From positions 496,001 through 560,000 of the forward strand of contig CAJXLT010000002.1 in NCBI GenBank assembly GCA_913056365.1: a stretch of DNA of 64,000 nucleotides, written 5' to 3'. The DNA comes from an uncultured Paenibacillaceae bacterium (GTDB lineage: Bacteria > Bacillota > Bacilli > Paenibacillales > K13). Positions 1-64,000 of the stretch are shown here, piece after piece. How positions within the stretch are numbered: position 1 is the stretch's first letter; each line of letters begins with the position of its first letter. The notes beneath the pieces are model-generated. The model ran no database searches and was not told the origin of the DNA. It worked only from the letters and a program-made list of their open reading frames with translations. Both the position numbers and the translations under genes were made by a program.

Positions 1-386
1 GAAACATCCTTGCGGGTTTTCTTCAGCGATCGCAAGTGCATGAGAATCTCATTCTCAATACAGCGTGCAGCGAAGGTAGCCAGCTTCGTGCCCTTATTCG
101 GACTGTAGCTCTCAATCGCCTTAATGAGTCCAATGGTCCCGATTGAAATCAAATCCTCCTGATCCTCACCCGTATTGTCAAACTTCTTAACGATATGCGC
201 AACAAGGCGCAGGTTATGTTCAATCAGAAGGTTGCGGGATACCGGATCACCTTCCGACATCCGCTGCAGATGCAGGGACTCCTCCTTTTCCTCCAATGGC
301 TGGGGGAACACATTGCTCTTTACGTATGAGACGAGAAGCATCAATTCTTTCAAAAACATGGCAATGGCAGCAAATAATCCAGGCAC
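1..386 (-). CDS. sigK: RNA polymerase sporulation sigma factor sigma-K, 5' part (3' end beyond window)
   Basis: This is the late mother-cell sigma factor of sporulation. The minus-strand frame from a GTG at 386 gives [20 protein letters not shown], the hydrophobic pro-sequence of pro-sigma-K, which is removed by SpoIVFB in Bacillus. It continues with the sigma-70 region 2 signatures [15 protein letters not shown] and [12 protein letters not shown], then [13 protein letters not shown]. About 128 codons are visible and the gene runs off the left edge. A GGAGG lies 9 nt before the GTG. In some Bacillus and Clostridium strains sigK is split by the skin prophage; the frame here stays open through the visible part. 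Identification is firm; the start is inferred from the RBS and the pro-sequence. Confidence 0.93.
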
Positions 387-483
387 GCAGTGACACCTCC
401 ATCATGATCTCGGCGGAACGAACCGCCGCACGGTTTCCCTTGAAGTCTGACTTACCCGGAATGTGACCTGATAGAAGCGACAG

Positions 484-539
484 GCCTTACAACAAAAAAA
501 GGCAACAGCGCCGCTCTTCGCCGAGCGGACTGTTACCAT
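484..539 (-). terminator. Rho-independent terminator reading on the minus strand, upstream of sigK
   Basis: On the minus strand a GGTAACAG...CTGTTGCC stem containing an inner CCGCTC/GAGCGG stem is followed by a run of seven T. It would stop minus-strand transcription arriving from the right and insulate sigK. No convincing minus-strand gene lies immediately upstream of it. Confidence 0.7.
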
Positions 540-661
540 TGTATGTGGGTGCGTGCCTATGTGTGCCTGTACGTAGGAGATTCAGATTTGAAGTGTTAGC
601 TGTAAATGTGCGAAATGATCCATTCAAGAAGAATCCTCACATTAAAGGAGGTTGTTTACTC

Positions 662-742
662 TTGAACACTGATCCTCATGATGAAAAAAAACGACTAAAC
701 TACGTTCGCAGGAAATGCCTTGCCATTCTGCGTCAGTGTTAG
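662..742 (+). CDS. Possible 26-aa basic peptide of unknown function
   Basis: A TTG start at 662 lies 10 nt after a perfect AAAGGAGG (644-651) and opens a frame of 26 residues, MNTDPHDEKKRLNY then VRRKCLAILRQC. It is rich in Lys and Arg and has two Cys. I recognise no family. The strong ribosome site is the main reason to list it, and a chance RBS plus short frame cannot be excluded. It lies between the sigK terminator and the GNAT-like gene. Confidence 0.3.
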   Translation: MNTDPHDEKKRLNYVRRKCLAILRQC

Positions 743-855
743 ATCGAAAGTTTCCCAGCCCGAATGTGAAGCAATAAAGTTTTGCATAGCTGCCACAACT
801 TTAGGGACGTCCGAGCAATCCCTATATGTTAATCTATATAGCGGGAGGTAGATGC

Positions 856-1320
856 GTGTTACTACATTTCCGCAGCGGCGAGACATACCCTGTTTCGTTC
901 CTTGCGTTGCAGCCATATGATATAGAGGATCAGATGCAGGATTGGAACGATTCGTTCGATTGGACAGTTTATTTTGGCCACCGTGGTGTTGAAGTCTATA
1001 AGATGGTTATCCGTGGCAATGATGTAATACAAGGGGTTATTGCTCTTGAGCGTAAAGAGGATCATGTTTGGGTTCATCTTATCGAGAGCTTACCTGATGA
1101 GCGCAAGGAGTTCGATCTAATAGGCGAGCATCTGTTGGCAATCGCATGCAAACGAAGCATGGAGCTTGGGCTTGATGGTGTAGTTGCTTTTCAATCGAAG
1201 ACGCGTTCGCGACTCATGATGTATTACATAAACGACGTTGGTGCTGCACACTTTGGAGGTGGCCTTATGGTTATCGAAGAACCTGTCGCTAAGCGTCTAG
1301 TTATGCTATACTTATCCTAA
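856..1320 (+). CDS. GNAT-like small protein of unknown substrate
   Basis: This 154-aa protein starts at GTG 856, seven nt after GGGAGG; an ATG at 852 is out of frame. The C-terminal half (IGEHLLAIACKRSMELGLDG, then VVAFQSKTRSRLMMYYIND) has the alpha-beta pattern of a GNAT acetyl-CoA-binding core. There, a helix packs on a strand and is followed by a region typical of substrate closure. The classical Q/RxxGxG/A acyl-CoA loop is not clear, so activity is uncertain. The gene is followed 13 nt later by a 53-aa gene and a terminator, forming a two-gene transcript. Such pairs occur on mobile or accessory DNA. Family assignment is tentative. Confidence 0.5.
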   Translation: MLLHFRSGETYPVSFLALQPYDIEDQMQDWNDSFDWTVYFGHRGVEVYKMVIRGNDVIQGVIALERKEDHVWVHLIESLPDERKEFDLIGEHLLAIACKRSMELGLDGVVAFQSKTRSRLMMYYINDVGAAHFGGGLMVIEEPVAKRLVMLYLS

Positions 1321-1333
1321 GAGGTGATTAATC

Positions 1334-1495
1334 ATGAAAAAGACAATGAGTCTTGATGATGCTGCTCGTCGATATGCAGGCGGTCATTACGTTAAGCAAT
1401 CGATGCCCGGTCCCAATCCCGAACGCGACCAAATGGTCAGCGATGCTATAGCTAAATTGAAGCAGGTTCGACCTGCTGCCAAGGTTCGCCGATAA
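1334..1495 (+). CDS. 53-aa partner protein of the GNAT-like gene, unknown function
   Basis: An ATG at 1334 with GAGGTG at 1321-1326 encodes 53 residues beginning MKKTMSLDDAARRYAGGHYV and ending in a basic tail (AAKVRR). The gene starts 13 nt after the GNAT-like stop, and its stop codon lies in the loop of a strong terminator, so the two genes form a closed bicistron. The composition (helical N-terminus, basic C-terminus) would suit a protein or nucleic-acid binding partner. I do not recognise the family. An antitoxin-like role is only a guess from the pairing. Confidence 0.55.
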   Translation: MKKTMSLDDAARRYAGGHYVKQSMPGPNPERDQMVSDAIAKLKQVRPAAKVRR

Positions 1496-1511
1496 GGCGA
1501 GCCTTTTTTTA
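1483..1511 (+). terminator. Rho-independent terminator of the GNAT/53-aa bicistron
   Basis: The stem GGTTCGCC / GGCGAGCC (one G-U pair) with loop GATAA is followed by seven T. The TAA stop of the 53-aa gene lies in the loop. Confidence 0.85.
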
Positions 1512-1556
1512 TTGGAGTTGCATCGACTCACTCCATTTTTCCGTAATGGTGTGAAC

Positions 1557-1748
1557 TCAGTATGGAACAGATTTAACCAGACTAGAACGCACCCCACGTT
1601 CCGCTTGCCAAACAATTTGCTCGAACTCTTGCAGCCACCGCTCAATGTTAAGTCGGTAATCGCCAAGTCCCACGTATAGCATAATCAAATCGAAACCATT
1701 CTCTCGAGCATTATATGTGGGTGCATACTTAAGCGTATCTGAACACAA
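1557..1748 (-). pseudogene. Probable zeta-toxin/UDP-GlcNAc kinase-like remnant
   Basis: The minus-strand frame contains ARENGFDLIMLYVGLGDYRL followed by NIERW. This resembles the segment of zeta-toxin family P-loop kinases where a strand ends in a YVGL-type motif, followed by IERV. Only about 60 residues remain. No P-loop is found upstream, and the frame has no convincing start or RBS. I therefore read it as a decayed 3' fragment. Similarity is judged by eye on a short segment, so confidence is low. A short unrelated hypothetical protein is the alternative. Confidence 0.3.
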
Positions 1749-1840
1749 GGAAGATTAGTCCCCGGTTCCTTGGCATATACTATGGAGGCCGTGAAAATGA
1801 TGTTCACACCTGCATTCACGAAAAAAATACGTGAAGTCAC

Positions 1841-1869
1841 TTGACACAATAGGCATATGTAAGTAATAA
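1841..1869 (+). promoter_or_regulatory. Sigma-A promoter of ahpCF
   Basis: A consensus -35 TTGACA (1841-1846) is followed after 17 bp by TAATAA (1864-1869). It lies about 100 nt before the ahpC start. Confidence 0.75.
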
Positions 1870-1880
1870 TAATTACATAA

Positions 1881-1895
1881 TTGTAATCATTATAG
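1881..1895 (+). promoter_or_regulatory. PerR-like operator over the ahpCF transcription start
   Basis: TTGTAATCATTATAG matches the Bacillus Per box TTATAATNATTATAA at 12 of its 14 defined positions. It sits just downstream of the -10, where a bound repressor would block initiation. In Bacillus, ahpCF is a classic peroxide-responsive PerR target. A Fur or Zur box is related in sequence, but the gene context favours PerR. Confidence 0.65.
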
Positions 1896-1969
1896 TTACA
1901 GTTCGATCACTTGCCGATCTGGTCACTATAATGATCATACAAAATACACTTTCAGGAGGACGATGTACT

Positions 1970-2533
1970 ATGTCACTAGTTGGAACTGAAGTACTGCCGT
2001 TTAAGGCACAAGCATTCCGCAATGGAGAATTCGTAGAGGTTACTGAGGCAGATCTGAAGGGAAAATGGAGTGTTGTCTGCTTCTATCCGGCAGACTTCAC
2101 CTTCGTATGCCCGACTGAGCTTGAAGATCTGCAGAACGAATATGAAGGCTTGAAGGCGCTCGGCGTTGAAGTGTATTCCGTATCCACAGATACGCACTTC
2201 ACACACAAAGCTTGGCATGACAGCTCAGAAGCGATTGGCAAAATTACGTACACGATGATCGGTGATCCTTCTCACACAGTCAGCCGTAACTTTGATGTTC
2301 TGATTGAAGCAGACGGATTGGCTGACCGCGGTACGTTCATCATTGACCCTGACGGCGTTATTCAAACTGTTGAAATTAACGCCGGCGGTATCGGCCGTGA
2401 CGCCAGCACGCTGATTAATAAGATTAAGGCAGCCCAATATGTGCGCAAGCATCCAGGTGAAGTTTGCCCGGCCAAGTGGCAAGAAGGCTCAGAAACACTT
2501 AAGCCTAGCTTGGATCTTGTAGGAAAGATATAA
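1970..2533 (+). CDS. ahpC: Alkyl hydroperoxide reductase peroxiredoxin subunit AhpC
   Basis: A typical 2-Cys peroxiredoxin of 187 aa that reduces H2O2, organic hydroperoxides and peroxynitrite in the cytoplasm and is recycled by AhpF. The peroxidatic Cys47 is in FTFVCPTE and the resolving Cys166 is in GEVCPAKW. The GGIGR motif of the AhpC subgroup and the C-terminus [11 protein letters not shown] match Bacillus AhpC closely. ATG 1970 has AGGAGG at 1954-1959; an in-frame upstream start at 1931 would precede the RBS and was rejected. The gene is followed 10 nt later by ahpF in one operon behind a PerR-like box. Confidence 0.97.
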
Positions 2534-2543
2534 GGATCCGAAT

Positions 2544-4073
2544 ATGGCACTGGACGCAGAGATCAAAACACAGCTTGCGCAATATCTCGAGCTGCTGGAA
2601 GGCGATATTGTGCTGCAAGTCAGCGTTGGCTCCGATGCTGTATCTCAAGAGATGCTGGATCTGGTCGAGGAATTATCCAGCATGTCAGCCAAAATTTCTG
2701 TAGAGAAAACTGAGCTGTCCAGAACACCAAGCTTCAACGTTAATCGTGCAGGCGAGGACACTGGGATTACATTTGCCGGGGTTCCATTAGGCCATGAGTT
2801 CACTTCATTGGTACTAGCTCTGCTGCAAGCAAGCGGCAGAGCACCCAAGGTGGACCAGAGCGTTATTGAGCAGATCAAGGCGCTTCCTGATGAATACCAC
2901 TTCGAAACTTACGTCAGTCTAAGCTGCCATAATTGCCCGGATGTCGTGCAGGCACTCAACGTTATGAGTGTCCTGCATCCAGGCATTACGCACACGATGA
3001 TCGATGGTGCAGCCTTCAAGGAAGAAGCCGAGAGCAAGGATGTTATGGCAGTACCGTCCGTGTTCCTGAATGGGGAGTTCTTCGATAGCGGACGTATGTC
3101 ATTAGAAGAAATCCTGGCTAAGATCGGCAGTGCGCCAGACGCTTCAGCCTTCGCCGACAAGGATCCGTATGATGTTCTCGTTGTGGGCGGCGGCCCTGCA
3201 GGAGCAAGCGCTGCGATCTATGCCGCTCGCAAGGGCATTCGTACCGGAATTGTAGCTGAACGCTTCGGTGGACAGGTGATGGACACCTTAGGTATCGAGA
3301 ACTTCGTCAGTGTGAAATATACAGAGGGTCCTAAGCTTGTAGCCAGCTTAGAGGAGCATGTGAAGGAGTACGGCATCGATATCATGAATCTGCAGCGGGC
3401 CAAGCGGCTGGAGAAGAAGGATTGGATCGAGGTCGAGCTCGAGAATGGCGCTGTTCTGAAGAGCAAGACTGTCATTCTCTCTACCGGTGCTCGCTGGCGC
3501 AATCTAGGCGTTCCCGGTGAAGCGGAATTCAAGAACAAAGGCGTCGCTTACTGTCCGCACTGCGATGGACCTCTATTCGAAGGGAAGCATGTGGCGGTCA
3601 TAGGCGGCGGTAATTCCGGTATTGAAGCGGCAATCGATCTTGCTGGTATCGCTGGCCATGTAACAGTGTTCGAATTCATGCCTGAATTGAAGGCAGATGC
3701 CGTTCTGCAGGAGCGACTCAACAGCCTGTCTAATACAACGGTGATGACGAATGTACAGGTTCAGGAGATTACAGGCGATGACAAGGTCAACGGCATTACC
3801 TATGTAGAACGTGATACAGACGCTTCGAAGCATCTGGAGCTGCAAGGCGTATTCGTACAGATCGGATTAGTTCCGAATACGGAATGGTTAGAGGACGCTG
3901 TCGAGCGCAGCCGCTTCGGCGAAATCGTAGTAGATAACCGCGGCGCCACGAACGTGCCAGGCGTCTTCGCTGCTGGCGACTGTACGAACACGCCGTATAA
4001 ACAGATCATTATATCAATGGGTTCTGGAGCGAATGCAGCCTTGGGCGCGTTTGATTATCTGATCCGCAATTAA
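2544..4073 (+). CDS. ahpF: Alkyl hydroperoxide reductase flavoprotein subunit AhpF
   Basis: An NADH-dependent FAD disulfide oxidoreductase of 509 aa that reduces AhpC. The N-terminal tandem thioredoxin-fold domain (about 1-200) carries the redox pair CHNC at Cys128/Cys131. The FAD motif VVGGGPAG is near 213-220, the thioredoxin-reductase-type CPHC centre is at Cys337/Cys340, and the NAD-binding GGGNSG is near 354. A C-terminal FAAGDCTN motif binds FAD. Length and order are those of full-length AhpF. Its ATG lies 10 nt after the ahpC stop and a strong terminator follows, so ahpCF is a complete two-gene operon. Confidence 0.97.
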
Positions 4074-4095
4074 TACTTCCTCTTCGCGAGGTATA

Positions 4096-4150
4096 GAAGG
4101 AGACTGTCCCTGTGTTTATGATCCACTTGGGGGACAGTCTTCTTATTTTT
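4096..4150 (+). terminator. Rho-independent terminator after ahpF
   Basis: A long stem (GAAGGAGACTGTCCC paired with GGGGGACAGTCTTCTT) is followed by ATTTTT. Confidence 0.85.
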
Positions 4151-4274
4151 GTCATCCATCTGATAGTGCCTGCTGGATGATACCGACCGATGACTCGTTC
4201 CCAATGCTGCCAGCACTTGCTTGTTCACAGCATAATGATTCATGGTACGATGGCTGTCGGAGGTGGAGAAAACC

Positions 4275-5165
4275 ATGAACGCAACAAAGATTGGCAAAAT
4301 CACCGTATCTACAGCTATTCTGCTTTCATCGTGGGGAATGGTGGCCGGCGGCACGTCTCAAGCAGAGGCGGCAGACAGCCGAGCGCTATGGAATCCTTAT
4401 TGGGGACACCCCTACGAGTGGGCTTACGATTGGTCAAGACCGCATACGGATCAATCTGATCAAGCACACGACGATGGAGATCAGAATGCTGAGAAGGCAA
4501 CGATCATTCGCAATGTTTCCTTCCGCGAGGGACCAACTACAAGCGCAGGTCGCATTCGTTACTTGCAGGACGGAGAGCAAGTGGAGATCCTTCAGCAAGT
4601 CAACGAATACTGGTATAAGATCAAGGACAATAGAGGCACGACAGGCTATGTCAGCACGAGTGATACGTTCATCGATACAGATTATACCGTAGCAGAGAAT
4701 GCCTCGACCTTCACTGCAAGCGACAATGCGTTAATCGAAGATGTCATTGCCAAGGGTCGTTCCTACTGGGGAACCCCGTATGAATTCGGGTCCGACCGGA
4801 GTTCCACTCGTACGTTCGATTGTTCAGACTTCGTGCGCCGCTCCTTCATCGAAGCAGCTGGACTATATTTGCCGACCAACTCACGTACGCAAGCAGATTA
4901 TGTAGAGGATCTAGGCAACTTGGTGTACAGCATGAAGGAACTGCAACGAGGCGATCTCGTCTTCTTCATGAGCTATGAAGGCTCGCGAGCATCGGATTAT
5001 GCCAACGTGAACGTCGACAAGGAACGAGTAACACATGTCGGTATCTACTTGGGTAATGGAGAGATGCTGCATACGTATTCCAAGGATTCCGGCGGTGTAC
5101 GAATAGACGCTATTGACGGATCATGGGAACATCGCTTCTTGTATGGCGGAAGTGTGCTTCAATAG
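4275..5165 (+). CDS. Secreted SH3b-NlpC/P60 cell-wall peptidase
   Basis: A 296-aa exported protein. The signal peptide ends near AEA-AD (residues 31-34), an SH3b wall-binding domain spans about 75-135, and an NlpC/P60 cysteine peptidase domain fills 150-296. The catalytic Cys183 is in TFDCSDFV, His254 is in THVGIYLG, and a third polar residue is likely His266. Such enzymes cut D-Glu-Dpm bonds in peptidoglycan stem peptides. An aromatic stretch (NPYWGHPYEWAYDW) follows the signal peptide. ATG 4275 is chosen because GGAGGTGGAG lies 6 nt before it; the upstream ATG at 4242 lacks an RBS. It appears to be a single-gene unit. Confidence 0.9.
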   Translation: MNATKIGKITVSTAILLSSWGMVAGGTSQAEAADSRALWNPYWGHPYEWAYDWSRPHTDQSDQAHDDGDQNAEKATIIRNVSFREGPTTSAGRIRYLQDGEQVEILQQVNEYWYKIKDNRGTTGYVSTSDTFIDTDYTVAENASTFTASDNALIEDVIAKGRSYWGTPYEFGSDRSSTRTFDCSDFVRRSFIEAAGLYLPTNSRTQADYVEDLGNLVYSMKELQRGDLVFFMSYEGSRASDYANVNVDKERVTHVGIYLGNGEMLHTYSKDSGGVRIDAIDGSWEHRFLYGGSVLQ

Positions 5166-5322
5166 ATATGCGCAATAACTATCAGGGAATTGTCTGCCAA
5201 TCTGAACGAGCTTATGACAGTTCCCTGATTGTCATATGGAAAATCGACGATTCATCAGCAACGGACATACGAACGTCCAAATATTCATAGGTTGTTGTAG
5301 GAGGCGGGACAGGAGGATAGGT

Positions 5323-5826
5323 ATGAAGTTCAAAAATAGGAAGTGGAGACCTTTACGACTGCGGAAGCTGCGTTACGGCAAGCTCCTGTTGCTTATCATA
5401 ATGTTCGCGGCAACGGTGTTCGTGATTCGCTCTGTCGTGCTTGTTGTTTTGCCGTCTGATGCGGATGCAGCCCGCAATGCCGTTCACCAGTTTTATTCAC
5501 TGGAGCAGGCAAGTGATTTCGGGAGCTCTTGGGCAATGTTCCATCCCTATATGCAGCAGAAGTTCACCAAATCACGCTATATTCAAGTACGCAACCATAT
5601 CATTATGGAGCACTTCGGTGTGAATACGTTCGACTTCACACTTAGTCAAGTTAAGTCTATTGGAGATTGGAGCATGTCCTTAGACACACCGACCTTGTCG
5701 AATGTGTACTGCGTTTCGGTGACACAGCGCTTCCACGGACAAACCTTCGGGTCCTTCGATTTACAGCAAGAGGTATATGCAACGAAATCCGAAGGAGAAT
5801 GGCGGCTATTGTGGGCTTACCCGTGA
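5323..5826 (+). CDS. Membrane-anchored protein of unknown function with NTF2-like ectodomain
   Basis: A 167-aa protein with a very basic N-terminus, one transmembrane helix (about 19-43, KLLLLIIMFAATVFVIRSVV) and an extracytoplasmic domain. That domain contains ARNAVHQFYSLEQASDFGSS and ends in REWRLLWAYP-like residues (GEWRLLWAYP). This resembles small NTF2-like or DUF4878-type folds, but I cannot name the family with certainty. ATG 5323 follows AGGAGG by 6 nt. No partner gene is evident; the neighbouring minus-strand gene converges on it. Confidence 0.75.
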   Translation: MKFKNRKWRPLRLRKLRYGKLLLLIIMFAATVFVIRSVVLVVLPSDADAARNAVHQFYSLEQASDFGSSWAMFHPYMQQKFTKSRYIQVRNHIIMEHFGVNTFDFTLSQVKSIGDWSMSLDTPTLSNVYCVSVTQRFHGQTFGSFDLQQEVYATKSEGEWRLLWAYP

Positions 5827-5834
5827 AGCTCATA

Positions 5835-5978
5835 TTAAATGGACTTCTTAGCCTGCCACTCGTCTCGTTGTTCCTCTGCTTGCTGAACTTCAGCTTCCCA
5901 CTTCGTATATTCGATGCCCATTTGCTGCAAAATCGACTGTACATCCAGAGTGATCTTCCCTTCTATTCGCTTCATCAT
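5835..5978 (-). CDS. 47-aa conserved-looking small protein, coiled-coil
   Basis: On the minus strand an ATG at 5978 lies 9 nt after GAAGGAGG and encodes 47 residues: MMKRIEGKITLDVQSILQQM, then GIEYTKWEAEVQQAEEQRDE and a short tail. The second half is a strongly charged helix likely to form a coiled coil. It lies 66 nt downstream of the L,D-transpeptidase gene on the same strand and converges with the plus-strand gene ending at 5826. The function is unknown. The excellent RBS and clean stop support a real gene. Confidence 0.6.
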   Translation of the reverse strand: MMKRIEGKITLDVQSILQQMGIEYTKWEAEVQQAEEQRDEWQAKKSI

Positions 5979-6044
5979 GACAACGATCCTCCTTCTTCAC
6001 ATTTCATCGTTCCATCCAAGTTAAGAAACCGCTTTCGATCATAA

Positions 6045-7514
6045 TCATAACAGCCACGAAAAAACCTGACCTTCTGCTGTTTCACCTGCACGGTATATGC
6101 TAGGCATTGTCGGCAGGCTGCCTGCAGCTAATAACTGAGGAGTATCCGGCATTGCATCTACAATACGAATGTGTGCGCCACTAGGCACATAAGAGAAAAT
6201 TGCATCCATCTCATCATTGATAAGGCGCACACATCCGAGTGAATCGTTGGCACCGATGGACGCTGGTTCATTCGTACCGTGGATAGCATAAGCGCCGAAC
6301 CCGAGCGCAGCCGCACCGTATACCCCCGGCTCCCTTCCTTCAGGTTGCCGCACCCGCTGATCGACGACAAACTGGCCAATCGGGGTGCGATCATCCCGCC
6401 CTAAGCCAACCTCGGTTTGATGCAAGATATAATTGCCATTCACGAGCAGCAGTTTATGCTCACCTTTCACAATGAATAGTTCCATAGGAACGAACGGCAC
6501 ATTGCTGTATCCTTCAGGCTGCAGTACGTCCTCCAATCGTTCGGCAGTCGGCTCATACAACCATCCTTCTATCGATGGCGGGTTATGCTGGAACGCTACC
6601 GATTCGCTCGGCACTTGCGGCACATAACTGAGGTAATTGTTCGGGTATTCGCCAGCTAATGTCTCAAGGCTGTTCGGATAGACCCCATGCTCCTTCTGGT
6701 ATTGGCTAAGTGCGGTTCGAATTATATTCGCAGCGGTTTGTATCCGAGCGCGCTGCTCGTCCGCTTCCTTCTCCACCTGCGGATGAATGAAGCGAATGTG
6801 TACATGACTGTCGCTCTGCGCATGGAATTGTGCGGTGACGAACGCATGCTCGATCACGCTGGTGACCGCCACCGGGTATGCGCGTGACAGCTTCACATCG
6901 TCTCCTGTTCCATACAAACCGTAGAGGACAATCTTGTCTCTCGGGTATTGCTTACCCATTTCGAGTGCCTTGTCATACAATGTCTGCTCAATGACCCGTG
7001 TAGATTGGGAAGCATCAAAATACAAATAGAACGGGCGCTCCCCTGCTTCATATACGACATGCATCCCTACCGTATCCGATACGTACTGCGAGACGACCGC
7101 GCGTACACTTGGATGGAGAGTTCCGAGTAGCAGAAGCAGTAGCAATAGTAGAAATCCAGATATAGCAACGTATAGAATAAGTTTGCTTCTTGGGCTGGAA
7201 GGTTCGACAGTTTCCGTTGGAGAAGGGACAGATTCACTCGTCTTCCCTATTTCGGCGATTGCTGCTTGAGCTAACCGAGCGAACGAGTCTTGTCCTTCAG
7301 CGCTTCGCCGCAAATGATACAAGGCTTGATCCCGATTTCCCCGCTCCAGATATTTCTTCCCAACATAGTAATGCGCTTTGCAGGAATGCGCATCTACATA
7401 TTGAAGGATCTTCTCATAATAATGAGGGTCAGCAGGATTGATATATACATTGCTCTTCAACGGTTCAATCTGCTTTAAGTTTCCACTAGGAAACCTATGC
7501 TTCCTTATTTGCAT
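6045..7514 (-). CDS. Membrane L,D-transpeptidase (YkuD) with extra N-terminal modules
   Basis: This 489-aa protein has, in order: a helical TPR-like cytoplasmic segment (about 30-90, HYYVGKKYLERGNRDQALYH); a transmembrane helix (about 110-132); and an ectodomain containing a pseudopilin-like stretch (IIRTALSQYQKEHGVYPNSL). The C-terminal YkuD domain carries the catalytic signature, with AIHGTN then SLGCVRL (Cys at roughly 430). YkuD enzymes make 3-3 peptidoglycan cross-links or attach proteins to the wall. ATG 7514 follows GGGAGGAAAG, so the start overlaps the preceding gene's end by 20 nt. It lies at the distal end of the EPS gene run, possibly as part of its transcript. Confidence 0.88.
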   Translation of the reverse strand: MQIRKHRFPSGNLKQIEPLKSNVYINPADPHYYEKILQYVDAHSCKAHYYVGKKYLERGNRDQALYHLRRSAEGQDSFARLAQAAIAEIGKTSESVPSPTETVEPSSPRSKLILYVAISGFLLLLLLLLLGTLHPSVRAVVSQYVSDTVGMHVVYEAGERPFYLYFDASQSTRVIEQTLYDKALEMGKQYPRDKIVLYGLYGTGDDVKLSRAYPVAVTSVIEHAFVTAQFHAQSDSHVHIRFIHPQVEKEADEQRARIQTAANIIRTALSQYQKEHGVYPNSLETLAGEYPNNYLSYVPQVPSESVAFQHNPPSIEGWLYEPTAERLEDVLQPEGYSNVPFVPMELFIVKGEHKLLLVNGNYILHQTEVGLGRDDRTPIGQFVVDQRVRQPEGREPGVYGAAALGFGAYAIHGTNEPASIGANDSLGCVRLINDEMDAIFSYVPSGAHIRIVDAMPDTPQLLAAGSLPTMPSIYRAGETAEGQVFSWLL

Positions 7515-7833
7515 CAACTTTCCTCCCTTCCGCATCGTTTCTGCTTTCGTCATGCTGTTTATGCTGTCTCTTCAGATAACTGCGACGATTATAGGCTTTT
7601 ACTTTATCCGGATTTTGCTCCCTCCACCTTTGATTGTACGCGGCGATATCTGCTGCGCTTCTTTTCTTGACACGCCTTGGTGCAGGCTCTACCTCAAGTC
7701 CTATCATGCAGTGGCTTAGACGTACGAACAGCTCATATGCTTTTTTCTTCCCATACACAGTCACATAGGCTCTTCCCTTGTACGTAATGACCCACCTTGC
7801 GTTGTAACGTGCTTTGACATTTTGCAAATCCAT
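7495..7833 (-). CDS. 112-aa basic protein of unknown function
   Basis: The ATG at 7833 follows AGGAGGTG by 4 nt. The N-terminal half (ARWVITYKGRAYVTVYGKKK) looks like a small beta-rich domain. The C-terminal half (AAYNQRWREQNPDKVKAYNR) is like the basic helical repeat found next to HNH or zinc-ribbon domains in phage-related proteins, though no HNH motif is present. It sits 44 nt after galE and overlaps the start of the L,D-transpeptidase by 20 nt, which implies co-translation. The function is unknown. Confidence 0.65.
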   Translation of the reverse strand: MDLQNVKARYNARWVITYKGRAYVTVYGKKKAYELFVRLSHCMIGLEVEPAPRRVKKRSAADIAAYNQRWREQNPDKVKAYNRRSYLKRQHKQHDESRNDAEGRKVDANKEA

Positions 7834-7877
7834 CCATCACCTCCTGAATGACGTCTTCCAACTTTTTGGCAAACTAA

Positions 7878-8927
7878 TCAAGCGAACACAGTGTTCTTGT
7901 CACTCTCCTCTGCTCCGCTTCTATACCCGTATGGATTATGCATTTGCCAAGTCCAGGCGTCCCGGCACATCTCCTCGATTCCGCGCTCTGCCTGCCAATT
8001 GAGCTGCTCTCTAGCCTTCGTCGAATCCGCATAACAGATCGCTACATCTCCCGGCCGCCGATCAACGATCTTGTACGGCACCTTAATACCGGAAGCTTGC
8101 TCGAATGCACGAACCATTTGCAGTACACTGTAGCCAGTCCCTGTACCCAAATTGTATGCATCAATGCCCGTTCCAATCATCACTTTGTCTAATGCATGAA
8201 GGTGACCGGTAGCCAGATCTACTACATGAATATAATCACGGATGCCCGTTCCGTCCGCAGTTGGATAATCGGCGCCGAATATGTGCAATTGCTTCTGCTT
8301 CCCGATGGCTACCTGCGATATATAAGGCATCAGATTGTTCGGAATCCCGTTCGGGTCCTCCCCGATGCGGCCGCTAGGATGAGCACCGATCGGATTGAAG
8401 TAGCGCAGCAGAGCGATGCTCCATTCCGGATCTGATCGATGAAGATCACGCAGAATGTCTTCAATCATTAGCTTGGTGCGGCCGTACGGGTTCGTAGCAC
8501 ACAGAGGAGCATGCTCGGGGATCGGGACTTGTTCAGGAACACCATAGACAGTCGCAGAGGAACTGAACACAAGCTTCTTGACACCGTGCTTGTGCATCAT
8601 CTCACAGAGCACGAGCGTTCCGGCAATATTGTTCTGATAATAGTAGAGCGGTACCTGTACGGATTCACCGACTGCTTTCAAGCCGGCGAAGTGAATGACT
8701 GCCTCGATATGATGATTCGTGAAGATTTCCTCCAATCCACTGTGATTGAGCAAGTCTACAGGATAAAAGTGCAAGCTGCTTCCGGTCATTTCTTGAACAC
8801 GCCTCAGTGATTCCAGACTGCTGTTATGCAAATTATCTGCCACAACAACATCGATTCCCGCATGCAGCAGTTCCAGACAAGTATGACTGCCGATATAGCC
8901 TGCGCCACCCGTCACGAGTATTGGCAT
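7878..8927 (-). CDS. galE: UDP-glucose 4-epimerase
   Basis: An extended short-chain dehydrogenase of 349 aa that interconverts UDP-glucose and UDP-galactose for polysaccharide precursors. The NAD motif is [13 protein letters not shown] at the N-terminus. The catalytic Ser sits in FSSSATVYG and the Tyr/Lys pair in NPYGRTK, with substrate-loop residues [18 protein letters not shown] typical of GalE. ATG 8927 has GGTGGAG 6 nt before it; a GTG 12 nt upstream would overlap that RBS. It is the last clear sugar-nucleotide gene of the EPS operon. Confidence 0.95.
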
Positions 8928-8951
8928 GCTGATCTCCACCCTTCTATTTTT

Positions 8952-10283
8952 TCATTGTCCCTGCTGAGTCGAACGTATGTCATGCGCAGCAATGAACCCC
9001 ATAATGATCCAGAAATACGGAGCAACCGATACGACACTAATATTGAATAACGCCTGCACACAATAACCGATTGCTGCGGCAAGCAATCCCGATAACATGT
9101 TGTACGGCTCTCTCTCGGCATGCCGCGCGGCACGGACACCTGTATAGAGAACAACAACTAGAAATAACAGATAGGCCAACAGTGCCGGGATACCCATTGT
9201 CAAGGCAATCTGTACATAGTCATTGTTCGCGTCATAGACAGGATGACGGATATATGCGAAGTAGTCCGCTGCGATACCCGGATGAAATAACTGACCGAAC
9301 GTATTCGGTCCTGATCCGAGCCAAAAATAATCTTTCACTAACGGGACGGTTGTGCGCCATATATACCAGCGCGAGGCGCCTGCTGAGCCATCATCCGGCT
9401 GATCGATGAGCTTCTTGATATCCGCCGGAATTGTCGCAGCCCTGCTGACAAAATCGGTGTCCGATGCTTGAGCCAGCACGACTAACAGCAAGCAACACGT
9501 CACAGCGAATAACGACCATCGCTTCCACTGGCGCCTTCGGTCACGGCTTTGGGCGAATACCGCAACAAGCGTGATCACACCTGCTGCCGCACCTACCCAT
9601 GCGCTGCGCGTCGAAGAATACAGCAAGGCTGTACACAAGATCCCTATCACAGCAGCGTATAGGAGAACGTCTAGCCGCTTATGCGCAGTCAAATAACAAG
9701 TCAGCGCAAGGATGAACATCATGACCAGATAGGCGCCGAAGTAGTCAGGATTATCGAATAAGGACCAGCTTCTTAGCTCAAAGTGATATTGCGGCAGGTG
9801 TGCTTCAGGCAATGCATCCTGAGGCAGCAGCTTCATGCCGAAGTGCTGGGCAATCCCATACAACGCTGGCACGGTCGAACTAAGGACGATCCAGCGCACC
9901 AACTTCTGCTGCATACTTCGGCTTATCCAACGGGAAGCCGCCCAATACAAAACAACATAGGCCAAGAGCACCGCAACGCCTTGATGTTCCGTCTGATACC
10001 CGATAAGTGAAAGGCGGATGCCCTGCAACGTAGAAAAACCAGCAAGCAGCAGCCACGATAGGAGCAGCCACTCTGCTGGTTTGACATTAGAGAGAGTACA
10101 TCGCACAGGTTCGGTTCTGAACCATTGTACCGTCCACAATAACCATGCAAATCCGATCAGATAATAAGCTTTGGTGTTCGCGTAATAATAGGTCTGGTCC
10201 ATGGGATAGATGAAATAAGGATACAACATTGCAAACCAGCCAAGTAAAACAGCAAGCCTTCCCGATACCGCATCATTGTTCAT
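8952..10283 (-). CDS. O-antigen ligase/polymerase family membrane protein (Wzy-like 2)
   Basis: A polytopic 443-aa membrane protein with about ten to twelve hydrophobic helices. Its large extracytoplasmic loop holds the Wzy_C-type signature around WSLFDNPDYFGAYLVMMF and the later GSGPNTFGQLF...HNDY-like segment (DANNDYVQ). Proteins of this family polymerise repeat units or ligate glycans to an acceptor. It follows a second family member by 24 nt and precedes galE by 24 nt. With two such proteins together, one may be the polymerase and the other a ligase. Which is which cannot be read from sequence. Confidence 0.85.
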   Translation of the reverse strand: MNNDAVSGRLAVLLGWFAMLYPYFIYPMDQTYYYANTKAYYLIGFAWLLWTVQWFRTEPVRCTLSNVKPAEWLLLSWLLLAGFSTLQGIRLSLIGYQTEHQGVAVLLAYVVLYWAASRWISRSMQQKLVRWIVLSSTVPALYGIAQHFGMKLLPQDALPEAHLPQYHFELRSWSLFDNPDYFGAYLVMMFILALTCYLTAHKRLDVLLYAAVIGILCTALLYSSTRSAWVGAAAGVITLVAVFAQSRDRRRQWKRWSLFAVTCCLLLVVLAQASDTDFVSRAATIPADIKKLIDQPDDGSAGASRWYIWRTTVPLVKDYFWLGSGPNTFGQLFHPGIAADYFAYIRHPVYDANNDYVQIALTMGIPALLAYLLFLVVVLYTGVRAARHAEREPYNMLSGLLAAAIGYCVQALFNISVVSVAPYFWIIMGFIAAHDIRSTQQGQ

Positions 10284-10307
10284 CTTGCACCCTCTGATTA
10301 AGGCTGT

Positions 10308-11561
10308 TCATGGCAGCCCCGCCCTTTCACTGCTTGTTGCGGACATGGCAGTCTTATCCTTACTTGCGGCAATGCGAATGTAGGCGAAGGCAAGGGCGAA
10401 GATGATATACGTCATCTTGGAATAGTAGGACACCTGTGCCATATCCCCCGCCAATTGAAGCAAGAGAAGGGTGCACAAGATTAGGGCAAGACCATCGGCA
10501 ATGCGAAGCAGCTTCCAAATGCCGTATAAATAAATGGCATAGTAGACAAGGAACGCGATTAGGCCGCCATTGACCAACATTTCAATAAAGTTGTTATGCG
10601 AATACGTCACTCTGCCTCCCTCCTCCATCCCGAAGTAATAGCGGAATGAATCCAGGCCGTAGCCGATAAGCGGACGATTGCTGAACAGCTCCCAGCCGAA
10701 TGCTGCCATTCTGGAACGCTCTAATGTGGAATTATCGACCTTGCCCTCACCTCCAACGAAATTGAAAGCTGTCTCCACTCGGCTTAACACGAGTTCGAAT
10801 ACTGGCAGCTGTAAGACAAGGTACAGCGCAGCTCCTAGGAATGACAGGAAGACCACTGTTCTGCCGAATCGCCGCAGCTTGTATTTCATAATTAGCAAGA
10901 ACACAAAGCCGACGAATAAGAGCAGTAGTGCTTTTCTCGAGCCGGTAAAGGCAGATACAAAAATCAATGCAACGCAGAGGGGATATGCGATCCACTTCCC
11001 TCGATACAGTGCATAATAAAAGCATAAGACGGCACCAGTTGACAGCGATACACCGAGTATGTTCTCCTGACTGATCTCTGCACCGATTCGCTGTGCAATA
11101 TTGCCTTCAATCAGGTTGCCTATTCCATAAGTGAATACGGTATACAAACCTAGTACGATATAAGATAAGGTAACCATCAGGATTGCCCGCTCGATCTTCT
11201 GCTTCGTATCCATAAATGCGAACAGCAGATAGGAGACTAGGCACAATTGTCCTAGCGTGACTGCTTTGGCCAATGTAAGGGACGGTTGCGGCGACCAATA
11301 GAACGTCAACAGCGACCAGAAGTAGAAGGCTGCTAAAAATCCGACATACACACCGATGGACAAGCGGGCAGTCAGCACGACATAAAGTGTGATCAACAGC
11401 AAGAGCGCGAGCAACACAGCATGGGAAATCATAACAGCATCAGGACGGAAGGAAAACAGATGCAAGGAAACCAAGTATCCAAGTAACAATAGGATCGTTC
11501 CCTGTTCTAACATTCGCGTGTTCGGCTGTATGCGAATAGGTTGGATCAAGCTACCCTGCAT
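10308..11561 (-). CDS. O-antigen ligase/EPS polymerase family membrane protein (Wzy-like 1)
   Basis: A 417-aa polytopic membrane protein with a Wzy_C-type loop. It includes SRMAAFGWELFSNRPLIGYG and LDSFRYYFG, followed by YSHNNFIEMLVNGGLIAF, the conserved HNxxxE/NG pattern of the family. It is the more canonical polymerase candidate for the repeat unit exported by the flippase encoded at 19043-20347. ATG 11561 overlaps the 3' end of the upstream glycosyltransferase by 11 nt, so the genes are translationally coupled. Confidence 0.87.
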   Translation of the reverse strand: MQGSLIQPIRIQPNTRMLEQGTILLLLGYLVSLHLFSFRPDAVMISHAVLLALLLLITLYVVLTARLSIGVYVGFLAAFYFWSLLTFYWSPQPSLTLAKAVTLGQLCLVSYLLFAFMDTKQKIERAILMVTLSYIVLGLYTVFTYGIGNLIEGNIAQRIGAEISQENILGVSLSTGAVLCFYYALYRGKWIAYPLCVALIFVSAFTGSRKALLLLFVGFVFLLIMKYKLRRFGRTVVFLSFLGAALYLVLQLPVFELVLSRVETAFNFVGGEGKVDNSTLERSRMAAFGWELFSNRPLIGYGLDSFRYYFGMEEGGRVTYSHNNFIEMLVNGGLIAFLVYYAIYLYGIWKLLRIADGLALILCTLLLLQLAGDMAQVSYYSKMTYIIFALAFAYIRIAASKDKTAMSATSSERAGLP

Positions 11562-12777
11562 GCTGCCGCCTCATTTCCTCCGCATTGGCTTCAATGACAT
11601 CGCAGAATGCATCTCGGCATCGTTCGTAATCGAACATCTGCGCTCGTACTGCCGCTCGCTCGCTATAACGCTGTTGCAGTACGGGTTGTGTCAGAAGCTG
11701 CATAATTGCCTGAGCGAGCATCTGCTCACATGGCTCCAATTCCCGCGCATCCCAATTCTCCTTATCTGTAAGCGGCGGAACAAGCATGCCGTAATCGGCA
11801 AGCTCTATGTTCGCCGCAGTCCGATCGAGATCGGCATGCTGGTACAGAATTTCCCTCGGTCCTGACTTGCAATCTGTGCTGACGACGGGCTTGCGGCAGG
11901 CCATCGCTTCTACTAGCGCATTGGGGAAGCCCTCGAACAAGGAGGTCATGACGAATACTTCACTTCTGCTAACAAACTTGAACGGATTCTCCTGATGACC
12001 AGGCAGAAGAAGCGCTTCATGGACACCGAGATCACTCGCCAACTGACGGATGCGCGCATCATGTTCGCCATCGCCGACAATGACTAGCTTCGCTTGCGGC
12101 ACTTGCTGCTTGACTAGATAGAATGCCTTAAGCAGATGCCACATCCCCTTCTGGTGCGCCTTGCGGCCAACGGCTGTAATTACTTGTGCATCTTCATAAA
12201 ATTGCGCATGCTGCGCATCCAGTTCAATCGAAGCCTGCCGCGTAATTTCTGCCATGTCGTAGGGATTATAAATCACCTGCAGCTTGGCTGGATCAACCTG
12301 ATGCTCCTGCTCCAGACTATTCGCAATAAGTCGTGACACGGGAACGATCCGATCCGCTCGATGGTAGAAGCGGCTGATGAAGGCATCCGCCAACCTGGCC
12401 GCCCATGAGAGGCGCCGCTCGCTGCCCTTGTAATTCCGGATCGAGATCATTCTTCGATACTTCTGTGTAGATAGCAAATTAACCAAGTTCGCACCATCCA
12501 AGAAGCTAATCACAACATCCAGCTCGTATTCTCGTACGATCCGATTCAGTGCAGCTGTACGTTTATATACAGCTGTCAATTTCTTCAACATAGATGTATT
12601 CGACGGAATCGCCATATTGATCATCTGGCAGCCGCACGGGTACTCTGTAATGGCATCGTCAAACACAATAACGTACAGATTGTAGTACGGCTTTAAGATA
12701 TAGGACAGGCGTTGGACGACTCTTTCCGCACCGCCATACGGCAATCCTTTGATAAACAAGGCTACGTTTTTTTTCAA
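11551..12777 (-). CDS. Family 4 glycosyltransferase
   Basis: A 408-aa GT-B retaining glycosyltransferase acting on the lipid-linked repeat unit at the inner face of the membrane. The donor-binding domain has GRKAHQKGMWHLLKAF, LVIVGDGEHDARIRQL and the EX7E-type motif in EGFPNALVEAM. The N-terminus KGLPYGGAERVV is the acceptor-side glycine loop. A TTG at 12777 lies 8 nt after GGAGG and is preferred; an upstream TTG at 12792 overlaps the RBS. Donor and acceptor sugars cannot be predicted. Confidence 0.9.
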   Translation of the reverse strand: MKKNVALFIKGLPYGGAERVVQRLSYILKPYYNLYVIVFDDAITEYPCGCQMINMAIPSNTSMLKKLTAVYKRTAALNRIVREYELDVVISFLDGANLVNLLSTQKYRRMISIRNYKGSERRLSWAARLADAFISRFYHRADRIVPVSRLIANSLEQEHQVDPAKLQVIYNPYDMAEITRQASIELDAQHAQFYEDAQVITAVGRKAHQKGMWHLLKAFYLVKQQVPQAKLVIVGDGEHDARIRQLASDLGVHEALLLPGHQENPFKFVSRSEVFVMTSLFEGFPNALVEAMACRKPVVSTDCKSGPREILYQHADLDRTAANIELADYGMLVPPLTDKENWDARELEPCEQMLAQAIMQLLTQPVLQQRYSERAAVRAQMFDYERCRDAFCDVIEANAEEMRRQHAG

Positions 12778-12795
12778 GCCGAGAACCTCCAAGCA

Positions 12796-13743
12796 TTATT
12801 TGACAAGCGCACCCTTCAGGTTGCTGTTCATCAGTTTCTGGCACGCCTTCACGATGAATGCGAGACGGCTCTTCACAGCACTGTCCTGATAAGCCAACCA
12901 TTGGTCATGATAGGACAGGAAGGCGGCGTGTCCGAACAGCTCATGCATGACGCGCAATTGAGCGAGATGAAGCTTATGATAGAACGGACTGGCAATTGAT
13001 CCTTTGGCATTGTAATTGGACCAATAGCCGCGATCGAATCGGCTTAACTGCTCGGTCATCGTCTGTACAGTGCGATGCAATATGTGCTCGTAGCTGCTAT
13101 CTCCGCTGATCAAGCAATAATCGTACAGTCCGAACACGGCAAATATCCACCCATTCAGAACGGTGGACTCGCCTTCTCCAATATATTCCTCCAGCACAAT
13201 GCCGCCGTCCCGATAATCCGCTGTGCCGCCTTCCTTCACAGGTAAGAGCATGAAATCTATCGCTCGGCGGGCTGCCTCCAGATAGCTTGCATCCCCCGTC
13301 ATCTGGTAGCCGCGAATAAGCAATGATGCTCCTTCTCCTTGTGCCATCGCTGACATCGGCAACAAGGTCGAGCTTCCTACATATCCGAATGCGTCCCAGG
13401 AACCGTCCCCCGCCTGTTGCTGGACTGTCCATTTCAGAATGTTGCGTATTTGGTTCTCATACTGGGCATCGTTCGTTTCCAAATACAAGTCATATGCGCC
13501 AAGACCATACTGGAAGATCGTAATCGGAAAGTATATCCACTCACCTGTCGCCTTCATATTCATAGGGATACCCTGTTCATCCAGAATAGTGCTGCCGGAT
13601 ACTTTCCCGCGCAGATCATTGTAGTAGCCCTTCACTTCATTCTTCGCATAGTACCGTCCTGCACCCTGATCCACGTGGAAGACGCTTCTCCCGGCAAGCA
13701 TCTTGCGCCATTTCATCAGCATATACATGAAATTATTCGCCAT
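12796..13743 (-). CDS. D-glucuronyl C5-epimerase-like protein
   Basis: A 315-aa protein matching the C-terminal domain of heparosan D-glucuronyl C5-epimerase (GLCE_C). It opens with KWRKMLAGRSVFHVDQGAGRYY and KGYYNDLRGKV, then GEWIYFPITIFQYGLGAYDL and the late LNGWIFAVFGLYDY repeats of an alpha/alpha toroid. Eukaryotic members convert polymer-bound glucuronate to iduronate. The bacterial ones sit in EPS loci, usually without a demonstrated substrate. ATG 13743 has AAGGAAAGG upstream and fits the domain start. UGD in the same operon would supply UDP-glucuronate. Confidence 0.85.
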   Translation of the reverse strand: MANNFMYMLMKWRKMLAGRSVFHVDQGAGRYYAKNEVKGYYNDLRGKVSGSTILDEQGIPMNMKATGEWIYFPITIFQYGLGAYDLYLETNDAQYENQIRNILKWTVQQQAGDGSWDAFGYVGSSTLLPMSAMAQGEGASLLIRGYQMTGDASYLEAARRAIDFMLLPVKEGGTADYRDGGIVLEEYIGEGESTVLNGWIFAVFGLYDYCLISGDSSYEHILHRTVQTMTEQLSRFDRGYWSNYNAKGSIASPFYHKLHLAQLRVMHELFGHAAFLSYHDQWLAYQDSAVKSRLAFIVKACQKLMNSNLKGALVK

Positions 13744-13814
13744 CGTGATCGTAACCTTTCCTTCATAAATTCCAACACACACGGCACATGCCATCGTTCG
13801 GCAACCTTTGCTTG

Positions 13815-14888
13815 CTAAGATGTACGCTGCACCGAAGCATTGCGTCCACCTTGCTCTAGAGCTGTATTGACAAAATTCTGGACAACACGATCCGGATCAT
13901 ACAGCTCGTATTCCCGCAAACAATTGATCCTCAGAGTCTGCACCATCAAGGGATTGTCCAGCAACTCCTCCAGCTTGCTCTCCAATCTTGTATGCTCACG
14001 ATGGTAGAGAAAGCCTGTTACCCCGTCCTTAATAATCTCGCTGTTATACTTCCAGTCTGTAGCCAAGACAGGGACGCCAGAAGCCAGACAATCCAACAGC
14101 GTACCTGCGAAGCCTTCACCTGCAAAGTAGGTCGGAAACAGCAGCAAGAAATAGGGCTTCAAGGTTGCAACCGATTGATCATGCGACACCATACCGCGAT
14201 AATGGATATACGACTCGGAGCGCTCCATCAATGATTCGAACCAATGCTCACTGCCGCTTTCCACCGCGCCATAAATATCGAGCGTGCAAATCACCCGACC
14301 ACGCTTCTTGTTAATGGCAGTAACCGCGTCGACGGCGTCCTCAATCCCTTTCTCTCGCATAATTCTTGAGAACGTGCACAGGGCATACGGCTCCTGATCG
14401 TTCATCATCACTTCCTCAGCTGTAATTCGCGGCAAGCGCTTGAAGTTAGGCATATAATGAACATTGCTGTGCCCTAGCTCCTGCAAGCCTGTCTGCATCT
14501 TGCTGCTTTCCACATGAATACTGGCAAGCATACGGGTAAACGGCTGCAGCGACGTATGCTTCTTCAAGAATTCAACGAGCCACCCGCCAATGACAACATA
14601 GTGGATACGACGCTTGAACAAGACATTCAAAATAATAAAAAGCGGAATAAATACGCGCACTCCCTTATAAGCAGGCAACACAACGATATGCCTGCACGTT
14701 CGGATCATATGGAAGCACGCCAGCAGCAAGCTAATCGGCCGCTTCATCCAACCGTGCGTATCGATTGTGGACACTTCCTCGCCAAGCTTGCGCTCCAGCT
14801 CGTCAATTAGCATTTTCGTCTTCACGGTTTGCCCGTTAGCGAGCTGCATACCGTTCCCCAGGTGACCAACCACGCCTATTTTGTACAT
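13815..14888 (-). CDS. Family 4-type glycosyltransferase
   Basis: A 357-aa GT-B glycosyltransferase. The N-terminus MYKIGVVGHLGNGMQLANGQ carries the glycine-rich acceptor loop. The donor half has FSRIMREKGIEDAVDAV and AGEGFAGTLLDCLASGVPVL, where the first Glu of the EX7E motif is replaced in part (E...D pattern). It is therefore a divergent member, resembling EPS transferases of Firmicutes. ATG 14888 has only a weak upstream GGATGTGTGTGG. It lies between the epimerase and the C5-epimerase-like gene. Confidence 0.85.
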   Translation of the reverse strand: MYKIGVVGHLGNGMQLANGQTVKTKMLIDELERKLGEEVSTIDTHGWMKRPISLLLACFHMIRTCRHIVVLPAYKGVRVFIPLFIILNVLFKRRIHYVVIGGWLVEFLKKHTSLQPFTRMLASIHVESSKMQTGLQELGHSNVHYMPNFKRLPRITAEEVMMNDQEPYALCTFSRIMREKGIEDAVDAVTAINKKRGRVICTLDIYGAVESGSEHWFESLMERSESYIHYRGMVSHDQSVATLKPYFLLLFPTYFAGEGFAGTLLDCLASGVPVLATDWKYNSEIIKDGVTGFLYHREHTRLESKLEELLDNPLMVQTLRINCLREYELYDPDRVVQNFVNTALEQGGRNASVQRTS

Positions 14889-14910
14889 CCCACACACATC
14901 CGAATTCTCA

Positions 14911-15873
14911 TTAGTTTTTTTGCAGTTGTCTCGGTGCCAGCCATGCCGCAAATCGCTGCAAACCGACTTGGAGCTCTACTTCTGGCTCGTAACCAAGCAC
15001 AGTACGAGATTTACTAATGTCCGCCCAAGTTTGCGGCACATCACCGATCTGCTCCGGCAGCCAGTCAAGCTGTGCCGCACAGCCCACTGCAGCTTCCAAG
15101 CTTCTCACTAGCTCCATAAGTTGAACAGGACGATCGTTGCCCAGATTGAACATATCGTAGCCGCTCTTGCAGTATTGGATAGCCGCTTGGATGCCTTGCA
15201 CAATATCATCCACATAGGTGTAGTCTCTGCATGTAGAGCCGTTGCCAAAGATCGGGATCGACCGCTGTTCCAGCATCATGTCAGCGAATTTATGAATAGC
15301 GAGATCTGGTCTCTGCCGCGGTCCGTATACAGTGAAGAAGCGCAATGCTACGATAGGTAGATCGTAGCAATTGCTGTAGCTTCGGCATATAGCTTCGCCG
15401 GCTGCTTTCGTCGCGCCATATGGCGACGCTTGTTGCAATATCGGATCTTCTTCTGAGAACGGAACTTTGTCATTCAATCCATAGACAGAGCTGGATGATG
15501 CGAAGACGAACTTGCCTACCTTATACTTCACTGCCGCATCTAGCAAATTTACGGTGCCATTCACATTCACTTCGATGTAGTCCAGCGGATGAAGCAAGGA
15601 CGGTCGAACACCTGCTTTCGCAGCTAGATGCACGACTGTATCTGGCTGATACTCTTGGAACAGAGCTGTAATCGCTTCTCGGTCTCTGATGTCGACTTCA
15701 ATCAATTGGAAGCGGGATGAGGCTTGATGAGCGGCAAGATTGCGCTCCTTGACTGCCCTGTCATAGAAGGGATCGAAATTGTCAATGACAACGACATCGT
15801 GACCGTCTGCCATTAAAGCATCTACAAGGTGGCTGCCGATAAATCCAGCCCCTCCGGTAACCAAACATTTCAT
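14911..15873 (-). CDS. NAD-dependent sugar-nucleotide epimerase, UDP-glucuronate 4-epimerase-like
   Basis: An extended SDR of 320 aa with VTGGAGFIGSHLVDALM at the N-terminus, catalytic FASSSSVYG and SPYGATK, and RFFTVYGPRQRPDLAI. This RxxTVYGP(R/W)xRPDxA motif is typical of UDP-GlcA 4-epimerases and relatives. With ugd in the operon, a plausible product is UDP-galacturonate. Start 15873 follows GGGAGAG by 5 nt; the long upstream extension in the same frame is non-coding in character. The substrate is inferred, and a dTDP- or UDP-hexose epimerase is the alternative. Confidence 0.88.
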   Translation of the reverse strand: MKCLVTGGAGFIGSHLVDALMADGHDVVVIDNFDPFYDRAVKERNLAAHQASSRFQLIEVDIRDREAITALFQEYQPDTVVHLAAKAGVRPSLLHPLDYIEVNVNGTVNLLDAAVKYKVGKFVFASSSSVYGLNDKVPFSEEDPILQQASPYGATKAAGEAICRSYSNCYDLPIVALRFFTVYGPRQRPDLAIHKFADMMLEQRSIPIFGNGSTCRDYTYVDDIVQGIQAAIQYCKSGYDMFNLGNDRPVQLMELVRSLEAAVGCAAQLDWLPEQIGDVPQTWADISKSRTVLGYEPEVELQVGLQRFAAWLAPRQLQKN

Positions 15874-15898
15874 GTGATCTCTCCCTAGGTACATTTTT

Positions 15899-16870
15899 TT
15901 AAGCTTCTGCGGATCGACTTGTTTCGCCGGACAAGCTGTTCGTTCTGCTCTTGAACTGTTGAATCTTCCTCCATAACCGCAGCGGCTCGATAATCGCATC
16001 CAACGGCGAATGCACCACGGCCAAGCATGCATGCTGCGCACACGTTGCATACATCCTGCTTCGCAAGGCTGTGACCGCCATCACTACGTGATGCCGGAAT
16101 CGAACGAACATTCGCTCTCTTCCTGATAACCACGGGAAGTAGGTCCGCTTGAAGCGAATCATATACCGTTCGCCATCCAGCTTGTTGGCGCCATTCGAAA
16201 TTCGCTCCCCGCGATGAACGGATTGCAGCACGTCCGCATACGGCAAGTAACCGATCTTCAAATTCCCCTCTATGGAATGCAGCATGAGGAGAAATTCCTG
16301 ACCCATGCGGATATTCTGAAATCCGCCGATTCGTTGCAACGCTTCACGCTTGTACATAAATGTTGAAGTGCCTGTAATATGCCGTGTCAGGTGGGCTCGA
16401 AGAAGCGCTTCATTGCTGAAATCCCGAATAAACTTGAATTCCCGGTAATCGATCAATTTGTCATCCTCATTGACGATCTTCAAATTCGTAAATGTGAGAT
16501 CATAATCATGCTCGAGCATGAATTGGAGCTGCCGCTTCACCTTGTCCGGCAAGTAGCGATCATCATCATCCAGGAAAGTAATATAAGCACCACTTGCCTG
16601 CGCGATCCCCGTGTTCCGAGCCGGTCCGCCGCCCAAATTACGCGGGTTCCGTACATAGACAATTCGCTTCTCTTCGCAGTAGCTCTCCATGAACTGCTCT
16701 GTCTCCTTGCGATAGGGAGATTCAGGATCGTTATCATCGACAATGACGAGCTCTAGATGACGATAGGATTGGGCTAACACAGAATCGATGGCACGCTTCA
16801 AGAAGCGTCCCGAACGTTTATAAGTCGGAATGATTACACTGACTACAGGTTCCATGCCAGCTCGCTGCAT
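15899..16870 (-). CDS. Family 2 glycosyltransferase
   Basis: A 323-aa GT-A inverting glycosyltransferase. The N-terminus reads VSVIIPTYKRSGRFLKRAID, with nucleotide-binding VDDNDPES and the metal-binding DDDDRYLP. After about residue 240 the C-terminal helices may associate with the membrane. The start is uncertain. ATG 16870, with AAGGAAGTGG upstream, is preferred over 16897, whose RBS would abut the ATG. The start region overlaps or directly follows the stop of the sugar transferase, consistent with coupling. Confidence 0.9.
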   Translation of the reverse strand: MQRAGMEPVVSVIIPTYKRSGRFLKRAIDSVLAQSYRHLELVIVDDNDPESPYRKETEQFMESYCEEKRIVYVRNPRNLGGGPARNTGIAQASGAYITFLDDDDRYLPDKVKRQLQFMLEHDYDLTFTNLKIVNEDDKLIDYREFKFIRDFSNEALLRAHLTRHITGTSTFMYKREALQRIGGFQNIRMGQEFLLMLHSIEGNLKIGYLPYADVLQSVHRGERISNGANKLDGERYMIRFKRTYFPWLSGRERMFVRFRHHVVMAVTALRSRMYATCAQHACLAVVHSPLDAIIEPLRLWRKIQQFKSRTNSLSGETSRSAEA

Positions 16871-16883
16871 CTTATCCACTTCC

Positions 16884-17543
16884 TTATCTTGCGCCATCTC
16901 CTGTCAGCACCACCTTGATTGTTTTCCATATAATCTTCATATCCATCCACGGGGAATGCCTATGAATGTACACCATATCGAGCTCCAGCTTCTGCTGCGG
17001 TGTAATATCATACCCCCCATTCACCTGCGCCCAGCCTGTAATGCCCGGCTTCACCTGCAGTCGATTGACGAAGCCTGGGATCTGCTGATTGAATTGCTCA
17101 ACGAAGACGGGTCGTTCTGGTCTAGGACCGATAAAGCTCATATCCCCCTTCATCACATTGAGAAATTGCGGCAGCTCATCTATTCGCGTTAGACGTATGA
17201 ACTTTCCAACCTTCGTAATGCGAGCATCATTCTTATCCGCCCATCTTGCCCCGTTTTTCTCAGCATCTTGAACCATGGAACGCAGTTTATAGATCTTGAA
17301 TACTTTCCCGTTCAACCCGACACGGTCTTGAGCGAACAGAACCGGCCCTGGTGATTCCAGCTTGATCAGCACTGCTACGATCAGGATTACTGGTGCTGCA
17401 AGGATCAAGCCAATCACGGCAACGATGAGATCGATCAGACGCTTGAGCTCCCGATATACGGAGAATGGCTTCGATCGAACCGAAACTTCCCTCTGCACCA
17501 TGACATCCTTCACCAAACCGTCTCGTTCACCGACAAATGACAT
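16884..17543 (-). CDS. Initiating sugar-phosphate transferase (undecaprenyl-phosphate PHPT family)
   Basis: This enzyme starts repeat-unit assembly by moving a sugar-1-phosphate from a nucleotide sugar to undecaprenyl phosphate. At 219 aa it is the short PssY/EpsL-type form. It has one reentrant membrane segment (RLIDLIVAVIGLILAAPVIL) followed by the catalytic LESPGPVLFAQDRVGLNGK and FKIYKLRSM. DELPQFLNV, SFIGPRP and VKPGITGWAQV complete the family signatures. ATG 17543 follows AGGAGG by 9 nt. Its promoter region carries one of the TGATAC-N5-GTATCA palindromes, suggesting a separately regulated internal promoter in the EPS gene run. Confidence 0.95.
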   Translation of the reverse strand: MSFVGERDGLVKDVMVQREVSVRSKPFSVYRELKRLIDLIVAVIGLILAAPVILIVAVLIKLESPGPVLFAQDRVGLNGKVFKIYKLRSMVQDAEKNGARWADKNDARITKVGKFIRLTRIDELPQFLNVMKGDMSFIGPRPERPVFVEQFNQQIPGFVNRLQVKPGITGWAQVNGGYDITPQQKLELDMVYIHRHSPWMDMKIIWKTIKVVLTGDGAR

Positions 17544-17579
17544 ATTAGGCTACCTCCTGTAACAAAATGAGCAATTTAC

Positions 17580-17596
17580 TGATACGAAATGTATCA
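17580..17596. promoter_or_regulatory. EPS/lasso palindromic operator, site A
   Basis: TGATACGAAATGTATCA is a perfect 6-bp inverted repeat with a 5-bp spacer, centred 45 bp upstream of the sugar transferase ATG. On the coding strand it overlaps TATGAT and TGATACATT, which look like -10 hexamers, so a bound protein would compete with RNA polymerase. Four related sites occur at 25677, 25713, 25871 and 32334. Confidence 0.7.
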
Positions 17597-17652
17597 TATC
17601 AAAGACAAAGAAACAGCAATTTCTTCCTTAAGCGGGTTATAGTAATCTGAAA

Positions 17653-19005
17653 CTATGCATTTACTTTCGATATGGTGTAGCGATATTTACCCGAAGCCGT
17701 TGGCTTAATTTCGTCTACTACTGTAAATTGAACCTCACAATCTTCCCCCATTACGAGTCGTACTTTATCCTGAATTTGCAAAATCTCGTTCTGTTTCATA
17801 GCCAATTGATGATCTTGCTTGACGACTAGTAATATTCGGATGCAGTCGATGCGTTCTTGTATGACTTGAAATTTGTCCACCCAGTTTTGAAAGTAAAACA
17901 AGTGTGTAAAATACTCTCCGTGAACTTGCGTACCGTGCTTATTCTTGAATGTGTCCGTCACCCGCCCCGTTACTTCCTTCAACAACGGGTACGCTCGCCC
18001 GCATGAGCAATCTTCTTCAGCCCATGCGCCCATATCTCCGATACGATAGCGAATGAGCGGCATGGAAAAATTAACAAGTGAAGTGACGACGATTTCCCCA
18101 ACCTCTCCTCGTTCGCAAGGGGAGCCGTCGCTTCGCACAATCTCTACCATATGTGTGGGGGAGGAGACGTGCAGTCCCTGATGATGGTCGCATTCACAAG
18201 CGATATCGCCAACTTCACGGGAACCGTAACGGTTGAACACTTTCGCCTGAAATACACGTTCAATGACTTGCCGCATATGCGGATGCAGCGTCCCTGCTGA
18301 GCACATGATCGCATGCGGAGAATGAACAAGTAGCTGCTGCTCCTCCATATAACGGGCCAATTCATAGATACTCTCCACATAGGCCAAAATTTGATTCGGC
18401 TTGTAAGCATTGATCTGATCTGCGTATTGCTGCTTCTCCTTCACTGTCATCCGAAACGTATTCAGGGCCAGCTCATTACGCAGCCATCTTGCCAGCTCCA
18501 CCTTCACCGATTTGCGGTGTGCGAACAAGTCTCTCTCCGATCCCCACAGCTTCACTATGCGATCACCGATCTTCTGCCCGCTCCACTCGTCGTCTAGGAT
18601 TTTGATAGCCTGCATCCAATTATGGTACGCTTGGTCCTGAATGAGCTCTACCGGTTCTCCCGTCGATCCGCCGGATGTATTCTTGTACCATCGCCGCTCA
18701 TCCAGATCAGTGGAGGTGAGCGCCTTCGCATAGCGACGCAAAATCGACTTGTCTAGCAGCGGCAGATCGCCGAATTGATCGAGCACGATATGACCGTTAC
18801 GGACCGCTCCGCTATGTTCCAAGATGTCCGTATAGTATGGCACATACTCATAAGCATGCTGCAGCAGCTTGCTTAATCTGTCGTTCTGAAGCGCATGCAG
18901 TTCGCGCTTAGGCAGCCATTGCCATTCTCGCAGCTGATTTGCTTTCCCAGTGACATTGCCTTGCAAGTCTAACCGCTTCTTCCACAGATAGGACTTGAGC
19001 TTCAT
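17653..19005 (-). CDS. CapK/phenylacetate-CoA ligase-like adenylate-forming protein
   Basis: A 450-aa member of the PaaK/CapK branch of adenylating enzymes common in capsule loci. The ATP-binding P-loop equivalent is NTSGGSTGEPVELIQ. Later motifs include FNRYGSREVGDIACEC, RYRIGDMGAW and the hinge/C-terminal GRVTDTFKNKHG...SGKYRY. A CSC pair in EEDCSCGRAYP is typical of the CapK group. It may activate an acyl or amino acid for decoration of the polysaccharide, but no substrate is known. ATG 19005 follows GAAAGAGTGG by 8 nt. Confidence 0.88.
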   Translation of the reverse strand: MKLKSYLWKKRLDLQGNVTGKANQLREWQWLPKRELHALQNDRLSKLLQHAYEYVPYYTDILEHSGAVRNGHIVLDQFGDLPLLDKSILRRYAKALTSTDLDERRWYKNTSGGSTGEPVELIQDQAYHNWMQAIKILDDEWSGQKIGDRIVKLWGSERDLFAHRKSVKVELARWLRNELALNTFRMTVKEKQQYADQINAYKPNQILAYVESIYELARYMEEQQLLVHSPHAIMCSAGTLHPHMRQVIERVFQAKVFNRYGSREVGDIACECDHHQGLHVSSPTHMVEIVRSDGSPCERGEVGEIVVTSLVNFSMPLIRYRIGDMGAWAEEDCSCGRAYPLLKEVTGRVTDTFKNKHGTQVHGEYFTHLFYFQNWVDKFQVIQERIDCIRILLVVKQDHQLAMKQNEILQIQDKVRLVMGEDCEVQFTVVDEIKPTASGKYRYTISKVNA

Positions 19006-19042
19006 ATTATCATCCACTCTTTCTAATTTTGAAGGAATCTGA

Positions 19043-20347
19043 CTATATTCGTCCCGCTTCCTGCAGCTTCTCTTGTGCCGCGTACCCTTTACCCCCTTGC
19101 CTTGAGGCTGACATCGCGTACACAATCAAAGCCAAATTAAACAAAGCACCGATCAAACAGTATGCCGCGACCGCTTCCAATGGAGAAGCATATAAACCAC
19201 CAATCAGAAGCGTACTCACGCGCGCAAGCATTAACCCTGTCTCATATACCAAAAACTTCTTCTGCAGCCCCAAAACAGTCATCAGCACGGTAGACGGCGG
19301 ATTAATGAAAGCAAAGAACAGCCATACGACAACCCAACGGGCATATTGTCCCGCTTCATACCAATTGTCCCCAAGCAGTACAGCAAATAAATCTGGTCCA
19401 AACATAACGAGGATTGCTGCAGGCACAATAGCCATGTACGCAAGCGTAAGCGTAATCCTGCGCGTCGCGGCAAACAAAGCTTCCCCATTCTTCAGCATCT
19501 CGCTTGCCCGCTGAAAGAACACCTGGCGAATAGACTGGCCGACGAGGCTGACAGGCAATTGCAGCAATCGCAAGGAAATCGCATAGAAGCCGGCTATCTC
19601 CGCGCCATAAAAGAAGATAAGGAAAAATGGCGGGATATTCTGTGAAATGGCATTAATGAAAGCTTGAAACATGCCGTACTTAGGAAACTCTGAATATTGA
19701 CCAGCAAGCTTCTTCATCCGCTTGGACCGCCAACCTTCGCGAAGCTTCATCTCCTGCTTGCGGCTCAGCTGCCTAGCAAGCACTAGTGTCGCGATGAACT
19801 GTCCCATCATCTGACCGCCGATCAGTCCTAGTGCATGCTTGGTGAACAGTCCGGCTGGAATCTGCACGGCTGTCACACCTCCGCTCCTGAACATCTGAGA
19901 GAGAGACAAGCTCTTGAATTGCTTATGACGCGTTCCCCAATAATTCAGACATTGATAGAGACCAACAAGCAAAGTGCTTATCGGCATGCACCATAGCAGC
20001 AGAACAGGCAGCTCGAACAGGCGGGAGAACGTTCCGCCCAACAGGAGGATGAACAAGGCGAACAATAAGCTCATACCTATTACGATCGTAATAGCTAGCG
20101 TAAGCAGTACAGAGGCATCCTCATCATCTTCAGGCAACACAATGGCCAGTTCATACCGCCAAGTGACGATTACAGACAAGATCGTAACCAAGGATGTGTA
20201 GATCGCAAAGTGGCCGAATGCTGACGGTTCATACAACCTGCTTAGCAGCAGCGAGGAAGCTAGCGTAACAAGCTGCGCAAGAGCAGTGCCTGACATGAGG
20301 ACAGAAATGTTTTTCAGGAAATCATTGTTCTTCAGTGTGGCTAGCAT
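19043..20347 (-). CDS. Polysaccharide flippase (Wzx/MurJ-like oligosaccharide flippase family)
   Basis: A 434-aa protein with about 12 to 14 membrane helices. The N-terminus (NISVLMSGTALAQLVTLASS, then SRLYEPSAFGHFAIYTS) is the hallmark of the polysaccharide_synt/Wzx family. It would flip undecaprenyl-linked repeat units to the outer face for the Wzy-like polymerases. ATG 20347 lies inside the 3' end of the nucleotidyltransferase gene (26-nt overlap) with AAGGATGGGATGA upstream, so the two are translationally coupled. Confidence 0.93.
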   Translation of the reverse strand: MLATLKNNDFLKNISVLMSGTALAQLVTLASSLLLSRLYEPSAFGHFAIYTSLVTILSVIVTWRYELAIVLPEDDEDASVLLTLAITIVIGMSLLFALFILLLGGTFSRLFELPVLLLWCMPISTLLVGLYQCLNYWGTRHKQFKSLSLSQMFRSGGVTAVQIPAGLFTKHALGLIGGQMMGQFIATLVLARQLSRKQEMKLREGWRSKRMKKLAGQYSEFPKYGMFQAFINAISQNIPPFFLIFFYGAEIAGFYAISLRLLQLPVSLVGQSIRQVFFQRASEMLKNGEALFAATRRITLTLAYMAIVPAAILVMFGPDLFAVLLGDNWYEAGQYARWVVVWLFFAFINPPSTVLMTVLGLQKKFLVYETGLMLARVSTLLIGGLYASPLEAVAAYCLIGALFNLALIVYAMSASRQGGKGYAAQEKLQEAGRI

Positions 20348-21548
20348 TCATCCCATCCTTCACCGTATTCCTTGCGCTTCCAGTCAATGCCGCTGCCTGT
20401 GACTGCTTCTTACGCATTCGCCACAGCCATAAGACAGGTCGCAGCGGGATATACAAAATATGCAGCGGCTTAGGCAACGGCAAGGTTTCCCAATCGAGAC
20501 GCCGCGGGAGCAACATTCCCAGCACATAGACAACCTTCTGCAGCGGTCGCTTCAGCAACAGCTTATAGCGCACATCACTTGCTCCGCCAATAACGTCCAT
20601 TGCCGATCGCACGATTCTCAATACATAGCCGCTTGGCGGTTGGTTCCTGACATCTGACAAGTTCGTACACAGCAGTTGCTCGCACAAGACCATAGCCTGT
20701 TCACCGTAATGACCGACCTTATACACTTGCAAGATGCGCATGAGCTGGTCATGATCACGCTGTTGCCTGAACAGTCGGTCCATGTCTGCAAGCCAACGCA
20801 GTCTGAACCACCCATGGCGGGAACCGTGTGTCACAAGACTGAAGCACATATGCTCCTGACCCAAGTAAGCGATCGACGCTGGTGCAAGCGACAACAGTCT
20901 GCGATGCTCCCACAGCTCATCGAAGGCCGGCTCACGATCAGATCTGCCGTTCATCCGCCAGTGCAGCTCAATTTGCACCTTATTCCCGGGATGGATGTAG
21001 GACTTGTGATAATCCCGCCCTGGATCCTTCCGCAGTCTGAAGATGAAGGGAGTCGGTTCCGCAACGGACTGCTCATATCCACAGCTTTGCAATAGATGGT
21101 CTGCCCGCTCCATATCTGTCGGTGACACCAACATGTCTAAGTCCTTGGACGTTCTCATCGAGAGATCCCCATACAGCGCTTCGGCAAGAACCGGCCCCTT
21201 CAGTACAAAGAAGCGAATGCCCTGCTGCTCGAAGCATTGTCCCACCCGCTGCAGCTCGCCGCATAACTGGAGCATCATGAACGAATTTCTGCGATATTCA
21301 GCGAATAATGCTTGCATCACGGATGGCGGGATTGCAGGGTGACTCAAGCGCTTCAAGGATAGATAGACTGCCGGATATACCCGATGATGAACAACCAATC
21401 GAAGGAAATCATCCCAATCCCAGTGCGGTGTACTGTCCAGCAGCTCAGAAGGAAGCGACGGATTGTTGTCCAGTCCGACCAAAGCCAGCAGCAGTCTTAG
21501 CTCACGCGAATAAGCATCAACTGCAACCGGTAATTCAACCTTACTCAC
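20322..21548 (-). CDS. Nucleotidyltransferase family protein (PF14907-type), lasso/EPS associated
   Basis: A 408-aa protein of the NTP_transf_5 type. The segment QGIRFFVLKGPVLAEALYGD then RTSKDLDMLV holds the GxS-like loop and the DxD metal-binding pair of a minimal nucleotidyltransferase. QIELHWRMN further on is a conserved third acidic region. Homologues occur in EPS clusters and in lasso clusters such as paeninodin, where the gene is called N. GTG 21548 follows GGTTGGAG. Here it sits in the EPS operon, not in the lasso operon 5.6 kb upstream, so it could serve either system. Its substrate is unknown. Confidence 0.8.
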   Translation of the reverse strand: MSKVELPVAVDAYSRELRLLLALVGLDNNPSLPSELLDSTPHWDWDDFLRLVVHHRVYPAVYLSLKRLSHPAIPPSVMQALFAEYRRNSFMMLQLCGELQRVGQCFEQQGIRFFVLKGPVLAEALYGDLSMRTSKDLDMLVSPTDMERADHLLQSCGYEQSVAEPTPFIFRLRKDPGRDYHKSYIHPGNKVQIELHWRMNGRSDREPAFDELWEHRRLLSLAPASIAYLGQEHMCFSLVTHGSRHGWFRLRWLADMDRLFRQQRDHDQLMRILQVYKVGHYGEQAMVLCEQLLCTNLSDVRNQPPSGYVLRIVRSAMDVIGGASDVRYKLLLKRPLQKVVYVLGMLLPRRLDWETLPLPKPLHILYIPLRPVLWLWRMRKKQSQAAALTGSARNTVKDGMNASHTEEQ

Positions 21549-21562
21549 TACACTCCAACCTT

Positions 21563-22909
21563 TCAGCCGATCACGCGCAGTACTTCTTCCTGAACGGACC
21601 GCGGGCTTCGGTTCATCGACGGTCTTCCGACCGAATAATACGCGAATCCAGTCTGCTCCAGCTGTTCCTGTGTAAATACATTGCGGCCATCAATCAATAT
21701 TGGCTGACGCATAGAGCGTTCCACCTGCTTCAGATCCGCAATGCCGAATTCTTCCCATTCGGTCAATAAGCATAACGCATCCGCGTCTTCTGCAGCCTCA
21801 TACGCATTAGAGCAGCGATGCAGGGAATCATCTGCTACCGATTCAGCGAATCGATCCATCGCTACGGGATCATACACCTTCACTCTCGCTCCGCTTGCCA
21901 GAAGCATCGGTACGATCTCCAACGATGGCGCATCGCGCACATCATCTGTATTCGGCTTGAAGGCGAGTCCCCAGACTCCGATGGTCTTGCCTTCCAGCCC
22001 GTTAAGCACGGTCAACAACTTGTTGAAAATATTGTATCGCTGTGCATGGTTCACATCGACGACAGACCGCAGCAGCTTGAAGTCATATTCGACATTCCCT
22101 GCAATTTGAATGAGCGCCTGTGTATCTTTGGGGAAGCACGATCCGCCATAGCCGATCCCTGCTTGCAGGAAGGCTTCGCCAATACGCCGATCCATGCCCA
22201 TTCCCTTGGCAACCTGCTCTATATTCGCACCAACCTTATCGCAGATGTTGGCGATTTCGTTAATAAACGATATTTTGGTAGCTAAAAATGCGTTGGAAGC
22301 ATACTTGATCATCTCAGCGCTGCGAATATCTGTCATGACGATCTTCGTATGCATCGGATCATGAAGTGCAGCAACACGCTCTGCTGCTCGCTCGTTATCT
22401 GATCCGATTACCATGCGATCAGGGTGGAAAGTATCCTGAATGGCTGAGCCTTCGCGCAGAAATTCCGGTATGGAGACAATATCGAATGGATGCACGGTCA
22501 ACGCGCGAATGATCGCACGTACCCGGTCATTGGTGCCGACCGGAACCGTGCTTTTGACCGCGATGATTTTGTATCCGTTCATCGACATCGCAATATCTCG
22601 CGCAGCTTGTTCGATGAACTGCAAGTCAGCTTCGCCGCTTGGCGATTGCGGCGTACCGACAGCTATGATGATCAATTCCGCTGTCTGAACCGGTGTTGTC
22701 AGATCCGTTACAAAGGAAAGTCGACCCGCTTCCCTATTATTGCGAATCAGCTGCTCCAAACCAGGCTCATAGATCGGTGACTGGCCCAGATTCAGCTTCG
22801 CAATCTTCGCTTCATCGCGATCGACACAATGGACTTGATTCCCAAGATCGGCAAAGCATACACCAGATACTAGTCCAACGTACCCCGTGCCCAATACAGT
22901 TATATTCAT
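21563..22909 (-). CDS. ugd: UDP-glucose 6-dehydrogenase
   Basis: A 448-aa enzyme that oxidises UDP-glucose to UDP-glucuronate with two NAD+. The Rossmann motif is ITVLGTGYVGLVSGVCFADL, the substrate domain is PEFLREGSAIQDTFHPDR, and the catalytic Cys is in GIGYGGSCFPKDTQAL. GLAFKPNTDDVRDAPS is the C-terminal NAD/UDP-domain signature. ATG 22909 follows GGGAG by 8 nt; an upstream in-frame GTG is less likely. It is 28 nt downstream of galU, so UTP-to-UDP-GlcA synthesis is encoded contiguously and feeds the 4-epimerase and C5-epimerase-like genes. Confidence 0.96.
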   Translation of the reverse strand: MNITVLGTGYVGLVSGVCFADLGNQVHCVDRDEAKIAKLNLGQSPIYEPGLEQLIRNNREAGRLSFVTDLTTPVQTAELIIIAVGTPQSPSGEADLQFIEQAARDIAMSMNGYKIIAVKSTVPVGTNDRVRAIIRALTVHPFDIVSIPEFLREGSAIQDTFHPDRMVIGSDNERAAERVAALHDPMHTKIVMTDIRSAEMIKYASNAFLATKISFINEIANICDKVGANIEQVAKGMGMDRRIGEAFLQAGIGYGGSCFPKDTQALIQIAGNVEYDFKLLRSVVDVNHAQRYNIFNKLLTVLNGLEGKTIGVWGLAFKPNTDDVRDAPSLEIVPMLLASGARVKVYDPVAMDRFAESVADDSLHRCSNAYEAAEDADALCLLTEWEEFGIADLKQVERSMRQPILIDGRNVFTQEQLEQTGFAYYSVGRPSMNRSPRSVQEEVLRVIG

Positions 22910-22937
22910 GAAAGTCACTCCCACTTATATGATGAAT

Positions 22938-23828
22938 TTAACCTATCTCCTTGCGCACCGCTTCACGATTAAGCAGCTCCTCCAGCGCTTTCAACAACGG
23001 TGTTCGAAGCTCCTCATTGCGAACAGCGAAATCGAGTGTCGTTAGAAGGAAGCCCAGCTTCTCCCCAACATCATAGCGAGTGCCTTCAAAATGATAGCCA
23101 TACACAGATTGCTTCTCATTCAGTTGTTGAATCGCGTCTGTCAATTGGATTTCACCGCCTGCGCCCACTTGCTGGAAGGATAGACATTCGAAGATTTCAG
23201 GAGTCAATATGTATCTGCCCATAATAGCCAGATTAGATGGCGCGCTGCCCGGTTTCGGTTTCTCTACAAACTTACGTACTTGGTACAGTCTTCCCTCTCT
23301 TGAGATTGGGTCAATAATTCCGTATCGGCTAGTGTCCTGATCGGATACCGGCTGTACGCCAATAACCGAAGATTGTGTCCCCTCATAATGCTCAATCAAC
23401 TGCTTCAAGCAAGGTCTATCTGCAGCAACAATGTCATCGCCAAGCAGAACAGCAAACGGCTCATCGCCAATGAACCTTCTTGCACACCAGACAGCATGTC
23501 CTAATCCCTTCGGTTCCTTCTGTCGAATATAGTGAATATCGACTGAAGACGATCGCTGCACTTCCTCCAACAGTTGCAGCTTGCCCTTCTCAGCTAGATT
23601 GCTTTCCAATTCGAAGGCGTGATCGAAGTGGTCTTCGATTGCCCGCTTGCCTTTCCCAGTCACGATAATAATGTCCTCAATACCTGACGCAACAGCTTCC
23701 TCTACGATATACTGAATCGTAGGCTTATTAATGATCGGCAGCATCTCCTTCGGCATCGCTTTCGTTGCTGGCAAAAATCGGGTTCCTAATCCTGCAGCGG
23801 GAATGATGGCTTTTCTCACTTTTTTCAT
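22938..23828 (-). CDS. galU: UTP-glucose-1-phosphate uridylyltransferase
   Basis: A 296-aa GalU/GtaB-type enzyme making UDP-glucose. The signature [19 protein letters not shown] is followed by [20 protein letters not shown]. Later, AVLLGDDIV (metal/uridine site) and [20 protein letters not shown] are both conserved. ATG 23828 follows AGGAGG by 10 nt. It is the first gene after the structured 308-nt gap that follows the BY-kinase-like gene. Confidence 0.96.
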
Positions 23829-23844
23829 TTACTGGATTCCTCCT

Positions 23845-24080
23845 AATCCTTTCTCTACATATATGCTGGTAATTTGGAATTCCCAGCTCTGCCGTCCCCA
23901 CCGGCGAACAGAACAGCTCGAAATTCCAATGAGGCAGAAGTAGAAATGAACGGGCATTCAACCCATCCTCACGCCATACCCTCGACGATATACGTCTAAG
24001 GTCGAATCACCCACAGCATGACCGAGTGCCTACATGGATAAAGGTGTAGTAGACATTACCTATCTATTATTCATATTTAA
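23845..24080 (-). ncRNA. Candidate eps-associated RNA (EAR) antitermination element
   Basis: The 308-nt gap between the BY-kinase-like gene and galU holds no gene. In the transcript sense it contains several helices. The strongest, at about 23871-23929, pairs TTGGAATTTCGAGCT with AGCTGGGAATTCCAA (13 of 15 plus a wobble). A GGG-TTGAATG-CCC hairpin lies just 5' of it. In Bacillus eps operons the EAR element sits at the same place, right after the epsA-epsB-type genes, and allows polymerase to read through later terminators. Position and structure suggest EAR here, but I could not check the covariance model. A different leader structure is possible. No T run follows the helix, so it is not a terminator. 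Confidence 0.45.
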
Positions 24081-24136
24081 TAGTTTTTTCCTATTTACAT
24101 GCAACACGAAATACACTTCAGCCAAATACCCTCCAC

Positions 24137-24823
24137 TTAACTTTCCACAGCCTCATAGGTATTGCGACCCTTCGATCGCTTCGGTTTGACATCATTCAGA
24201 ACGACTCCCAGCAGATTAGCTTGAACGTGATTCAATGCAGCCTTCGCTTTCAGTATTGCTTGTTTCTTCACTTTGCCTGCACTTGCAACTAACAGTACAC
24301 CATCACTCTTCGCCGCTACTACAGCTGCATCTGTGACATGAGAAACAGGGGGCGTATCCAATATGATCATGTCATACACTGCCTTGAGCTCCTCCATCAA
24401 TTCCGTCATCCTGATTGCTGACAGCATCTCCGAAGGATTCGGTGAGATTGGGCCCGCGGTCAACACCGACAGGTTGGCGATGGACGTATCCTGTACCATA
24501 TCCGCTATGCTGCTTTGCTTGGCAAGCACAGTAGTCAACCCGCCCCGATTGTGTTTGTTGAACAGCTTGTGAATGACGGGATTCCGTAAATCAGCATCGA
24601 TCAGCAGCACATTCAATTCCTTATGGGCGAATGCTACAGCTAAGTTGATCGCCGTTGTTGTTCTGCCCTCTTGTGCAACAGAGGAAGTAATGACGACAGA
24701 TTTCAACGGATGGTCCGGAGAGCAAAACTCCAAGTTTGTTCGTAACAGCCGATAAGCTTCTGATACAGTGGAATACGGATTGCGTTCCATAATAAGAATT
24801 CTCTCACTGATTGACCGTTGCAT
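24137..24823 (-). CDS. BY-kinase-like ATPase (CpsD/CapB/EpsB type) with substituted Walker A lysine
   Basis: A 228-aa cytoplasmic partner of the Wzz-like protein that tunes EPS chain length and export in this family. The N-terminus SEAYRLLRTNLEF is typical. The Walker A' motif VLLIDADLRNP (Asp76, Asp78) and Walker B MIILDTPP are intact. The Walker A loop reads AQEGRTTTA: the invariant Lys is Arg54 (codon AGA, one base from AAA). Only one C-terminal Tyr (Tyr223, NTYEAVES) replaces the usual Tyr cluster. The start at 24823 has GGAGG 9 nt upstream and overlaps the preceding gene by 20 nt. Family is certain; kinase activity is doubtful. Confidence 0.92.
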   Translation of the reverse strand: MQRSISERILIMERNPYSTVSEAYRLLRTNLEFCSPDHPLKSVVITSSVAQEGRTTTAINLAVAFAHKELNVLLIDADLRNPVIHKLFNKHNRGGLTTVLAKQSSIADMVQDTSIANLSVLTAGPISPNPSEMLSAIRMTELMEELKAVYDMIILDTPPVSHVTDAAVVAAKSDGVLLVASAGKVKKQAILKAKAALNHVQANLLGVVLNDVKPKRSKGRNTYEAVES

Positions 24824-25568
24824 ATGGTTGTTCCTCCATCCGGTTTTTTGTCTTTTTCCGCCTTCTCCCTTGTTCTAAATCTCTTTTCTTAATCTTCGGG
24901 ATGACCCCATATGTAGGCAACCCGAGTACTGCCGCGACATCCTGCTCGGTGCGTATGGAATCATCCATATATTCGAGCAAGAAGGTAAGACCTGCCCCGA
25001 GGATGAAAGCTGCAACAATGCTTACCAATATATTAAAGTACGGGCTGGTGCCAACTGGAACAGGGCGATCGGTCAGCTTGGCGTCATTCAAGACTTCTAT
25101 ATTATCGATTTTCATAATTGCCGGGATAGACTCTTGGAACACCTTCGTCACCGCGTTCACAATGTTCACAGCCCTCTCATGGGACGAATCAGTTACGCTG
25201 AGTGTCATGACCTGCGTTTCGTTCAATGAACTGACATTCACTTTCCGAATCAACTGATCGGATGACATATTCAGCTCGGGGTACTGTGCTTCCACCTGAT
25301 CCATAATCGCTCTAGATTTAATAATTTCCTTGTATGTATTGACCAGCATAATATTGGCCGTAATCTCGCTTGCATTCAGCGGCTGTGTAGGGAAGAAGCT
25401 GTCAGCTGCCTTATTGACAATCATTTTGGTTGACGCTTGGAACGTCGGCTTGGCAACTAGGAAGCTATATGCCGCAGCTACAGTGCTAGCAAGTATGACG
25501 ATAAGCGCAATCATCCATCCTCTTCTTCGCAACATCGTTCCGTACATCTTCAATTCATTCGTCTCCAT
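24804..25568 (-). CDS. Wzz/CapA-type chain-length regulator and kinase activator
   Basis: A 254-aa membrane protein with two transmembrane helices flanking an extracytoplasmic Wzz domain. TM1 (WMIALIVILASTVAAAYSFL) is near the N-terminus. The second (NILVSIVAAFILGAGLTFLL) follows the proline-rich PVPVGTSP. The C-terminal tail is very basic (EQGRRRKKTKNR), a region that contacts the BY-kinase in relatives. ATG 25568 follows TGGAG by 5 nt. It is the first gene of the EPS operon, and two palindromic operators lie 109-161 bp upstream of its start. Confidence 0.92.
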   Translation of the reverse strand: METNELKMYGTMLRRRGWMIALIVILASTVAAAYSFLVAKPTFQASTKMIVNKAADSFFPTQPLNASEITANIMLVNTYKEIIKSRAIMDQVEAQYPELNMSSDQLIRKVNVSSLNETQVMTLSVTDSSHERAVNIVNAVTKVFQESIPAIMKIDNIEVLNDAKLTDRPVPVGTSPYFNILVSIVAAFILGAGLTFLLEYMDDSIRTEQDVAAVLGLPTYGVIPKIKKRDLEQGRRRKKTKNRMEEQPYATVNQ

Positions 25569-25676
25569 ACGTTCTCCATCCACCCTCTATTTGATCTGTT
25601 ATTGTGCCAAAGGACTCATAATTCATAGAAGCAAGAAGTAACCTATACTAAAGTTCATCAATATTCCGCAATCGAT

Positions 25677-25693
25677 TGATACGTTTTGTATCA
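25677..25693. promoter_or_regulatory. EPS/lasso palindromic operator, site B
   Basis: TGATACGTTTTGTATCA has perfect 6-bp arms with a 5-bp AT-rich spacer. It lies in the 346-nt divergent gap between the wzz-like gene (minus) and the SGNH gene (plus), about 110 bp upstream of the wzz start. Confidence 0.7.
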
Positions 25694-25712
25694 TAATCAT
25701 ATTTCTAGATTA

Positions 25713-25729
25713 AGATACAATTAGTATCG
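25713..25729. promoter_or_regulatory. EPS/lasso palindromic operator, site C, next to a TTGACA -35
   Basis: AGATACAATTAGTATCG keeps the 5-bp core arms GATAC/GTATC. A minus-strand consensus TTGACA occupies 25736-25731, placing the palindrome in the -35/-10 spacer of a possible EPS promoter. The matching -10 (TTAATC region) is weak. Confidence 0.55.
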
Positions 25730-25870
25730 TTGTCAAGTTTCTTTTTTGTAATTTTGTCGTATTTTTGAGAATACCCAGGTGAACAGCAGGGTTTCGGAAG
25801 AGATAGGAATTGCCGCATACTATAAAATCAAATTCAAAGATCCGCTTACTGTATGATCATCATGCAAGTG

Positions 25871-25887
25871 TGATACAATATGTATCT
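25871..25887. promoter_or_regulatory. EPS/lasso palindromic operator, site D
   Basis: TGATACAATATGTATCT lies 28-44 bp upstream of the SGNH gene GTG. TGATACAAT inside it reads as an extended -10 (TGnTACAAT) on the plus strand, so operator and promoter coincide. Confidence 0.65.
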
Positions 25888-25914
25888 CAATAAAAACAAG
25901 GAGTGTGGGCTTGC

Positions 25915-27150
25915 GTGAAAGGGTTAACACAATTTTTCCATACTAAGATGCTGGACATTCTGCATGCTCTGAAGCAGCCGCTAACGATCAAAAGATATAT
26001 GCTCGCAATCAGTTGCCTCACTCTGATAGTGGCAGCCATCCTAATAGGCGTTGCTGTCTTGAGACAACAATCGGAAGGAGCTTATGTGCGTCATGATGCG
26101 GCTATCGCCACAGCCCATTCCGTCCCTGACTTCAGAGCCTATTACGAGCATTCCGCGAACCCTGCTCAGAATAGACCTGATCTGTATGAGAAGCTGAGGT
26201 CAGGATCGGATGACGTCACCATTCTTGTACTAGGGGACACTATTGGAGCTAGCGCCGGTGTGACTAACGTACAGGATACATGGCATTACCAGCTAACAAG
26301 CGCCCTCTCAAGCATATATAGCGCCACCAGCTCCATCCACACCTTGGCTACCGGCAGCGATACGGTGATGGACGGCTTAGTCGATTATCACCTGACACCG
26401 ACAGCTGATGCGTACGATTTAGTCATTCTGTCCTACGACTACCCCAATCAAGAACAGCTTTCATACGCGCAATTCGCCCGTGCCTATGAGCAATTGATCC
26501 ATACAATTCGTAAGGATAAGCAATATCCCGAGTTTTACTTATTAGTCGGGCATCAGGTTCACGACGAAACCTACCTCCAGATCATCGCGAGACTTGCTGA
26601 ATATTACCATCTGGAAGTGGTCAATATGAACGAAGCGTTCGCTGATTCCGAATTGACAATCGACACGCTTACCTCTAATGGTGGCTTGCCGAACGCTGTT
26701 GGCTACCTGGTTTACCGCGGGGCCATCCTGCGGACGATTGAGGAACAATTACAACAGCAAAAAACAGTGTATCGAAATGACAAGCTCCCGCTGCAGCAGC
26801 TCGATGGCGAACCTGTTCTTCTCAATGACTTCACTGCTTCTGACGGCTTCCAGCATACTAACAACATCCATTGGTCAGACCAAGCTGAGGAATCACTATC
26901 CCTTCAGATGAACAATGAACTTCTAGGAATTATGGCTTATCACACATACGAGAGCGGCATTGTAGATGTGTACCTTGATGATCATAGGGTCGCTTCAATT
27001 GATTTGTACGGCCCTAATCGCATTTCCATACACTGGATATCGCATCCCGCAGCTTCCTCCGCTAAGGAAATAACATTGCGAGTTACAGGGAAGAAGTCAA
27101 GTAAGTCAGTTGGCACGAAAGTAGGCATTATTGGGGTGGTAGCTAATTGA
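25915..27150 (+). CDS. SGNH-like EPS-associated protein, membrane anchored
   Basis: This 411-aa protein has a short cytoplasmic N-terminus, one transmembrane helix (about 26-48, MLAISCLTLIVAAILIGVAV) and an ectodomain with an SGNH/GDSL-hydrolase core. The block I segment reads VTILVLGDTIGASAGVT, where the usual GDS nucleophile is GDT, so the catalytic Ser may be replaced by Thr or lie elsewhere. A later NAVGYLVYRGAI occupies the place of the DxxH block without a clear DxxH. It could be an O-acetyl-handling or purely structural EPS accessory protein. GTG 25915 follows AAGGAG by 11 nt. It ends tail to tail with lasso B2, overlapping it by 8 bp. Confidence 0.7.
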   Translation: MKGLTQFFHTKMLDILHALKQPLTIKRYMLAISCLTLIVAAILIGVAVLRQQSEGAYVRHDAAIATAHSVPDFRAYYEHSANPAQNRPDLYEKLRSGSDDVTILVLGDTIGASAGVTNVQDTWHYQLTSALSSIYSATSSIHTLATGSDTVMDGLVDYHLTPTADAYDLVILSYDYPNQEQLSYAQFARAYEQLIHTIRKDKQYPEFYLLVGHQVHDETYLQIIARLAEYYHLEVVNMNEAFADSELTIDTLTSNGGLPNAVGYLVYRGAILRTIEEQLQQQKTVYRNDKLPLQQLDGEPVLLNDFTASDGFQHTNNIHWSDQAEESLSLQMNNELLGIMAYHTYESGIVDVYLDDHRVASIDLYGPNRISIHWISHPAASSAKEITLRVTGKKSSKSVGTKVGIIGVVAN

Positions 27151-27661
27151 CTCGTTGCTTGTTCACCCCGCTAGCTTTGTTCGCATAGTTAGCGAATTGA
27201 CCAACGACGGTATACCGCTCCATTCCTTCGGCACCGGTCCATATTCGATTGCCGCTTCGCAGCCAAGCATGTGCAGTTAATCTGCCGTCAGCTTCCCTGG
27301 CGGTTCCCATATATAGCGTGCTGGATATGCCGCGCTTCGCCAACATGGTCATCGCAGCGATAGCCATCACTAAGCACCTGCTCTCCCACAGTGTATACTT
27401 GCTCATGGTGCGTACAGCTCTTGAGACAGTCACTTGGATCTGCAGCTGCTCTTCCGTAGTCATATAGGGCGTTTCCTGCATATATGCCCCTAATTTCGGC
27501 GCAATCTTGGAGAAGGGAAGCCACTTCAATATGCGAGCCCAACCGAGAAGACAATAAGCCTCGACATACAGTCGTTTCTGCTGATCGGGCACAGCGAGAA
27601 ACTTGTAGGCTTTGCTAATAACCCCCGACCGGCTGCTGCTATCCGTGTATTTCCGCTGCAA
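27143..27661 (-). CDS. Lasso peptide leader peptidase B2 (transglutaminase-like)
   Basis: A 172-aa protein of the lasso biosynthesis B2 (McjB C-terminal) family, the cysteine protease that removes the leader peptide after B1 presents it. The catalytic Cys96 is in LWESRCLVMAIA and His131 is in LTAHAWLRSG; the following NRIWTGAEG is the usual B2 context. A TTG at 27661 overlaps the B1 3' end by 23 nt; its RBS is weak, so the exact start is uncertain. It is the last gene of the sulfotransferase-C-A-K-B1-B2 operon and lies against the convergent SGNH gene. Confidence 0.9.
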   Translation of the reverse strand: MQRKYTDSSSRSGVISKAYKFLAVPDQQKRLYVEAYCLLGWARILKWLPFSKIAPKLGAYMQETPYMTTEEQLQIQVTVSRAVRTMSKYTLWESRCLVMAIAAMTMLAKRGISSTLYMGTAREADGRLTAHAWLRSGNRIWTGAEGMERYTVVGQFANYANKASGVNKQRVN

Positions 27662-27941
27662 CCTTGATCAACTCTTCCTTCTTTAACATCTGCAGGAAAC
27701 TTACGACTTGTTCTTGACAAGTTACTTCATCAATGTCATATTCATCCAGAAGCGCTTCCATCAAAGCTTCGATCCGAATTGGAGAAGCGAGCAATTCCCA
27801 GATCCGCCCGCCTACATTGCCCAAATTATAATATTTTCCATTCTTAACACTCATCATGACCTTCTCACCGTCCATGTTGCTAACTAGCAAGCCTTCCGTT
27901 TGTACGACAGTACGGTCGAGTGAGATCTCCTTCTCATCCAT
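27639..27941 (-). CDS. Lasso peptide leader-binding protein B1 (PqqD-like RRE)
   Basis: A 100-aa PqqD-family RiPP recognition element that binds the leader of precursor A and delivers it to B2 and C. Family features are SVKNGKYYNLGNVGGRIWEL and the downstream helical DEYDIDEVTCQEQVVSFLQM. Its ATG overlaps the stop of the kinase gene (ATGGATGA arrangement), so translation is coupled. Length and neighbours are exactly those of split B1/B2 Firmicute lasso clusters. Confidence 0.93.
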   Translation of the reverse strand: MDEKEISLDRTVVQTEGLLVSNMDGEKVMMSVKNGKYYNLGNVGGRIWELLASPIRIEALMEALLDEYDIDEVTCQEQVVSFLQMLKKEELIKVAAEIHG

Positions 27942-28857
27942 TGTTCACTACTTCCTTTCTAACTGTATCTACGACCGTGTCAGCCACCTCTGCTGCAAGA
28001 AATTGTTGGCTAGGTCTCCTTAATTGATACGCAGAAATATGATCGGCAAGCTCCGTCACGAAGGAGAAGTGCCACTGATCCATCCCGAATGCAGGAATCA
28101 AAAATGGGCGAAAGGTGTGCTGCATGAACATTCTCAGCTTTCCCAATCCGCTCACCTCTTCTGCTATCGGATGAAGCGTCTGTGATTGTTCCAGCTCCAT
28201 AACACCACGCAGAGGAATCGGTTGCGATTGAAATTGCCAGTCCACTGCAATCCTAAGTTTGTCAGGATGCTTGCCAGTATCGCTCACAACTCGCTCCATC
28301 AGCCCTAGGCGCTGTAAGCTGTCCGACCATAAATATTGTGCGGGATAGGACGGCGTAACTACCGGGCTCCCTCCAGACAGCGACACTGCGATAATTTCAT
28401 CGCTAAGCAGCGAATATCCCCTCTGCATCAAAGCCGCAGCCAAAGTTGATTTCCCCGCTCCTGATACACCGACTATCGCATAGGCACTGCCTTCTATCAT
28501 AACAGCACTGCCATGCAGCGCCAGCATGCCTCGCTGCAACAAAATAGCTGCCATACATGTGCTGGTTACGCATTGACGCATAATCTCCACATCCGCATTA
28601 GCCTCGGGCGATATCCCGATACGCCGTCCTTCCTCGACAGCAAACACCGCGACTCCTGCGACGTGTACGACCAGCACATTGTGTTCCACTATCAGATTCC
28701 GATTATGCAACCGCTGCTTCCAATTAGACAAGTCCACGAATCGAATCCAAACATCCGCTTCATCATCGTAAGCAGCGGACAATTCCGGTATGTGCAGCTC
28801 ACTGGAGATGCGCAGACCGAATGCCTTATACATGGCAGATGCAGTAACATCGTTCAT
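27934..28857 (-). CDS. HPr kinase-like lasso peptide kinase K
   Basis: A 307-aa member of the HPrK-related kinases found in lasso clusters. In the paeninodin system the homologue phosphorylates the C-terminal Ser of the precursor. The P-loop is [18 protein letters not shown] (Lys136), preceded by LHGSAVMI and followed by LLSDEII, the acidic motif of HprK-type kinases. ATG 28857 has GGAG 8 nt upstream. A longer frame to 28941 would run through a terminator hairpin and is rejected. The precursor ends in Ser, consistent with this tailoring reaction. The kinase lies directly after the precursor gene. Confidence 0.9.
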   Translation of the reverse strand: MNDVTASAMYKAFGLRISSELHIPELSAAYDDEADVWIRFVDLSNWKQRLHNRNLIVEHNVLVVHVAGVAVFAVEEGRRIGISPEANADVEIMRQCVTSTCMAAILLQRGMLALHGSAVMIEGSAYAIVGVSGAGKSTLAAALMQRGYSLLSDEIIAVSLSGGSPVVTPSYPAQYLWSDSLQRLGLMERVVSDTGKHPDKLRIAVDWQFQSQPIPLRGVMELEQSQTLHPIAEEVSGLGKLRMFMQHTFRPFLIPAFGMDQWHFSFVTELADHISAYQLRRPSQQFLAAEVADTVVDTVRKEVVNNG

Positions 28858-28878
28858 CTCGTTCACTCCAACTAGTAA

Positions 28879-28921
28879 GAAAAAAAATGGGCCCTTATAC
28901 AGCCGAAGCCGCATAAGGGCA
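28879..28921 (-). terminator. Terminator/attenuator between lasso precursor A and kinase K
   Basis: On the minus strand GCCCTTATGCGGC pairs with GCTGTATAAGGGC around a TTCG loop, followed by CCATTTTTTTTC. It lies 27 nt after the precursor stop. A partly effective terminator here would give excess precursor transcript over the downstream enzymes. Confidence 0.8.
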
Positions 28922-28947
28922 ACGCTTAAGTAGACTGACAATTGCGC

Positions 28948-29079
28948 TTAGCTGTTGTACAGGTCTGCATCACTAGGGGTAGCCCAGTCAATGTTCTTCC
29001 AGCCTGGACCTTCCATCGTCATGTTCACATTCAGCACTTCTAGGTTTGGAGCAGCCCACTCTTTCTTCGTGTTTTGCAT
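28948..29079 (-). CDS. Lasso peptide precursor A (paeninodin-like)
   Basis: This 43-aa precursor starts at ATG 29079, 8 nt after AAGGGGG. The leader MQNTKKEWAAPNLEVLNVNM has the RRE-binding motif (W/Y)xxPxL at WAAPNL. The penultimate leader residue is Thr21 (TM), as required for B2 cleavage. The core after TM is EGPGWKNID followed by WATPSDADLYNS, 21 residues. The acidic Asp9 would close a 9-membered macrolactam with the N-terminus, leaving a 12-residue tail ending in Ser21. Alignment with the TM-AGPG...D arrangement of paeninodin supports this register. If cleavage were one residue later, an 8-residue ring G1-D8 is possible. It lies between cyclase C (30 nt upstream) and kinase K. Confidence 0.93.
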   Translation of the reverse strand: MQNTKKEWAAPNLEVLNVNMTMEGPGWKNIDWATPSDADLYNS

Positions 29080-29109
29080 AGTTCTCACCCCCTTCCCGTA
29101 CTATTCCGG

Positions 29110-31038
29110 TTATGCATGCTCACGGATAAAGCGATAAGCAATAAGACTTCTCATCAACAGCCTAATACTTGGATGACTAGCGTAATCCGGACTTGGTGGT
29201 TGAGCAATCTCGGTGAGTGCTTGTCGAACAGTGCCAAGGTCCATGTAATACGCAGCCTTATCATCCTGCAGCATGCCGTGAACCTCTGCTACAAACTGCG
29301 GCCATTGCGGCAGTATGCGATGGAGCCAATCTGCACCTTGCACACCGCGTACGCGCTGATTTAATCGTACAGAATCCGGCAAATAATCCCGGGTTGCCCG
29401 TCTGATCAAGGATCGATCCATCCCTTGTTGAACGAACTGCTCTACAGGAACAGCGAGGCAAAATCGGATGACGCGAAGATCGCCACTCGGATCACGCTCG
29501 CGAACACCGTACCGGAGCGAAAGACTCGTACTCATGACACCGTTCTTGTTAGCGATAGTGAGATTGGCAAATTTCCTTCGCCTTACATCGAACGAATTAA
29601 GCGAAGCTTCGCCGTGCAGCTCCTGTTCCTTAATCCTTGTCATCACCTCGTACTTCTGCTCCAATTCAGGATGGACGAGCGGCAGGACCGCCCCCTCCTT
29701 ATCTGTACCGCTGCTTGCTGCTAGCCCGAACGCCTTCCGGGCAAGAATAGACAGCATACGGCTGCGCTTGATCTGCTTGTACCCGCAATACAACCGCAGC
29801 TCCTGATAAAGCCGCAGCCACTGTAATCGTCTTAGCAGAACCGTATAATAATCGATAGCTGGTCCCCATGAGATCGTGAAGTTGCCACGAGCGCCAGTAA
29901 GCAATACCCCGACTTGCTCCTTGCTTGCACGCTCATAGATGCCTCGAATCCAAAAGGAGTTCTCATAATACTTATATGGCGTACCAAGCAGGTCCAACCA
30001 GCTGTCAATCTCTGTGTAGGGGTCTCTTCCTTCGAAATCCAAATAACTCGGCTTAATATTGCCAATATGCTCTACGGTCTGCTCAATATACGGTCGTTCA
30101 TTCGCAGCCATTCGCTTGTTCGTCCAATCCTCGAAATCCGCAACCGGCACATAACTATACGTGTGCAGGGATTTGTCCTGTTCACTAAGCGCTCTAGCAG
30201 CAAGGCTGGCCACTGTTCCTGAATCTAATCCGCCGCTTAACGTCGCCCCAACCTGTCTGTGTGTACGAATGCGCGCATGAACCGCAGACCGCAGCACATC
30301 CCTGAACGCTTCCTCATATTCCTCATTGGAGCCGAGCTTAAGAGGTTGTTCCGGAATGAGTTGATCGTAATGTGTATAGTGGATGCGTCCTTCCTTCACG
30401 ACGAAGCTATGGGCCGGAGGAAGCTGAACTATGGATTCGAACGCAGTAGCGTATAAGTCCGTGGACTCCATCATACCGGGGATCGCCAGAAATTCAGCCA
30501 TCCATCTTTCATTCAACCTGCGGTTCACCCAAGGCAGGGCAAATAGCGGAGCCAGTGCTGTACAGAAGCTGAACCGACCTTGTGCAAAATGATAATATAA
30601 GGTCCGCATCCCTGTCTGATCACGTGCACCGAATAATGTGCGTTCCTGCTCATCCCATATAAGGAAGGTGAATTCGCCAACGAGCTGAGCAGGCGCGTCC
30701 GTTCCCCATTTGTCATAGGCTAACAAGATCAATTCACCGTCACCGATGATGCTTCTCCGCCTGTGCTCCACCTGCAGCAGATCGCACAATGTGTCTCGAT
30801 TATCCAGAATCGCATCAGCTGTTATGTAGCGTGAACGCTCCTTGTGCTGCATAGGCATCACCTCCGTAATCGATTGCGGTGTGATCCATCGTGCGTGGCA
30901 GCCGAGGTAAGCATGATCTGTACATATCGCCGCACTGTGATCGGCAGGAAATCGCTGGAGCGCACACATGAGCTTGGCGCCAATCTCCGAGCGAATGGGC
31001 TCGTCATGAAAGTGTACGAATCCGGCAATCGCGCTCAT
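29110..31038 (-). CDS. Lasso cyclase C (asparagine synthetase-like)
   Basis: A 642-aa asparagine-synthetase homologue that adenylates the ring-forming acidic side chain and closes the lasso macrolactam. The N-terminal domain starts MSAIAGF. Residue 2 is Ser and not the glutaminase Cys, so no ammonia is made, as expected for lasso cyclases. The synthetase PPi loop is LSGGLDSGTVASLAARAL (Ser268-Ser273). The ATG overlaps the sulfotransferase stop (ATGA), coupling the two genes. The precursor gene follows 30 nt downstream. Confidence 0.95.
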   Translation of the reverse strand: MSAIAGFVHFHDEPIRSEIGAKLMCALQRFPADHSAAICTDHAYLGCHARWITPQSITEVMPMQHKERSRYITADAILDNRDTLCDLLQVEHRRRSIIGDGELILLAYDKWGTDAPAQLVGEFTFLIWDEQERTLFGARDQTGMRTLYYHFAQGRFSFCTALAPLFALPWVNRRLNERWMAEFLAIPGMMESTDLYATAFESIVQLPPAHSFVVKEGRIHYTHYDQLIPEQPLKLGSNEEYEEAFRDVLRSAVHARIRTHRQVGATLSGGLDSGTVASLAARALSEQDKSLHTYSYVPVADFEDWTNKRMAANERPYIEQTVEHIGNIKPSYLDFEGRDPYTEIDSWLDLLGTPYKYYENSFWIRGIYERASKEQVGVLLTGARGNFTISWGPAIDYYTVLLRRLQWLRLYQELRLYCGYKQIKRSRMLSILARKAFGLAASSGTDKEGAVLPLVHPELEQKYEVMTRIKEQELHGEASLNSFDVRRRKFANLTIANKNGVMSTSLSLRYGVRERDPSGDLRVIRFCLAVPVEQFVQQGMDRSLIRRATRDYLPDSVRLNQRVRGVQGADWLHRILPQWPQFVAEVHGMLQDDKAAYYMDLGTVRQALTEIAQPPSPDYASHPSIRLLMRSLIAYRFIREHA

Positions 31039-32264
31039 CGTCTATTCCCTCCCAGAAGATAGGAAGCCGCGAAGCGGGACAGCGTTCGACTGAAGGGGAT
31101 GAAGGATTTCATACGGTCAAGCTTACGGCGAGAATTTTCATATTTCTTACGAAAGCGGTCCAGTTCTATGTAGCTCCTCTCCAGCCTGTTCTCCAGCGAA
31201 CGAAGTGTGCTTTGCAGCTGTTGTACATTCGCCTCCGGCTCAGGTGCTGCAGCGATAGCATGCGCAAGCTGTTCAATGCCGACTTCAGCTTGCATGCGAT
31301 ACTGCGGCTGCCATGTACAGCCAGTCGCTTCTTCCAACTGCCTGGTCTGCTTGGCAAGCAGGTCATGATCCGGTTCTTCTGGGAATCGCTTGCCCGTCCA
31401 GCGCTCTGCTTCCTCCAGCACATCTGCATACCCCAGATCGCGAAACACTTGAGCGCCTAGCACTTCGCCGTACAGCGCCACCTCATCCTTATCAAGTACC
31501 GTCTGCCATCCGTTCACTGACTGCTGATGAGGCTCGTTATATCTGTGCAGAAACGGGTCGCCGACTCCCATACTATAGAACATGCCAGACTTATCGGTAT
31601 GTGCGAAATTGCCGTAATTCTCAATTCCTTCTTCATAAGTGAGCTCCAGAAATTCGAACAGCTTAATCATCTCATTCTGTGGTGACTGAACTAATCGTTC
31701 ATAATGAAGCCGATAAGCATTCGGATGATTATCGGAGAAATAATGTATGTACCGCAACAGCCCAATCGTAATATCTGCCATCTTGATATGAAATTTATCC
31801 CCTCGCAGATCGTGTAACAGATCAAACCGATCATGGACATGACGGTTAACCTTCTTGAATGAAGCAATCACATCTAGCGGATTGCGAATCAGCCATATAC
31901 GGCGGGATTGCGGGAAGAGCCGATCGATAAATTCCAAGCAATAATAATATCTAGGTGACTTGTCTATCACCATACGCGCATGACAGCTATGAAGCAGTCC
32001 GTTATACACCGAACGGGCGAACCTCCGGCATGCTTCATCGAATGCTTCCTCTGTCAGCACCCCGTTGAAAAACTGCTGCAGGATTGAGGTACCGCCATAA
32101 GAACGGTATGATTGATGCTTCAGGTCATATAAGCTCATAAGAAACCACATCTCTTGTGAAGCGAATATTTGGCTGTGATTTTGCAGCATGACAGTCGTTA
32201 ATGAACTGCCGCTGCGAGGTGTACACAGCAGAAAAACCAGATTTTGTCCCTGTGACGTAATCAA
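31035..32264 (-). CDS. Sulfotransferase family protein with C-terminal coiled coil
   Basis: A 409-aa PAPS-type sulfotransferase. The 5'-phosphosulfate-binding loop is LLCTPRSGSSLTTVMLQNHS near the N-terminus. RIWLIRNPLDVIASFKKVNR is the 3'-phosphate-binding strand-helix, and YRLHYERLVQSPQ is the usual third motif. After about 330 a long charged helix (LRSLENRLERSYIELDRFRK) forms a coiled coil. TTG 32264 follows AAGAAGGGGG by 8 nt; a longer frame to 32363 would include the operator and lacks an RBS. It heads the lasso operon. It may sulfate the lasso peptide or the uronic-acid EPS made next door. Confidence 0.85.
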   Translation of the reverse strand: MITSQGQNLVFLLCTPRSGSSLTTVMLQNHSQIFASQEMWFLMSLYDLKHQSYRSYGGTSILQQFFNGVLTEEAFDEACRRFARSVYNGLLHSCHARMVIDKSPRYYYCLEFIDRLFPQSRRIWLIRNPLDVIASFKKVNRHVHDRFDLLHDLRGDKFHIKMADITIGLLRYIHYFSDNHPNAYRLHYERLVQSPQNEMIKLFEFLELTYEEGIENYGNFAHTDKSGMFYSMGVGDPFLHRYNEPHQQSVNGWQTVLDKDEVALYGEVLGAQVFRDLGYADVLEEAERWTGKRFPEEPDHDLLAKQTRQLEEATGCTWQPQYRMQAEVGIEQLAHAIAAAPEPEANVQQLQSTLRSLENRLERSYIELDRFRKKYENSRRKLDRMKSFIPFSRTLSRFAASYLLGGNRR

Positions 32265-32333
32265 CGCTGCGTCCCCCTTCTTCGATCCGATACGTATCAT
32301 CATCTCTTTCGAAACGTCCATAACTCGTTTATT

Positions 32334-32350
32334 TGATACGTATTGTATCA
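32334..32350. promoter_or_regulatory. EPS/lasso palindromic operator, site E (lasso operon promoter)
   Basis: TGATACGTATTGTATCA has perfect 6-bp arms. It is centred about 78 bp upstream of the sulfotransferase TTG. On the coding strand TGATACAAT again gives an extended -10, the same arrangement as site D. Confidence 0.68.
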
Positions 32351-32558
32351 TAGAGGATTGCATTTGTGTACCCGTTTTTTATAATTTGGATGGAAAACTT
32401 GTGAGAGGTTATCCGTTTATTTGCATTTTCCCAGTCTCCCTTTGCCGTGATGCACCACATCGTCATAGCCACCTGCCTGCGCACACAACAATAGCGCTTC
32501 GCCGATGACCCATGTACTTGTCTCGACAAAACGCTGTTGACAGTGCTAACCTATTGCT

Positions 32559-33572
32559 TCACCCTCCGACGCTTGCCATCCGCAACGCCTGATAGATCGC
32601 CTCCATCATACTCCGCTCATCCGCTATCCCTTGGCCGGCGATATCGAATGCAGTACCATGATCCACACTCGTTCGGATGAACGGTAAGCCTGCTGTCATA
32701 TTGACCCCGGCCTCCAAGCCGAGCACCTTGATAGGACCATGACCTTGATCATGATACATCGCAACGACGATATCGAAATCTCCTCGCCTCGCTCGGAAGA
32801 ATAATGTATCAGCAGGAAGCGGTCCTTGCGCATCGATCCCCTCAGACACAGCTTGCTGTATAGCGGGAACTATCTTCTCCTCCTCTTCCCCATTGCCGAA
32901 CAATCCATTCTCACCGGCATGCGGATTAATCCCGCACACGCCAATTTTGGGCTTCGCGATGCCGAGTCTGCGCAGTGTTGCATCGGCAATGCTGATTGTT
33001 GTATAGACTCGCTCTGGTGTAATCTTGCGTATTGCATCCAGCAAGCCGATATGTGTCGTCACATGGATCACTTGCAGATCATGCGTGGACAACAGCATCG
33101 CATAATCCTTCGTGCCAGACAGCGCAGCCAATATTTCCGTATGGCCTGGATAAGCATGCCCACCCTTATGCAGCGCCTCCTTGCTCAGCGGTGCTGTACA
33201 GATCGCTTCAATGTGTCCCGCTTCCGCAAGCTCGATCGCCTTCTTCACATATTGGAACGCTGCATCGCCGTTACGAGCGGATATTTCACCGAACGGCACA
33301 TCCTCCGGCAACAGATTGAGATCCAGGCAATCTATCGCGCCGCATGCGTACTTCCCTTCAGCTACAGTCTGCACGGTCTTGATTTCGATGGATATACCCA
33401 TCAGCCGCGCAACTTGCTGTAAGCGCTTGGCATCTCCAATTACAAGCGGTCTGCATTGTTCGTATACGCTCGCATCCTGCAAGCACTTTACGATAATTTC
33501 CGGACCGATGCCTGCGGCGTCCCCCATCGTAATGCCGATTGCAGGTTTCCTTCTATCCTTACTGTCGCTCAT
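32559..33572 (-). CDS. pdxA2: 4-phospho-D-threonate/erythronate 3-dehydrogenase, PdxA2 family
   Basis: A 337-aa PdxA-family NAD-dependent oxidative decarboxylase. Family motifs are GITMGDAAGIGPEIIVK, CTAPLSKEALHKGGHAYPGH (metal and phosphate binding), GVCGINPHAGENG and YHDQGHGPIKVLG. Its fusion-like coupling (ATGA overlap) to a DUF1537 sugar-acid kinase identifies it as the catabolic PdxA2, not as the vitamin B6 enzyme. DtnK-PdxA2 pairs phosphorylate a four-carbon acid sugar, then oxidise and decarboxylate it to dihydroxyacetone phosphate. It is the last gene of the minus-strand catabolic operon. Confidence 0.92.
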   Translation of the reverse strand: MSDSKDRRKPAIGITMGDAAGIGPEIIVKCLQDASVYEQCRPLVIGDAKRLQQVARLMGISIEIKTVQTVAEGKYACGAIDCLDLNLLPEDVPFGEISARNGDAAFQYVKKAIELAEAGHIEAICTAPLSKEALHKGGHAYPGHTEILAALSGTKDYAMLLSTHDLQVIHVTTHIGLLDAIRKITPERVYTTISIADATLRRLGIAKPKIGVCGINPHAGENGLFGNGEEEEKIVPAIQQAVSEGIDAQGPLPADTLFFRARRGDFDIVVAMYHDQGHGPIKVLGLEAGVNMTAGLPFIRTSVDHGTAFDIAGQGIADERSMMEAIYQALRMASVGG

Positions 33573-34963
33573 TGCTCCATCCTCCTAACTGTTCCCGCCG
33601 CATAAGCGGCACGTCCAAGTGTCTGCTCGTTGCCGAATCCTCCAGCCTTCGTGACGATTGTTAGATGAGACCCATTCTTCTCAACCGGACGAGAGTGAGG
33701 AAGCCCTTCTTCGACTTCTCCTATTACTTCAAGCGCATGGATATCAAGCGCCTTCATTGTCGCATAGGAGATATCTCCACCTGTCAGGACAAGACCGCTC
33801 AAATTCCATTTTACCGTTAGGGCAGCAGTCAGCTTACCGAGACTAGCTGCGATGCGTTCACCTGCTTGTACGCTCGTCCACCTTTTCCTTTGACAGAGCT
33901 GCGCCAACTTGTGACGGACAGCTGCGGTATGCGCCGTAGTCAGCACGAAGCCGCCGCTCCTGCGCGAAGCAGCCCAGCTGCGCAACTGCGCCTCTGACAG
34001 AGGCATATGACCGCAAGCCAACTGAACAGGGTCCAGCTCCAACCAACCGAAGCCAAGCTCGCGCAGATAAGCCGCTTGCTTGCGCGCAATCGGATGCATA
34101 CTGCCAGCTACGACTAATACGTCTAGTATGTCAGCACCTGATGCTACCGTTTGCTGAAGAGGCTCGTCAGCGAATGCAGATCGCCTGATGGAACGATTCC
34201 CGCTATGCGTACATGACGCCAACGCGCCAGCAAGGCCCGCTGAACCGATCCATAGCACATGCCTATTCGCAGCGTGAACAGCAGCTGCGATATACTGCAA
34301 ATCGCCTTCAGTCGCCGCATCGAACAGGTAACACAGCTTCCTGTTGTCTGCGTCTGCGCGGACTGGGGTCAACCTGTTCAAGAAATCGGCAACATGCTGA
34401 TCGAAGTGAGCGTCGGCATCGTCAGCATGGCGACGCATCTCCTTCACATCCACACGAATGATCTGCGCTTGGCTCTGCTCCTTCAACAATTCAGGGAGGT
34501 AGGAAGAGCGAACAGGATGCACCGGATCATCAACAGCCGGCGTATCTTCAAGCAGCCGTCCGTCAACTAGCAAATATCCACCTTCGACGATTCGCTTCTG
34601 TTGCGGATAAGCAGGAGTAAGTATCGCACAATCAAATCCGCCTGCATCGAGCAGCGCGTCCATCTCTGCGCCGATGTTACCACGAAATGTGGAATCAATC
34701 TTCTTATATACATGTGTGAATTGTGACCAATCCACTGTATCGACACTTGCTCGCACACGTGTGGCCGCTGCTTCAGGTGGCAGCGAACGTGAATGTGTAT
34801 TCACCACATGTACATTTACATGCTGCTGCCAGACAAACTGTTCCGTCGCATCAAGATGAATGACAGCTGTACTCCCGCGCTTCGCATATTGTACAGCTGT
34901 ATCTCCTGAACCAGTCAGATCATCGGCGATAACCAGTATTTTGTCAGTCGGCTTGTTGCTCAT
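33569..34963 (-). CDS. Four-carbon acid sugar kinase (DUF1537, DtnK/OtnK family)
   Basis: A 464-aa ATP-dependent kinase for four-carbon aldonates. The N-terminal substrate domain carries ILVIADDLTGSGDTAVQYAK, NTHSRSLPPEAA and YKKIDSTFRGNIGAEMDAL. The C-terminal nucleotide domain has LVLTGGDISYATMKAL and LTIVTKAGGFGNEQTL. All are classic DUF1537 signatures. Both ends overlap neighbours by ATGA (aldo/keto reductase upstream, pdxA2 downstream). The substrate may be D-threonate, an erythronate or another C4 acid; sequence alone does not decide. Confidence 0.92.
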   Translation of the reverse strand: MSNKPTDKILVIADDLTGSGDTAVQYAKRGSTAVIHLDATEQFVWQQHVNVHVVNTHSRSLPPEAAATRVRASVDTVDWSQFTHVYKKIDSTFRGNIGAEMDALLDAGGFDCAILTPAYPQQKRIVEGGYLLVDGRLLEDTPAVDDPVHPVRSSYLPELLKEQSQAQIIRVDVKEMRRHADDADAHFDQHVADFLNRLTPVRADADNRKLCYLFDAATEGDLQYIAAAVHAANRHVLWIGSAGLAGALASCTHSGNRSIRRSAFADEPLQQTVASGADILDVLVVAGSMHPIARKQAAYLRELGFGWLELDPVQLACGHMPLSEAQLRSWAASRRSGGFVLTTAHTAAVRHKLAQLCQRKRWTSVQAGERIAASLGKLTAALTVKWNLSGLVLTGGDISYATMKALDIHALEVIGEVEEGLPHSRPVEKNGSHLTIVTKAGGFGNEQTLGRAAYAAGTVRRMEQ

Positions 34964-35829
34964 ACGAATCTTTCGTGAATGTCATGGAGATTCACTCTGC
35001 CTTCCACATTGTTGCAGATAGCCACATTCTTCTCCACAATATCCGCATCCCGCATGCCAATCAGGGCGACATCGACAAGCGGATTCGACAGGACAAACTG
35101 GATTAGCGCAGGTGTATAATCGAAGGTATTCGCTGGATTCACCTGTTGAATCCAGCGCTGGAATGTCCCGGATGTCGTTGCACGCATTACAGCTGTTCCG
35201 AGTCCCGCATGCTTGGCTTCCAGCAAGCTGCCGAAAGGACGGCTCGGCTCATAGGGATGCTGGAACACAAAGTTGTAGCAAATTTGCATCATATCGAAGA
35301 TGCCGCTCTCAATTAGCCTATAGACGGCATCGTTGTTGTCCTCACTTGTAAAGCCAAGATGCTGAACGAGCCCTTCTTCCTTCAGCTTGCTCATTTCATG
35401 AACCATACCGTCATCCGCTAAGATCCGACTTACTTCATCCGATGAGTAGCTCGTACCGTGAATTTGCAACAGGTGCACATGGTCACGGCGCAGCCGTTTC
35501 AAGCTTTCTTCCAGCGACTGACGCAGCTCAGGAAGCTGATGAAGGTGCACTTTCGTAGCTATGAATAGCGGCTTGTCACCTGCTTGCTTCACACCTTCCA
35601 ATGCCGCGCCGATAATATCTTCGCTTTGTCCATTCCCGTAACCAGGGGCTGTATCATAATAATTGATGCCCAGCTCCAGCGCCTTATCAACGGCGGCAAT
35701 GATACTGCTGCGGTCCTGATTACTCTGCGGGTCATAGCTGCTCAAGTAGTTTTTCAACCCTGCAGGCGCGCCGCCAAATCCGATTCGGCTGACTTCCCTT
35801 CCGGTCTTGCCTAATATAGCGTACTCCAC
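34960..35829 (-). CDS. Aldo/keto reductase
   Basis: A 289-aa TIM-barrel NAD(P)H oxidoreductase. The N-terminus is ILGKTGREVSRIGFGGAPAG. The catalytic tetrad region is NYYDTAPGYGNGQSEDIIG (Asp and Tyr), with FIATKVHL supplying Lys and HLLQIHG supplying His. GTG 35829 follows AGGAGGGG by 6 nt. It probably acts on a sugar-derived aldehyde, ketone or lactone, being coupled to the acid-sugar kinase. Confidence 0.92.
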   Translation of the reverse strand: MEYAILGKTGREVSRIGFGGAPAGLKNYLSSYDPQSNQDRSSIIAAVDKALELGINYYDTAPGYGNGQSEDIIGAALEGVKQAGDKPLFIATKVHLHQLPELRQSLEESLKRLRRDHVHLLQIHGTSYSSDEVSRILADDGMVHEMSKLKEEGLVQHLGFTSEDNNDAVYRLIESGIFDMMQICYNFVFQHPYEPSRPFGSLLEAKHAGLGTAVMRATTSGTFQRWIQQVNPANTFDYTPALIQFVLSNPLVDVALIGMRDADIVEKNVAICNNVEGRVNLHDIHERFV

Positions 35830-35888
35830 CAGTAGCCCCTCCTCTAATCAATAGTAGAATCATGATACAGTCATGCTGGAACTCCAGT

Positions 35889-37145
35889 TCAGAATGGCGG
35901 CAAATACCCTTGTTCATTGTAAGCCGGTGTGTGCCATTGTCCGATCGGCTCTATCGCAGACGAATGTTGAATATCTGCAAACACGGCTTCTGATACGTAC
36001 ATTTCGCCTAAGTGAAGCGTGCTTCGAATCCGGATGATGCGAGCATCAGCACCTTCGATCCCCCATAGACCGCGCATAGCGGCTTGGATTGCTGCTTGAT
36101 CATTGTCCAAGGTAATCGGGATGTTGGCACGCGCAAGGAAGGAGCTTGTAATGACATTCTCATTCATCGCCTCACGATCAATCTTATCGACCAATCGTTT
36201 CGTCGTAATATCCGCTAACCCAATTCCCAATGCGTTGCCGTGTGAAGCCTCACTTAGATCGCTTGCAAGAACGTACTTGATGCGCGGCGCTGCAGGTTCA
36301 GCTTCTCCAAGAATACGCATTCTGCCAATAATATTCGTATCCATGCCTGTTCCGCTATGATCCTTGCCGATCTCATCGACAATGAGCAAGTCGAGATCTT
36401 CGACAGGAAGCTTCGGCATCCAAGCAGCTGCCTGCTTCAGCAATTGCTGCTCCCTCTCTCGAATTGCCCCCGGCTCTATCGCTTCAATAAGCGCTGTCTC
36501 GTCCAGCGCATTCTCTACTATGCCGATGCCGCATACAATCCGATGCTTGGCAAGCACAACCTCTGCTACATCGGGCATCAGATCGCGAATGCCATGTACA
36601 CCGTGATGGTGGAGCAATGTCGCTTGCTTATGCTTGCCCATTCCGATTGCCGCCATCTTCATCAAGCCGCTCTCGATCCCGACAGGAGACTTAAAATCCG
36701 TATGCACCTTAATTCGGTTCACGACGATGACACCGTCCGCTTCCCAAGCCAGCTTGTCCGTATGCACGGGAATGCCCTGCGGCGTCTCGCCGATACATAC
36801 GGTTTCCATCGATGAATGGATCGGAGCGCCGCAATACGCTTCCGTAATGCCCATACTCGCCAGCACCTGTACTTGTCCTTCCGCAGTCGCTCCGCCGTGG
36901 CTGCCCATCGCAGGAATAATAAAAGGAAGTGCACCATGCGCCTTCAATACATCGGCTGCAGTCTTCATAATTAATGCTATATTCGCAATGCCCCGGCTGC
37001 CTGCTGTCAGCGCGATACGCATTCCCGGCTGCACGCGTGTATGCATGTTGACGCTATCCAACTGAGCGGCAACCTCTGTCGCAATATCAGGCACTGAGGT
37101 TGCGGCCAACTGCTGTCTTACCTTAATCCATCTTGGTAGTGCCAT
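35889..37145 (-). CDS. LarA-like nickel-dependent racemase family protein (DUF2088)
   Basis: A 418-aa lactate-racemase-domain protein. The N-terminal LarA domain includes IALTAGSRGIANIALIMK and IIPAMGSHGGATAEGQ. The His-rich pair VNRIKVHTDFKSPV and GMGKHKQATLLHHHG corresponds to the cofactor and substrate region. Members of this subgroup are thought to epimerise 2-hydroxy acids with a pincer nickel cofactor made by LarBCE. No larB, larC or larE lies in the window. ATG 37145 follows AAGGAG. Its setting suggests epimerisation of an aldonate entering the kinase/PdxA2 route. Confidence 0.87.
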   Translation of the reverse strand: MALPRWIKVRQQLAATSVPDIATEVAAQLDSVNMHTRVQPGMRIALTAGSRGIANIALIMKTAADVLKAHGALPFIIPAMGSHGGATAEGQVQVLASMGITEAYCGAPIHSSMETVCIGETPQGIPVHTDKLAWEADGVIVVNRIKVHTDFKSPVGIESGLMKMAAIGMGKHKQATLLHHHGVHGIRDLMPDVAEVVLAKHRIVCGIGIVENALDETALIEAIEPGAIREREQQLLKQAAAWMPKLPVEDLDLLIVDEIGKDHSGTGMDTNIIGRMRILGEAEPAAPRIKYVLASDLSEASHGNALGIGLADITTKRLVDKIDREAMNENVITSSFLARANIPITLDNDQAAIQAAMRGLWGIEGADARIIRIRSTLHLGEMYVSEAVFADIQHSSAIEPIGQWHTPAYNEQGYLPPF

Positions 37146-37161
37146 TTCGCGTTCGTCTCCT

Positions 37162-38145
37162 TTATTCTGATTCCATCAGCCTTAGTCTTATATAATCACC
37201 AAGTGTCCCGCCTTCTCGGTAAAGCTCAGATTGACTGAATCGATCCCATAACGCAGCATATTCCACCATTGGCAGCTCCAGTCCCGGTCCGGCAAATAGC
37301 GGGACCGTTCGCGAACGATCGAATTGTTCATCAACCCATGCAGCGATCTCCACTTGATCAGGAGTCGGCGCAGGAGCTGAGAAAAACAAGCGGTCTGCGG
37401 TTCCGCCATACACCTTGTTCCACTGTTCATCCGATAAGGGAATGCCTAGTGCATCCAACCATTGACGCGCGCCTTCCATCGTTTCATTCCGCCAATAGAG
37501 CACAGGATACTCACTTCCCCACATGACCCCCTCCCAGCCTCTCAGGCCGACAACATACTGTATCCACGGCAAGTAATCTATGTGCGGATACGGTTGCCTG
37601 CTGCCCATACCGCCATGTCTCGAGAAGATGGGGTAGAAGCGGGGGTGAGCGATCAGCTCATGCGCAGCCTCGGACAATGAGCTGACAGCTTCCTTTCCCG
37701 CTTGCAGAAAGTGCGGGGCAGCGATGTGCCCTTCCGGATACTGCATCAACCAAGCTAAGTAAGTCTCGCTCAACTGCTCAGACAGCTGATTGCCCGGCGC
37801 GAATACCCAACGCTTGCGCTCACCGAGCAGCTTCAGCACCTCAGCATTATCGAGCGCTTCCTGCGACTCAAGCCGAATACCGATTGCACCAGCATCTAGC
37901 ATCCACCGGCTGAACGCAAGCCGTTGCTGCTCCGTATCCCCGAATGGAATACCTACTCCGCGCAACCGATCCGGATAGGTCTGCATCGCGACTACCAATG
38001 TATGTACATCAGGCACCCTCGGACCTAGCACTAGCACTGCTTTCGCTATCGCTTGCCGCTCCATAGCTTGTAACGCTTGCTGCAAGCTGCCGAACCGCGG
38101 CAATCCGACATGCGCATATGCATCCACCGTCACTTGCTTTGTCAT
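37162..38145 (-). CDS. Amidohydrolase-2 family TIM-barrel hydrolase (lactonase-like)
   Basis: A 327-aa metal-dependent hydrolase-like protein. The N-terminus VDAYAHVGLPRFGSLQQALQ replaces the usual DxHxH with DAYAH, and MWGSEYPVLYW holds the late acidic position normally written GSDxP (here GSEYP). These changes suggest an altered metal site. Relatives hydrolyse sugar lactones or decarboxylate acids. The ATG overlaps the LacI stop (ATGA), so regulator and enzyme are co-translated. Confidence 0.75.
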   Translation of the reverse strand: MTKQVTVDAYAHVGLPRFGSLQQALQAMERQAIAKAVLVLGPRVPDVHTLVVAMQTYPDRLRGVGIPFGDTEQQRLAFSRWMLDAGAIGIRLESQEALDNAEVLKLLGERKRWVFAPGNQLSEQLSETYLAWLMQYPEGHIAAPHFLQAGKEAVSSLSEAAHELIAHPRFYPIFSRHGGMGSRQPYPHIDYLPWIQYVVGLRGWEGVMWGSEYPVLYWRNETMEGARQWLDALGIPLSDEQWNKVYGGTADRLFFSAPAPTPDQVEIAAWVDEQFDRSRTVPLFAGPGLELPMVEYAALWDRFSQSELYREGGTLGDYIRLRLMESE

Positions 38146-39200
38146 ATCCTCCCGTTCCTCGCTTTCTCTTGTTCTGTACGGACTGGGCCCGTAGATTTCC
38201 TAACGAACAACTCAGGCTTACAGCGAAACTGGATAACAGATTGCTCCTTGCCCGCTTCCGCATGCATCAGTGCGATTAACTGTTCGGCAGCCACCTCGCC
38301 CATATCGAACCGATGCTGACCTACGCTCGTTAGCTGAATGGCCTGGTGACCGGACATACGTATATCGTCAAATCCTGCTACACTAACATCCTCAGGGATG
38401 CGCAACCCCATGGACAACAAGGCATCCATGCAAACAATCGCCAGCTCATCATGACCGCACACAAGAGCAGTCGGCGGCGTTAGCCGCTGCATAAGCTTCC
38501 AAGTGAGCTTCTGAATAGCAGAGTCCTCGGGATCTAAGAAGTGCACCTGATCCTCCGCAATCGGCACACCTGCGTCCTGCATTGCTGCTTCGAAGCCGGT
38601 CCAGCGTTCATCTAGTGTAGAGATATCACGATGACCGGATAAATAGGCAATGCTGCGATGACCGAGATCAAGCAGATGACGGGTCAGCATCGATGCTGCC
38701 GTAATATTGTCCATACTTATATAATTGCCTCCGCGCTTATGGCGGCGGTTGAACCAGATACACGGAATACCGCAAGTCGCAAACGCTTCATAATGCGGGT
38801 CTTCCAGCTTCATGCAGGAGATGAGGATGCCGTCTACTTTATAGCTGCGCACTTGCGCCAGAATGTCGCCGAGACTTCCCTCACTCTCGAAGTAGACGAT
38901 CGTTCGATACCCCTGCTTGCGGGCGTATTCCACAATGCGGTCTGTCGACTCCGCGAAGAAGTCATTACGCAATGTGCCCGAAATCAAGGCAATCGTATAT
39001 GTTTGCTTGGCAACTAAGCTGCGCGCAGCCATATTCGGCTTATACTGCAAGGCCTCAATAGCTTGCAGCACTCGCTCCCGCTTGTCCGGATGTACAGATT
39101 CCGGCCGATTCAATACACGGGATACAGTCGATTGCGAGCATCCCGCAAGTCTAGCCACATCTTTGGAAGATACGATCTTCCTCTCCCCCTTCCCTTGCAA
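38142..39200 (-). CDS. LacI/GalR family transcriptional regulator
   Basis: A 352-aa repressor. The N-terminal HTH is SSKDVARLAGCSQSTVSRVL followed by the hinge NMAARSLVAKQT. The periplasmic-binding-like effector domain has GILISCMKLEDPHYEAF and late FDDIRMSGHQAIQLTSVGQ. TTG 39200 with AAGGA 7 nt upstream is the best start. It heads the minus-strand catabolic operon and probably represses it in response to a sugar acid or lactone. The divergent IclR gene starts 118 bp away. Confidence 0.93.
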   Translation of the reverse strand: MQGKGERKIVSSKDVARLAGCSQSTVSRVLNRPESVHPDKRERVLQAIEALQYKPNMAARSLVAKQTYTIALISGTLRNDFFAESTDRIVEYARKQGYRTIVYFESEGSLGDILAQVRSYKVDGILISCMKLEDPHYEAFATCGIPCIWFNRRHKRGGNYISMDNITAASMLTRHLLDLGHRSIAYLSGHRDISTLDERWTGFEAAMQDAGVPIAEDQVHFLDPEDSAIQKLTWKLMQRLTPPTALVCGHDELAIVCMDALLSMGLRIPEDVSVAGFDDIRMSGHQAIQLTSVGQHRFDMGEVAAEQLIALMHAEAGKEQSVIQFRCKPELFVRKSTGPVRTEQEKARNGRI

Positions 39201-39317
39201 CGGCGAATCCTTGCGAACGCCAATGCAGATACGTTGACGTCATTCCTGCTACAGTGGTACGATCTATGACAGCATGTACAAGTTGTCGCATGCAGTCCCA
39301 TACAGGAGAGTGACAGG

Positions 39318-40067
39318 ATGTCAGAGAAATATGCTGTGCCCGCGCTGGAACGGGCTAACGCCGTACTTGCCCTGCTGGCCATAGAGCCTTACACTTGGAC
39401 TTTATCCGAATTATCCAGACATTTGCATATAAGCAAAAGCACCATGTATTCCTTGCTCATGACGATGGAACGGCTTCACTGGGTGAACCGTGATCGGCAT
39501 GATACGTACGCGCTTGGCGGAGCGATCGGCAAGTTCGTAAGCGCCTATGCCGGACAATACGATCTAATCGAGGAATTCCGCCGCCTTGCCCAGCCTGTCA
39601 TGCGCAAATTGCAAGAAACTATCCAGCTTGCCCGTCTCGAGGAAGCCGATGTGCTCTATATGGCCAAGATCGAAGCGCCGTCGCCTGTGCAGATGGTTGC
39701 TGGACCTGGTGTTCGCTTTCCTGCACATGCTACAGGTCTAGGCAAATCACTGCTCGCATGTCTTGCAAACGACCAGGTGTGTCGCATCTTCCCTGACGAG
39801 AAGCTGCAGTCGGTTACGGAGCATACGATCGACAATCGCACCGCGCTGCTCCAAGAGCTCGCGCGTATTCGCGACGACGGCTATGCCCTCGATCTGCAGG
39901 AAGGTGTGATGGGCTTTTGCTGCGCTGCCGCGCCAATCCGCCGTGCCAACGGCGAAGCAGTCGCTGCCGTCAGCTGCTCCATGCCGATTCACCAATGGGA
40001 AGTGAAGCAAGCAGATACGATAGAGGCGATCACGGACTTGGCAGCACGCTTAACGCCAATCCTGTGA
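39318..40067 (+). CDS. IclR family transcriptional regulator
   Basis: A 249-aa regulator. The N-terminal winged HTH is [20 protein letters not shown]. The C-terminal effector domain contains [20 protein letters not shown], the [20 protein letters not shown] pocket and [15 protein letters not shown] 39318 follows AGGAG by 9 nt. Its 3' end overlaps the convergent HisD-like gene by 18 bp. It most likely controls the HisD-like gene and/or the FAH-to-RraA operon. Confidence 0.94.
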
Positions 40068-41369
40068 AGATGTAGTCGCCCACTTCAGCTGCTCCTCGTT
40101 GCCGTATCGACGAACGCGCAGCAAGGCTTGCTCGCGGTGACCCATGAATCGTTCAATCTCACACAGACGTGCCGCATATTCGCCAACGTGGGCGCTCGCC
40201 TCTGGCGTACAGCGCTGATACGTACATGTTTTGAGAAATTTACCTACCCACAATCCGCCTGTGTAGCGGGCAGCTTGTTTTGTCGGAAGTGTATGATTCG
40301 TACCGATGACCTTGTCGCCATACGCTACATTCGTCTCCGGACCCAAGAATAATGCTCCGTAATTAGTCAATCGTTCTAGATAATAGGACGGGTCCTTCGT
40401 CAGCACCTCGACATGCTCATAGGCTAGCGCATCCGCTTCCTTAAGCACTTCCTCCTCTGTATCCGCCACAATGACAATGCCGTAATCCTCCCATGCCTTA
40501 CGCGCAACATCTGCTGTCGGCAACACTTCCAATTGCTTCTCAATCTCTATGATCGTCGCATGTGCCAGCGCTTCAGAGGTAGTAATCAGCGCACCAGGCG
40601 ATGTCGGACCGTGCTCTGCCTGTCCCAATATATCGCAGGCAACCATTTCCGCATCGGCCGTTTCGTCAGCGATGACGAGTGTTTCCGTCGGACCTGCCAG
40701 TAGATCAATACCGACCCGCCCGAACAACAGCCGCTTCGCTTCCGCGACATAGGCATTGCCTGGTCCGACCAGCATATCGACTGGCGCGATCGATTCCGTT
40801 CCGATCGCCATGGCGGCAAGTGCTTGAACGCCGCCCAATATATAGATTTCATCAGCTCCTGCCATCGCCATCGCACATACCGTTTCCTGCGGAATTTGAC
40901 CGGCAATCGGAGGCGTGCATGCAATAACCCGCTTCACACCCGCTACCTTCGCTGTCAGTATACTCATGTGCGCAGATGCGACCATCGGATAGCGGCCGCC
41001 TGGAATGTAACAGCCGACGCTGTTCACAGGAATATGCTTATGACCGAGAATGACACCAGGCAATGTTTCGACCTCCACATCCTGCATGCTCTCTCTTTGG
41101 TATTCAGCGAATCGGCGAATTTGCGCTTGCGCAAATTGAATATCGTCCTTCGTCTTAGGCGATACAGCCTGTACCACTTCTTCAATCTGCTGCTCCGTCA
41201 GACGAAATGCTTCTGGCTCCCACTTATCGAGCTTGCTGGAATATTCCTTCACCGCTGCATCTCCGTGAAGCTCTATGCCGCGTATCATCTCCTGAACAGT
41301 CGCAGTCACTTGCGCTTGCTCTGACTGCAGCTGCTCCTGCGTCTTGCCGCTCTTCCATACGTTCGCCAT
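40050..41369 (-). CDS. Histidinol-dehydrogenase-like NAD-dependent alcohol dehydrogenase (catabolic)
   Basis: A 439-aa HisD-family protein. Family motifs are [69 protein letters not shown] and [19 protein letters not shown]. The sequence [13 protein letters not shown] replaces the AEHD of true HisD. No other his genes are present, and the gene sits among catabolic genes. This points to a HisD-like polyol or acid-sugar dehydrogenase, in the manner of sulfopropanediol 3-dehydrogenase HpsN. ATG 41369 follows AAGGAG by 9 nt. A promoter and a palindrome lie directly upstream. Confidence 0.85.
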
Positions 41370-41404
41370 GATGCTCGTCTCCTTTGTGTGTGTTAGTCAG
41401 ATTT

Positions 41405-41418
41405 TGAATACGTATTCA
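41405..41418. promoter_or_regulatory. Palindromic operator TGAATACGTATTCA
   Basis: This perfect 14-bp palindrome with a central CG, the form of LacI/GalR operators, lies 9 bp downstream of the -10 of the HisD-like gene. Its half-site ACGTATTCA recurs at 41533-41541, next to a plus-strand TTGACA before the FAH gene. The LacI or IclR product encoded nearby is the obvious candidate ligand. Confidence 0.55.
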
Positions 41419-41427
41419 TGTGCCACC

Positions 41428-41457
41428 ATTGTAGGCATCTGCATTGTTGTATGTCAA
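41428..41457 (-). promoter_or_regulatory. Promoter of the HisD-like gene
   Basis: On the minus strand TTGACA (41457-41452) is followed after 18 bp by TACAAT (41433-41428). Confidence 0.65.
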
Positions 41458-41634
41458 TACGCGATTGCTGCCATAATAGGGGAAGAATATTCAAATTTAC
41501 GATCACCTGTCTGGAGAAAACCTGCATTGACAACGTATTCAAATTGTAGGACTATTAAGCTAGTGTTGTATTGGAAACGGTGTTCATCATATTGAACCTT
41601 ATCGCAAATACGTATACGTAAGGAGATGTCTATC

Positions 41635-42399
41635 TTGAAGCTGATTCGATTTTCTCTTCCGGGTCACACCGAAATTCACGGTGGCATACTGGAAGGAACA
41701 ACCGTACGCCCCTATGCAGGTGATCTCTTCGGGGATAGGAGCTTGACTGGAGAAAGCTATCCGCTCGATCAAGTTCAGCTGCATGCTCCGCTCACGCCTA
41801 GCAATATTATCGGAATCGGCAAAAATTTCGTAGCGGAAGGGCAAGCCAAACCGCCTGTTCCTGACATGCCGATCCTGTTCATGAAGCCTCTGTCGACCGT
41901 CGTCGGACCTAATGCCCCGATTGTACTTCCGCCGGGTATTGATGAAATCAAGTTCGAATCAGAGCTTGCTGTTGTAATCGGCCGCACAGCCTCCCGTATC
42001 CGCCCGGAGCAGGCTGAGGAATTCATTTTCGGCTATACAGTAGCGAATGACGTTGCTGCCTTGCAGTATTTCCATCCGGAAGGCCATTGGACGATCGGCA
42101 AGTCGTTCGACAGCTTCTGTCCGCTCGGTCCAGCTATCGAAACAAGCTTCGAATATGAAGCGGCTCGCATCCAAGCGACAGTCAATGGCCGCACGATGCA
42201 GAACAGTTCAATGGACAGAATTATTATGCCCATCGACCGAATGATTGCTTACATCAGCAGCTTTACCACCTTGCAGCCTGGTGATGTTATTCTAACCGGA
42301 ACACCAGCCGGTGCAGATCTCGTGCGTGATGGAGATACCGTCGTGTGCACGATAGACGGAATCGGCAGTCTCAGCAATCCCGTACAAGCAGTGCGCTAG
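41635..42399 (+). CDS. Fumarylacetoacetate hydrolase family protein
   Basis: A 254-aa FAH-family enzyme. Metal ligands are the two Glu in IKFESELAVVIG and the Asp in YTVANDVAAL, with WTIGKSFDSFCPLGP as the conserved Lys loop and ILTGTPAGA near the end. Members hydrolyse acylpyruvates or isomerise and decarboxylate 2-oxo-3-enoic acids. In sugar pathways they act on 2-keto-3-deoxy acids such as 2,4-diketo-3-deoxy aldonates. TTG 41635 lies 9 nt after AAGGAG; the ATG at 41626 abuts the RBS. It is the first gene of the plus-strand catabolic operon. Confidence 0.9.
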   Translation: MKLIRFSLPGHTEIHGGILEGTTVRPYAGDLFGDRSLTGESYPLDQVQLHAPLTPSNIIGIGKNFVAEGQAKPPVPDMPILFMKPLSTVVGPNAPIVLPPGIDEIKFESELAVVIGRTASRIRPEQAEEFIFGYTVANDVAALQYFHPEGHWTIGKSFDSFCPLGPAIETSFEYEAARIQATVNGRTMQNSSMDRIIMPIDRMIAYISSFTTLQPGDVILTGTPAGADLVRDGDTVVCTIDGIGSLSNPVQAVR

Positions 42400-42432
42400 A
42401 CACTTATCATTCCACAAGGAGGAACACACAAT

Positions 42433-44565
42433 ATGGAGAAGAAATGGTACGAAAAGCAGCTGCGCATGATTCAAACTGTACTTCGCGAACCGGATATTAC
42501 GGATTATGATGCAGAAGCTGTTGCCGCATATTTGGAAAGTGTTCATGCCAATACGTTCATCATTAATGGCGGCGGCATTATCGACTTCTTCCGCCATGAC
42601 CTTGCAACCGCCAATCCGAATTCATTCATGCAGCCTGAACAAGACATTCTCAAGGACATTACAGAAGCTTGTCACAAGCGTGGCATCAAAGTGATTGTGC
42701 GGATGGATTTCCGCGGCGTCGATAAGAAAATCTATGAATTGAATCCAGACTGGTTCGCCATCGACGAGAACGGTGAACCGATGTACTGGGCCGATCTTCC
42801 TCATATTCCGAACCCGCTGTATGCGCCTTGTTACTTAAGCTATTATCGTAACGAGCACGCGTTTCAGCTATCCGAATTGTTGTTGAAGCGTTATGATATC
42901 GACGGCATCTGGGAGAATGCGCCGTTCCAGAACCGTGTCTGCTATTGTGAGCGATGCAGTACGCACTACCGTCAAGACGTGGGCAAGGAGCTGCCTCGCG
43001 GCGGCGACTTCACGGATGCAAGCTACAACGAATACCGCGCTTGGAAGGCACATAATCTGAATAAGCATCTGGCCAACTATCGAAAGATCATTAAGAAGTA
43101 CGGGGAAGACAAGATATACTGTGCTGAAATCTTCGGCTTGTTCTATGAGACATATACGAAGAACAGCTCGGATCTTTATCAGGTCAAGGACCACTTCGAC
43201 TTCTTGGTAACGCCGCTGTTCACAGCCAATCACCAACCGCTCAACGCTCCATCTACATTGATCAAGTTCTTGAAAGGACTAGAGCCGAATAAGACACCTG
43301 TCATGCTGTTCGGCCATCTCGGAACGAACAACGAACTGCGCTATGTCTCTTCATCTGTCCCTGAATCGCGTATTTGGCTATGGGAGGCGATTAGCTCAGG
43401 CGGTTCAATATGGGACGTCACCTTCAACGGTCAGCATGCCGATGCCACCTATGATCGCCGCAATGCATTCATGTGCCAAGATATATATGCGTATATGGAG
43501 CAATACGAGGAGCTGCTAGCTACACAGCAAGCAGAAGCAGACGTTACCATCCTGTATTCACGCGCAAGCAACAACACATTCAACAAGGCAGATCGTCATA
43601 AGGATGCGTATATTACGCACATCATCGGTTTGGAGCAACTGCTGCTAGCCGAGAAGCTGCAGTACAACTTCCTGCTTGATCAAGATTTATCCGAGCAAAC
43701 ACTTAGCAAAGTGAATGTGCTCGTCATTCCGAACGGAGCTTGCCTGTCAGACGAAGAGCTGCGCCTCATTAAGCAATACGTACAACAGGGTGGTAAGATC
43801 ATCTCCACATACGAAACGTCGCTATATAATGAGCTGGGTGAGCAACGCCATGACTTCGGCTTACGCGAAGTGTTCGGCTGCAGCTTCACCGGCATGCGCA
43901 AGGACGGCTCCCATTACGGCTATCAGTATGTGAAGCATGCTGAAGATCATCCGATGACACATGGCTTCGAGGATACGAAGCTGCTTGCCAACTGGGGCAC
44001 GAACCTGCTCGTACAGCCGACTGAAGAGGCGCAATGTCCGGCTACCTTCGTACCGCAAATTTATCCGCAATCGCCCGAGCGAGCATGGCCGCGCAGCTTC
44101 GAGACCAAATTCCCGACCTGTGTCGTTCACGATTACGGGCAGGGACAGTCGATCTACTTCCCATTCGGAATCGACAAGTATATATGGATGCACGGGCATC
44201 AGGATTTCCGAACGTTGCTTGCGAATGCATTGCACAGCGCGCTTGATGGCAAGCAGATGCTGACATCCAATGCGCCGCAAAGTGTCCACTTCCAGGTGAA
44301 TCGAATTGCGGACAACAACGATTATGCCGTCCATGCGATCAACACTACGTCTGCGCCGTTCCGACCGGTGTTGGAGATTATTCCATTGCACAACGTTGAA
44401 GTGGTGCTGACGCTAGCAGCCAATGCGGAGCCTGCCGTCGAAGCTATGTACACCGATGGCGCTATCGAGGTCAAGGAGACGACTGCATTGGACGGCGGCG
44501 AGTATCGACTGCGTCTCGTCATCGAGAACCTGAAGGAATACACGAGCTTTCGGGTTAGAGCTTAG
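42433..44565 (+). CDS. Putative glycoside hydrolase with TIM barrel and beta-galactosidase-type trimerisation domain
   Basis: A 710-aa cytoplasmic protein without a signal peptide. The N-terminal barrel (about 1-340) reads like the hypothetical glycosyl hydrolase GHL6 or alpha-L-fucosidase-like group: FIINGGGIIDFFRHDL, ACHKRGIKVIVRMDFRGVDK and DIDGIWENAPFQNRVCYCER. Asp/Glu in DGIWEN and the CYCERC pair are notable. A class-I glutamine-amidotransferase-like trimerisation domain (VNVLVIPNGACLSDEELRLI) follows, then a beta-sandwich tail. ATG 42433 follows AAGGAGGAA. It may release the uronate or aldonate consumed by neighbouring enzymes. Specificity is unknown. Confidence 0.75.
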   Translation: MEKKWYEKQLRMIQTVLREPDITDYDAEAVAAYLESVHANTFIINGGGIIDFFRHDLATANPNSFMQPEQDILKDITEACHKRGIKVIVRMDFRGVDKKIYELNPDWFAIDENGEPMYWADLPHIPNPLYAPCYLSYYRNEHAFQLSELLLKRYDIDGIWENAPFQNRVCYCERCSTHYRQDVGKELPRGGDFTDASYNEYRAWKAHNLNKHLANYRKIIKKYGEDKIYCAEIFGLFYETYTKNSSDLYQVKDHFDFLVTPLFTANHQPLNAPSTLIKFLKGLEPNKTPVMLFGHLGTNNELRYVSSSVPESRIWLWEAISSGGSIWDVTFNGQHADATYDRRNAFMCQDIYAYMEQYEELLATQQAEADVTILYSRASNNTFNKADRHKDAYITHIIGLEQLLLAEKLQYNFLLDQDLSEQTLSKVNVLVIPNGACLSDEELRLIKQYVQQGGKIISTYETSLYNELGEQRHDFGLREVFGCSFTGMRKDGSHYGYQYVKHAEDHPMTHGFEDTKLLANWGTNLLVQPTEEAQCPATFVPQIYPQSPERAWPRSFETKFPTCVVHDYGQGQSIYFPFGIDKYIWMHGHQDFRTLLANALHSALDGKQMLTSNAPQSVHFQVNRIADNNDYAVHAINTTSAPFRPVLEIIPLHNVEVVLTLAANAEPAVEAMYTDGAIEVKETTALDGGEYRLRLVIENLKEYTSFRVRA

Positions 44566-44846
44566 TTGCTGCCCATAGCTTGGCGAATACACGAATGACG
44601 CCCGCTGTACCTAATAACTGACAATATTGTTCTTATATGAAGCTATCATGCAATGTTGAATGCAATAGTGGACATAAACGGTCTTATTTCGCACAGACCT
44701 CTTGGGTTCCAGGATGAATGACATGAACAAGTCCGGAAATTCCCGCTATATGCGATAAATTCACCTACAGTTACATGATAAGACTAGTATCTCCTGCTAA
44801 TCTGTCCATCAACATTGCTGGCATGCACCAATCAGAGCAAGATCAC

Positions 44847-44885
44847 AGCCGACAAGAGCTTTCACGCTTGTCGGCTTGATTTGTT
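44847..44885 (+). terminator. Hairpin terminator, weak T tract
   Basis: A perfect 10-bp stem AGCCGACAAG / CTTGTCGGCT is followed by TGATTTGTTG. The stem is strong and the T run is interrupted. Confidence 0.6.
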
Positions 44886-44956
44886 GCCTCATCCCACACT
44901 TCTGCTAACTCACATTGGAATCGCTTACTCACTCATCAGACGCCAAAATTCGGACT

Positions 44957-44985
44957 TTGAAAAAAAACAAACAAAATCATAATTT
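44957..44985 (+). promoter_or_regulatory. Candidate promoter of the SDR-dehydratase-RraA operon
   Basis: TTGAAA (44957-44962) and TAATTT (44980-44985) are separated by 17 bp in an A-rich region, giving a leader of about 145 nt. Confidence 0.5.
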
Positions 44986-45061
44986 TATAGCATCGCATAG
45001 CAGGACGCTAAATTTGTAAGATTAATGGTGTGTAGAAATCATACCCAAGGACAGCGATGGC

Positions 45062-45076
45062 GTTTGTTCAACAAAC
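45062..45076. promoter_or_regulatory. Palindrome GTTTGTTCAACAAAC in the SDR operon leader
   Basis: This perfect 7-1-7 inverted repeat lies about 60 bp before the first SDR gene. It could be an operator for the IclR or LacI regulator or an RNA hairpin. It differs from the palindrome at 41405. Confidence 0.45.
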
Positions 45077-45136
45077 ATGATGTTTGACATGTGAACGGAT
45101 ACGAAAAAACGCCCAAGGGAGTTATGGAGGGGATCT

Positions 45137-45937
45137 ATGAACATACACAACAAAACTGTTTTTGTTACAGATGCGGATAGCCGTTCAGGCCAAGCAATCG
45201 TCCAATCCCTAGCAGATGCCGGCGCACGCTTCATCCTGAACAGCACTTCAGATGGCAAAAACATCGAAGACATTGTGGCACGCATGCAGCAACAAGGACT
45301 CAAGTTTATCGTCATCAACGTGGACTTGTGCCAACGCGCAGCAATCGCCAAGGCGCTTGAGCAGGCTACTGAAGAAGTTGGCAGCGTGGACGTCTTGATC
45401 CACAACAACAATTTGGTGAAGCCGGCAAGTGTAGAGCACAGCAGCGAGGAGACGTTCTTCGAGGTGCTGAACTACAACGCCAAATCAGCTCTCATGTGCA
45501 CACAAGCTGCTGGTGAAATCATGGCCGCGAACAAATCTGGGAAGATTATTTATGTCAGCTCCATCCACGCGGAGAAACCGACTGGTTCTTCCTTCGTGTA
45601 CAGTGCGTCCAAAGGTGCGGTTAAGATGCTCTCCCACGAAGCAGCATTAACGCTTGGTCGAGACGGTGTTCAAGTCAACACGATTGAACTCGGTCCGGTT
45701 GAAGGCGATAATGATCGCTTCGCTAGCGAAGTATCACATCTGTATGAGGACTACCAGTACAAGGTGCCAAGCACTGAACTTGGAACGTACGAGGATTTGG
45801 CCAATTTGGTGCTTTTCCTTGCTAGTGATGCCTCGCGTTATATGAATGGCTCAGACATTCGTATGGATGGCGGCTTCCTGATGCATTACCTGGACGTGAA
45901 GATGAACAAGCCATGGCCCGAAGGAGGTGCAACATGA
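45137..45937 (+). CDS. Short-chain dehydrogenase with degenerate cofactor motif
   Basis: A 266-aa SDR-fold protein. The catalytic triad is preserved: Ser141 or Ser142 in YVSSIHAEK, Tyr155 and Lys159 in YSASKGA. The N-terminal TGxxxGxG nucleotide motif reads TDADSRSGQAI, and the NNAG motif reads HNNN, so NAD(P) binding may be weak or unusual. ATG 45137 follows GGAGGGG by 4 nt. Its stop overlaps the start of the next SDR (ATGA), suggesting a two-subunit enzyme in which one subunit may be non-catalytic. Confidence 0.87.
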   Translation: MNIHNKTVFVTDADSRSGQAIVQSLADAGARFILNSTSDGKNIEDIVARMQQQGLKFIVINVDLCQRAAIAKALEQATEEVGSVDVLIHNNNLVKPASVEHSSEETFFEVLNYNAKSALMCTQAAGEIMAANKSGKIIYVSSIHAEKPTGSSFVYSASKGAVKMLSHEAALTLGRDGVQVNTIELGPVEGDNDRFASEVSHLYEDYQYKVPSTELGTYEDLANLVLFLASDASRYMNGSDIRMDGGFLMHYLDVKMNKPWPEGGAT

Positions 45938-46713
45938 ATCTTTCAGGCAAAATTGCGCTCGTCACAGGCGCTGGTACAGGCATTGGCAAAGGTGTCGCTA
46001 TCGGATTAGCCCGGCAAGGCGCTAAGGTAGCGGTACACTACAACCGCAGCGACGCTGGCGCCAAGGATACGCTGGAACAAATCCAAGCGATCGGCGGCGA
46101 TGCCATCATCGTTCAAGCGAATGTGCAGAACAAGGATGAAATCGTTCGGATGGTGAAGGAAGTTGTCGATCATTACGGACGCATCGATGTGTTAGTGAGC
46201 AATGCTGCACTACAGTTGAACTACCGTTTCTTCGAGCACGATGAGACGACTTTCGACCGTATGATGCAGACGAACCTCAAAGGCTACTGGCAGTGTATAC
46301 AGGCTGTCGTTCCTTATATGAAACAACAGCAATCCGGACGCATCATGTTGATGTCCTCGATTCATGGCAAGCGCCCAGGGGATTTCGATGTTGTGTACTC
46401 GATGACCAAGGGCGGCATTCGCATGCTTGGTCGTGAAGCGGCTGTCGAGCTCGGGAAGTACGGGATAACCGTCAATACGCTGGAGCCGGGAGCCGTTGAC
46501 GTCGGCAAGCAAAGCGCCCGAGAATCCAAGCCATTCTTGGATGAAGCAGAGGTGAAACGCCGGAAGCCGAATGAATTTCTCAAGAAGTTCCCGATGGGGC
46601 GTGTCGGTAAGCCAGCTGACGTAGCTTCCCTAGTCTGCTTCCTTGCCTCTGACGAATCCGAATTCATTACTGGCTCTGCGATTCGATTGGACGGCGCAAG
46701 CGTCCACTTGTAA
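45934..46713 (+). CDS. Short-chain dehydrogenase/reductase
   Basis: A 259-aa classical SDR with intact VTGAGTGIGKGVA cofactor motif, VSNAA, and catalytic Ser141/142, Tyr155 and Lys159 (VYSMTKGG). It is close in length and layout to the preceding SDR, so the pair probably arose by duplication. ATG 45934 follows GGAGGTG by 5 nt and overlaps the upstream stop. The likely role is oxidation of a sugar, aldonate or lactone ahead of the dehydratase encoded next. Confidence 0.92.
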   Translation: MNLSGKIALVTGAGTGIGKGVAIGLARQGAKVAVHYNRSDAGAKDTLEQIQAIGGDAIIVQANVQNKDEIVRMVKEVVDHYGRIDVLVSNAALQLNYRFFEHDETTFDRMMQTNLKGYWQCIQAVVPYMKQQQSGRIMLMSSIHGKRPGDFDVVYSMTKGGIRMLGREAAVELGKYGITVNTLEPGAVDVGKQSARESKPFLDEAEVKRRKPNEFLKKFPMGRVGKPADVASLVCFLASDESEFITGSAIRLDGASVHL

Positions 46714-46750
46714 GAAGTTTGTCCATCTACTATAAGGAGTGAGAAGAACA

Positions 46751-48142
46751 TTGGCTAATCAAGAAACCTATGAAAGCACATTAGCGCACGTCAATACGAA
46801 TTCCAATCCGTCCGAACTGAAGATTACAGACATTCGATTCGCGGATATCTCCGGTGCTCCTATGCACTGCAGCTTGATCAAAGTATATACGAATCAAGGT
46901 CTAGTCGGCTTCGGCGAAGTACGCGACGGCGCTGATAAAGTCTATGCTCAGATTCTGAAGTCGCGCTTGATCGGCGAAAACCCTTGTAACATTGACAAGC
47001 TGTTCCGCCGCATCAAGCAGTTCGGCGGACATGCGCGTCAAGGCGGCGGTGTGAGCGGTATTGAGCTTGCCTTGTGGGATCTGGCAGGCAAAGCATACGG
47101 CGTGCCGATCTATCAGATGCTCGGCGGCAAGTTCCGCGACAAAGTCCGCATGTACTGCGATACTGATGTGGACGGCAAAGATACAGGCAAAGCGATGGGT
47201 GAAGCGCTCAAGAAGCGTATGGAGCAAGGCTTTACATTCCTGAAGATGGACCTTGGTATCGGTCAAATCATCAACGAGCCTGGAACACTGAGCGCTCCAC
47301 TTGGTTTCTTGGATGAAATGAAGAGCACTTCCAAAGCTTACTTCCAAGCACGCAAGAGCGGAAACGTATCCAAGGAAGAGCTTCGCTATCTGCGCAACCG
47401 TCATTATGACGTGTTCAATGTAGCACATCCATTCACAGGCATTCATGTGACAGAGAAGGGCTTGGATATGCTTGAGCAGTATGTAGCTGACGTGCGTTCG
47501 GTCATCGGTTACGAAGTGCCGCTCTGTATTGACCACTTCGGTCATATCGGCGTAGAAGACTGCATCAAGCTTGGACGCCGTATTGACAAGTACAACCTGG
47601 CATGGATGGAAGACATGATTCCTTGGCAGCTGACGGATCAATATGTTCGTTTGACTAACTCTGTATCTACACCAGTATGTACAGGCGAAGATATTTACCT
47701 GAAGGAAAACTTCAAGCCGCTTCTGGAAGCCGGTGCTGTCTCGATCATTCATCCGGACGTACTGACAACTGGCGGTATTTGGGAAACGAAGAAAATTGGC
47801 GACATGGCGCAAGAGTACGGCGTAGCTATGGCGATTCATATGGCCGAAAGCCCGATCGCATGCTTGGCAGCTGTACATGCTGCTGCAGCTACGGAAAACT
47901 TCTTAGCGCTTGAATTCCACTCTGTCGAAGTACCATGGTGGGATGACATCATCAAGGCGCCTAAGCTGCCGAAGCCGCTTCTGCAGAATGGATTCATCGA
48001 AGTCGTTGACGCACCAGGACTAGGCATCGAAGATCTGAACGACGAAGTCATTGCTGAGCACCTGCACCCGCAAGTACCGGGTCTGTGGGAGTCCACTGAT
48101 GAGTGGAACGACTTTGTCGGCAATGACCGTCTGTGGAGCTAA
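46751..48142 (+). CDS. Enolase-superfamily sugar acid dehydratase/cycloisomerase (mandelate racemase group)
   Basis: A 463-aa enzyme. The N-terminal capping domain ITDIRFADISGAPMHCSLIK is followed by a modified TIM barrel. Metal ligands are Asp in LCIDHFGHIG, Glu in LAWMEDMIPW and Glu in VCTGEDIYL. Lys in FLKMDLGIG and His in MAIHMAESP are candidate acid/base residues, giving the pattern of acid-sugar dehydratases and galactarolactone cycloisomerases. A TTG at 46751 lies 11 nt after AAGGAG; a GTG at 46739 overlaps the RBS. It would produce a 2-keto-3-deoxy acid for cleavage by the FAH or RraA-like enzymes. Confidence 0.88.
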   Translation: MANQETYESTLAHVNTNSNPSELKITDIRFADISGAPMHCSLIKVYTNQGLVGFGEVRDGADKVYAQILKSRLIGENPCNIDKLFRRIKQFGGHARQGGGVSGIELALWDLAGKAYGVPIYQMLGGKFRDKVRMYCDTDVDGKDTGKAMGEALKKRMEQGFTFLKMDLGIGQIINEPGTLSAPLGFLDEMKSTSKAYFQARKSGNVSKEELRYLRNRHYDVFNVAHPFTGIHVTEKGLDMLEQYVADVRSVIGYEVPLCIDHFGHIGVEDCIKLGRRIDKYNLAWMEDMIPWQLTDQYVRLTNSVSTPVCTGEDIYLKENFKPLLEAGAVSIIHPDVLTTGGIWETKKIGDMAQEYGVAMAIHMAESPIACLAAVHAAAATENFLALEFHSVEVPWWDDIIKAPKLPKPLLQNGFIEVVDAPGLGIEDLNDEVIAEHLHPQVPGLWESTDEWNDFVGNDRLWS

Positions 48143-48145
48143 GTT

Positions 48146-48293
48146 ATACCCACAAAAGTGAAGCAAAGCTTTGAAGCGTAATCCGATTACTTTCGCGGGG
48201 ACCCGGAAACAATACCCACAAAAGTGAAGTCAAGCTACGAAGATGATTCCGATTACTTTTGCGGGGCCCGGAGACATTGCCCACGAAAGTGAC
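48146..48293. repeat. Tandem intergenic repeat, two full 64-66-bp units plus a partial third
   Basis: Units begin ATACCCACAAAAGTGAAG at 48146 and 48212, and a partial ATTGCCCACGAAAGTGA begins at 48276. Each full unit is itself an inverted repeat: CCCACAAAAGTGA pairs with TTACTTTTGCGGGG (G-U pairs allowed), giving stable hairpins. They lie between two genes of one operon. The form resembles multicopy palindromic intergenic elements; I saw no other copy in this window. Confidence 0.75.
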
Positions 48294-48381
48294 ATCCTAA
48301 GTTTGAAGCCTGTGAGAGGAATCGCGACCACGTGTCTCCTCTCCTCTTGCGGGAACCATTATGAAGAGAGAGGTGCTACGA

Positions 48382-49287
48382 TTGAAATTTGATAACAAAG
48401 AAGATATCATCCAACTGACACCCTTGTGGAAAGGCGAGCGGTTTGAGAATGGCCGTCCTAAAGTTTCCGCAGACATCCTAGAGCGTATGCGCAAAATTAC
48501 TTTGGAGGAAGCTTGGGGTCCGCTTTGGCAGAATGGCTACCAATTCCAATTTCAAGGTGAATTCCAAAGCATTCATGCAGATAAAATTACGGTTGGTCGT
48601 GCAGTAACAGCCGTTATGGTTCCGAAGCGTCCTGACCTGCATGAAACGTTGCTTAACTACGGTCATGAAGAAGAAGGCCGCGGCGGTTTCTTCAACCAAT
48701 GGGTGATTGACCAATTAGAAGAGGACGACGTCGTCGTTGTAGATATGTTCGATAAGATCTTCAAGGGCACCTACATTGGCGGTAACTTGGGTACAGCGAT
48801 CTCCACTCGTACGAAGCGGGGCGGCGCTGTCATCTGGGGCGGTATCCGTGATAACCAACAAGTAGTGGAAATCGACAACATTAACGTCTACTTCCGCGGC
48901 AGTGACCCTACTGCAATCGAAGACGTAACGATGACAGGCATGAACGTGCCTACTCGTATCGGCAAAGCAATCTGCTTGCCAGGCGACGTTGTATTGGGTA
49001 CGCCAGCTGGCGTTATCTTCATCCCTCCTCATCTGGCAGAAGAAGTTGTTGATCGTGCGGAGAAGTCTCAGGTTCGTGACATCTTCGGATTCGTACGCCT
49101 GAGAGAAGGTACGTACACGACTGCACAGATTGACTCCACGTGGTCTGTTGCAATGTGGGAAGACTTCGTGAACTTCTTCAATACCGACGATGCTGCAGCA
49201 CCATATCGTCACTTGAAGTGGGACGAAGAGTTGGAAGAAGCGAAGAAGCAAAATCTCGACGGTCCTTCCAGCGACGTACGTCTGTAA
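48382..49287 (+). CDS. RraA-like aldolase/decarboxylase family protein
   Basis: A 301-aa RraA-family protein. The substrate site motif is GGAVIWGGIRDNQQV (Gly and Arg-Asp), with ITVGRAVTAVMVPKRPDL at the subunit interface and IGKAICLPGDVVLGTPAGVI at the end of the fold. In Bacteria such proteins are usually 4-hydroxy-4-methyl-2-oxoglutarate aldolases or oxaloacetate decarboxylases. This longer version with extra C-terminal 60 residues is found in sugar-acid operons. TTG 48382 is 6 nt after GAGAGGTG; the ATG at 48361 has no RBS. Confidence 0.85.
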   Translation: MKFDNKEDIIQLTPLWKGERFENGRPKVSADILERMRKITLEEAWGPLWQNGYQFQFQGEFQSIHADKITVGRAVTAVMVPKRPDLHETLLNYGHEEEGRGGFFNQWVIDQLEEDDVVVVDMFDKIFKGTYIGGNLGTAISTRTKRGGAVIWGGIRDNQQVVEIDNINVYFRGSDPTAIEDVTMTGMNVPTRIGKAICLPGDVVLGTPAGVIFIPPHLAEEVVDRAEKSQVRDIFGFVRLREGTYTTAQIDSTWSVAMWEDFVNFFNTDDAAAPYRHLKWDEELEEAKKQNLDGPSSDVRL

Positions 49288-49393
49288 GAGTTTCTGAACT
49301 GTCTGGATAGGTGTTACCTATTCAGATATAGCTGCTTTACATGTTCGTGTAGCAAGGCAATCTTGGTTTCCTAACCAGTGGCATGGTTACTTG

Positions 49394-49443
49394 CGGCTGG
49401 CCTTACAGCAGATATGATCTGCTGACAGGCCGGCCTTTTTTTT
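49394..49443 (+). terminator. Rho-independent terminator after the RraA-like gene
   Basis: A long stem GGCTGGCCT...AGGCCGGCC with inner CAGCAGAT/ATCTGCTG is followed by eight T. Confidence 0.9.
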
Positions 49444-49448
49444 GCATG

Positions 49449-49507
49449 AAAAAAAACTTCGTACCAGCCAATCCGCTTGCGTCCTGCGAATTAGTCAATG
49501 TACGAAG
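49449..49507 (-). terminator. Terminator of the response regulator operon (minus strand)
   Basis: On the minus strand CTTCGTAC pairs with GTACGAAG across a 35-nt structured loop, followed by eight T. It stands back to back with the plus-strand terminator. Confidence 0.75.
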
Positions 49508-49546
49508 CCGCTTACCACTCTACATTATGAAATGGACTCGATCGAG

Positions 49547-51109
49547 TCAAGAATTTGCCTCACGGAATTGGCTCGGTGTCTTCCCTGTATGCTTCTTGAA
49601 CATCTGGCCAAAATATTTCACATCTTCATAACCTACCATTGCCGCAACTTCGCTGATTTTCATTGGGGATTGGGACAATATATCCATCGCCCGCTGCATC
49701 TTCTTCTTGGTCACGTAATCAACGAACTTCATGCCTGTTTCCTTCTTGAACAAATCACTCACATGATTAGGATGCAGGTGCACATGCTGTGCGACCTGCT
49801 GTAAGCCAAGATCATTGCCGATTTGCTCCTCAATATAAGTAATCGCTTTCTGTATATGCGTGTTGCCGCCTTCCGCCAGCTTATGATGATACAGCTTCAT
49901 GATGTTATACAAATGTTGAAACAGACCTTCCAACGGAAGTCTTCCTGGTTCACTGTCGAACGGTTCAGGCTTCTCATCCGAAGTACGTTCCTTCCCTATA
50001 GCGGACAGCACTCTATCCAACCAACGATGAGCAGTGATCACGACAGACTGTACAGCAGCTTGAAGCGACTGGGGCGTTACATCGGGATCTGTTAATAATT
50101 CCTCTACGTATCGGTGCACCCAAGATTTCAACACCATCGGATCATCGTCTAACAAAATACTGGACAATTCCTTCTCTTCCTCCGATGTACATACCGTCTT
50201 CCCGCCATTTCGGTTAGCGATGTCTGCATACGCCCACTGCTTCTGGTTCATCAGTCGTCTGTAACCGAACGCCTCCTTCGCTGTTGCATACGACGTATAC
50301 AGCTCGCCTATATCCTCGACTGGGATGCCGGCTACTGCAGTGATTTCGCACTTGAGCAATTGCTCGATCTTCTCATAGACAGAGCGCTGGATCTGTTCAT
50401 CGAAACCTGATGCATGGGAACGAACCACAGCAATAACCTGTTCCTGCTGGATGAAGCTGACGCACTGCATCAAGTCTCGAATTGCATTATCGATAGCAAA
50501 TGTCAACAGCGCACCTTCAGGCCGCGAATCTCCCCAACCGCCTGCTGTGAGAATCAATACTTGCCACCGATAATGTTCTTGTATTCGCCCCTGCCCCTCT
50601 ACGTCGTCCAGCTGTAACAGACTGTCTGGCGGCACATCAAGTGAAGCAGCCCGTCCTTCTATTGTAATCCATTGCTCAAGCTGACGATGATGCTCCTGCT
50701 TCTGCTTCCGCCGATCTAGCGAATGCAGTTCATTCCTTTCTTCAACACGTTGCTTCGCCTTAAGAACTGCTTTGATAATCTCCTCAGGTCGGCTAGTTTT
50801 CAACAAGTAGTCGCTTATGCCATTGCGAATGGCTTGCTGCGCATAGGAGAAATCATCATAACCGGATAGTATAATAATTTCCATCTGCGGATAGGCTTTG
50901 TTCACTTCTGCTGCCAGCTCCAGCCCTGTCATCCCATTCATACGGATATCTGTCAGCAATATATCCGGCTTCTCCACTGGCAGTCTTGCCATGACTTCCT
51001 CTGCCGATGCAGCAGGCTCGAGGAGCTCCAGACCTAGTTCCCGCCACTTGATCACCTTCGCCAGCCCGGTTCGTATGATCACTTCATCGTCTGCTAACAT
51101 TATTTTCAT
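49547..51109 (-). CDS. YesN-type response regulator with AraC DNA-binding domain
   Basis: A 520-aa regulator. The receiver domain (1-120) has MLADDEV, the phospho-accepting Asp in DILLTDIRMNGM, and Lys in YLLKTSRPEE. A long middle region has a degenerate GGDEF-like or helical fold. The C-terminal AraC-type double HTH carries GLQQVAQHVHLHPNHVSDLF and ISEVAAMVGYEDVKYFGQMF. The ATG overlaps the kinase stop by one base (TGATG) with AAGGAGGGG upstream. It should activate the adjacent sugar ABC transporter operon when signalled by the cognate kinase. Confidence 0.95.
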   Translation of the reverse strand: MKIMLADDEVIIRTGLAKVIKWRELGLELLEPAASAEEVMARLPVEKPDILLTDIRMNGMTGLELAAEVNKAYPQMEIIILSGYDDFSYAQQAIRNGISDYLLKTSRPEEIIKAVLKAKQRVEERNELHSLDRRKQKQEHHRQLEQWITIEGRAASLDVPPDSLLQLDDVEGQGRIQEHYRWQVLILTAGGWGDSRPEGALLTFAIDNAIRDLMQCVSFIQQEQVIAVVRSHASGFDEQIQRSVYEKIEQLLKCEITAVAGIPVEDIGELYTSYATAKEAFGYRRLMNQKQWAYADIANRNGGKTVCTSEEEKELSSILLDDDPMVLKSWVHRYVEELLTDPDVTPQSLQAAVQSVVITAHRWLDRVLSAIGKERTSDEKPEPFDSEPGRLPLEGLFQHLYNIMKLYHHKLAEGGNTHIQKAITYIEEQIGNDLGLQQVAQHVHLHPNHVSDLFKKETGMKFVDYVTKKKMQRAMDILSQSPMKISEVAAMVGYEDVKYFGQMFKKHTGKTPSQFREANS

Positions 51110-52854
51110 CAGGACCCCTCCTTGAGCGGAATAGAAAAGGATATGCGCGTCCCTGCTCCCGGCCTGCTCTCGACTGACAAGCGAGAGTCTGATCCGTAAT
51201 GCAACCGCAACCGTTCATTCACATTGCGCAATCCATAGCTGCCTTCCGCATCTTCTGTCGCAATCGGTATTCTAAGATTGGCTCGAATGACAGCCAAACG
51301 TTGCTCACTCATGCCAACCCCGTCATCAATAACTGCAAAATGCATCCAATCATCCTTCATTTCTGCATATACACCGATTACCCCTTTGCCCTCTTTCTTC
51401 TGAACACCATGAATCATAGCATTTTCCAACAGAGGCTGGAGCAATAACTTCAGCATCTTCTTATTACGCAATGCCGGGTCAACAGACATCTCCAATTCAA
51501 ATTTATCCGGATATCGAATAGCTTGAATTTGCATATAGTTTTGAATATGCGCAAACTCTTGGTACACCGAGCAATAATCGCTTCCCTTGTTCAAGCTGAA
51601 TTGTAAAAAATCACTAAGCGAACCGACCATGTCAGCGATTTGCTTCTCATCCTTCATGAGTGCCATCCAATGTATAGAGGATAGCGTATTGTACAGGAAA
51701 TGCGGATTGATTTGAGCTTGTAACGCACGCATATCTGCTTCTTTCTTGCGTGTCTCCTCTAATATCAATTGTTCCTTCAGTTCCCGAATGTATCTGCCCA
51801 ATCGATTATACACCTCGCCGAGTCGACCGATTTCGTCATTCGTAGACGACTTATAGATGGGCATTGGTCCCTCCGGATTCACCTTCGTGAACAAGCGGGC
51901 AAGCACTTGCAGCGGATTCGTTACTCGCCTAATCATATATAACACAAGTCCGATATTGATCAAGATTGTAATGACGACTGCAGCCGCAGTTAATTGCAAG
52001 ATGAAACTGTTCTGCGAAGTATACAATTCATATGGAATCGTCCCAATCAAGGTCCATCCATTAATGGTACTCCGCTTGTAGAGTACTGTTTCCTTATCAT
52101 GACCAGTCTGGTAGTTGAAGTTCCCGTCTCTGTTGTCAAACCGCGAAGTTATTCCAGGAAATAGTTCCTCTATCGGCTCGCCCAACCATTCCTTGTTTGT
52201 TGATGACAATACTTTCCCTGTATTGTTGAGCAGTGCTACATTGCCTTGATTGTCACCAAAACCAGGCTCTGTCCAATTCTGTGACACGACACTTTCATCG
52301 AAGCTGATTGCTAGCCAGCCGAGCTCCTCGAAGGAATAAATGCTCCTTACCGGACGTACGAATGAAAATACATTATGCTCACCGGTATAGTCACGAATTC
52401 TGTACACATTGGACCAGGTTTTCTCATCCATATTATCGAAATCAATTTGTCTCAGCAACGCTCTTTCATATACGCGGGTTTGAGACAAGAACGCATTGGA
52501 ATTGTAAATATGGATCGTAATATTCGATAAGTAATCTTTGGACGATACTAGACTATCGATCAAGTTCAAGATTTTTCTATGGAGCAGCTCATTTCGCTTC
52601 GGACTTCGCAGGAAATCCTGAATATCTTCCTGGCCAATGAGGAAGATCGACGTATTCTCAATATCATTCACCATGAACTGCAGGTTCGCATCCATCTTGG
52701 CCAATGCATCCCGCCCTGATTGAATCAGCTTGTCCTCCGTAATTTGTGAAGAAATATAGTACGTGAATCCCCCGAGGGATAGCAAGGGAAGCAACGTAGA
52801 GAGCAATAAGATGACAGAGAGCTTGCGTTGTAGCGACGACTGTATCCATTTCAT
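51109..52854 (-). CDS. YesM-type sensor histidine kinase
   Basis: A 581-aa membrane kinase. TM1 (SVILLLSTLLPLLSLGGFTY) and TM2 (LQLTAAAVVITILINIGLVL, near 290) flank an extracytoplasmic Cache-like sensor domain. A HAMP segment and the His_kinase domain follow: ALQAQINPHFLYNTLSSIHW holds the phospho-His. LLLQPLLENAMIHG and DDGVGMSEQRL are the N and G boxes of the ATPase. The start is ATG 52854 (AGG 8 nt upstream) or the TTG two codons earlier. It is encoded between a lipoprotein binding protein and the regulator, a typical carbohydrate-sensing arrangement. Confidence 0.94.
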   Translation of the reverse strand: MKWIQSSLQRKLSVILLLSTLLPLLSLGGFTYYISSQITEDKLIQSGRDALAKMDANLQFMVNDIENTSIFLIGQEDIQDFLRSPKRNELLHRKILNLIDSLVSSKDYLSNITIHIYNSNAFLSQTRVYERALLRQIDFDNMDEKTWSNVYRIRDYTGEHNVFSFVRPVRSIYSFEELGWLAISFDESVVSQNWTEPGFGDNQGNVALLNNTGKVLSSTNKEWLGEPIEELFPGITSRFDNRDGNFNYQTGHDKETVLYKRSTINGWTLIGTIPYELYTSQNSFILQLTAAAVVITILINIGLVLYMIRRVTNPLQVLARLFTKVNPEGPMPIYKSSTNDEIGRLGEVYNRLGRYIRELKEQLILEETRKKEADMRALQAQINPHFLYNTLSSIHWMALMKDEKQIADMVGSLSDFLQFSLNKGSDYCSVYQEFAHIQNYMQIQAIRYPDKFELEMSVDPALRNKKMLKLLLQPLLENAMIHGVQKKEGKGVIGVYAEMKDDWMHFAVIDDGVGMSEQRLAVIRANLRIPIATEDAEGSYGLRNVNERLRLHYGSDSRLSVESRPGAGTRISFSIPLKEGS

Positions 52855-52914
52855 AAACAATGCCTCATCCCCCCTCTCATTGTTGCGCTGCTACCGCAAT
52901 ACAACATGCTAAGT

Positions 52915-54225
52915 TTATCGGCCAACCGCTTCTGCCTGGGCTTGTTGGATTCGCTCCGCAATCAGTTCAGGTGCAGTACCGGTCAACAGTTCCTGGAGAC
53001 CGTTCTGAATTGCTGCAGTTGCAGAACTGCTCAGCATGGAATCGTATACGGGATGTATATCGATCTGCGTCACTAACTGGTGCAGTTCTCTGAATAGCCG
53101 ATTCGCCTTGCTAGCATCCAGCACAAGATCATAGCTTACTAGTGTATGGCTGTCTAGTGTAGCCTGTTGCCCTATCGGTCCGGCAAACAAGTAATACAAT
53201 TCTAGTGCAGCTGCAAGCCGCTCTCCTGACAATTTGCTATTCACACCTAATCCAGTCCCAACGACACCCGATGTTGCCAACGGATTGCCTTGTCCACCTT
53301 CAATCGATGGCAATAGCATGATATGTGTATGGTCCAGCACATGCTCAGACGCGTGCTCCACAATATAGGAAACTGCCCATCCGCCATTTATGAACATAGC
53401 TGCCTCACCCGACAAATACAAGTCCATCATTTGATTCTCATTCAAGCTGTAGTACGTATTCTGGAACGGCTGCTTCGCATGAAAGTCCTGCAAGAAGCGC
53501 AGCGCCTTTACGAATATTGGATCCGTGAATGCCGCTCCCTCTTGCTTGACAGCTTGTTCAAACCACGCCTGTCCCGTGATCCGATGGGCAATTGTACTAA
53601 AGATCGTCGATTGCACGACCCAAGGTGCAGTATTGCCTAGCGCAATCGGTATAACACCTTGCTCATTAAACGCTGCAACGGCTTCCTCCAGCTCCTCCCA
53701 TGTGTCAGGCACCTTCACGCCATGCTCATCAAAGATTGCTTGATTATAATATACAAATGAGGTTGGCGCTAAATTCATAGGAACTGCATAGATTTGACCG
53801 TCGACCGTAAAGGCATCCAGAGAACCGGAATGAAATCCAGCCTTCCAATCCGGTCGGAACTTGAATATTTCATCGATCGGCTGTAGCAAGCCGACCTGTT
53901 GGAGTTCCCTCGTCATTGTGCCCGGCCACATGACGAATAAGTCTGGCAGCTCATCTGCTGCTGCTGCTGTCCGTAAGCTCGACTTATAATTGTCTGTAAG
54001 AAGTCCGACATCGACCAGCTCTATATGCGGATGCTCCTGTCTAAACTTACGTAGTAACGATTGCATAGCCGCCGCTTTACCGTCCTGCCCCGTCCAGTTA
54101 TGCCAGATCGTCAATGATAACGCTTCTTCAACAGCTGCTGACTGACTTCCCTCCTGTCGCTCGTTGCAGCCTGAGCAGAGCAGCAGAACAAGGAATGTGA
54201 GCAAAGCTTGTTTCCAGATCCGCAT
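52915..54225 (-). CDS. Extracellular sugar-binding lipoprotein, possibly the sensory partner of the kinase
   Basis: A 436-aa solute-binding protein family 1 lipoprotein with lipobox LLCSGC (Cys20). The mature domain begins SLTIWHNWTGQDGKAAAMQS and has PDLFVMWPGTMTRELQQVGL, typical of sugar-binding proteins. It is separated from the transporter operon by a terminator and lies 60 nt upstream of the kinase gene. It may therefore present the ligand to the sensor, not to the permease. ATG 54225 follows GGGAGGGCGG. Confidence 0.9.
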   Translation of the reverse strand: MRIWKQALLTFLVLLLCSGCNERQEGSQSAAVEEALSLTIWHNWTGQDGKAAAMQSLLRKFRQEHPHIELVDVGLLTDNYKSSLRTAAAADELPDLFVMWPGTMTRELQQVGLLQPIDEIFKFRPDWKAGFHSGSLDAFTVDGQIYAVPMNLAPTSFVYYNQAIFDEHGVKVPDTWEELEEAVAAFNEQGVIPIALGNTAPWVVQSTIFSTIAHRITGQAWFEQAVKQEGAAFTDPIFVKALRFLQDFHAKQPFQNTYYSLNENQMMDLYLSGEAAMFINGGWAVSYIVEHASEHVLDHTHIMLLPSIEGGQGNPLATSGVVGTGLGVNSKLSGERLAAALELYYLFAGPIGQQATLDSHTLVSYDLVLDASKANRLFRELHQLVTQIDIHPVYDSMLSSSATAAIQNGLQELLTGTAPELIAERIQQAQAEAVGR

Positions 54226-54351
54226 GATCCGCCCTCCCTTTCACTATAGGTTCTATTTTATCTGAAAATCGCTTCTAGAAGAAGTAGAGGGAAGTAATGA
54301 ATGTCCATGAAATTTTTATCATCGTTGTCCATAATTATGTATAAAACGTGA

Positions 54352-54381
54352 AGAAAAAAGCCGCCTGTGTAAACAGGCGGC
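54352..54381 (-). terminator. Terminator of the sugar ABC transporter operon (minus strand)
   Basis: A perfect 9-bp stem GCCGCCTGT / ACAGGCGGC with loop TTAC is followed by TTTTTTC on the minus strand. Confidence 0.9.
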
Positions 54382-54408
54382 TTCTTCTATTCAAGGTAAC
54401 TTGAGTAA

Positions 54409-55758
54409 TTATTGCTTCGCAGCATTCTGCTCAGCGATACGATTACCAAGCTCATTCATCTGCTCATATGCATCTTCAATGGAAGTTTGGCCGAACATAA
54501 CGCCTTCCATTGTAGACTCATAAGTGTCAACCCACTCTGTGAAGCCAGCTGCAATCGCGTAGAATGGCAATGCATGCGGTACAGCAATATCATACAGTTC
54601 TTTACCAAGCTTGTCACCAGTAGTCATGTTAGGCTCCAGCTCTGCATAAACTTCCGGAGAAATCGGAATACCGCGAGTCATGCCAAGCGCCTTACCAGCT
54701 TCCATGTCAGTAATGAACCACTTAACGAATTCCTTCGATTCTTCCATGTTAGGCGTGTCAGCGCTAACACTCAGAAAGATCGTCGATTGTGCCCAACCGC
54801 CGCCTTCTTCACCGACAGGAAGGTTAATAACCGCTACCTGACCTGGCATCATCGTCTCCAATGCACTAACCGAACCAGTTGTAGCACCGCGAGTCATCAC
54901 TGTACCGGATGCCATCGGATCAGCAGTCGGATCATTCTCAAGGAATGACAGCGTCTTCTCTGGAGGAGGAACGATGCCCTGCTCTCTCATGTCAGCGAAC
55001 GTCTGGTGGAATTCCATGAACAGATCTTTGTCCAAGTTAAACTCCAAGCCGTCTGGGGTAAAGAGCGGATCTGCACCGTTACCTGTTTGGTACCAGTTGA
55101 TCCAATCCCAAGCTGAGGCACCATCACCGATGGCATACTTGCCCTCAGGAAGTTTTTCTTTTGCCGTACGGCCCCACTCGAAGTACTCTTCCCAAGTCCA
55201 GCCTTCTTTTGGCAACTCAATGCCGTTCGCTTCAAGCTCAGCTTTGTTGTATGCCAGACCTTGAGCGTTTTGGCTGATTGGAAGACCATATAACTTACCA
55301 TTAATCTTCAGGTTTTCGATAACTGCGTCGTCAACTACACCTGTCAGATCGATATCAGACAGATCAGCAAGCGTACCGCGAGCTACATAATCGTTAATGT
55401 ATGCTGCATCCATCTGCAGCACATCTGTCATGGACTTCGAAGCAGCAAGAGTAGGAAGCTTCTGCCAGAAACCGTCCCAAGACAGTTGTTCAGTTTGGAA
55501 AGAAATACCTGTTTGCTCTTCATAGATGTCAATTGCTTCCAAAGTAGCTTTGTGTCTTTCTTCAGGACCCCACCACATCATAGTGAGTTCTTCTGCACCG
55601 CCAGCGTTACCACCATTACCGCCGTTGCCAGCGTCTCCGCCGTTACCGCCGTTACCGCCGTTGCCGCCAGCATTGCCGCCGTTGTTACCGCATGCAGCGA
55701 GAACAAGTACGAACGCAAGCATCAAGAACAACAAGCTTTTGGACCATGTCTTCTTCAT
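54409..55758 (-). CDS. Sugar ABC transporter substrate-binding lipoprotein
   Basis: A 449-aa lipoprotein with lipobox LAAC (Cys23) followed by an extreme Gly/Asn-rich linker of about 30 residues (GNNGGNAGGNGGNGG type). The binding domain begins ELTMMWWGPEERHKATLEAI and has WPQ-like NGKLYGLPISQNAQGLAYNK. It captures sugars or oligosaccharides for the two permeases encoded just upstream. No ATPase gene is present; a shared MsmX-type ATPase is expected. A terminator follows the gene. Confidence 0.94.
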   Translation of the reverse strand: MKKTWSKSLLFLMLAFVLVLAACGNNGGNAGGNGGNGGNGGDAGNGGNGGNAGGAEELTMMWWGPEERHKATLEAIDIYEEQTGISFQTEQLSWDGFWQKLPTLAASKSMTDVLQMDAAYINDYVARGTLADLSDIDLTGVVDDAVIENLKINGKLYGLPISQNAQGLAYNKAELEANGIELPKEGWTWEEYFEWGRTAKEKLPEGKYAIGDGASAWDWINWYQTGNGADPLFTPDGLEFNLDKDLFMEFHQTFADMREQGIVPPPEKTLSFLENDPTADPMASGTVMTRGATTGSVSALETMMPGQVAVINLPVGEEGGGWAQSTIFLSVSADTPNMEESKEFVKWFITDMEAGKALGMTRGIPISPEVYAELEPNMTTGDKLGKELYDIAVPHALPFYAIAAGFTEWVDTYESTMEGVMFGQTSIEDAYEQMNELGNRIAEQNAAKQ

Positions 55759-55788
55759 TCTTTGTTTTCCCCTTTCTTATTGCATGTA

Positions 55789-56619
55789 TTAGCCTTTTAG
55801 GCCAGTTGTTGCAATCCCCTCGACAAAATGTTTCTGTGCGAGGAAAAATATAATCGTGGATGGTACGATGGACAGTAATGACATTGCAAGCAACTGTCCC
55901 CATTGAATATCGAACTGGTCAATGAACATTCGCAGTGCTAGACCGACTGTGAACTTCTCAACCGAGCTCAAGTATAGCACCTGGGCGAAGAAATCGTCCC
56001 AGCTCCAGATGAAGGTGAAGATGGCTACCGTCACCAATGCAGGCTTGATCAGCGGCAGTATAACTCTGTAGTAAATCCCGAATACAGAGGCACCGTCAAT
56101 CTTGGCTGCTTCATCCAGATCCCGCGGAATACCGCGGATGAACTGAACTACCAAGAAGATGAAGAACGCGTTCCCCCCAATGAAATGAGGTAGAATCAGT
56201 GGTACATAGCTGTCGATGAAACCGAATGTATTGTACAAGATGTACTGCGGTACAATGGTAACCTGCAACGGCAGCATCATCGTAACTAGCAAGACGGCAA
56301 ACAGGACGTTCTGGAACTTAAACTTCACTCTCGCAAAGCCAAACGCTACGAGTGAGGAGCAGATAATTCCGCCTATGACGTTGAAGAACTCCATCACCAA
56401 GTTATTCTTGAAGAACTGTGCGAACGTATATTTTTCAGAGAACTGCCAGCCTTCTGTATAGTTGGCCCATATCGGTTCTGATGGCCAAATTGTCGGAAGA
56501 CTCATCTCCGGAATCGTCTTCAACGATGCGCCGATCCACCAAAAGACCGGATACAGCATGATGAAGGAGAACAACATCATCAACAGTTGGTTGCCAATTC
56601 TGGGGTACAAGTTTCTCAT
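55789..56619 (-). CDS. Sugar ABC transporter permease (MalG type)
   Basis: A 276-aa inner membrane permease with six helices. The EAA loop is DLDEAAKIDGASVFGIYYRV followed by ILPLIKPALVT, the ATPase contact site. The N-terminus LMMLFSFIMLYPVFWWIGAS is typical of MalG-like subunits. The ATG directly follows the TAA of the partner permease (TAAATG) with GGGGGG 9 nt upstream. Confidence 0.95.
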   Translation of the reverse strand: MRNLYPRIGNQLLMMLFSFIMLYPVFWWIGASLKTIPEMSLPTIWPSEPIWANYTEGWQFSEKYTFAQFFKNNLVMEFFNVIGGIICSSLVAFGFARVKFKFQNVLFAVLLVTMMLPLQVTIVPQYILYNTFGFIDSYVPLILPHFIGGNAFFIFLVVQFIRGIPRDLDEAAKIDGASVFGIYYRVILPLIKPALVTVAIFTFIWSWDDFFAQVLYLSSVEKFTVGLALRMFIDQFDIQWGQLLAMSLLSIVPSTIIFFLAQKHFVEGIATTGLKG

Positions 56620-57564
56620 TTATTTTTTCCCCCCTGACTCATAGAATACCCAATAACGGGACGCTAGGAAGTTGATCGCAGTCAGGATCGCGACAATGAC
56701 CAGCAATATCCATGCCAACGCTGATGCGTATCCCATCTGGAAGTGTCGGAATGCCTTCTCATATAAGAAGTAGGCATACATGTATGTCGAATCGACGGGT
56801 CCGCCTTGTGTAATAACGAAGGCAGCAGTAAACATTTGGAACGACTGGATAATCTCCAAGACTAGGTTAAAGAACATAACCGGCGACAGCATCGGAAGTG
56901 TAATACTGAAGAACTTCCGGATCTTGCTCGCGCCGTCAACTGAAGCTGCCTCGTACATTTCATTAGGAATTTGCTTCAGACCTGCAAGGAAGATAACCAT
57001 CGTGGAACCAAACTGCCAAGTGTCCAATGTAATAAGCGTTCCTAAAGCTGTATCTGGATGGGATATCCAGCCCATACCTTGAATACCGAACCATTGCAAC
57101 ACGCCATTGATATAGCCATCTACGCCGAACATGTTTCTCCACAGAACAGATACGGCGACACTGGCACCAATCAGTGACGGGAAATAGATAGCGGTACGAT
57201 AGATGCTCATACCTTTCATCTGACGATTAAGCAGCATCGCCACAATGAGTGAAAATGCAAGCTTCAACGGAACAACGATCAATACGAACGTGAAAGTAAC
57301 CTTCAACGATTGAATAAAGGTTTTGTCCGATGTGAAAATCCGATCGTAATTGGCCCCTCCAATCCAAGTTGGATCAGCAATGAGCGGATAGTCCGTGAAC
57401 GACAGATAGAACGATTGTGTGACTGGCCAAACTGTTAACAATAAAAAGCCTAGCAGCCAAGGCGAGATAAATAAGTAACCGGCCAAGTTATTTTCGTCTG
57501 ATGTCTTTTTTCTGCGAAAAAAACCTCGGCCTGGCGGCTTGGATGCCGCTGTTATATCAGCCAT
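56620..57564 (-). CDS. Sugar ABC transporter permease (MalF type)
   Basis: A 314-aa permease with six helices after a basic N-terminal tail. Family features are GYLFISPWLLGFLLLTVWPV and FYLSFTDYPL, and the EAA loop is EMYEAASVDGASKIRKFFSI followed by TLPMLSPVMFF. It pairs with the MalG-type subunit encoded immediately downstream. It is the first gene of the operon, with a promoter carrying a cre-like site upstream. Confidence 0.95.
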   Translation of the reverse strand: MADITAASKPPGRGFFRRKKTSDENNLAGYLFISPWLLGFLLLTVWPVTQSFYLSFTDYPLIADPTWIGGANYDRIFTSDKTFIQSLKVTFTFVLIVVPLKLAFSLIVAMLLNRQMKGMSIYRTAIYFPSLIGASVAVSVLWRNMFGVDGYINGVLQWFGIQGMGWISHPDTALGTLITLDTWQFGSTMVIFLAGLKQIPNEMYEAASVDGASKIRKFFSITLPMLSPVMFFNLVLEIIQSFQMFTAAFVITQGGPVDSTYMYAYFLYEKAFRHFQMGYASALAWILLVIVAILTAINFLASRYWVFYESGGKK

Positions 57565-57610
57565 GTTCTTACCTCCTTGATGTATATGGTTTCTCTAACT
57601 CAGTAAATTA

Positions 57611-57637
57611 ATCATAATCGCAAACGCTTACAAGCAA
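57611..57637 (-). promoter_or_regulatory. Promoter region and cre-like CcpA site of the sugar ABC operon
   Basis: On the minus strand TGTAAGCGTTTGCG (57632-57619) matches the cre consensus TGWAANCGNTNWCA at 12 of 14 positions. It directly precedes TATGAT (57616-57611). A TTGCTT partly overlaps it as the -35 (15-bp spacing). CcpA would repress by occupying the spacer. A local LacI-type regulator is an alternative. Confidence 0.55.
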
Positions 57638-57697
57638 TAGGTGAAAAAATCAATATGCAGGGGGGAAAAAATACAGATGATGAACATGAGTAAATAA

Positions 57698-57738
57698 CGC
57701 AATAAAACTGCCTTCATGCATAAACATGAGGGCAGTTT
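57698..57738 (-). terminator. Terminator of the phn operon (minus strand)
   Basis: AAACTGCC(C)TCATG pairs with CATGA(A)GGCAGTTT on the minus strand, followed by TATTGCG. The T content is modest but the stem is strong. Confidence 0.7.
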
Positions 57739-57762
57739 CAAGGAATTTATTACTATTTCGAG

Positions 57763-58569
57763 CTACACAATTTTTTTGCGCAAGTAGCCGGACAACAGAT
57801 CAATCATCGTTACCATTACAATGATACCTAGCAATATAATCCCTACTCGATCCCAGTTACGAGTACTTAACGCGAAGATGAGTGGCGTGCCGATCCCTCC
57901 TGCTCCGATAACCCCGAGTATAGTTGCTGATCTGACATTAATCTCGAACCGATACAACGTGTAGGACAGAAATCCCGGAAGCACCTGCGGCATAATCGCA
58001 TACCACCAAATTTGCAAGCGATTCGCACCCGATGCAAGTAGTGAATCCAATGGACCTTGATCGATATTCTCGATTTCTTCTGAGAACAGCTTGCCCTGCA
58101 TACCAATCGAATGCAAGCCAAGTGCCAGTACCCCGGCGAATGCCCCTGGTCCGACTGCTTTAATGAACAGGATAGCCATCACAATTTCGGGGAAGGTACG
58201 AATAAAGCTGAGCAGAAACTTCCCCGTTCCCGTTATCGCTCCGGATTTGTGCTTGCGCGATGCGGCCCAGAATGCAAAAGGTATACACAGCAGCGTAGAG
58301 ATAGCTGTTCCGAGTATCGCAATCGCTGCAGTGTCCAACAAGCCGCGCAACAGATCCTCGCCTTCTGGCAAATAGACATAATCCCAATCAGGGGAAAGTA
58401 TACCTGCCATAATCGACTGTACAATTTGAACAGCTGTTTCTTTCAAGCCTTGGAAAGGTATACCAGAAAAAGCCCATATATAAAGAGCGGCAATCGCCAC
58501 GATAAGCAGCAGGCGTAACGGCCAGTTCGTTCGGGGCTTCGCCACCCGTTCGCTCCATGTTTGATTCAT
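57763..58569 (-). CDS. phnE: Phosphonate/phosphite ABC transporter permease PhnE (second copy)
   Basis: A 268-aa permease. The conserved ATPase-contact region is GPLDSLLASGANRLQIWWYA followed by IMPQVLPGFLSYTLYRFEIN and the family signature VRSATILGVIGAGGIGTPL. SFIRTFPEIVMAILFIKAVG is also diagnostic for PhnE. The ATG overlaps the first phnE stop (ATGA). Two PhnE subunits presumably form a heterodimeric channel with PhnC. Confidence 0.95.
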   Translation of the reverse strand: MNQTWSERVAKPRTNWPLRLLLIVAIAALYIWAFSGIPFQGLKETAVQIVQSIMAGILSPDWDYVYLPEGEDLLRGLLDTAAIAILGTAISTLLCIPFAFWAASRKHKSGAITGTGKFLLSFIRTFPEIVMAILFIKAVGPGAFAGVLALGLHSIGMQGKLFSEEIENIDQGPLDSLLASGANRLQIWWYAIMPQVLPGFLSYTLYRFEINVRSATILGVIGAGGIGTPLIFALSTRNWDRVGIILLGIIVMVTMIDLLSGYLRKKIV

Positions 58570-59387
58570 AGCAACCTCTCCCGTACTTTCGTGCTAATGA
58601 AGTCGATAAGCAATACAACGACTAATGTAAATATAATGATCGCATTCGTTCTGTCATACTGCAGGAAGCCAAGCGTCACCTCGTAGTAATGTCCGATCCC
58701 TCCTGCTCCGACTAAACCAAGAATGGCAGCCGCGCGTACGTTGACTTCGAAGGTATACAATACATAAGAGATGTAATTAGCGATTACTTGCGGCACTACT
58801 CCGAATGCGATCCATTGCATTCTATTCGCGCCGACTGCGGTCATCGCTTCGAGCGGTCCGTTGTCAATACTCTCTATTGCTTCATATGTCAGTTTAGCGA
58901 CAAGTCCTATAGAGAACACAGATAAGGCAAGGATGCCCGATACAAGTCCTAACCCAAATACCGCTACGAATAAGGAAGCAAGAAGCAGATCGGGGATCGT
59001 TCGGATCAGGTTGAGTACCATCCGGACTGGATAAAACACCCAGACATTCCTCACCACATTCGATGCACAGAGAACAGCGAATGGAATAGCAAGCACAGCC
59101 CCAATGGTCGTACCGACGACAGCCATTCGAATCGTATCCAACATGGCAGGTGCAATATTGTCCATATACGTCCAGCTAGGTGGAAACATCTCCTTCAGCA
59201 AATCCAACATGTTCGGAGCGCCTTGCACAAGTTCACCCAAGGTCGATTCTGTTTTCCAAGCACTTCCCCATACGAGCAGGATTAGCAGCATCGCTGTTAG
59301 ATAGTGTTTCAATCGGCTCGGCGTCTGCGGGCGCTTGTTATCCGAATGACGATTTGCTTGTTGGACTGGTGTTGGTGCCGCTGTCAT
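58566..59387 (-). CDS. phnE: Phosphonate/phosphite ABC transporter permease PhnE (first copy)
   Basis: A 273-aa permease with [40 protein letters not shown] and [20 protein letters not shown], the same PhnE signatures as its neighbour. ATG 59387 follows GGGGAG and overlaps the phnC stop (ATGA); the 21-nt upstream extension is inside phnC. Coupled translation with phnC and the second phnE suggests a fixed 1:1 subunit ratio. Confidence 0.95.
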
Positions 59388-60157
59388 GAAGTCATCTCCC
59401 CAAGCCATTCATCCGCCTGTAACGGTCTGCCGTAAATTTCAGAGAAGCACTCATCCGTCGCCTCCTCTACCGGACCGTCGAACACAACCTCTCCTGCGCG
59501 AAGCCCGATTATTCGTGTCGCATATTCGCGAGCGAGATCGACGAAGTGCAAGTTCACTATCGTCGTAATTCCAAGCTCTTGATTGATCGTCTTCAAGTCA
59601 TCCATCACTTGCTTCGTCGTCAGCGGATCGAGAGAAGCTACAGGCTCATCTGCGAGGATAATATTCGCCTCTTGTGCCAGTACCCTAGCAATCGCAACCC
59701 GCTGTTGCTGACCTCCAGACAGCTCGTCCGCTCTGGCGTATGCCTTCTCTATAATATTGACTCGATCAAGGGCGCGAAATGCCAAATCCATATCCTTCTT
59801 CGGAAACAACCCCATGATCGTACGCAACGTCGAATGATACCCTACTCTTCCGGCCAGCACATTACGCAGTACGCTGGATCGCTTGACTAGATTGAAGCTC
59901 TGGAAGATCATGCCGATATTGCGCCGTAATAGTCTAAGCTGGGCACTCTTAGCTGCCGTAATCGATTGCCCGTCGATCCATATTTCACCTTCCGATATGT
60001 CATGAAGCCGGTTAATGGAACGAAGTAGGGTAGACTTCCCTGCTCCAGACAGTCCGACAATGGCAACGAATTCGCCTTTCTCAATACGCAGGTTAATGGC
60101 ATTCAGCCCTTTGGTGCCATTTGGGTACAATTTGGATACATTACGCAGTTCGATCAC
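59384..60157 (-). CDS. phnC: Phosphonate/phosphite ABC transporter ATPase PhnC
   Basis: A 257-aa ATPase. Walker A is [15 protein letters not shown], the Q-loop is [20 protein letters not shown], the signature is [16 protein letters not shown] and Walker B is [14 protein letters not shown]. The QSFNLVKR and [17 protein letters not shown] stretch is characteristic of PhnC. GTG 60157 has a weak RBS (GGAATGATGG). It follows phnD across a strong intercistronic hairpin. Confidence 0.95.
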
Positions 60158-60201
60158 GATATTCCATCATTCCTTTAACCAGATTCGAGTCTAAGAACAG
60201 C

Positions 60202-60237
60202 ACAGCCAGTGCACACCATACCTGTGCACTGGCTGGT
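60202..60237 (-). promoter_or_regulatory. Intercistronic hairpin between phnD and phnC
   Basis: AGCCAGTGCACA pairs perfectly with TGTGCACTGGCT around a 7-nt loop. No T run follows, so it more likely protects the phnD message from 3' decay or mildly attenuates, giving more binding protein than transporter. Confidence 0.65.
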
Positions 60238-60253
60238 TAAGAAGTATCGCTTC

Positions 60254-61192
60254 TTATTCCGTTTTGACTTTATCCCCGTATTCGCGGACGATGTCGAAGA
60301 CGCTGTCCTCTGATTTGACGTAGCCTTCATGGGAGTAGATGTCCCGCACTATCGATCGGCCTTCCTCATCTTGTCCGATTGCAATGAACGCCTCCTGCAC
60401 TTTGGTCACCCACTCTGCATCCATGTCGGTGCGAACAGCGATCGTATCGTTAGGGATCGGCTCAGTGAAGGTAAGTACCCGTGTTTCTTCGAATACGTTC
60501 GGATAATCACCTCGGACGATATTGCGAGCATCCTGGAAGATAGCGGCAGCGTCTACATCACCATTCAATACAGCGATTACACCTTGGTCATGCCCTTTTG
60601 CCGTAATCGCTTCTACATCACTCAGCGGATCGAGCCCTGCTTCCATCAGCTTCCCAGCCGGCCATACATAGCCTGCAGAAGAGGTCACATTCTGATAAGC
60701 GATCTTACGTCCCTGCAAATCCTCAACCGATTCAATGTCCGAATCATTCTTCACGATAATCATGGACTTGTAGAAATCGACCAACTCCTCGGTCGGAGCG
60801 CCAGTTGCGTCCTCAACGCCGTAGCGCTGCGCTTGCAGAATGACTTCTGCAGCACCCTTCTCCTTCGCCAATACATATGCAGTCGGCGGGAGGAAGCCGA
60901 CATCGACTTGCTTAGAATCCATCGCTTCGATAATCGTGTTGTAATCCGTAGATACGCTAACCTTGACCGGAATACCTAGCTGATCCTGAAGCAATTGCTC
61001 CAGCGGCTTCGCCTTCGCTTCCAATGTATCTGCGTTTTGCGATGGGACGAACTGCACAGTCAATTGTTCCGGAACATAACCGCCTGACCCCTGTGCTCCC
61101 TCTGTGCCTGTTGCATTATTGCTTCCGCAACCGCTGATAATAGCTGCTGTCAGTACGAGCGGAATTGCTAACTTGCTCATTTGCTTCAACAT
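60254..61192 (-). CDS. phnD: Phosphonate/phosphite-binding lipoprotein PhnD
   Basis: A 312-aa lipoprotein with lipobox IISGC (Cys22). The mature domain has LTVQFVPSQNADTLEAKAKP, DVGFLPPTAYVLAKEKGAAE and AYQNVTSSAGYVWPAGKLME, typical of PhnD/PtxB-type proteins. The ligand could be a phosphonate, phosphite or hypophosphite. No C-P lyase or ptxD gene is visible, so the choice is open. ATG 61192 follows GGGGAG by 8 nt. A PhoP-box-like array lies upstream. Confidence 0.94.
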   Translation of the reverse strand: MLKQMSKLAIPLVLTAAIISGCGSNNATGTEGAQGSGGYVPEQLTVQFVPSQNADTLEAKAKPLEQLLQDQLGIPVKVSVSTDYNTIIEAMDSKQVDVGFLPPTAYVLAKEKGAAEVILQAQRYGVEDATGAPTEELVDFYKSMIIVKNDSDIESVEDLQGRKIAYQNVTSSAGYVWPAGKLMEAGLDPLSDVEAITAKGHDQGVIAVLNGDVDAAAIFQDARNIVRGDYPNVFEETRVLTFTEPIPNDTIAVRTDMDAEWVTKVQEAFIAIGQDEEGRSIVRDIYSHEGYVKSEDSVFDIVREYGDKVKTE

Positions 61193-61233
61193 GAGTATCT
61201 CTCCCCTGTTTCTGTAATGGATGGAACATGCAA

Positions 61234-61298
61234 AATATAGCACAACAATTGGGACAAAGTGTTAATCGACTGTTATCGCAACGTGTAGATTTTGTAAA
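61234..61298 (-). promoter_or_regulatory. PhoP box and promoter of the phn operon
   Basis: In the minus-strand sense, four hexamers occur exactly every 11 bp: TTTACA (61298-61293), TACACG (61287-61282), ATAACA (61276-61271) and TTAACA (61265-61260). Direct TTAACA-like repeats with 5-bp gaps are the PhoP box of Bacillus. TATATT (61239-61234) follows 20 nt later as the -10. The spacing equals that of the array before the gene at 63112. Confidence 0.65.
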
Positions 61299-61386
61299 AC
61301 TTGTATGCTGTATACTTCTTTCATCGATAGCTTGCTACAATGGGAATGATAATCTTATAGCTATTTGCCGAAAGGAGTGTTCAATC

Positions 61387-62970
61387 TTGTCCTGTGAACA
61401 ATCCGTGTCTGTGACGATACTCGCAACGAGCGACATTCACAGTTGTGTATACCCTACTGATTACCGCGACGGATCCGAACATCATAAGGGATTGGCTAAG
61501 CTTGCTGCGATCATTCGCCGCGAACGCGAGACAGATCCGCAGCTTCTTCTTATCGACAATGGCGACCTCATTCAAGGCACGCCGCTTGCCAGCTATTATG
61601 CGTTGCATCAGCAGAAGATTCATCCGGCGATTCGCATCCTCAACCATCTTCGCTATGATGCTGCTGTAATCGGCAATCATGAATTCAATTATGGGCAGGA
61701 TTTGCTGATGCAGGCCGTAGAAGATTCGAATTTCCCATGGTTGGCAGTTAATATTACGGATGCCGTCACAGGGAAGCCTGCCTTCGGACCGCCTTATCTC
61801 CTTCGGCGCATCAAGGACATCACCATTGCGATCGTCGGCATGACTACCCACTACATCCCACAATGGGAACAAGCAGAACATATAGCAGGATTGAAGTTTG
61901 AGGACAGTCTGGAAGCCCTGCAGAGATGGGTACACCATATTCGCATAACAGAGAATCCCGATATAATCATTGCCGCCTATCACGGTGGATTCGAGTGCGA
62001 TCTGGATACTGGTGAGTCACACGAAGCTCCTACGGGAGAGAATCAAGGCTACGCCATGCTGACAACTATTCCAGATATAGACGTTCTCATCACCGGTCAT
62101 CAGCACCGGCTGCTTGCAGGCGAATGGAACGGTACAGCGGTTATACAACCCGGTTCCTTCGGACAGGCAATTGGCAAGATCCGCCTCGATCTTCGCCGTT
62201 CCAATATGGGCTGGATGCTCGAAGGGAAGCACGTAGAATTACTGCATGCGGATTGCGGTGCAGAAGCTGATATTGTTGCTCTCTGTTACGCTGATGAGCT
62301 GCTAACACAAACATGGCTTGATCAGCCTCTCGGGACAACAGAAGGAGATATGCGTATTCGCGACCCGTTCCAAGCAAGGCTGGCGGAGCATCCGTTCATT
62401 GAATTGCTCAATCGGGTGCAGATGGATGCTGCTGGAGTCGATATTTCATGCACTGCACTCATGCATAATGAAGCCCCAGGCTTCAGCGCACAAATTACGA
62501 TGAGAGAAGTAATGGCTAATTATCCGTACGCCAATACGTTGAAGGTGTTGCGTCTATCTGGCGAAGACATCCGGCATGCATTAGAACGAAGTGCCGCTTA
62601 TTTCGCGCTGGACGCTGCGGGCAGACCAACTATAGCCCGAACCTTCCTAACACCGAAGCCGCAGCATTACAATTATGATATGTGGGAAGGAATCGAATAC
62701 GAGCTGGAATTATGCCGTCCCGTCGGCCAACGTGTCACCAAGCTTCAGAAGGACGGTGCCACTCTGCTTGCCGATGCCACTTATGATGTCGTTATGAATC
62801 ATTATCGGGCTAGCGGCGGAGGGGGATTTGATTTCTTCCGGGGGAAACCAGTTATTCGCGAAATTCAGTCGGACATGACCGAACTTATTGCCGCTTACAT
62901 AAGCAAGCATTCCGTTATCCGTTCAACCTGTAATCACAACTGGCGAGTGTGTATATCCGAGCACATCTAG
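61387..62970 (+). CDS. 5'-nucleotidase/2',3'-cyclic phosphodiesterase family metallophosphatase
   Basis: A 527-aa two-domain enzyme of the UshA/YfkN family. The metallophosphoesterase domain (1-300) has ATSDIHS (Asp16, His18), LIDNGDLIQGTPLA, VIGNHEFNYGQ, IAAYHGGFE and ITGHQHR, which together form the dinuclear metal site. A 5_nucleotid_C domain (about 330-500) has YPYANTLKVLRLSGEDIRHA and NHYRASGGGGFDFF. No signal peptide is present, so it probably acts in the cytoplasm. TTG 61387 lies 9 nt after AAAGGAG; the longer frame to 61228 overlaps the PhoP box. An extended -10 TGCTACAAT precedes it. Confidence 0.93.
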   Translation: MSCEQSVSVTILATSDIHSCVYPTDYRDGSEHHKGLAKLAAIIRRERETDPQLLLIDNGDLIQGTPLASYYALHQQKIHPAIRILNHLRYDAAVIGNHEFNYGQDLLMQAVEDSNFPWLAVNITDAVTGKPAFGPPYLLRRIKDITIAIVGMTTHYIPQWEQAEHIAGLKFEDSLEALQRWVHHIRITENPDIIIAAYHGGFECDLDTGESHEAPTGENQGYAMLTTIPDIDVLITGHQHRLLAGEWNGTAVIQPGSFGQAIGKIRLDLRRSNMGWMLEGKHVELLHADCGAEADIVALCYADELLTQTWLDQPLGTTEGDMRIRDPFQARLAEHPFIELLNRVQMDAAGVDISCTALMHNEAPGFSAQITMREVMANYPYANTLKVLRLSGEDIRHALERSAAYFALDAAGRPTIARTFLTPKPQHYNYDMWEGIEYELELCRPVGQRVTKLQKDGATLLADATYDVVMNHYRASGGGGFDFFRGKPVIREIQSDMTELIAAYISKHSVIRSTCNHNWRVCISEHI

Positions 62971-62991
62971 CACTTTAAGAAGTTACAAGTG

Positions 62992-63056
62992 TTCAAATCT
63001 GCTTAACAAGTTTCACATAATATCTTAACATCACGAAGGCCAAGCCTGTGCTAGAC
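62992..63056 (+). promoter_or_regulatory. PhoP box and promoter of the secreted protein gene
   Basis: TTCAAA (62992), TTAACA (63003), CACATA (63014) and TTAACA (63025) are spaced exactly 11 bp apart. TAGACT at 63051, with TG at -1 spacing (TGCTAGACT), starts 20 nt after the last repeat. This mirrors the phn promoter. Confidence 0.65.
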
Positions 63057-63062
63057 TGAGGT

Positions 63063-63082
63063 TGGCCTCCTCCTGACGAGGC
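63063..63082 (+). other. Leader hairpin before the secreted protein gene
   Basis: GGCCTC and GAGGCC form a 6-bp stem with an 8-nt loop near the predicted transcript start; it may stabilise the 5' end of the mRNA. Confidence 0.4.
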
Positions 63083-63111
63083 CACACACTTATGAAGGAG
63101 GAATCAAGATA

Positions 63112-64000
63112 ATGTACACATTTCAAAGTTTGGTAAGGTCGTTCGGTAAGCCATTCCTAGCAATTGTCATGACAATTGCCATGCTTGCCGCAGTAACTGG
63201 TGGACAGCCTGTTCATGCCGAAGGTCCCGCAGACCCTGCTCCAGTTCTGCAGCCAACCGTCCCCTCGAATGGCAAATCCGTTCTATTCGACAATGCGCAC
63301 GGGCAAACAGCAGGTGCAGCGGACTGGGTTATTGACGGCGCCTTCTCCGACTTCGCTGAAGCATTGGCAGCAGAAGGGTACACGGTAACAGAGCTGCGTA
63401 CACAATCACCACTAACGGTCCATGATCTGAACCAACATGATGTGTTTGTCATTCCCGAAGCGAACGTACCGTTCAAGACCTCCGAGCAAGCAGCCATGCT
63501 GAGCTACGTACAGAACGGCGGCAGCATCTTCTTCATCTCCGACCACTACAACGCAGATCGCAATAAGAACCGTTGGGACTCTTCCGAAGCGTTCAACGGT
63601 TACCGCCGCGGCGCGTGGCATGATCCTGCACAGGGGATGAGCCAGGAAGAACGAAATTCCGCCGCGATGCAAGACGTGTCAAGCTCCGATTGGCTTGGCG
63701 ATCACTTCGGCGTGCGGTTCCGTTACAATGCGATAGGGGATGTTACAGCGAATCAGATTGTTCCTTCTTCGCAGTCGTTCGGCATTACTGACGGCGTATC
63801 TGCTGTCGCCATGCATGCTGGGTCCACACTGGCAATTCTTGATCCGGAGATCGCTAAGGGAATTGTGTATGTGCCGACTACGAATGCAGCATGGAATCAC
63901 GCTGTCGACCAAGGTGTCTATGAAGGCGGCGGGATCGATGAAGGACCATACGCCGCTATCGCCAAGGTTGGCGCTGGCAAAGCCGCATTCATCGGTGACT
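63112..64000 (+). CDS. Secreted protein of unknown function, N-terminal 296 codons (3' end beyond window)
   Basis: An open frame runs from ATG 63112 (GAAGGAGG upstream) to the window end with no stop. It has a signal peptide with predicted cleavage after VHA (residue 36). The next region, KSVLFDNAHGQTAGAADWVI, and then DVFVIPEANVPF and GGSIFFISDHYN look like a DUF4350/GATase1-like domain found at the N-terminus of large secreted Paenibacillus proteins. Those often carry nuclease, phosphatase or lamin-tail domains further on. A PhoP-box-like promoter and the adjacent nucleotidase suggest phosphate scavenging outside the cell. The catalytic part is not visible. Confidence 0.75.
   Translation, partial: MYTFQSLVRSFGKPFLAIVMTIAMLAAVTGGQPVHAEGPADPAPVLQPTVPSNGKSVLFDNAHGQTAGAADWVIDGAFSDFAEALAAEGYTVTELRTQSPLTVHDLNQHDVFVIPEANVPFKTSEQAAMLSYVQNGGSIFFISDHYNADRNKNRWDSSEAFNGYRRGAWHDPAQGMSQEERNSAAMQDVSSSDWLGDHFGVRFRYNAIGDVTANQIVPSSQSFGITDGVSAVAMHAGSTLAILDPEIAKGIVYVPTTNAAWNHAVDQGVYEGGGIDEGPYAAIAKVGAGKAAFIGD

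Follow-up and report, generated by a model that had tools for sequence, protein, structure and literature searches.

A sulfotransferase-headed lasso peptide operon in Paenibacillales and a candidate serine/threonine sulfation site beyond the ring

What does a sulfotransferase do at the head of a lasso peptide operon? The question is raised by a stretch of 64,000 nucleotides (hereafter the window; contig CAJXLT010000002.1 of assembly GCA_913056365.1, positions 496,001 to 560,000) from an uncultured Paenibacillaceae bacterium. The original prediction for this stretch had listed a sulfotransferase (ST) followed by the genes C, A, K, B1 and B2, and this order was borne out, all six genes being recognized by sequence and by profile matches in a minus-strand operon running from 32264 to 27143 (Table 1). 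The ST-headed arrangement is not new in itself, since Paenibacillus lasso clusters headed by a sulfotransferase were reported by Zhu in 2016, as cited in passages of later papers (PMC8498205, PMC9266682). Our search of the open-licence PMC literature found no report on the substrate of the sulfotransferases of lasso clusters.

Table 1. Features of the operon and of its surroundings, in window coordinates
Feature	Position	Strand	Description
ST	31035..32264	-	PAPS-type sulfotransferase, 409 aa, helical C-terminal tail
C	29110..31038	-	asparagine-synthetase-like lasso cyclase; its start codon shares ATGA with the stop codon of ST
A	28948..29079	-	precursor gene, 43 aa, ATG start
Predicted core EGPGWKNIDWATPSDADLYNS	28951..29013	-	ring Glu1-Asp9; Thr at leader position -2
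Thr12 codon (ring Asp +3)	28978..28980	-	best candidate sulfation site
Tyr19 codon	28957..28959	-	second candidate sulfation site
Terminator-like hairpin between A and K	28891..28920	-	13 pairs, then T run
K	27934..28857	-	HprK-like kinase, ATG start proposed; weak HPr kinase matches
B1	27639..27941	-	leader-binding protein, PqqD-like; NF033536
B2	27143..27661	-	leader peptidase; NF033537
N-like nucleotidyltransferase	20322..21548	-	408 aa, within polysaccharide operon; PF14907
wzz-, wze-, galU- and ugd-like polysaccharide genes	21563..25583	-	between B2 and N; context, not claimed for pathway

The precursor matched the paeninodin family NF033524 with 57.5 bits (cut-off 27), and homologues of the C, B1 and B2 proteins that accompany this family were all found in the operon, B1 (130 bits, cut-off 80) and B2 (101.4 bits, cut-off 33; the only PF13471 match in the genome) above their curated cut-offs. 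C reached 350.6 bits with the lasso cyclase model NF033535, under its cut-off of 525, and 91.8 bits with PF00733; it is 46-72% identical to the cyclases of relatives that carry ST. The predicted coupling of ST to the cyclase gene is visible in the sequence as the ATGA overlap. The proposed TTG start of ST at 32264 also fits, as it is preceded by AAGGGGG; in most relatives, too, the likely start is a TTG, located about 15 codons upstream of the P-loop. The ATG start of A is the same in a sister species (G001, 93% identity); a GTG upstream, at 29088, is a less likely start. The leader cut site was predicted from the rule of a penultimate Thr in lasso leaders, as given in passages of PMC10368454. 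Terminator-like sites were about as numerous in the region as in shuffled sequence (5 observed, 3.9 expected), the hairpin between A and K being by far the longest, with a predicted fold of -22.0 kcal/mol. A longer frame of K, to 28941, would cross it. A crude rule counted a hairpin after A for 43/98 precursors with ST and 25/56 without, from which we draw no conclusion because the rule missed the window's own hairpin. We favour the reading of the six genes as a paeninodin-like lasso operon, the ST gene at its head probably encoding a dedicated PAPS-dependent peptide sulfotransferase.

ST itself has the features of such an enzyme. It matched Sulfotransfer_3 (PF13469) with 94.7 bits (cut-off 27), and the P-loop PRSGSS, a glutamate and the motif RNP....S.K are each conserved throughout 89 ST sequences, with one exception at most; we take PRSGSS and RNP....S.K to be the 5'- and 3'-phosphosulfate binding motifs. 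An AlphaFold model (mean pLDDT 84.3) had its best fold matches among the tyrosylprotein sulfotransferases (Z 21.5-22.6, with TPST1 on top at 22.6), followed by the sulfotransferase domains of OLS and CurM (Z 20.8 and 19.8), which act on aliphatic hydroxyls. By sequence, the closest proteins were CurM (99.4 bits) and OLS (90.1 bits), and TPST scored about 48-52 bits. The structural alignments with the nearest folds showed 16-24% identity over a matched range of 1-288, outside of which falls the additional helical tail at the C-terminus of ST.

We then considered the distribution of ST. It was found in 75 of 392 Paenibacillales genomes, with the order ST-C-A-K-B1-B2 in 75/75 (the window and 74 fetched loci). 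Further ST loci from one genus were in lasso clusters in 12 cases out of 12, 11 in the usual order and one (L185) in another. Among 398 Bacilli genomes there were 18 ST matches, all of them within Paenibacillales and confined to 3 of 146 genera; a scan of named genomes gave two loci, both in Paenibacillus, and no new ST locus was found in 104 genomes of the family of G067 or in 8 of that of G019. The resulting set of 88 ST loci comprises the window, L032, L034-L107 and L174-L185, without L033, which duplicates L095, and at each of them ST lies in the lasso operon. The conserved pairing that the original prediction proposed to look for in related genomes thus exists, and the arrangement is far beyond chance. 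Most of the ST loci are close kin.

For comparison we used loci without ST, taken from the stronger C matches among those listed and thus not a random sample; they numbered 60, and 59 once L139 was dropped as an overlap, L111, with an ST pseudogene, being included. Six of them had no parsed precursor; four of these were read later, and L121 and L165 are not in the counts. One parsed precursor, from L104, was discarded as a spurious frame. Counts of neighbouring genes hold for the fetched stretches, whose length was for the most part about 19 kb at ST loci and about 16 kb at loci without ST.

APS kinase makes the sulfate donor PAPS. A gene for this enzyme was present near ST at 72/88 loci, in both orientations, and at 0/59 loci without ST, a co-occurrence that is new here; in G327, G386, G063 and G399, the copy next to the ST cluster was confirmed with PF01583. 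There is no APS kinase gene near the ST of the window, one of 16/88 such loci, two of which are cut by contig ends. The source genome has a single APS kinase, on another contig. The sulfated product foreseen by the original prediction is supported by the pairing in 88 loci, by the link with APS kinase and by the motifs of ST, and we find it very probable, from sequence comparison, that ST acts on the lasso peptide of its own operon.

Which residue might be the target? With the ring Asp set by rule (position 9, else 8, 7 or 10), a Ser or Thr was found three residues beyond it in 98/98 precursors of ST loci (57 distinct cores), whereas this was the case for 0/67 precursors in 54 loci without ST, including 0/14 read in addition to the parsed ones. 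Three further loci with remnants of ST keep Ser/Thr at this position (3/56 parsed precursors without ST). Mapped on the cyclase tree, the position shows at least 7 changes from Ser to Thr or back, and in 87 ST loci it never holds any other residue. This strict rule is also new here. A test on independent pairs had little power for the Ser/Thr link (5 pairs, of which 2 agree, 0 oppose and 3 are equal; p 0.5). These findings suggest that Thr12 is, with somewhat better than even chances, the sulfation site in the window. For the wider proposal, a Paenibacillales family of lasso peptides O-sulfated on the Ser/Thr at Asp+3 by a dedicated sulfotransferase of the operon, mostly with a gene for the PAPS-making kinase nearby, we would put the chances at about even.

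We considered the possibility that ST sulfates instead Tyr19, in the acidic tail (DADLY), as do the tyrosylprotein sulfotransferases and RaxST, which would make the product a lasso version of a sulfatyrotide. A hydroxyl residue is present at Asp+10 in 94/97 precursors of ST loci long enough to reach it, and it is Tyr in 81/87 loci counted; acidic residues precede this Tyr, and the nearest folds of ST are those of tyrosylprotein, not Ser/Thr, sulfotransferases. Furthermore, in a clade in which ST is decaying, Tyr19 is replaced while Ser12 stays, as would fit a target under relaxed selection: L063 (ST intact) has Val19, L110 (ST deleted) has Phe19 and the CR1/APC 4171 core, in the passages of PMC11381294, has His at this position. 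Tyr19 was at first our favoured site, as the loss of ST seemed to coincide with that of Tyr at two loci; it was demoted because L063 has an ST frame without interruption downstream of the TTG start, the stop lying upstream, and because L109 and L111, two of the three remnant loci, keep the Tyr. Six of the 98 precursors of ST loci have no tail Tyr (L063, L080, L081, L174, L175 and L185), three of them having no Tyr in the core at all. L175 and L185 keep ST and a nearby APS kinase gene, yet their cores contain no Tyr, and Thr at Asp+3 is retained even in L185, whose cluster is divergent and whose ring probably has 8 residues. In L080 and L081 a Tyr is found at position 7 of the ring instead, possibly a shifted site in these two. 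Conversely, an acidic D-x-D-x-Tyr tail is found with no Ser/Thr at +3 in five loci without ST (L114, L118, L119, L123 and L129). The independent-pairs test was balanced for the tail Tyr (1.1 for, 1.1 against). Tyr19 is therefore, in our estimate, an unlikely site, about one chance in four being all that we would grant it, and Thr12 remains the better candidate.

A different question is whether the operon of the window is still functional. The original prediction had stressed its missing exporter. This is true of the operon: no exporter follows B2 in the window, the next gene being convergent, with a sub-threshold GDSL-lipase match. It is not a property of the system, as an exporter gene (D) is present in the fetched stretch of 83/88 ST loci, normally after N, and of 53/59 loci without ST. 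In relatives N and D follow B2, which is not so in the two species of the window's genus, and the absence of an exporter from the operon is thus a lineage-specific loss. The idea of no exporter at all was rejected, since a search of the whole genome, a check that had been suggested for an unlinked exporter, revealed an intact lasso-type D gene on contig 5, beside a second kinase gene. It encodes 618 aa with Walker A and LSGGE motifs, 81% identical to the D of the second cluster of G001; it had appeared as two pieces with stops, and the region reads as one open frame.

The kinase K is also unusual. It matched HPr kinase models weakly (e.g. PF07475, 29.8 bits, cut-off 33.3). H145, K166 and D183 are kept, and E184 and Y205 stand in place of a conserved Asp and a conserved Lys, which sets the window K alone among 147 kinases; position 184 is Asp in 142 of them. 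In our reading of the alignment, H145, K166, D183 and position 184 would correspond to the His-Lys-Asp-Asp motif of lasso kinases named in passages of PMC9266682. As to the phosphorylated C-terminus that the gene set had been called complete for, a kinase gene and the C-terminal Ser are indeed present (the core ends in NS, and 98/98 precursors of ST loci end in Ser), but completeness is doubtful, and the two substitutions at conserved sites make phosphorylation by the window K uncertain. Ser21 may be phosphorylated, the enzyme being either K or the second kinase, that of contig 5.

These features could mean that the operon is decaying in the window's genus, with no D or N behind B2, an altered K (only 45% identical between the two species, with E184 and Y205) and little or no product. 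Yet the same two species share 74% identity in ST, 72% in C and 93% in the precursor, the changes in ST and C are concentrated at third codon positions (identity 0.44 versus 0.79-0.86), both frames are open in both species and an open K-D pair is kept elsewhere. We consider decay improbable. Least probable of all is that ST acts on a moiety joined later, such as a sugar attached by N to the C-terminal phosphate (in passages of PMC9266682, the pseudomycoidin N adds hexoses to phosphoserine), or on the neighbouring polysaccharide: an N homologue is present in the fetched stretch of 87/88 ST loci (including distant ones in the window and L079), ST matches the NoeE nodulation sulfotransferase family (124.7 bits, far under the curated NCBIfam cut-off of 500) and polysaccharide genes adjoin the operon in the window, but such a target leaves the Ser/Thr rule at Asp+3 unexplained, ST sits in the lasso operon at all 88 loci and overlaps C in the window, and polysaccharide neighbours are commoner around loci without ST (25/59) than around ST loci (13/88). 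The role with the polysaccharide once suggested for the peptide is conjectural.

The N homologue of the window lies beyond the span first described, and the notion that N is missing was thus rejected. It matched PF14907 with 201 bits and is 40% identical to the lasso-linked N of L080. In the sister species G001, B2 and N are likewise separated by homologues of the polysaccharide genes, with the order unchanged. The tree leaves the window gene unplaced, with no support, and G172 carries a similar gene within a polysaccharide cluster; for these reasons it is not clearly a lasso N and we do not claim it for the pathway.

Returning to Thr12 as the preferred site, we infer the following order of steps. 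B1 would bind the leader; ST would sulfate a hydroxyl-bearing side chain of the core, most likely Thr12, three residues past ring Asp9, using PAPS formed with the help of the one APS kinase of the genome; B2 would cut after Met-Thr-Met; and C would close the ring around the tail by linking the Glu1 amine with the Asp9 side chain. Export would rather probably occur in trans, through the unlinked exporter on contig 5.

Should this be correct, the peptides would be, as far as literature searches show, without precedent both as sulfated lasso peptides and as RiPPs with sulfate on Ser/Thr. We found no report of sulfated lasso peptides in open-licence PMC papers, which is weak evidence of absence; threonine sulfation in insect hormones is, according to passages of PMC13369874, a rarely identified modification. 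Some of the products would carry both a tail sulfate and a C-terminal phosphate (or phospho-sugar), and when a shift of +80 Da is looked for in products of these clusters, sulfate has to be distinguished from phosphate (predicted [M+H]+ 2397.993 versus 2398.002, a difference of 0.0095 Da or about 4 ppm; 2318.036 for the unmodified lasso peptide). The APS kinase link and the Ser/Thr rule reduce the loose end of 2016 to a question of one residue. If the site is right, ST would offer a bacterial route to the sulfation of aliphatic side chains in a peptide and a new handle for lasso tailoring.

How does this system compare with known ones? Human TPST1/TPST2 and the CurM/OLS domains, the nearest folds, act on other substrates, and ST has its extra C-terminal tail. 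RaxX/RaxST pairs a bacterial ribosomal peptide with a peptide sulfotransferase that acts on a Tyr; RaxX is not a lasso peptide, unlike the product proposed here, for which Ser/Thr is favoured. The cluster of paeninodin (Paenibacillus dendritiformis C454) has, to our knowledge, no sulfotransferase and carries its exporter in the operon, and the AGPG...PD-type cores read here from loci without ST mostly have Gln at Asp+3. The sulfatyrotide class, to which RaxX/RaxST belongs, is named in passages of PMC9484694. From what passages of PMC8498205 and PMC9266682 say of it, paeninodin shares with the present operon a kinase-bearing Firmicutes lasso cluster, an NF033524-type leader and a C-terminal Ser. 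Pseudomycoidin (Bacillus pseudomycoides), for which phosphorylation and hexose addition were shown, resembles the present case in having tailoring genes of the K and N types, and the passages of PMC9266682 mention no sulfotransferase. A further known case is Paenibacillus sp. APC 4171, whose core, according to passages of PMC11381294, is identical to that of P. polymyxa CR1: its operon contains both ST and N, its ring begins with Ala rather than Glu and its core, with His19, has no Tyr, yet it belongs to the same family by its precursor and keeps a Ser at Asp+3.

The six genes named in the original prediction are all present on the minus strand, in the order sulfotransferase (ST), lasso cyclase (C), precursor (A), HprK-like kinase (K), leader-binding protein (B1) and leader peptidase (B2). 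ST and C overlap as ATGA, in keeping with the coupling noted in the original prediction, and K and B1, as well as B1 and B2, also overlap. The strong hairpin between A and K may allow the precursor message to exceed the enzyme message. The predicted core is EGPGWKNIDWATPSDADLYNS, with Asp9 as ring acceptor and Thr at leader position -2. Among the 87 ST loci counted, the ring amine donor (residue 1) was Ala in 65, Tyr in 15, Gln in 3, Glu in 2 and His in 2, Glu being restricted to the window and its sister species.

Features of the lasso operon in the window and of the second kinase-exporter pair in the same genome
Feature	Position	Strand or location
ST	32264-31035	minus
C	31038-29110	minus
A	29079-28948	minus
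Strong terminator-like hairpin, 13 pairs with T run	28891-28920	between A and K
K	28857-27934	minus
B1	27941-27639	minus
B2	27661-27143	minus
K-D (kinase-ABC exporter) pair of second lasso cluster	L169 9135-11945	contig 5, window genome

An ST homologue (E 1e-25 or better) was found in 75 of 392 Paenibacillales genomes, the 74 besides the window sharing 46-73% identity with its ST. It headed an ST-C-A-K-B1-B2 operon in 75/75, the conserved pairing with lasso genes that the original prediction proposed to look for. A search of 37 genomes of a single genus provided 12 further ST loci, spread over 11 genomes. One of these, L185, deviates (APS kinase-ST-K-B1-B2-N-D-C, precursor behind C; N, nucleotidyltransferase; D, ABC exporter); this divergent cluster spans positions 8295-16800 of its locus and its core likely comprises 15 residues, HGAGGGFDGTTISAS. 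In a sample of 398 Bacilli genomes, ST was present in 18, belonging to 3 of 146 genera, solely in the window's order.

Of the 88 ST loci, 72 had a gene for APS kinase, the maker of the sulfate donor PAPS, within the stretch fetched, and the 59 lasso loci without ST had none (Fisher p 1e-26, a value that takes no account of kinship). The gene is mostly convergent behind D and co-directional elsewhere (e.g. L055, L070, L082, L175, L178). The copies adjoining the ST clusters of genomes G327, G386, G063 and G399 matched PF01583 above cut-off, that of G063 being the sole strong match of its genome. The single APS kinase of the window genome is on contig 5, and that of the sister species (G001) is on the contig of the lasso operon, ~22 kb from ST. 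Sixteen ST loci had no nearby APS kinase: L063 and L174 are truncated by contig ends, and 10 of the 16 come from one Paenibacillus subclade (L061-L064, L066, L069, L071, L073-L075), to which precursor sequence also assigns the three loci that have lost ST. One of 14 genomes examined outside the ST set, the ST-less G188, was without any APS kinase.

The ST proteins keep the P-loop PRSGSS, an RNP....S.K stretch and one Glu, which we take to be the counterpart of the catalytic Glu of TPST2. An AlphaFold model of ST (30 sequences, mean pLDDT 84.3) was closest in fold to human and tick tyrosylprotein sulfotransferases (TPST; Z 21.5-22.6, rmsd 3.5-4.0, 258-264 residues), followed by the sulfotransferase domains of OLS (Z 20.8) and CurM (Z 19.8). 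Sequence profiles gave the opposite ranking (CurM 99.4 bits, OLS 90.1, TPST about 48-52). The CurM and OLS domains act on aliphatic hydroxyls, so that both peptide substrates and aliphatic hydroxyls are in range of ST's near relatives.

Comparison of the precursors points to Thr12, three residues past the ring Asp (Asp+3), as the probable target of ST. Cores were aligned at the ring Asp, taken at position 9, else 8, 7 or 10. Asp+3 was Ser or Thr in 98/98 precursors from the 88 ST loci (57 distinct cores) versus 3/56 parsed precursors from ST-less loci, though the ST loci are strongly akin, which counts against reading this rule as site evidence. The three exceptions (L109, L110, L111) bear remnants of a deleted ST; in another 14 ST-less precursors, inspected by eye, Ser/Thr was found in 0/14. 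The final core residue was likewise Ser in all 98 precursors from ST loci. L109, L110 and L111 are related natural knock-outs, with ST deletions of varying extent and C, A, K, B1, B2, N and D retained.

On the cyclase tree (87 ST loci), Asp+3 switched between Ser and Thr at least seven times and to no other residue, as expected if the hydroxyl is the feature that matters. Sulfation of Tyr19 instead appears rather unlikely. This residue is present in 81/87 loci and changed at least six times, with Thr, Gly, Val or no comparable residue in its place; three loci with an intact ST (L063, L175, L185) have a Tyr-free core, and some ST-less loci also have an acidic Tyr tail. Tests on independent pairs gave, for association of ST with Ser/Thr at Asp+3, 2 pairs for and 0 against out of only 5, and for the tail Tyr a mean of 1.1 for and 1.1 against. 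This small number of pairs counts against Thr12 as the site, as does the finding that where ST decays, it is Tyr19 that varies and not Ser12.

The predicted phosphorylated C-terminus is doubtful: the kinase gene is present, but its product is altered at two conserved sites. Window K has Glu in place of the second Asp of the S/T-D-D stretch (Asp in 142/147 kinases) and Tyr in place of a Lys (Lys in 141/147), both substitutions being unique to it among the 147. It is only 45% identical to the sister-species K, versus 72% for the cyclase. Since the contig-5 K shows neither substitution, a phosphate on Ser21 is possible, and could be added by either kinase or be absent altogether.

The lack of an exporter holds for the window operon but not for most of its relatives, D being present in the fetched stretch of 83/88 ST loci; it is absent from the window, L079 (sister species), L072 (G327) and the contig-end-cut L063 and L174. 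An unlinked exporter gene, for which the original prediction proposed a search, was located on contig 5: it encodes a lasso-type D whose 618 aa include the Walker A and signature motifs, and it adjoins a second HprK-like kinase gene. In the sister species, the matching pair (D 81% identical, K 66%) belongs to a second cluster ordered C-A-K-D, and neither B1 nor B2 was found there. Neither C nor A of this cluster was found in the window genome, nor any precursor within 400 bases around the contig-5 K start. That K and D persist there although no peptide of their own was found would be most readily explained if they serve the ST peptide. G327 parallels the window, with an ST cluster devoid of D and a second cluster containing it.

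Six second clusters (L108, L112, L127, L131, L136, L140), each in a genome also carrying an ST cluster, have the order C-A-K-D, and five have the core type GGP(N/H)G...PDRNGKG. B1 and B2 were not found in these six, which may borrow them from the ST cluster. In four ST-less loci (L114, L118, L119, L123) the cyclase region is of double length and each locus encodes three to five precursors, with the core types AGFG...DFTYVDGKLVDLDVYDS and GGPNG/GGKNG.

In both species of the window's genus, wzz, wze, galU and ugd lie between B2 and an N homologue. At least one homologue of these genes occurs near 25/59 ST-less and 13/88 ST loci (window counted; several have ugd only), indicating a common trait of such clusters and providing no evidence that ST modifies a polysaccharide. 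Exopolysaccharide genes are found near many paeninodin-like lasso loci (e.g. L116, L132, L145, L152, L154 and the window), and the two might act together at the cell surface.

Searches of open-licence PMC papers turned up no description of a sulfated lasso peptide, and a Ser/Thr-sulfated one, if true, would surprise specialists. The genes themselves have been described: according to a 2021 review (PMC8498205), Zhu et al. 2016 noted that some Firmicutes lasso clusters open with a putative sulfotransferase gene, and also noted a nucleotidyltransferase encoded between B2 and D. A 2024 paper (PMC11381294) describes both genes for P. polymyxa CR1 and for Paenibacillus sp. APC 4171. The ST-lasso arrangement is thus real, conserved and already known, and what is new is the predicted substrate.
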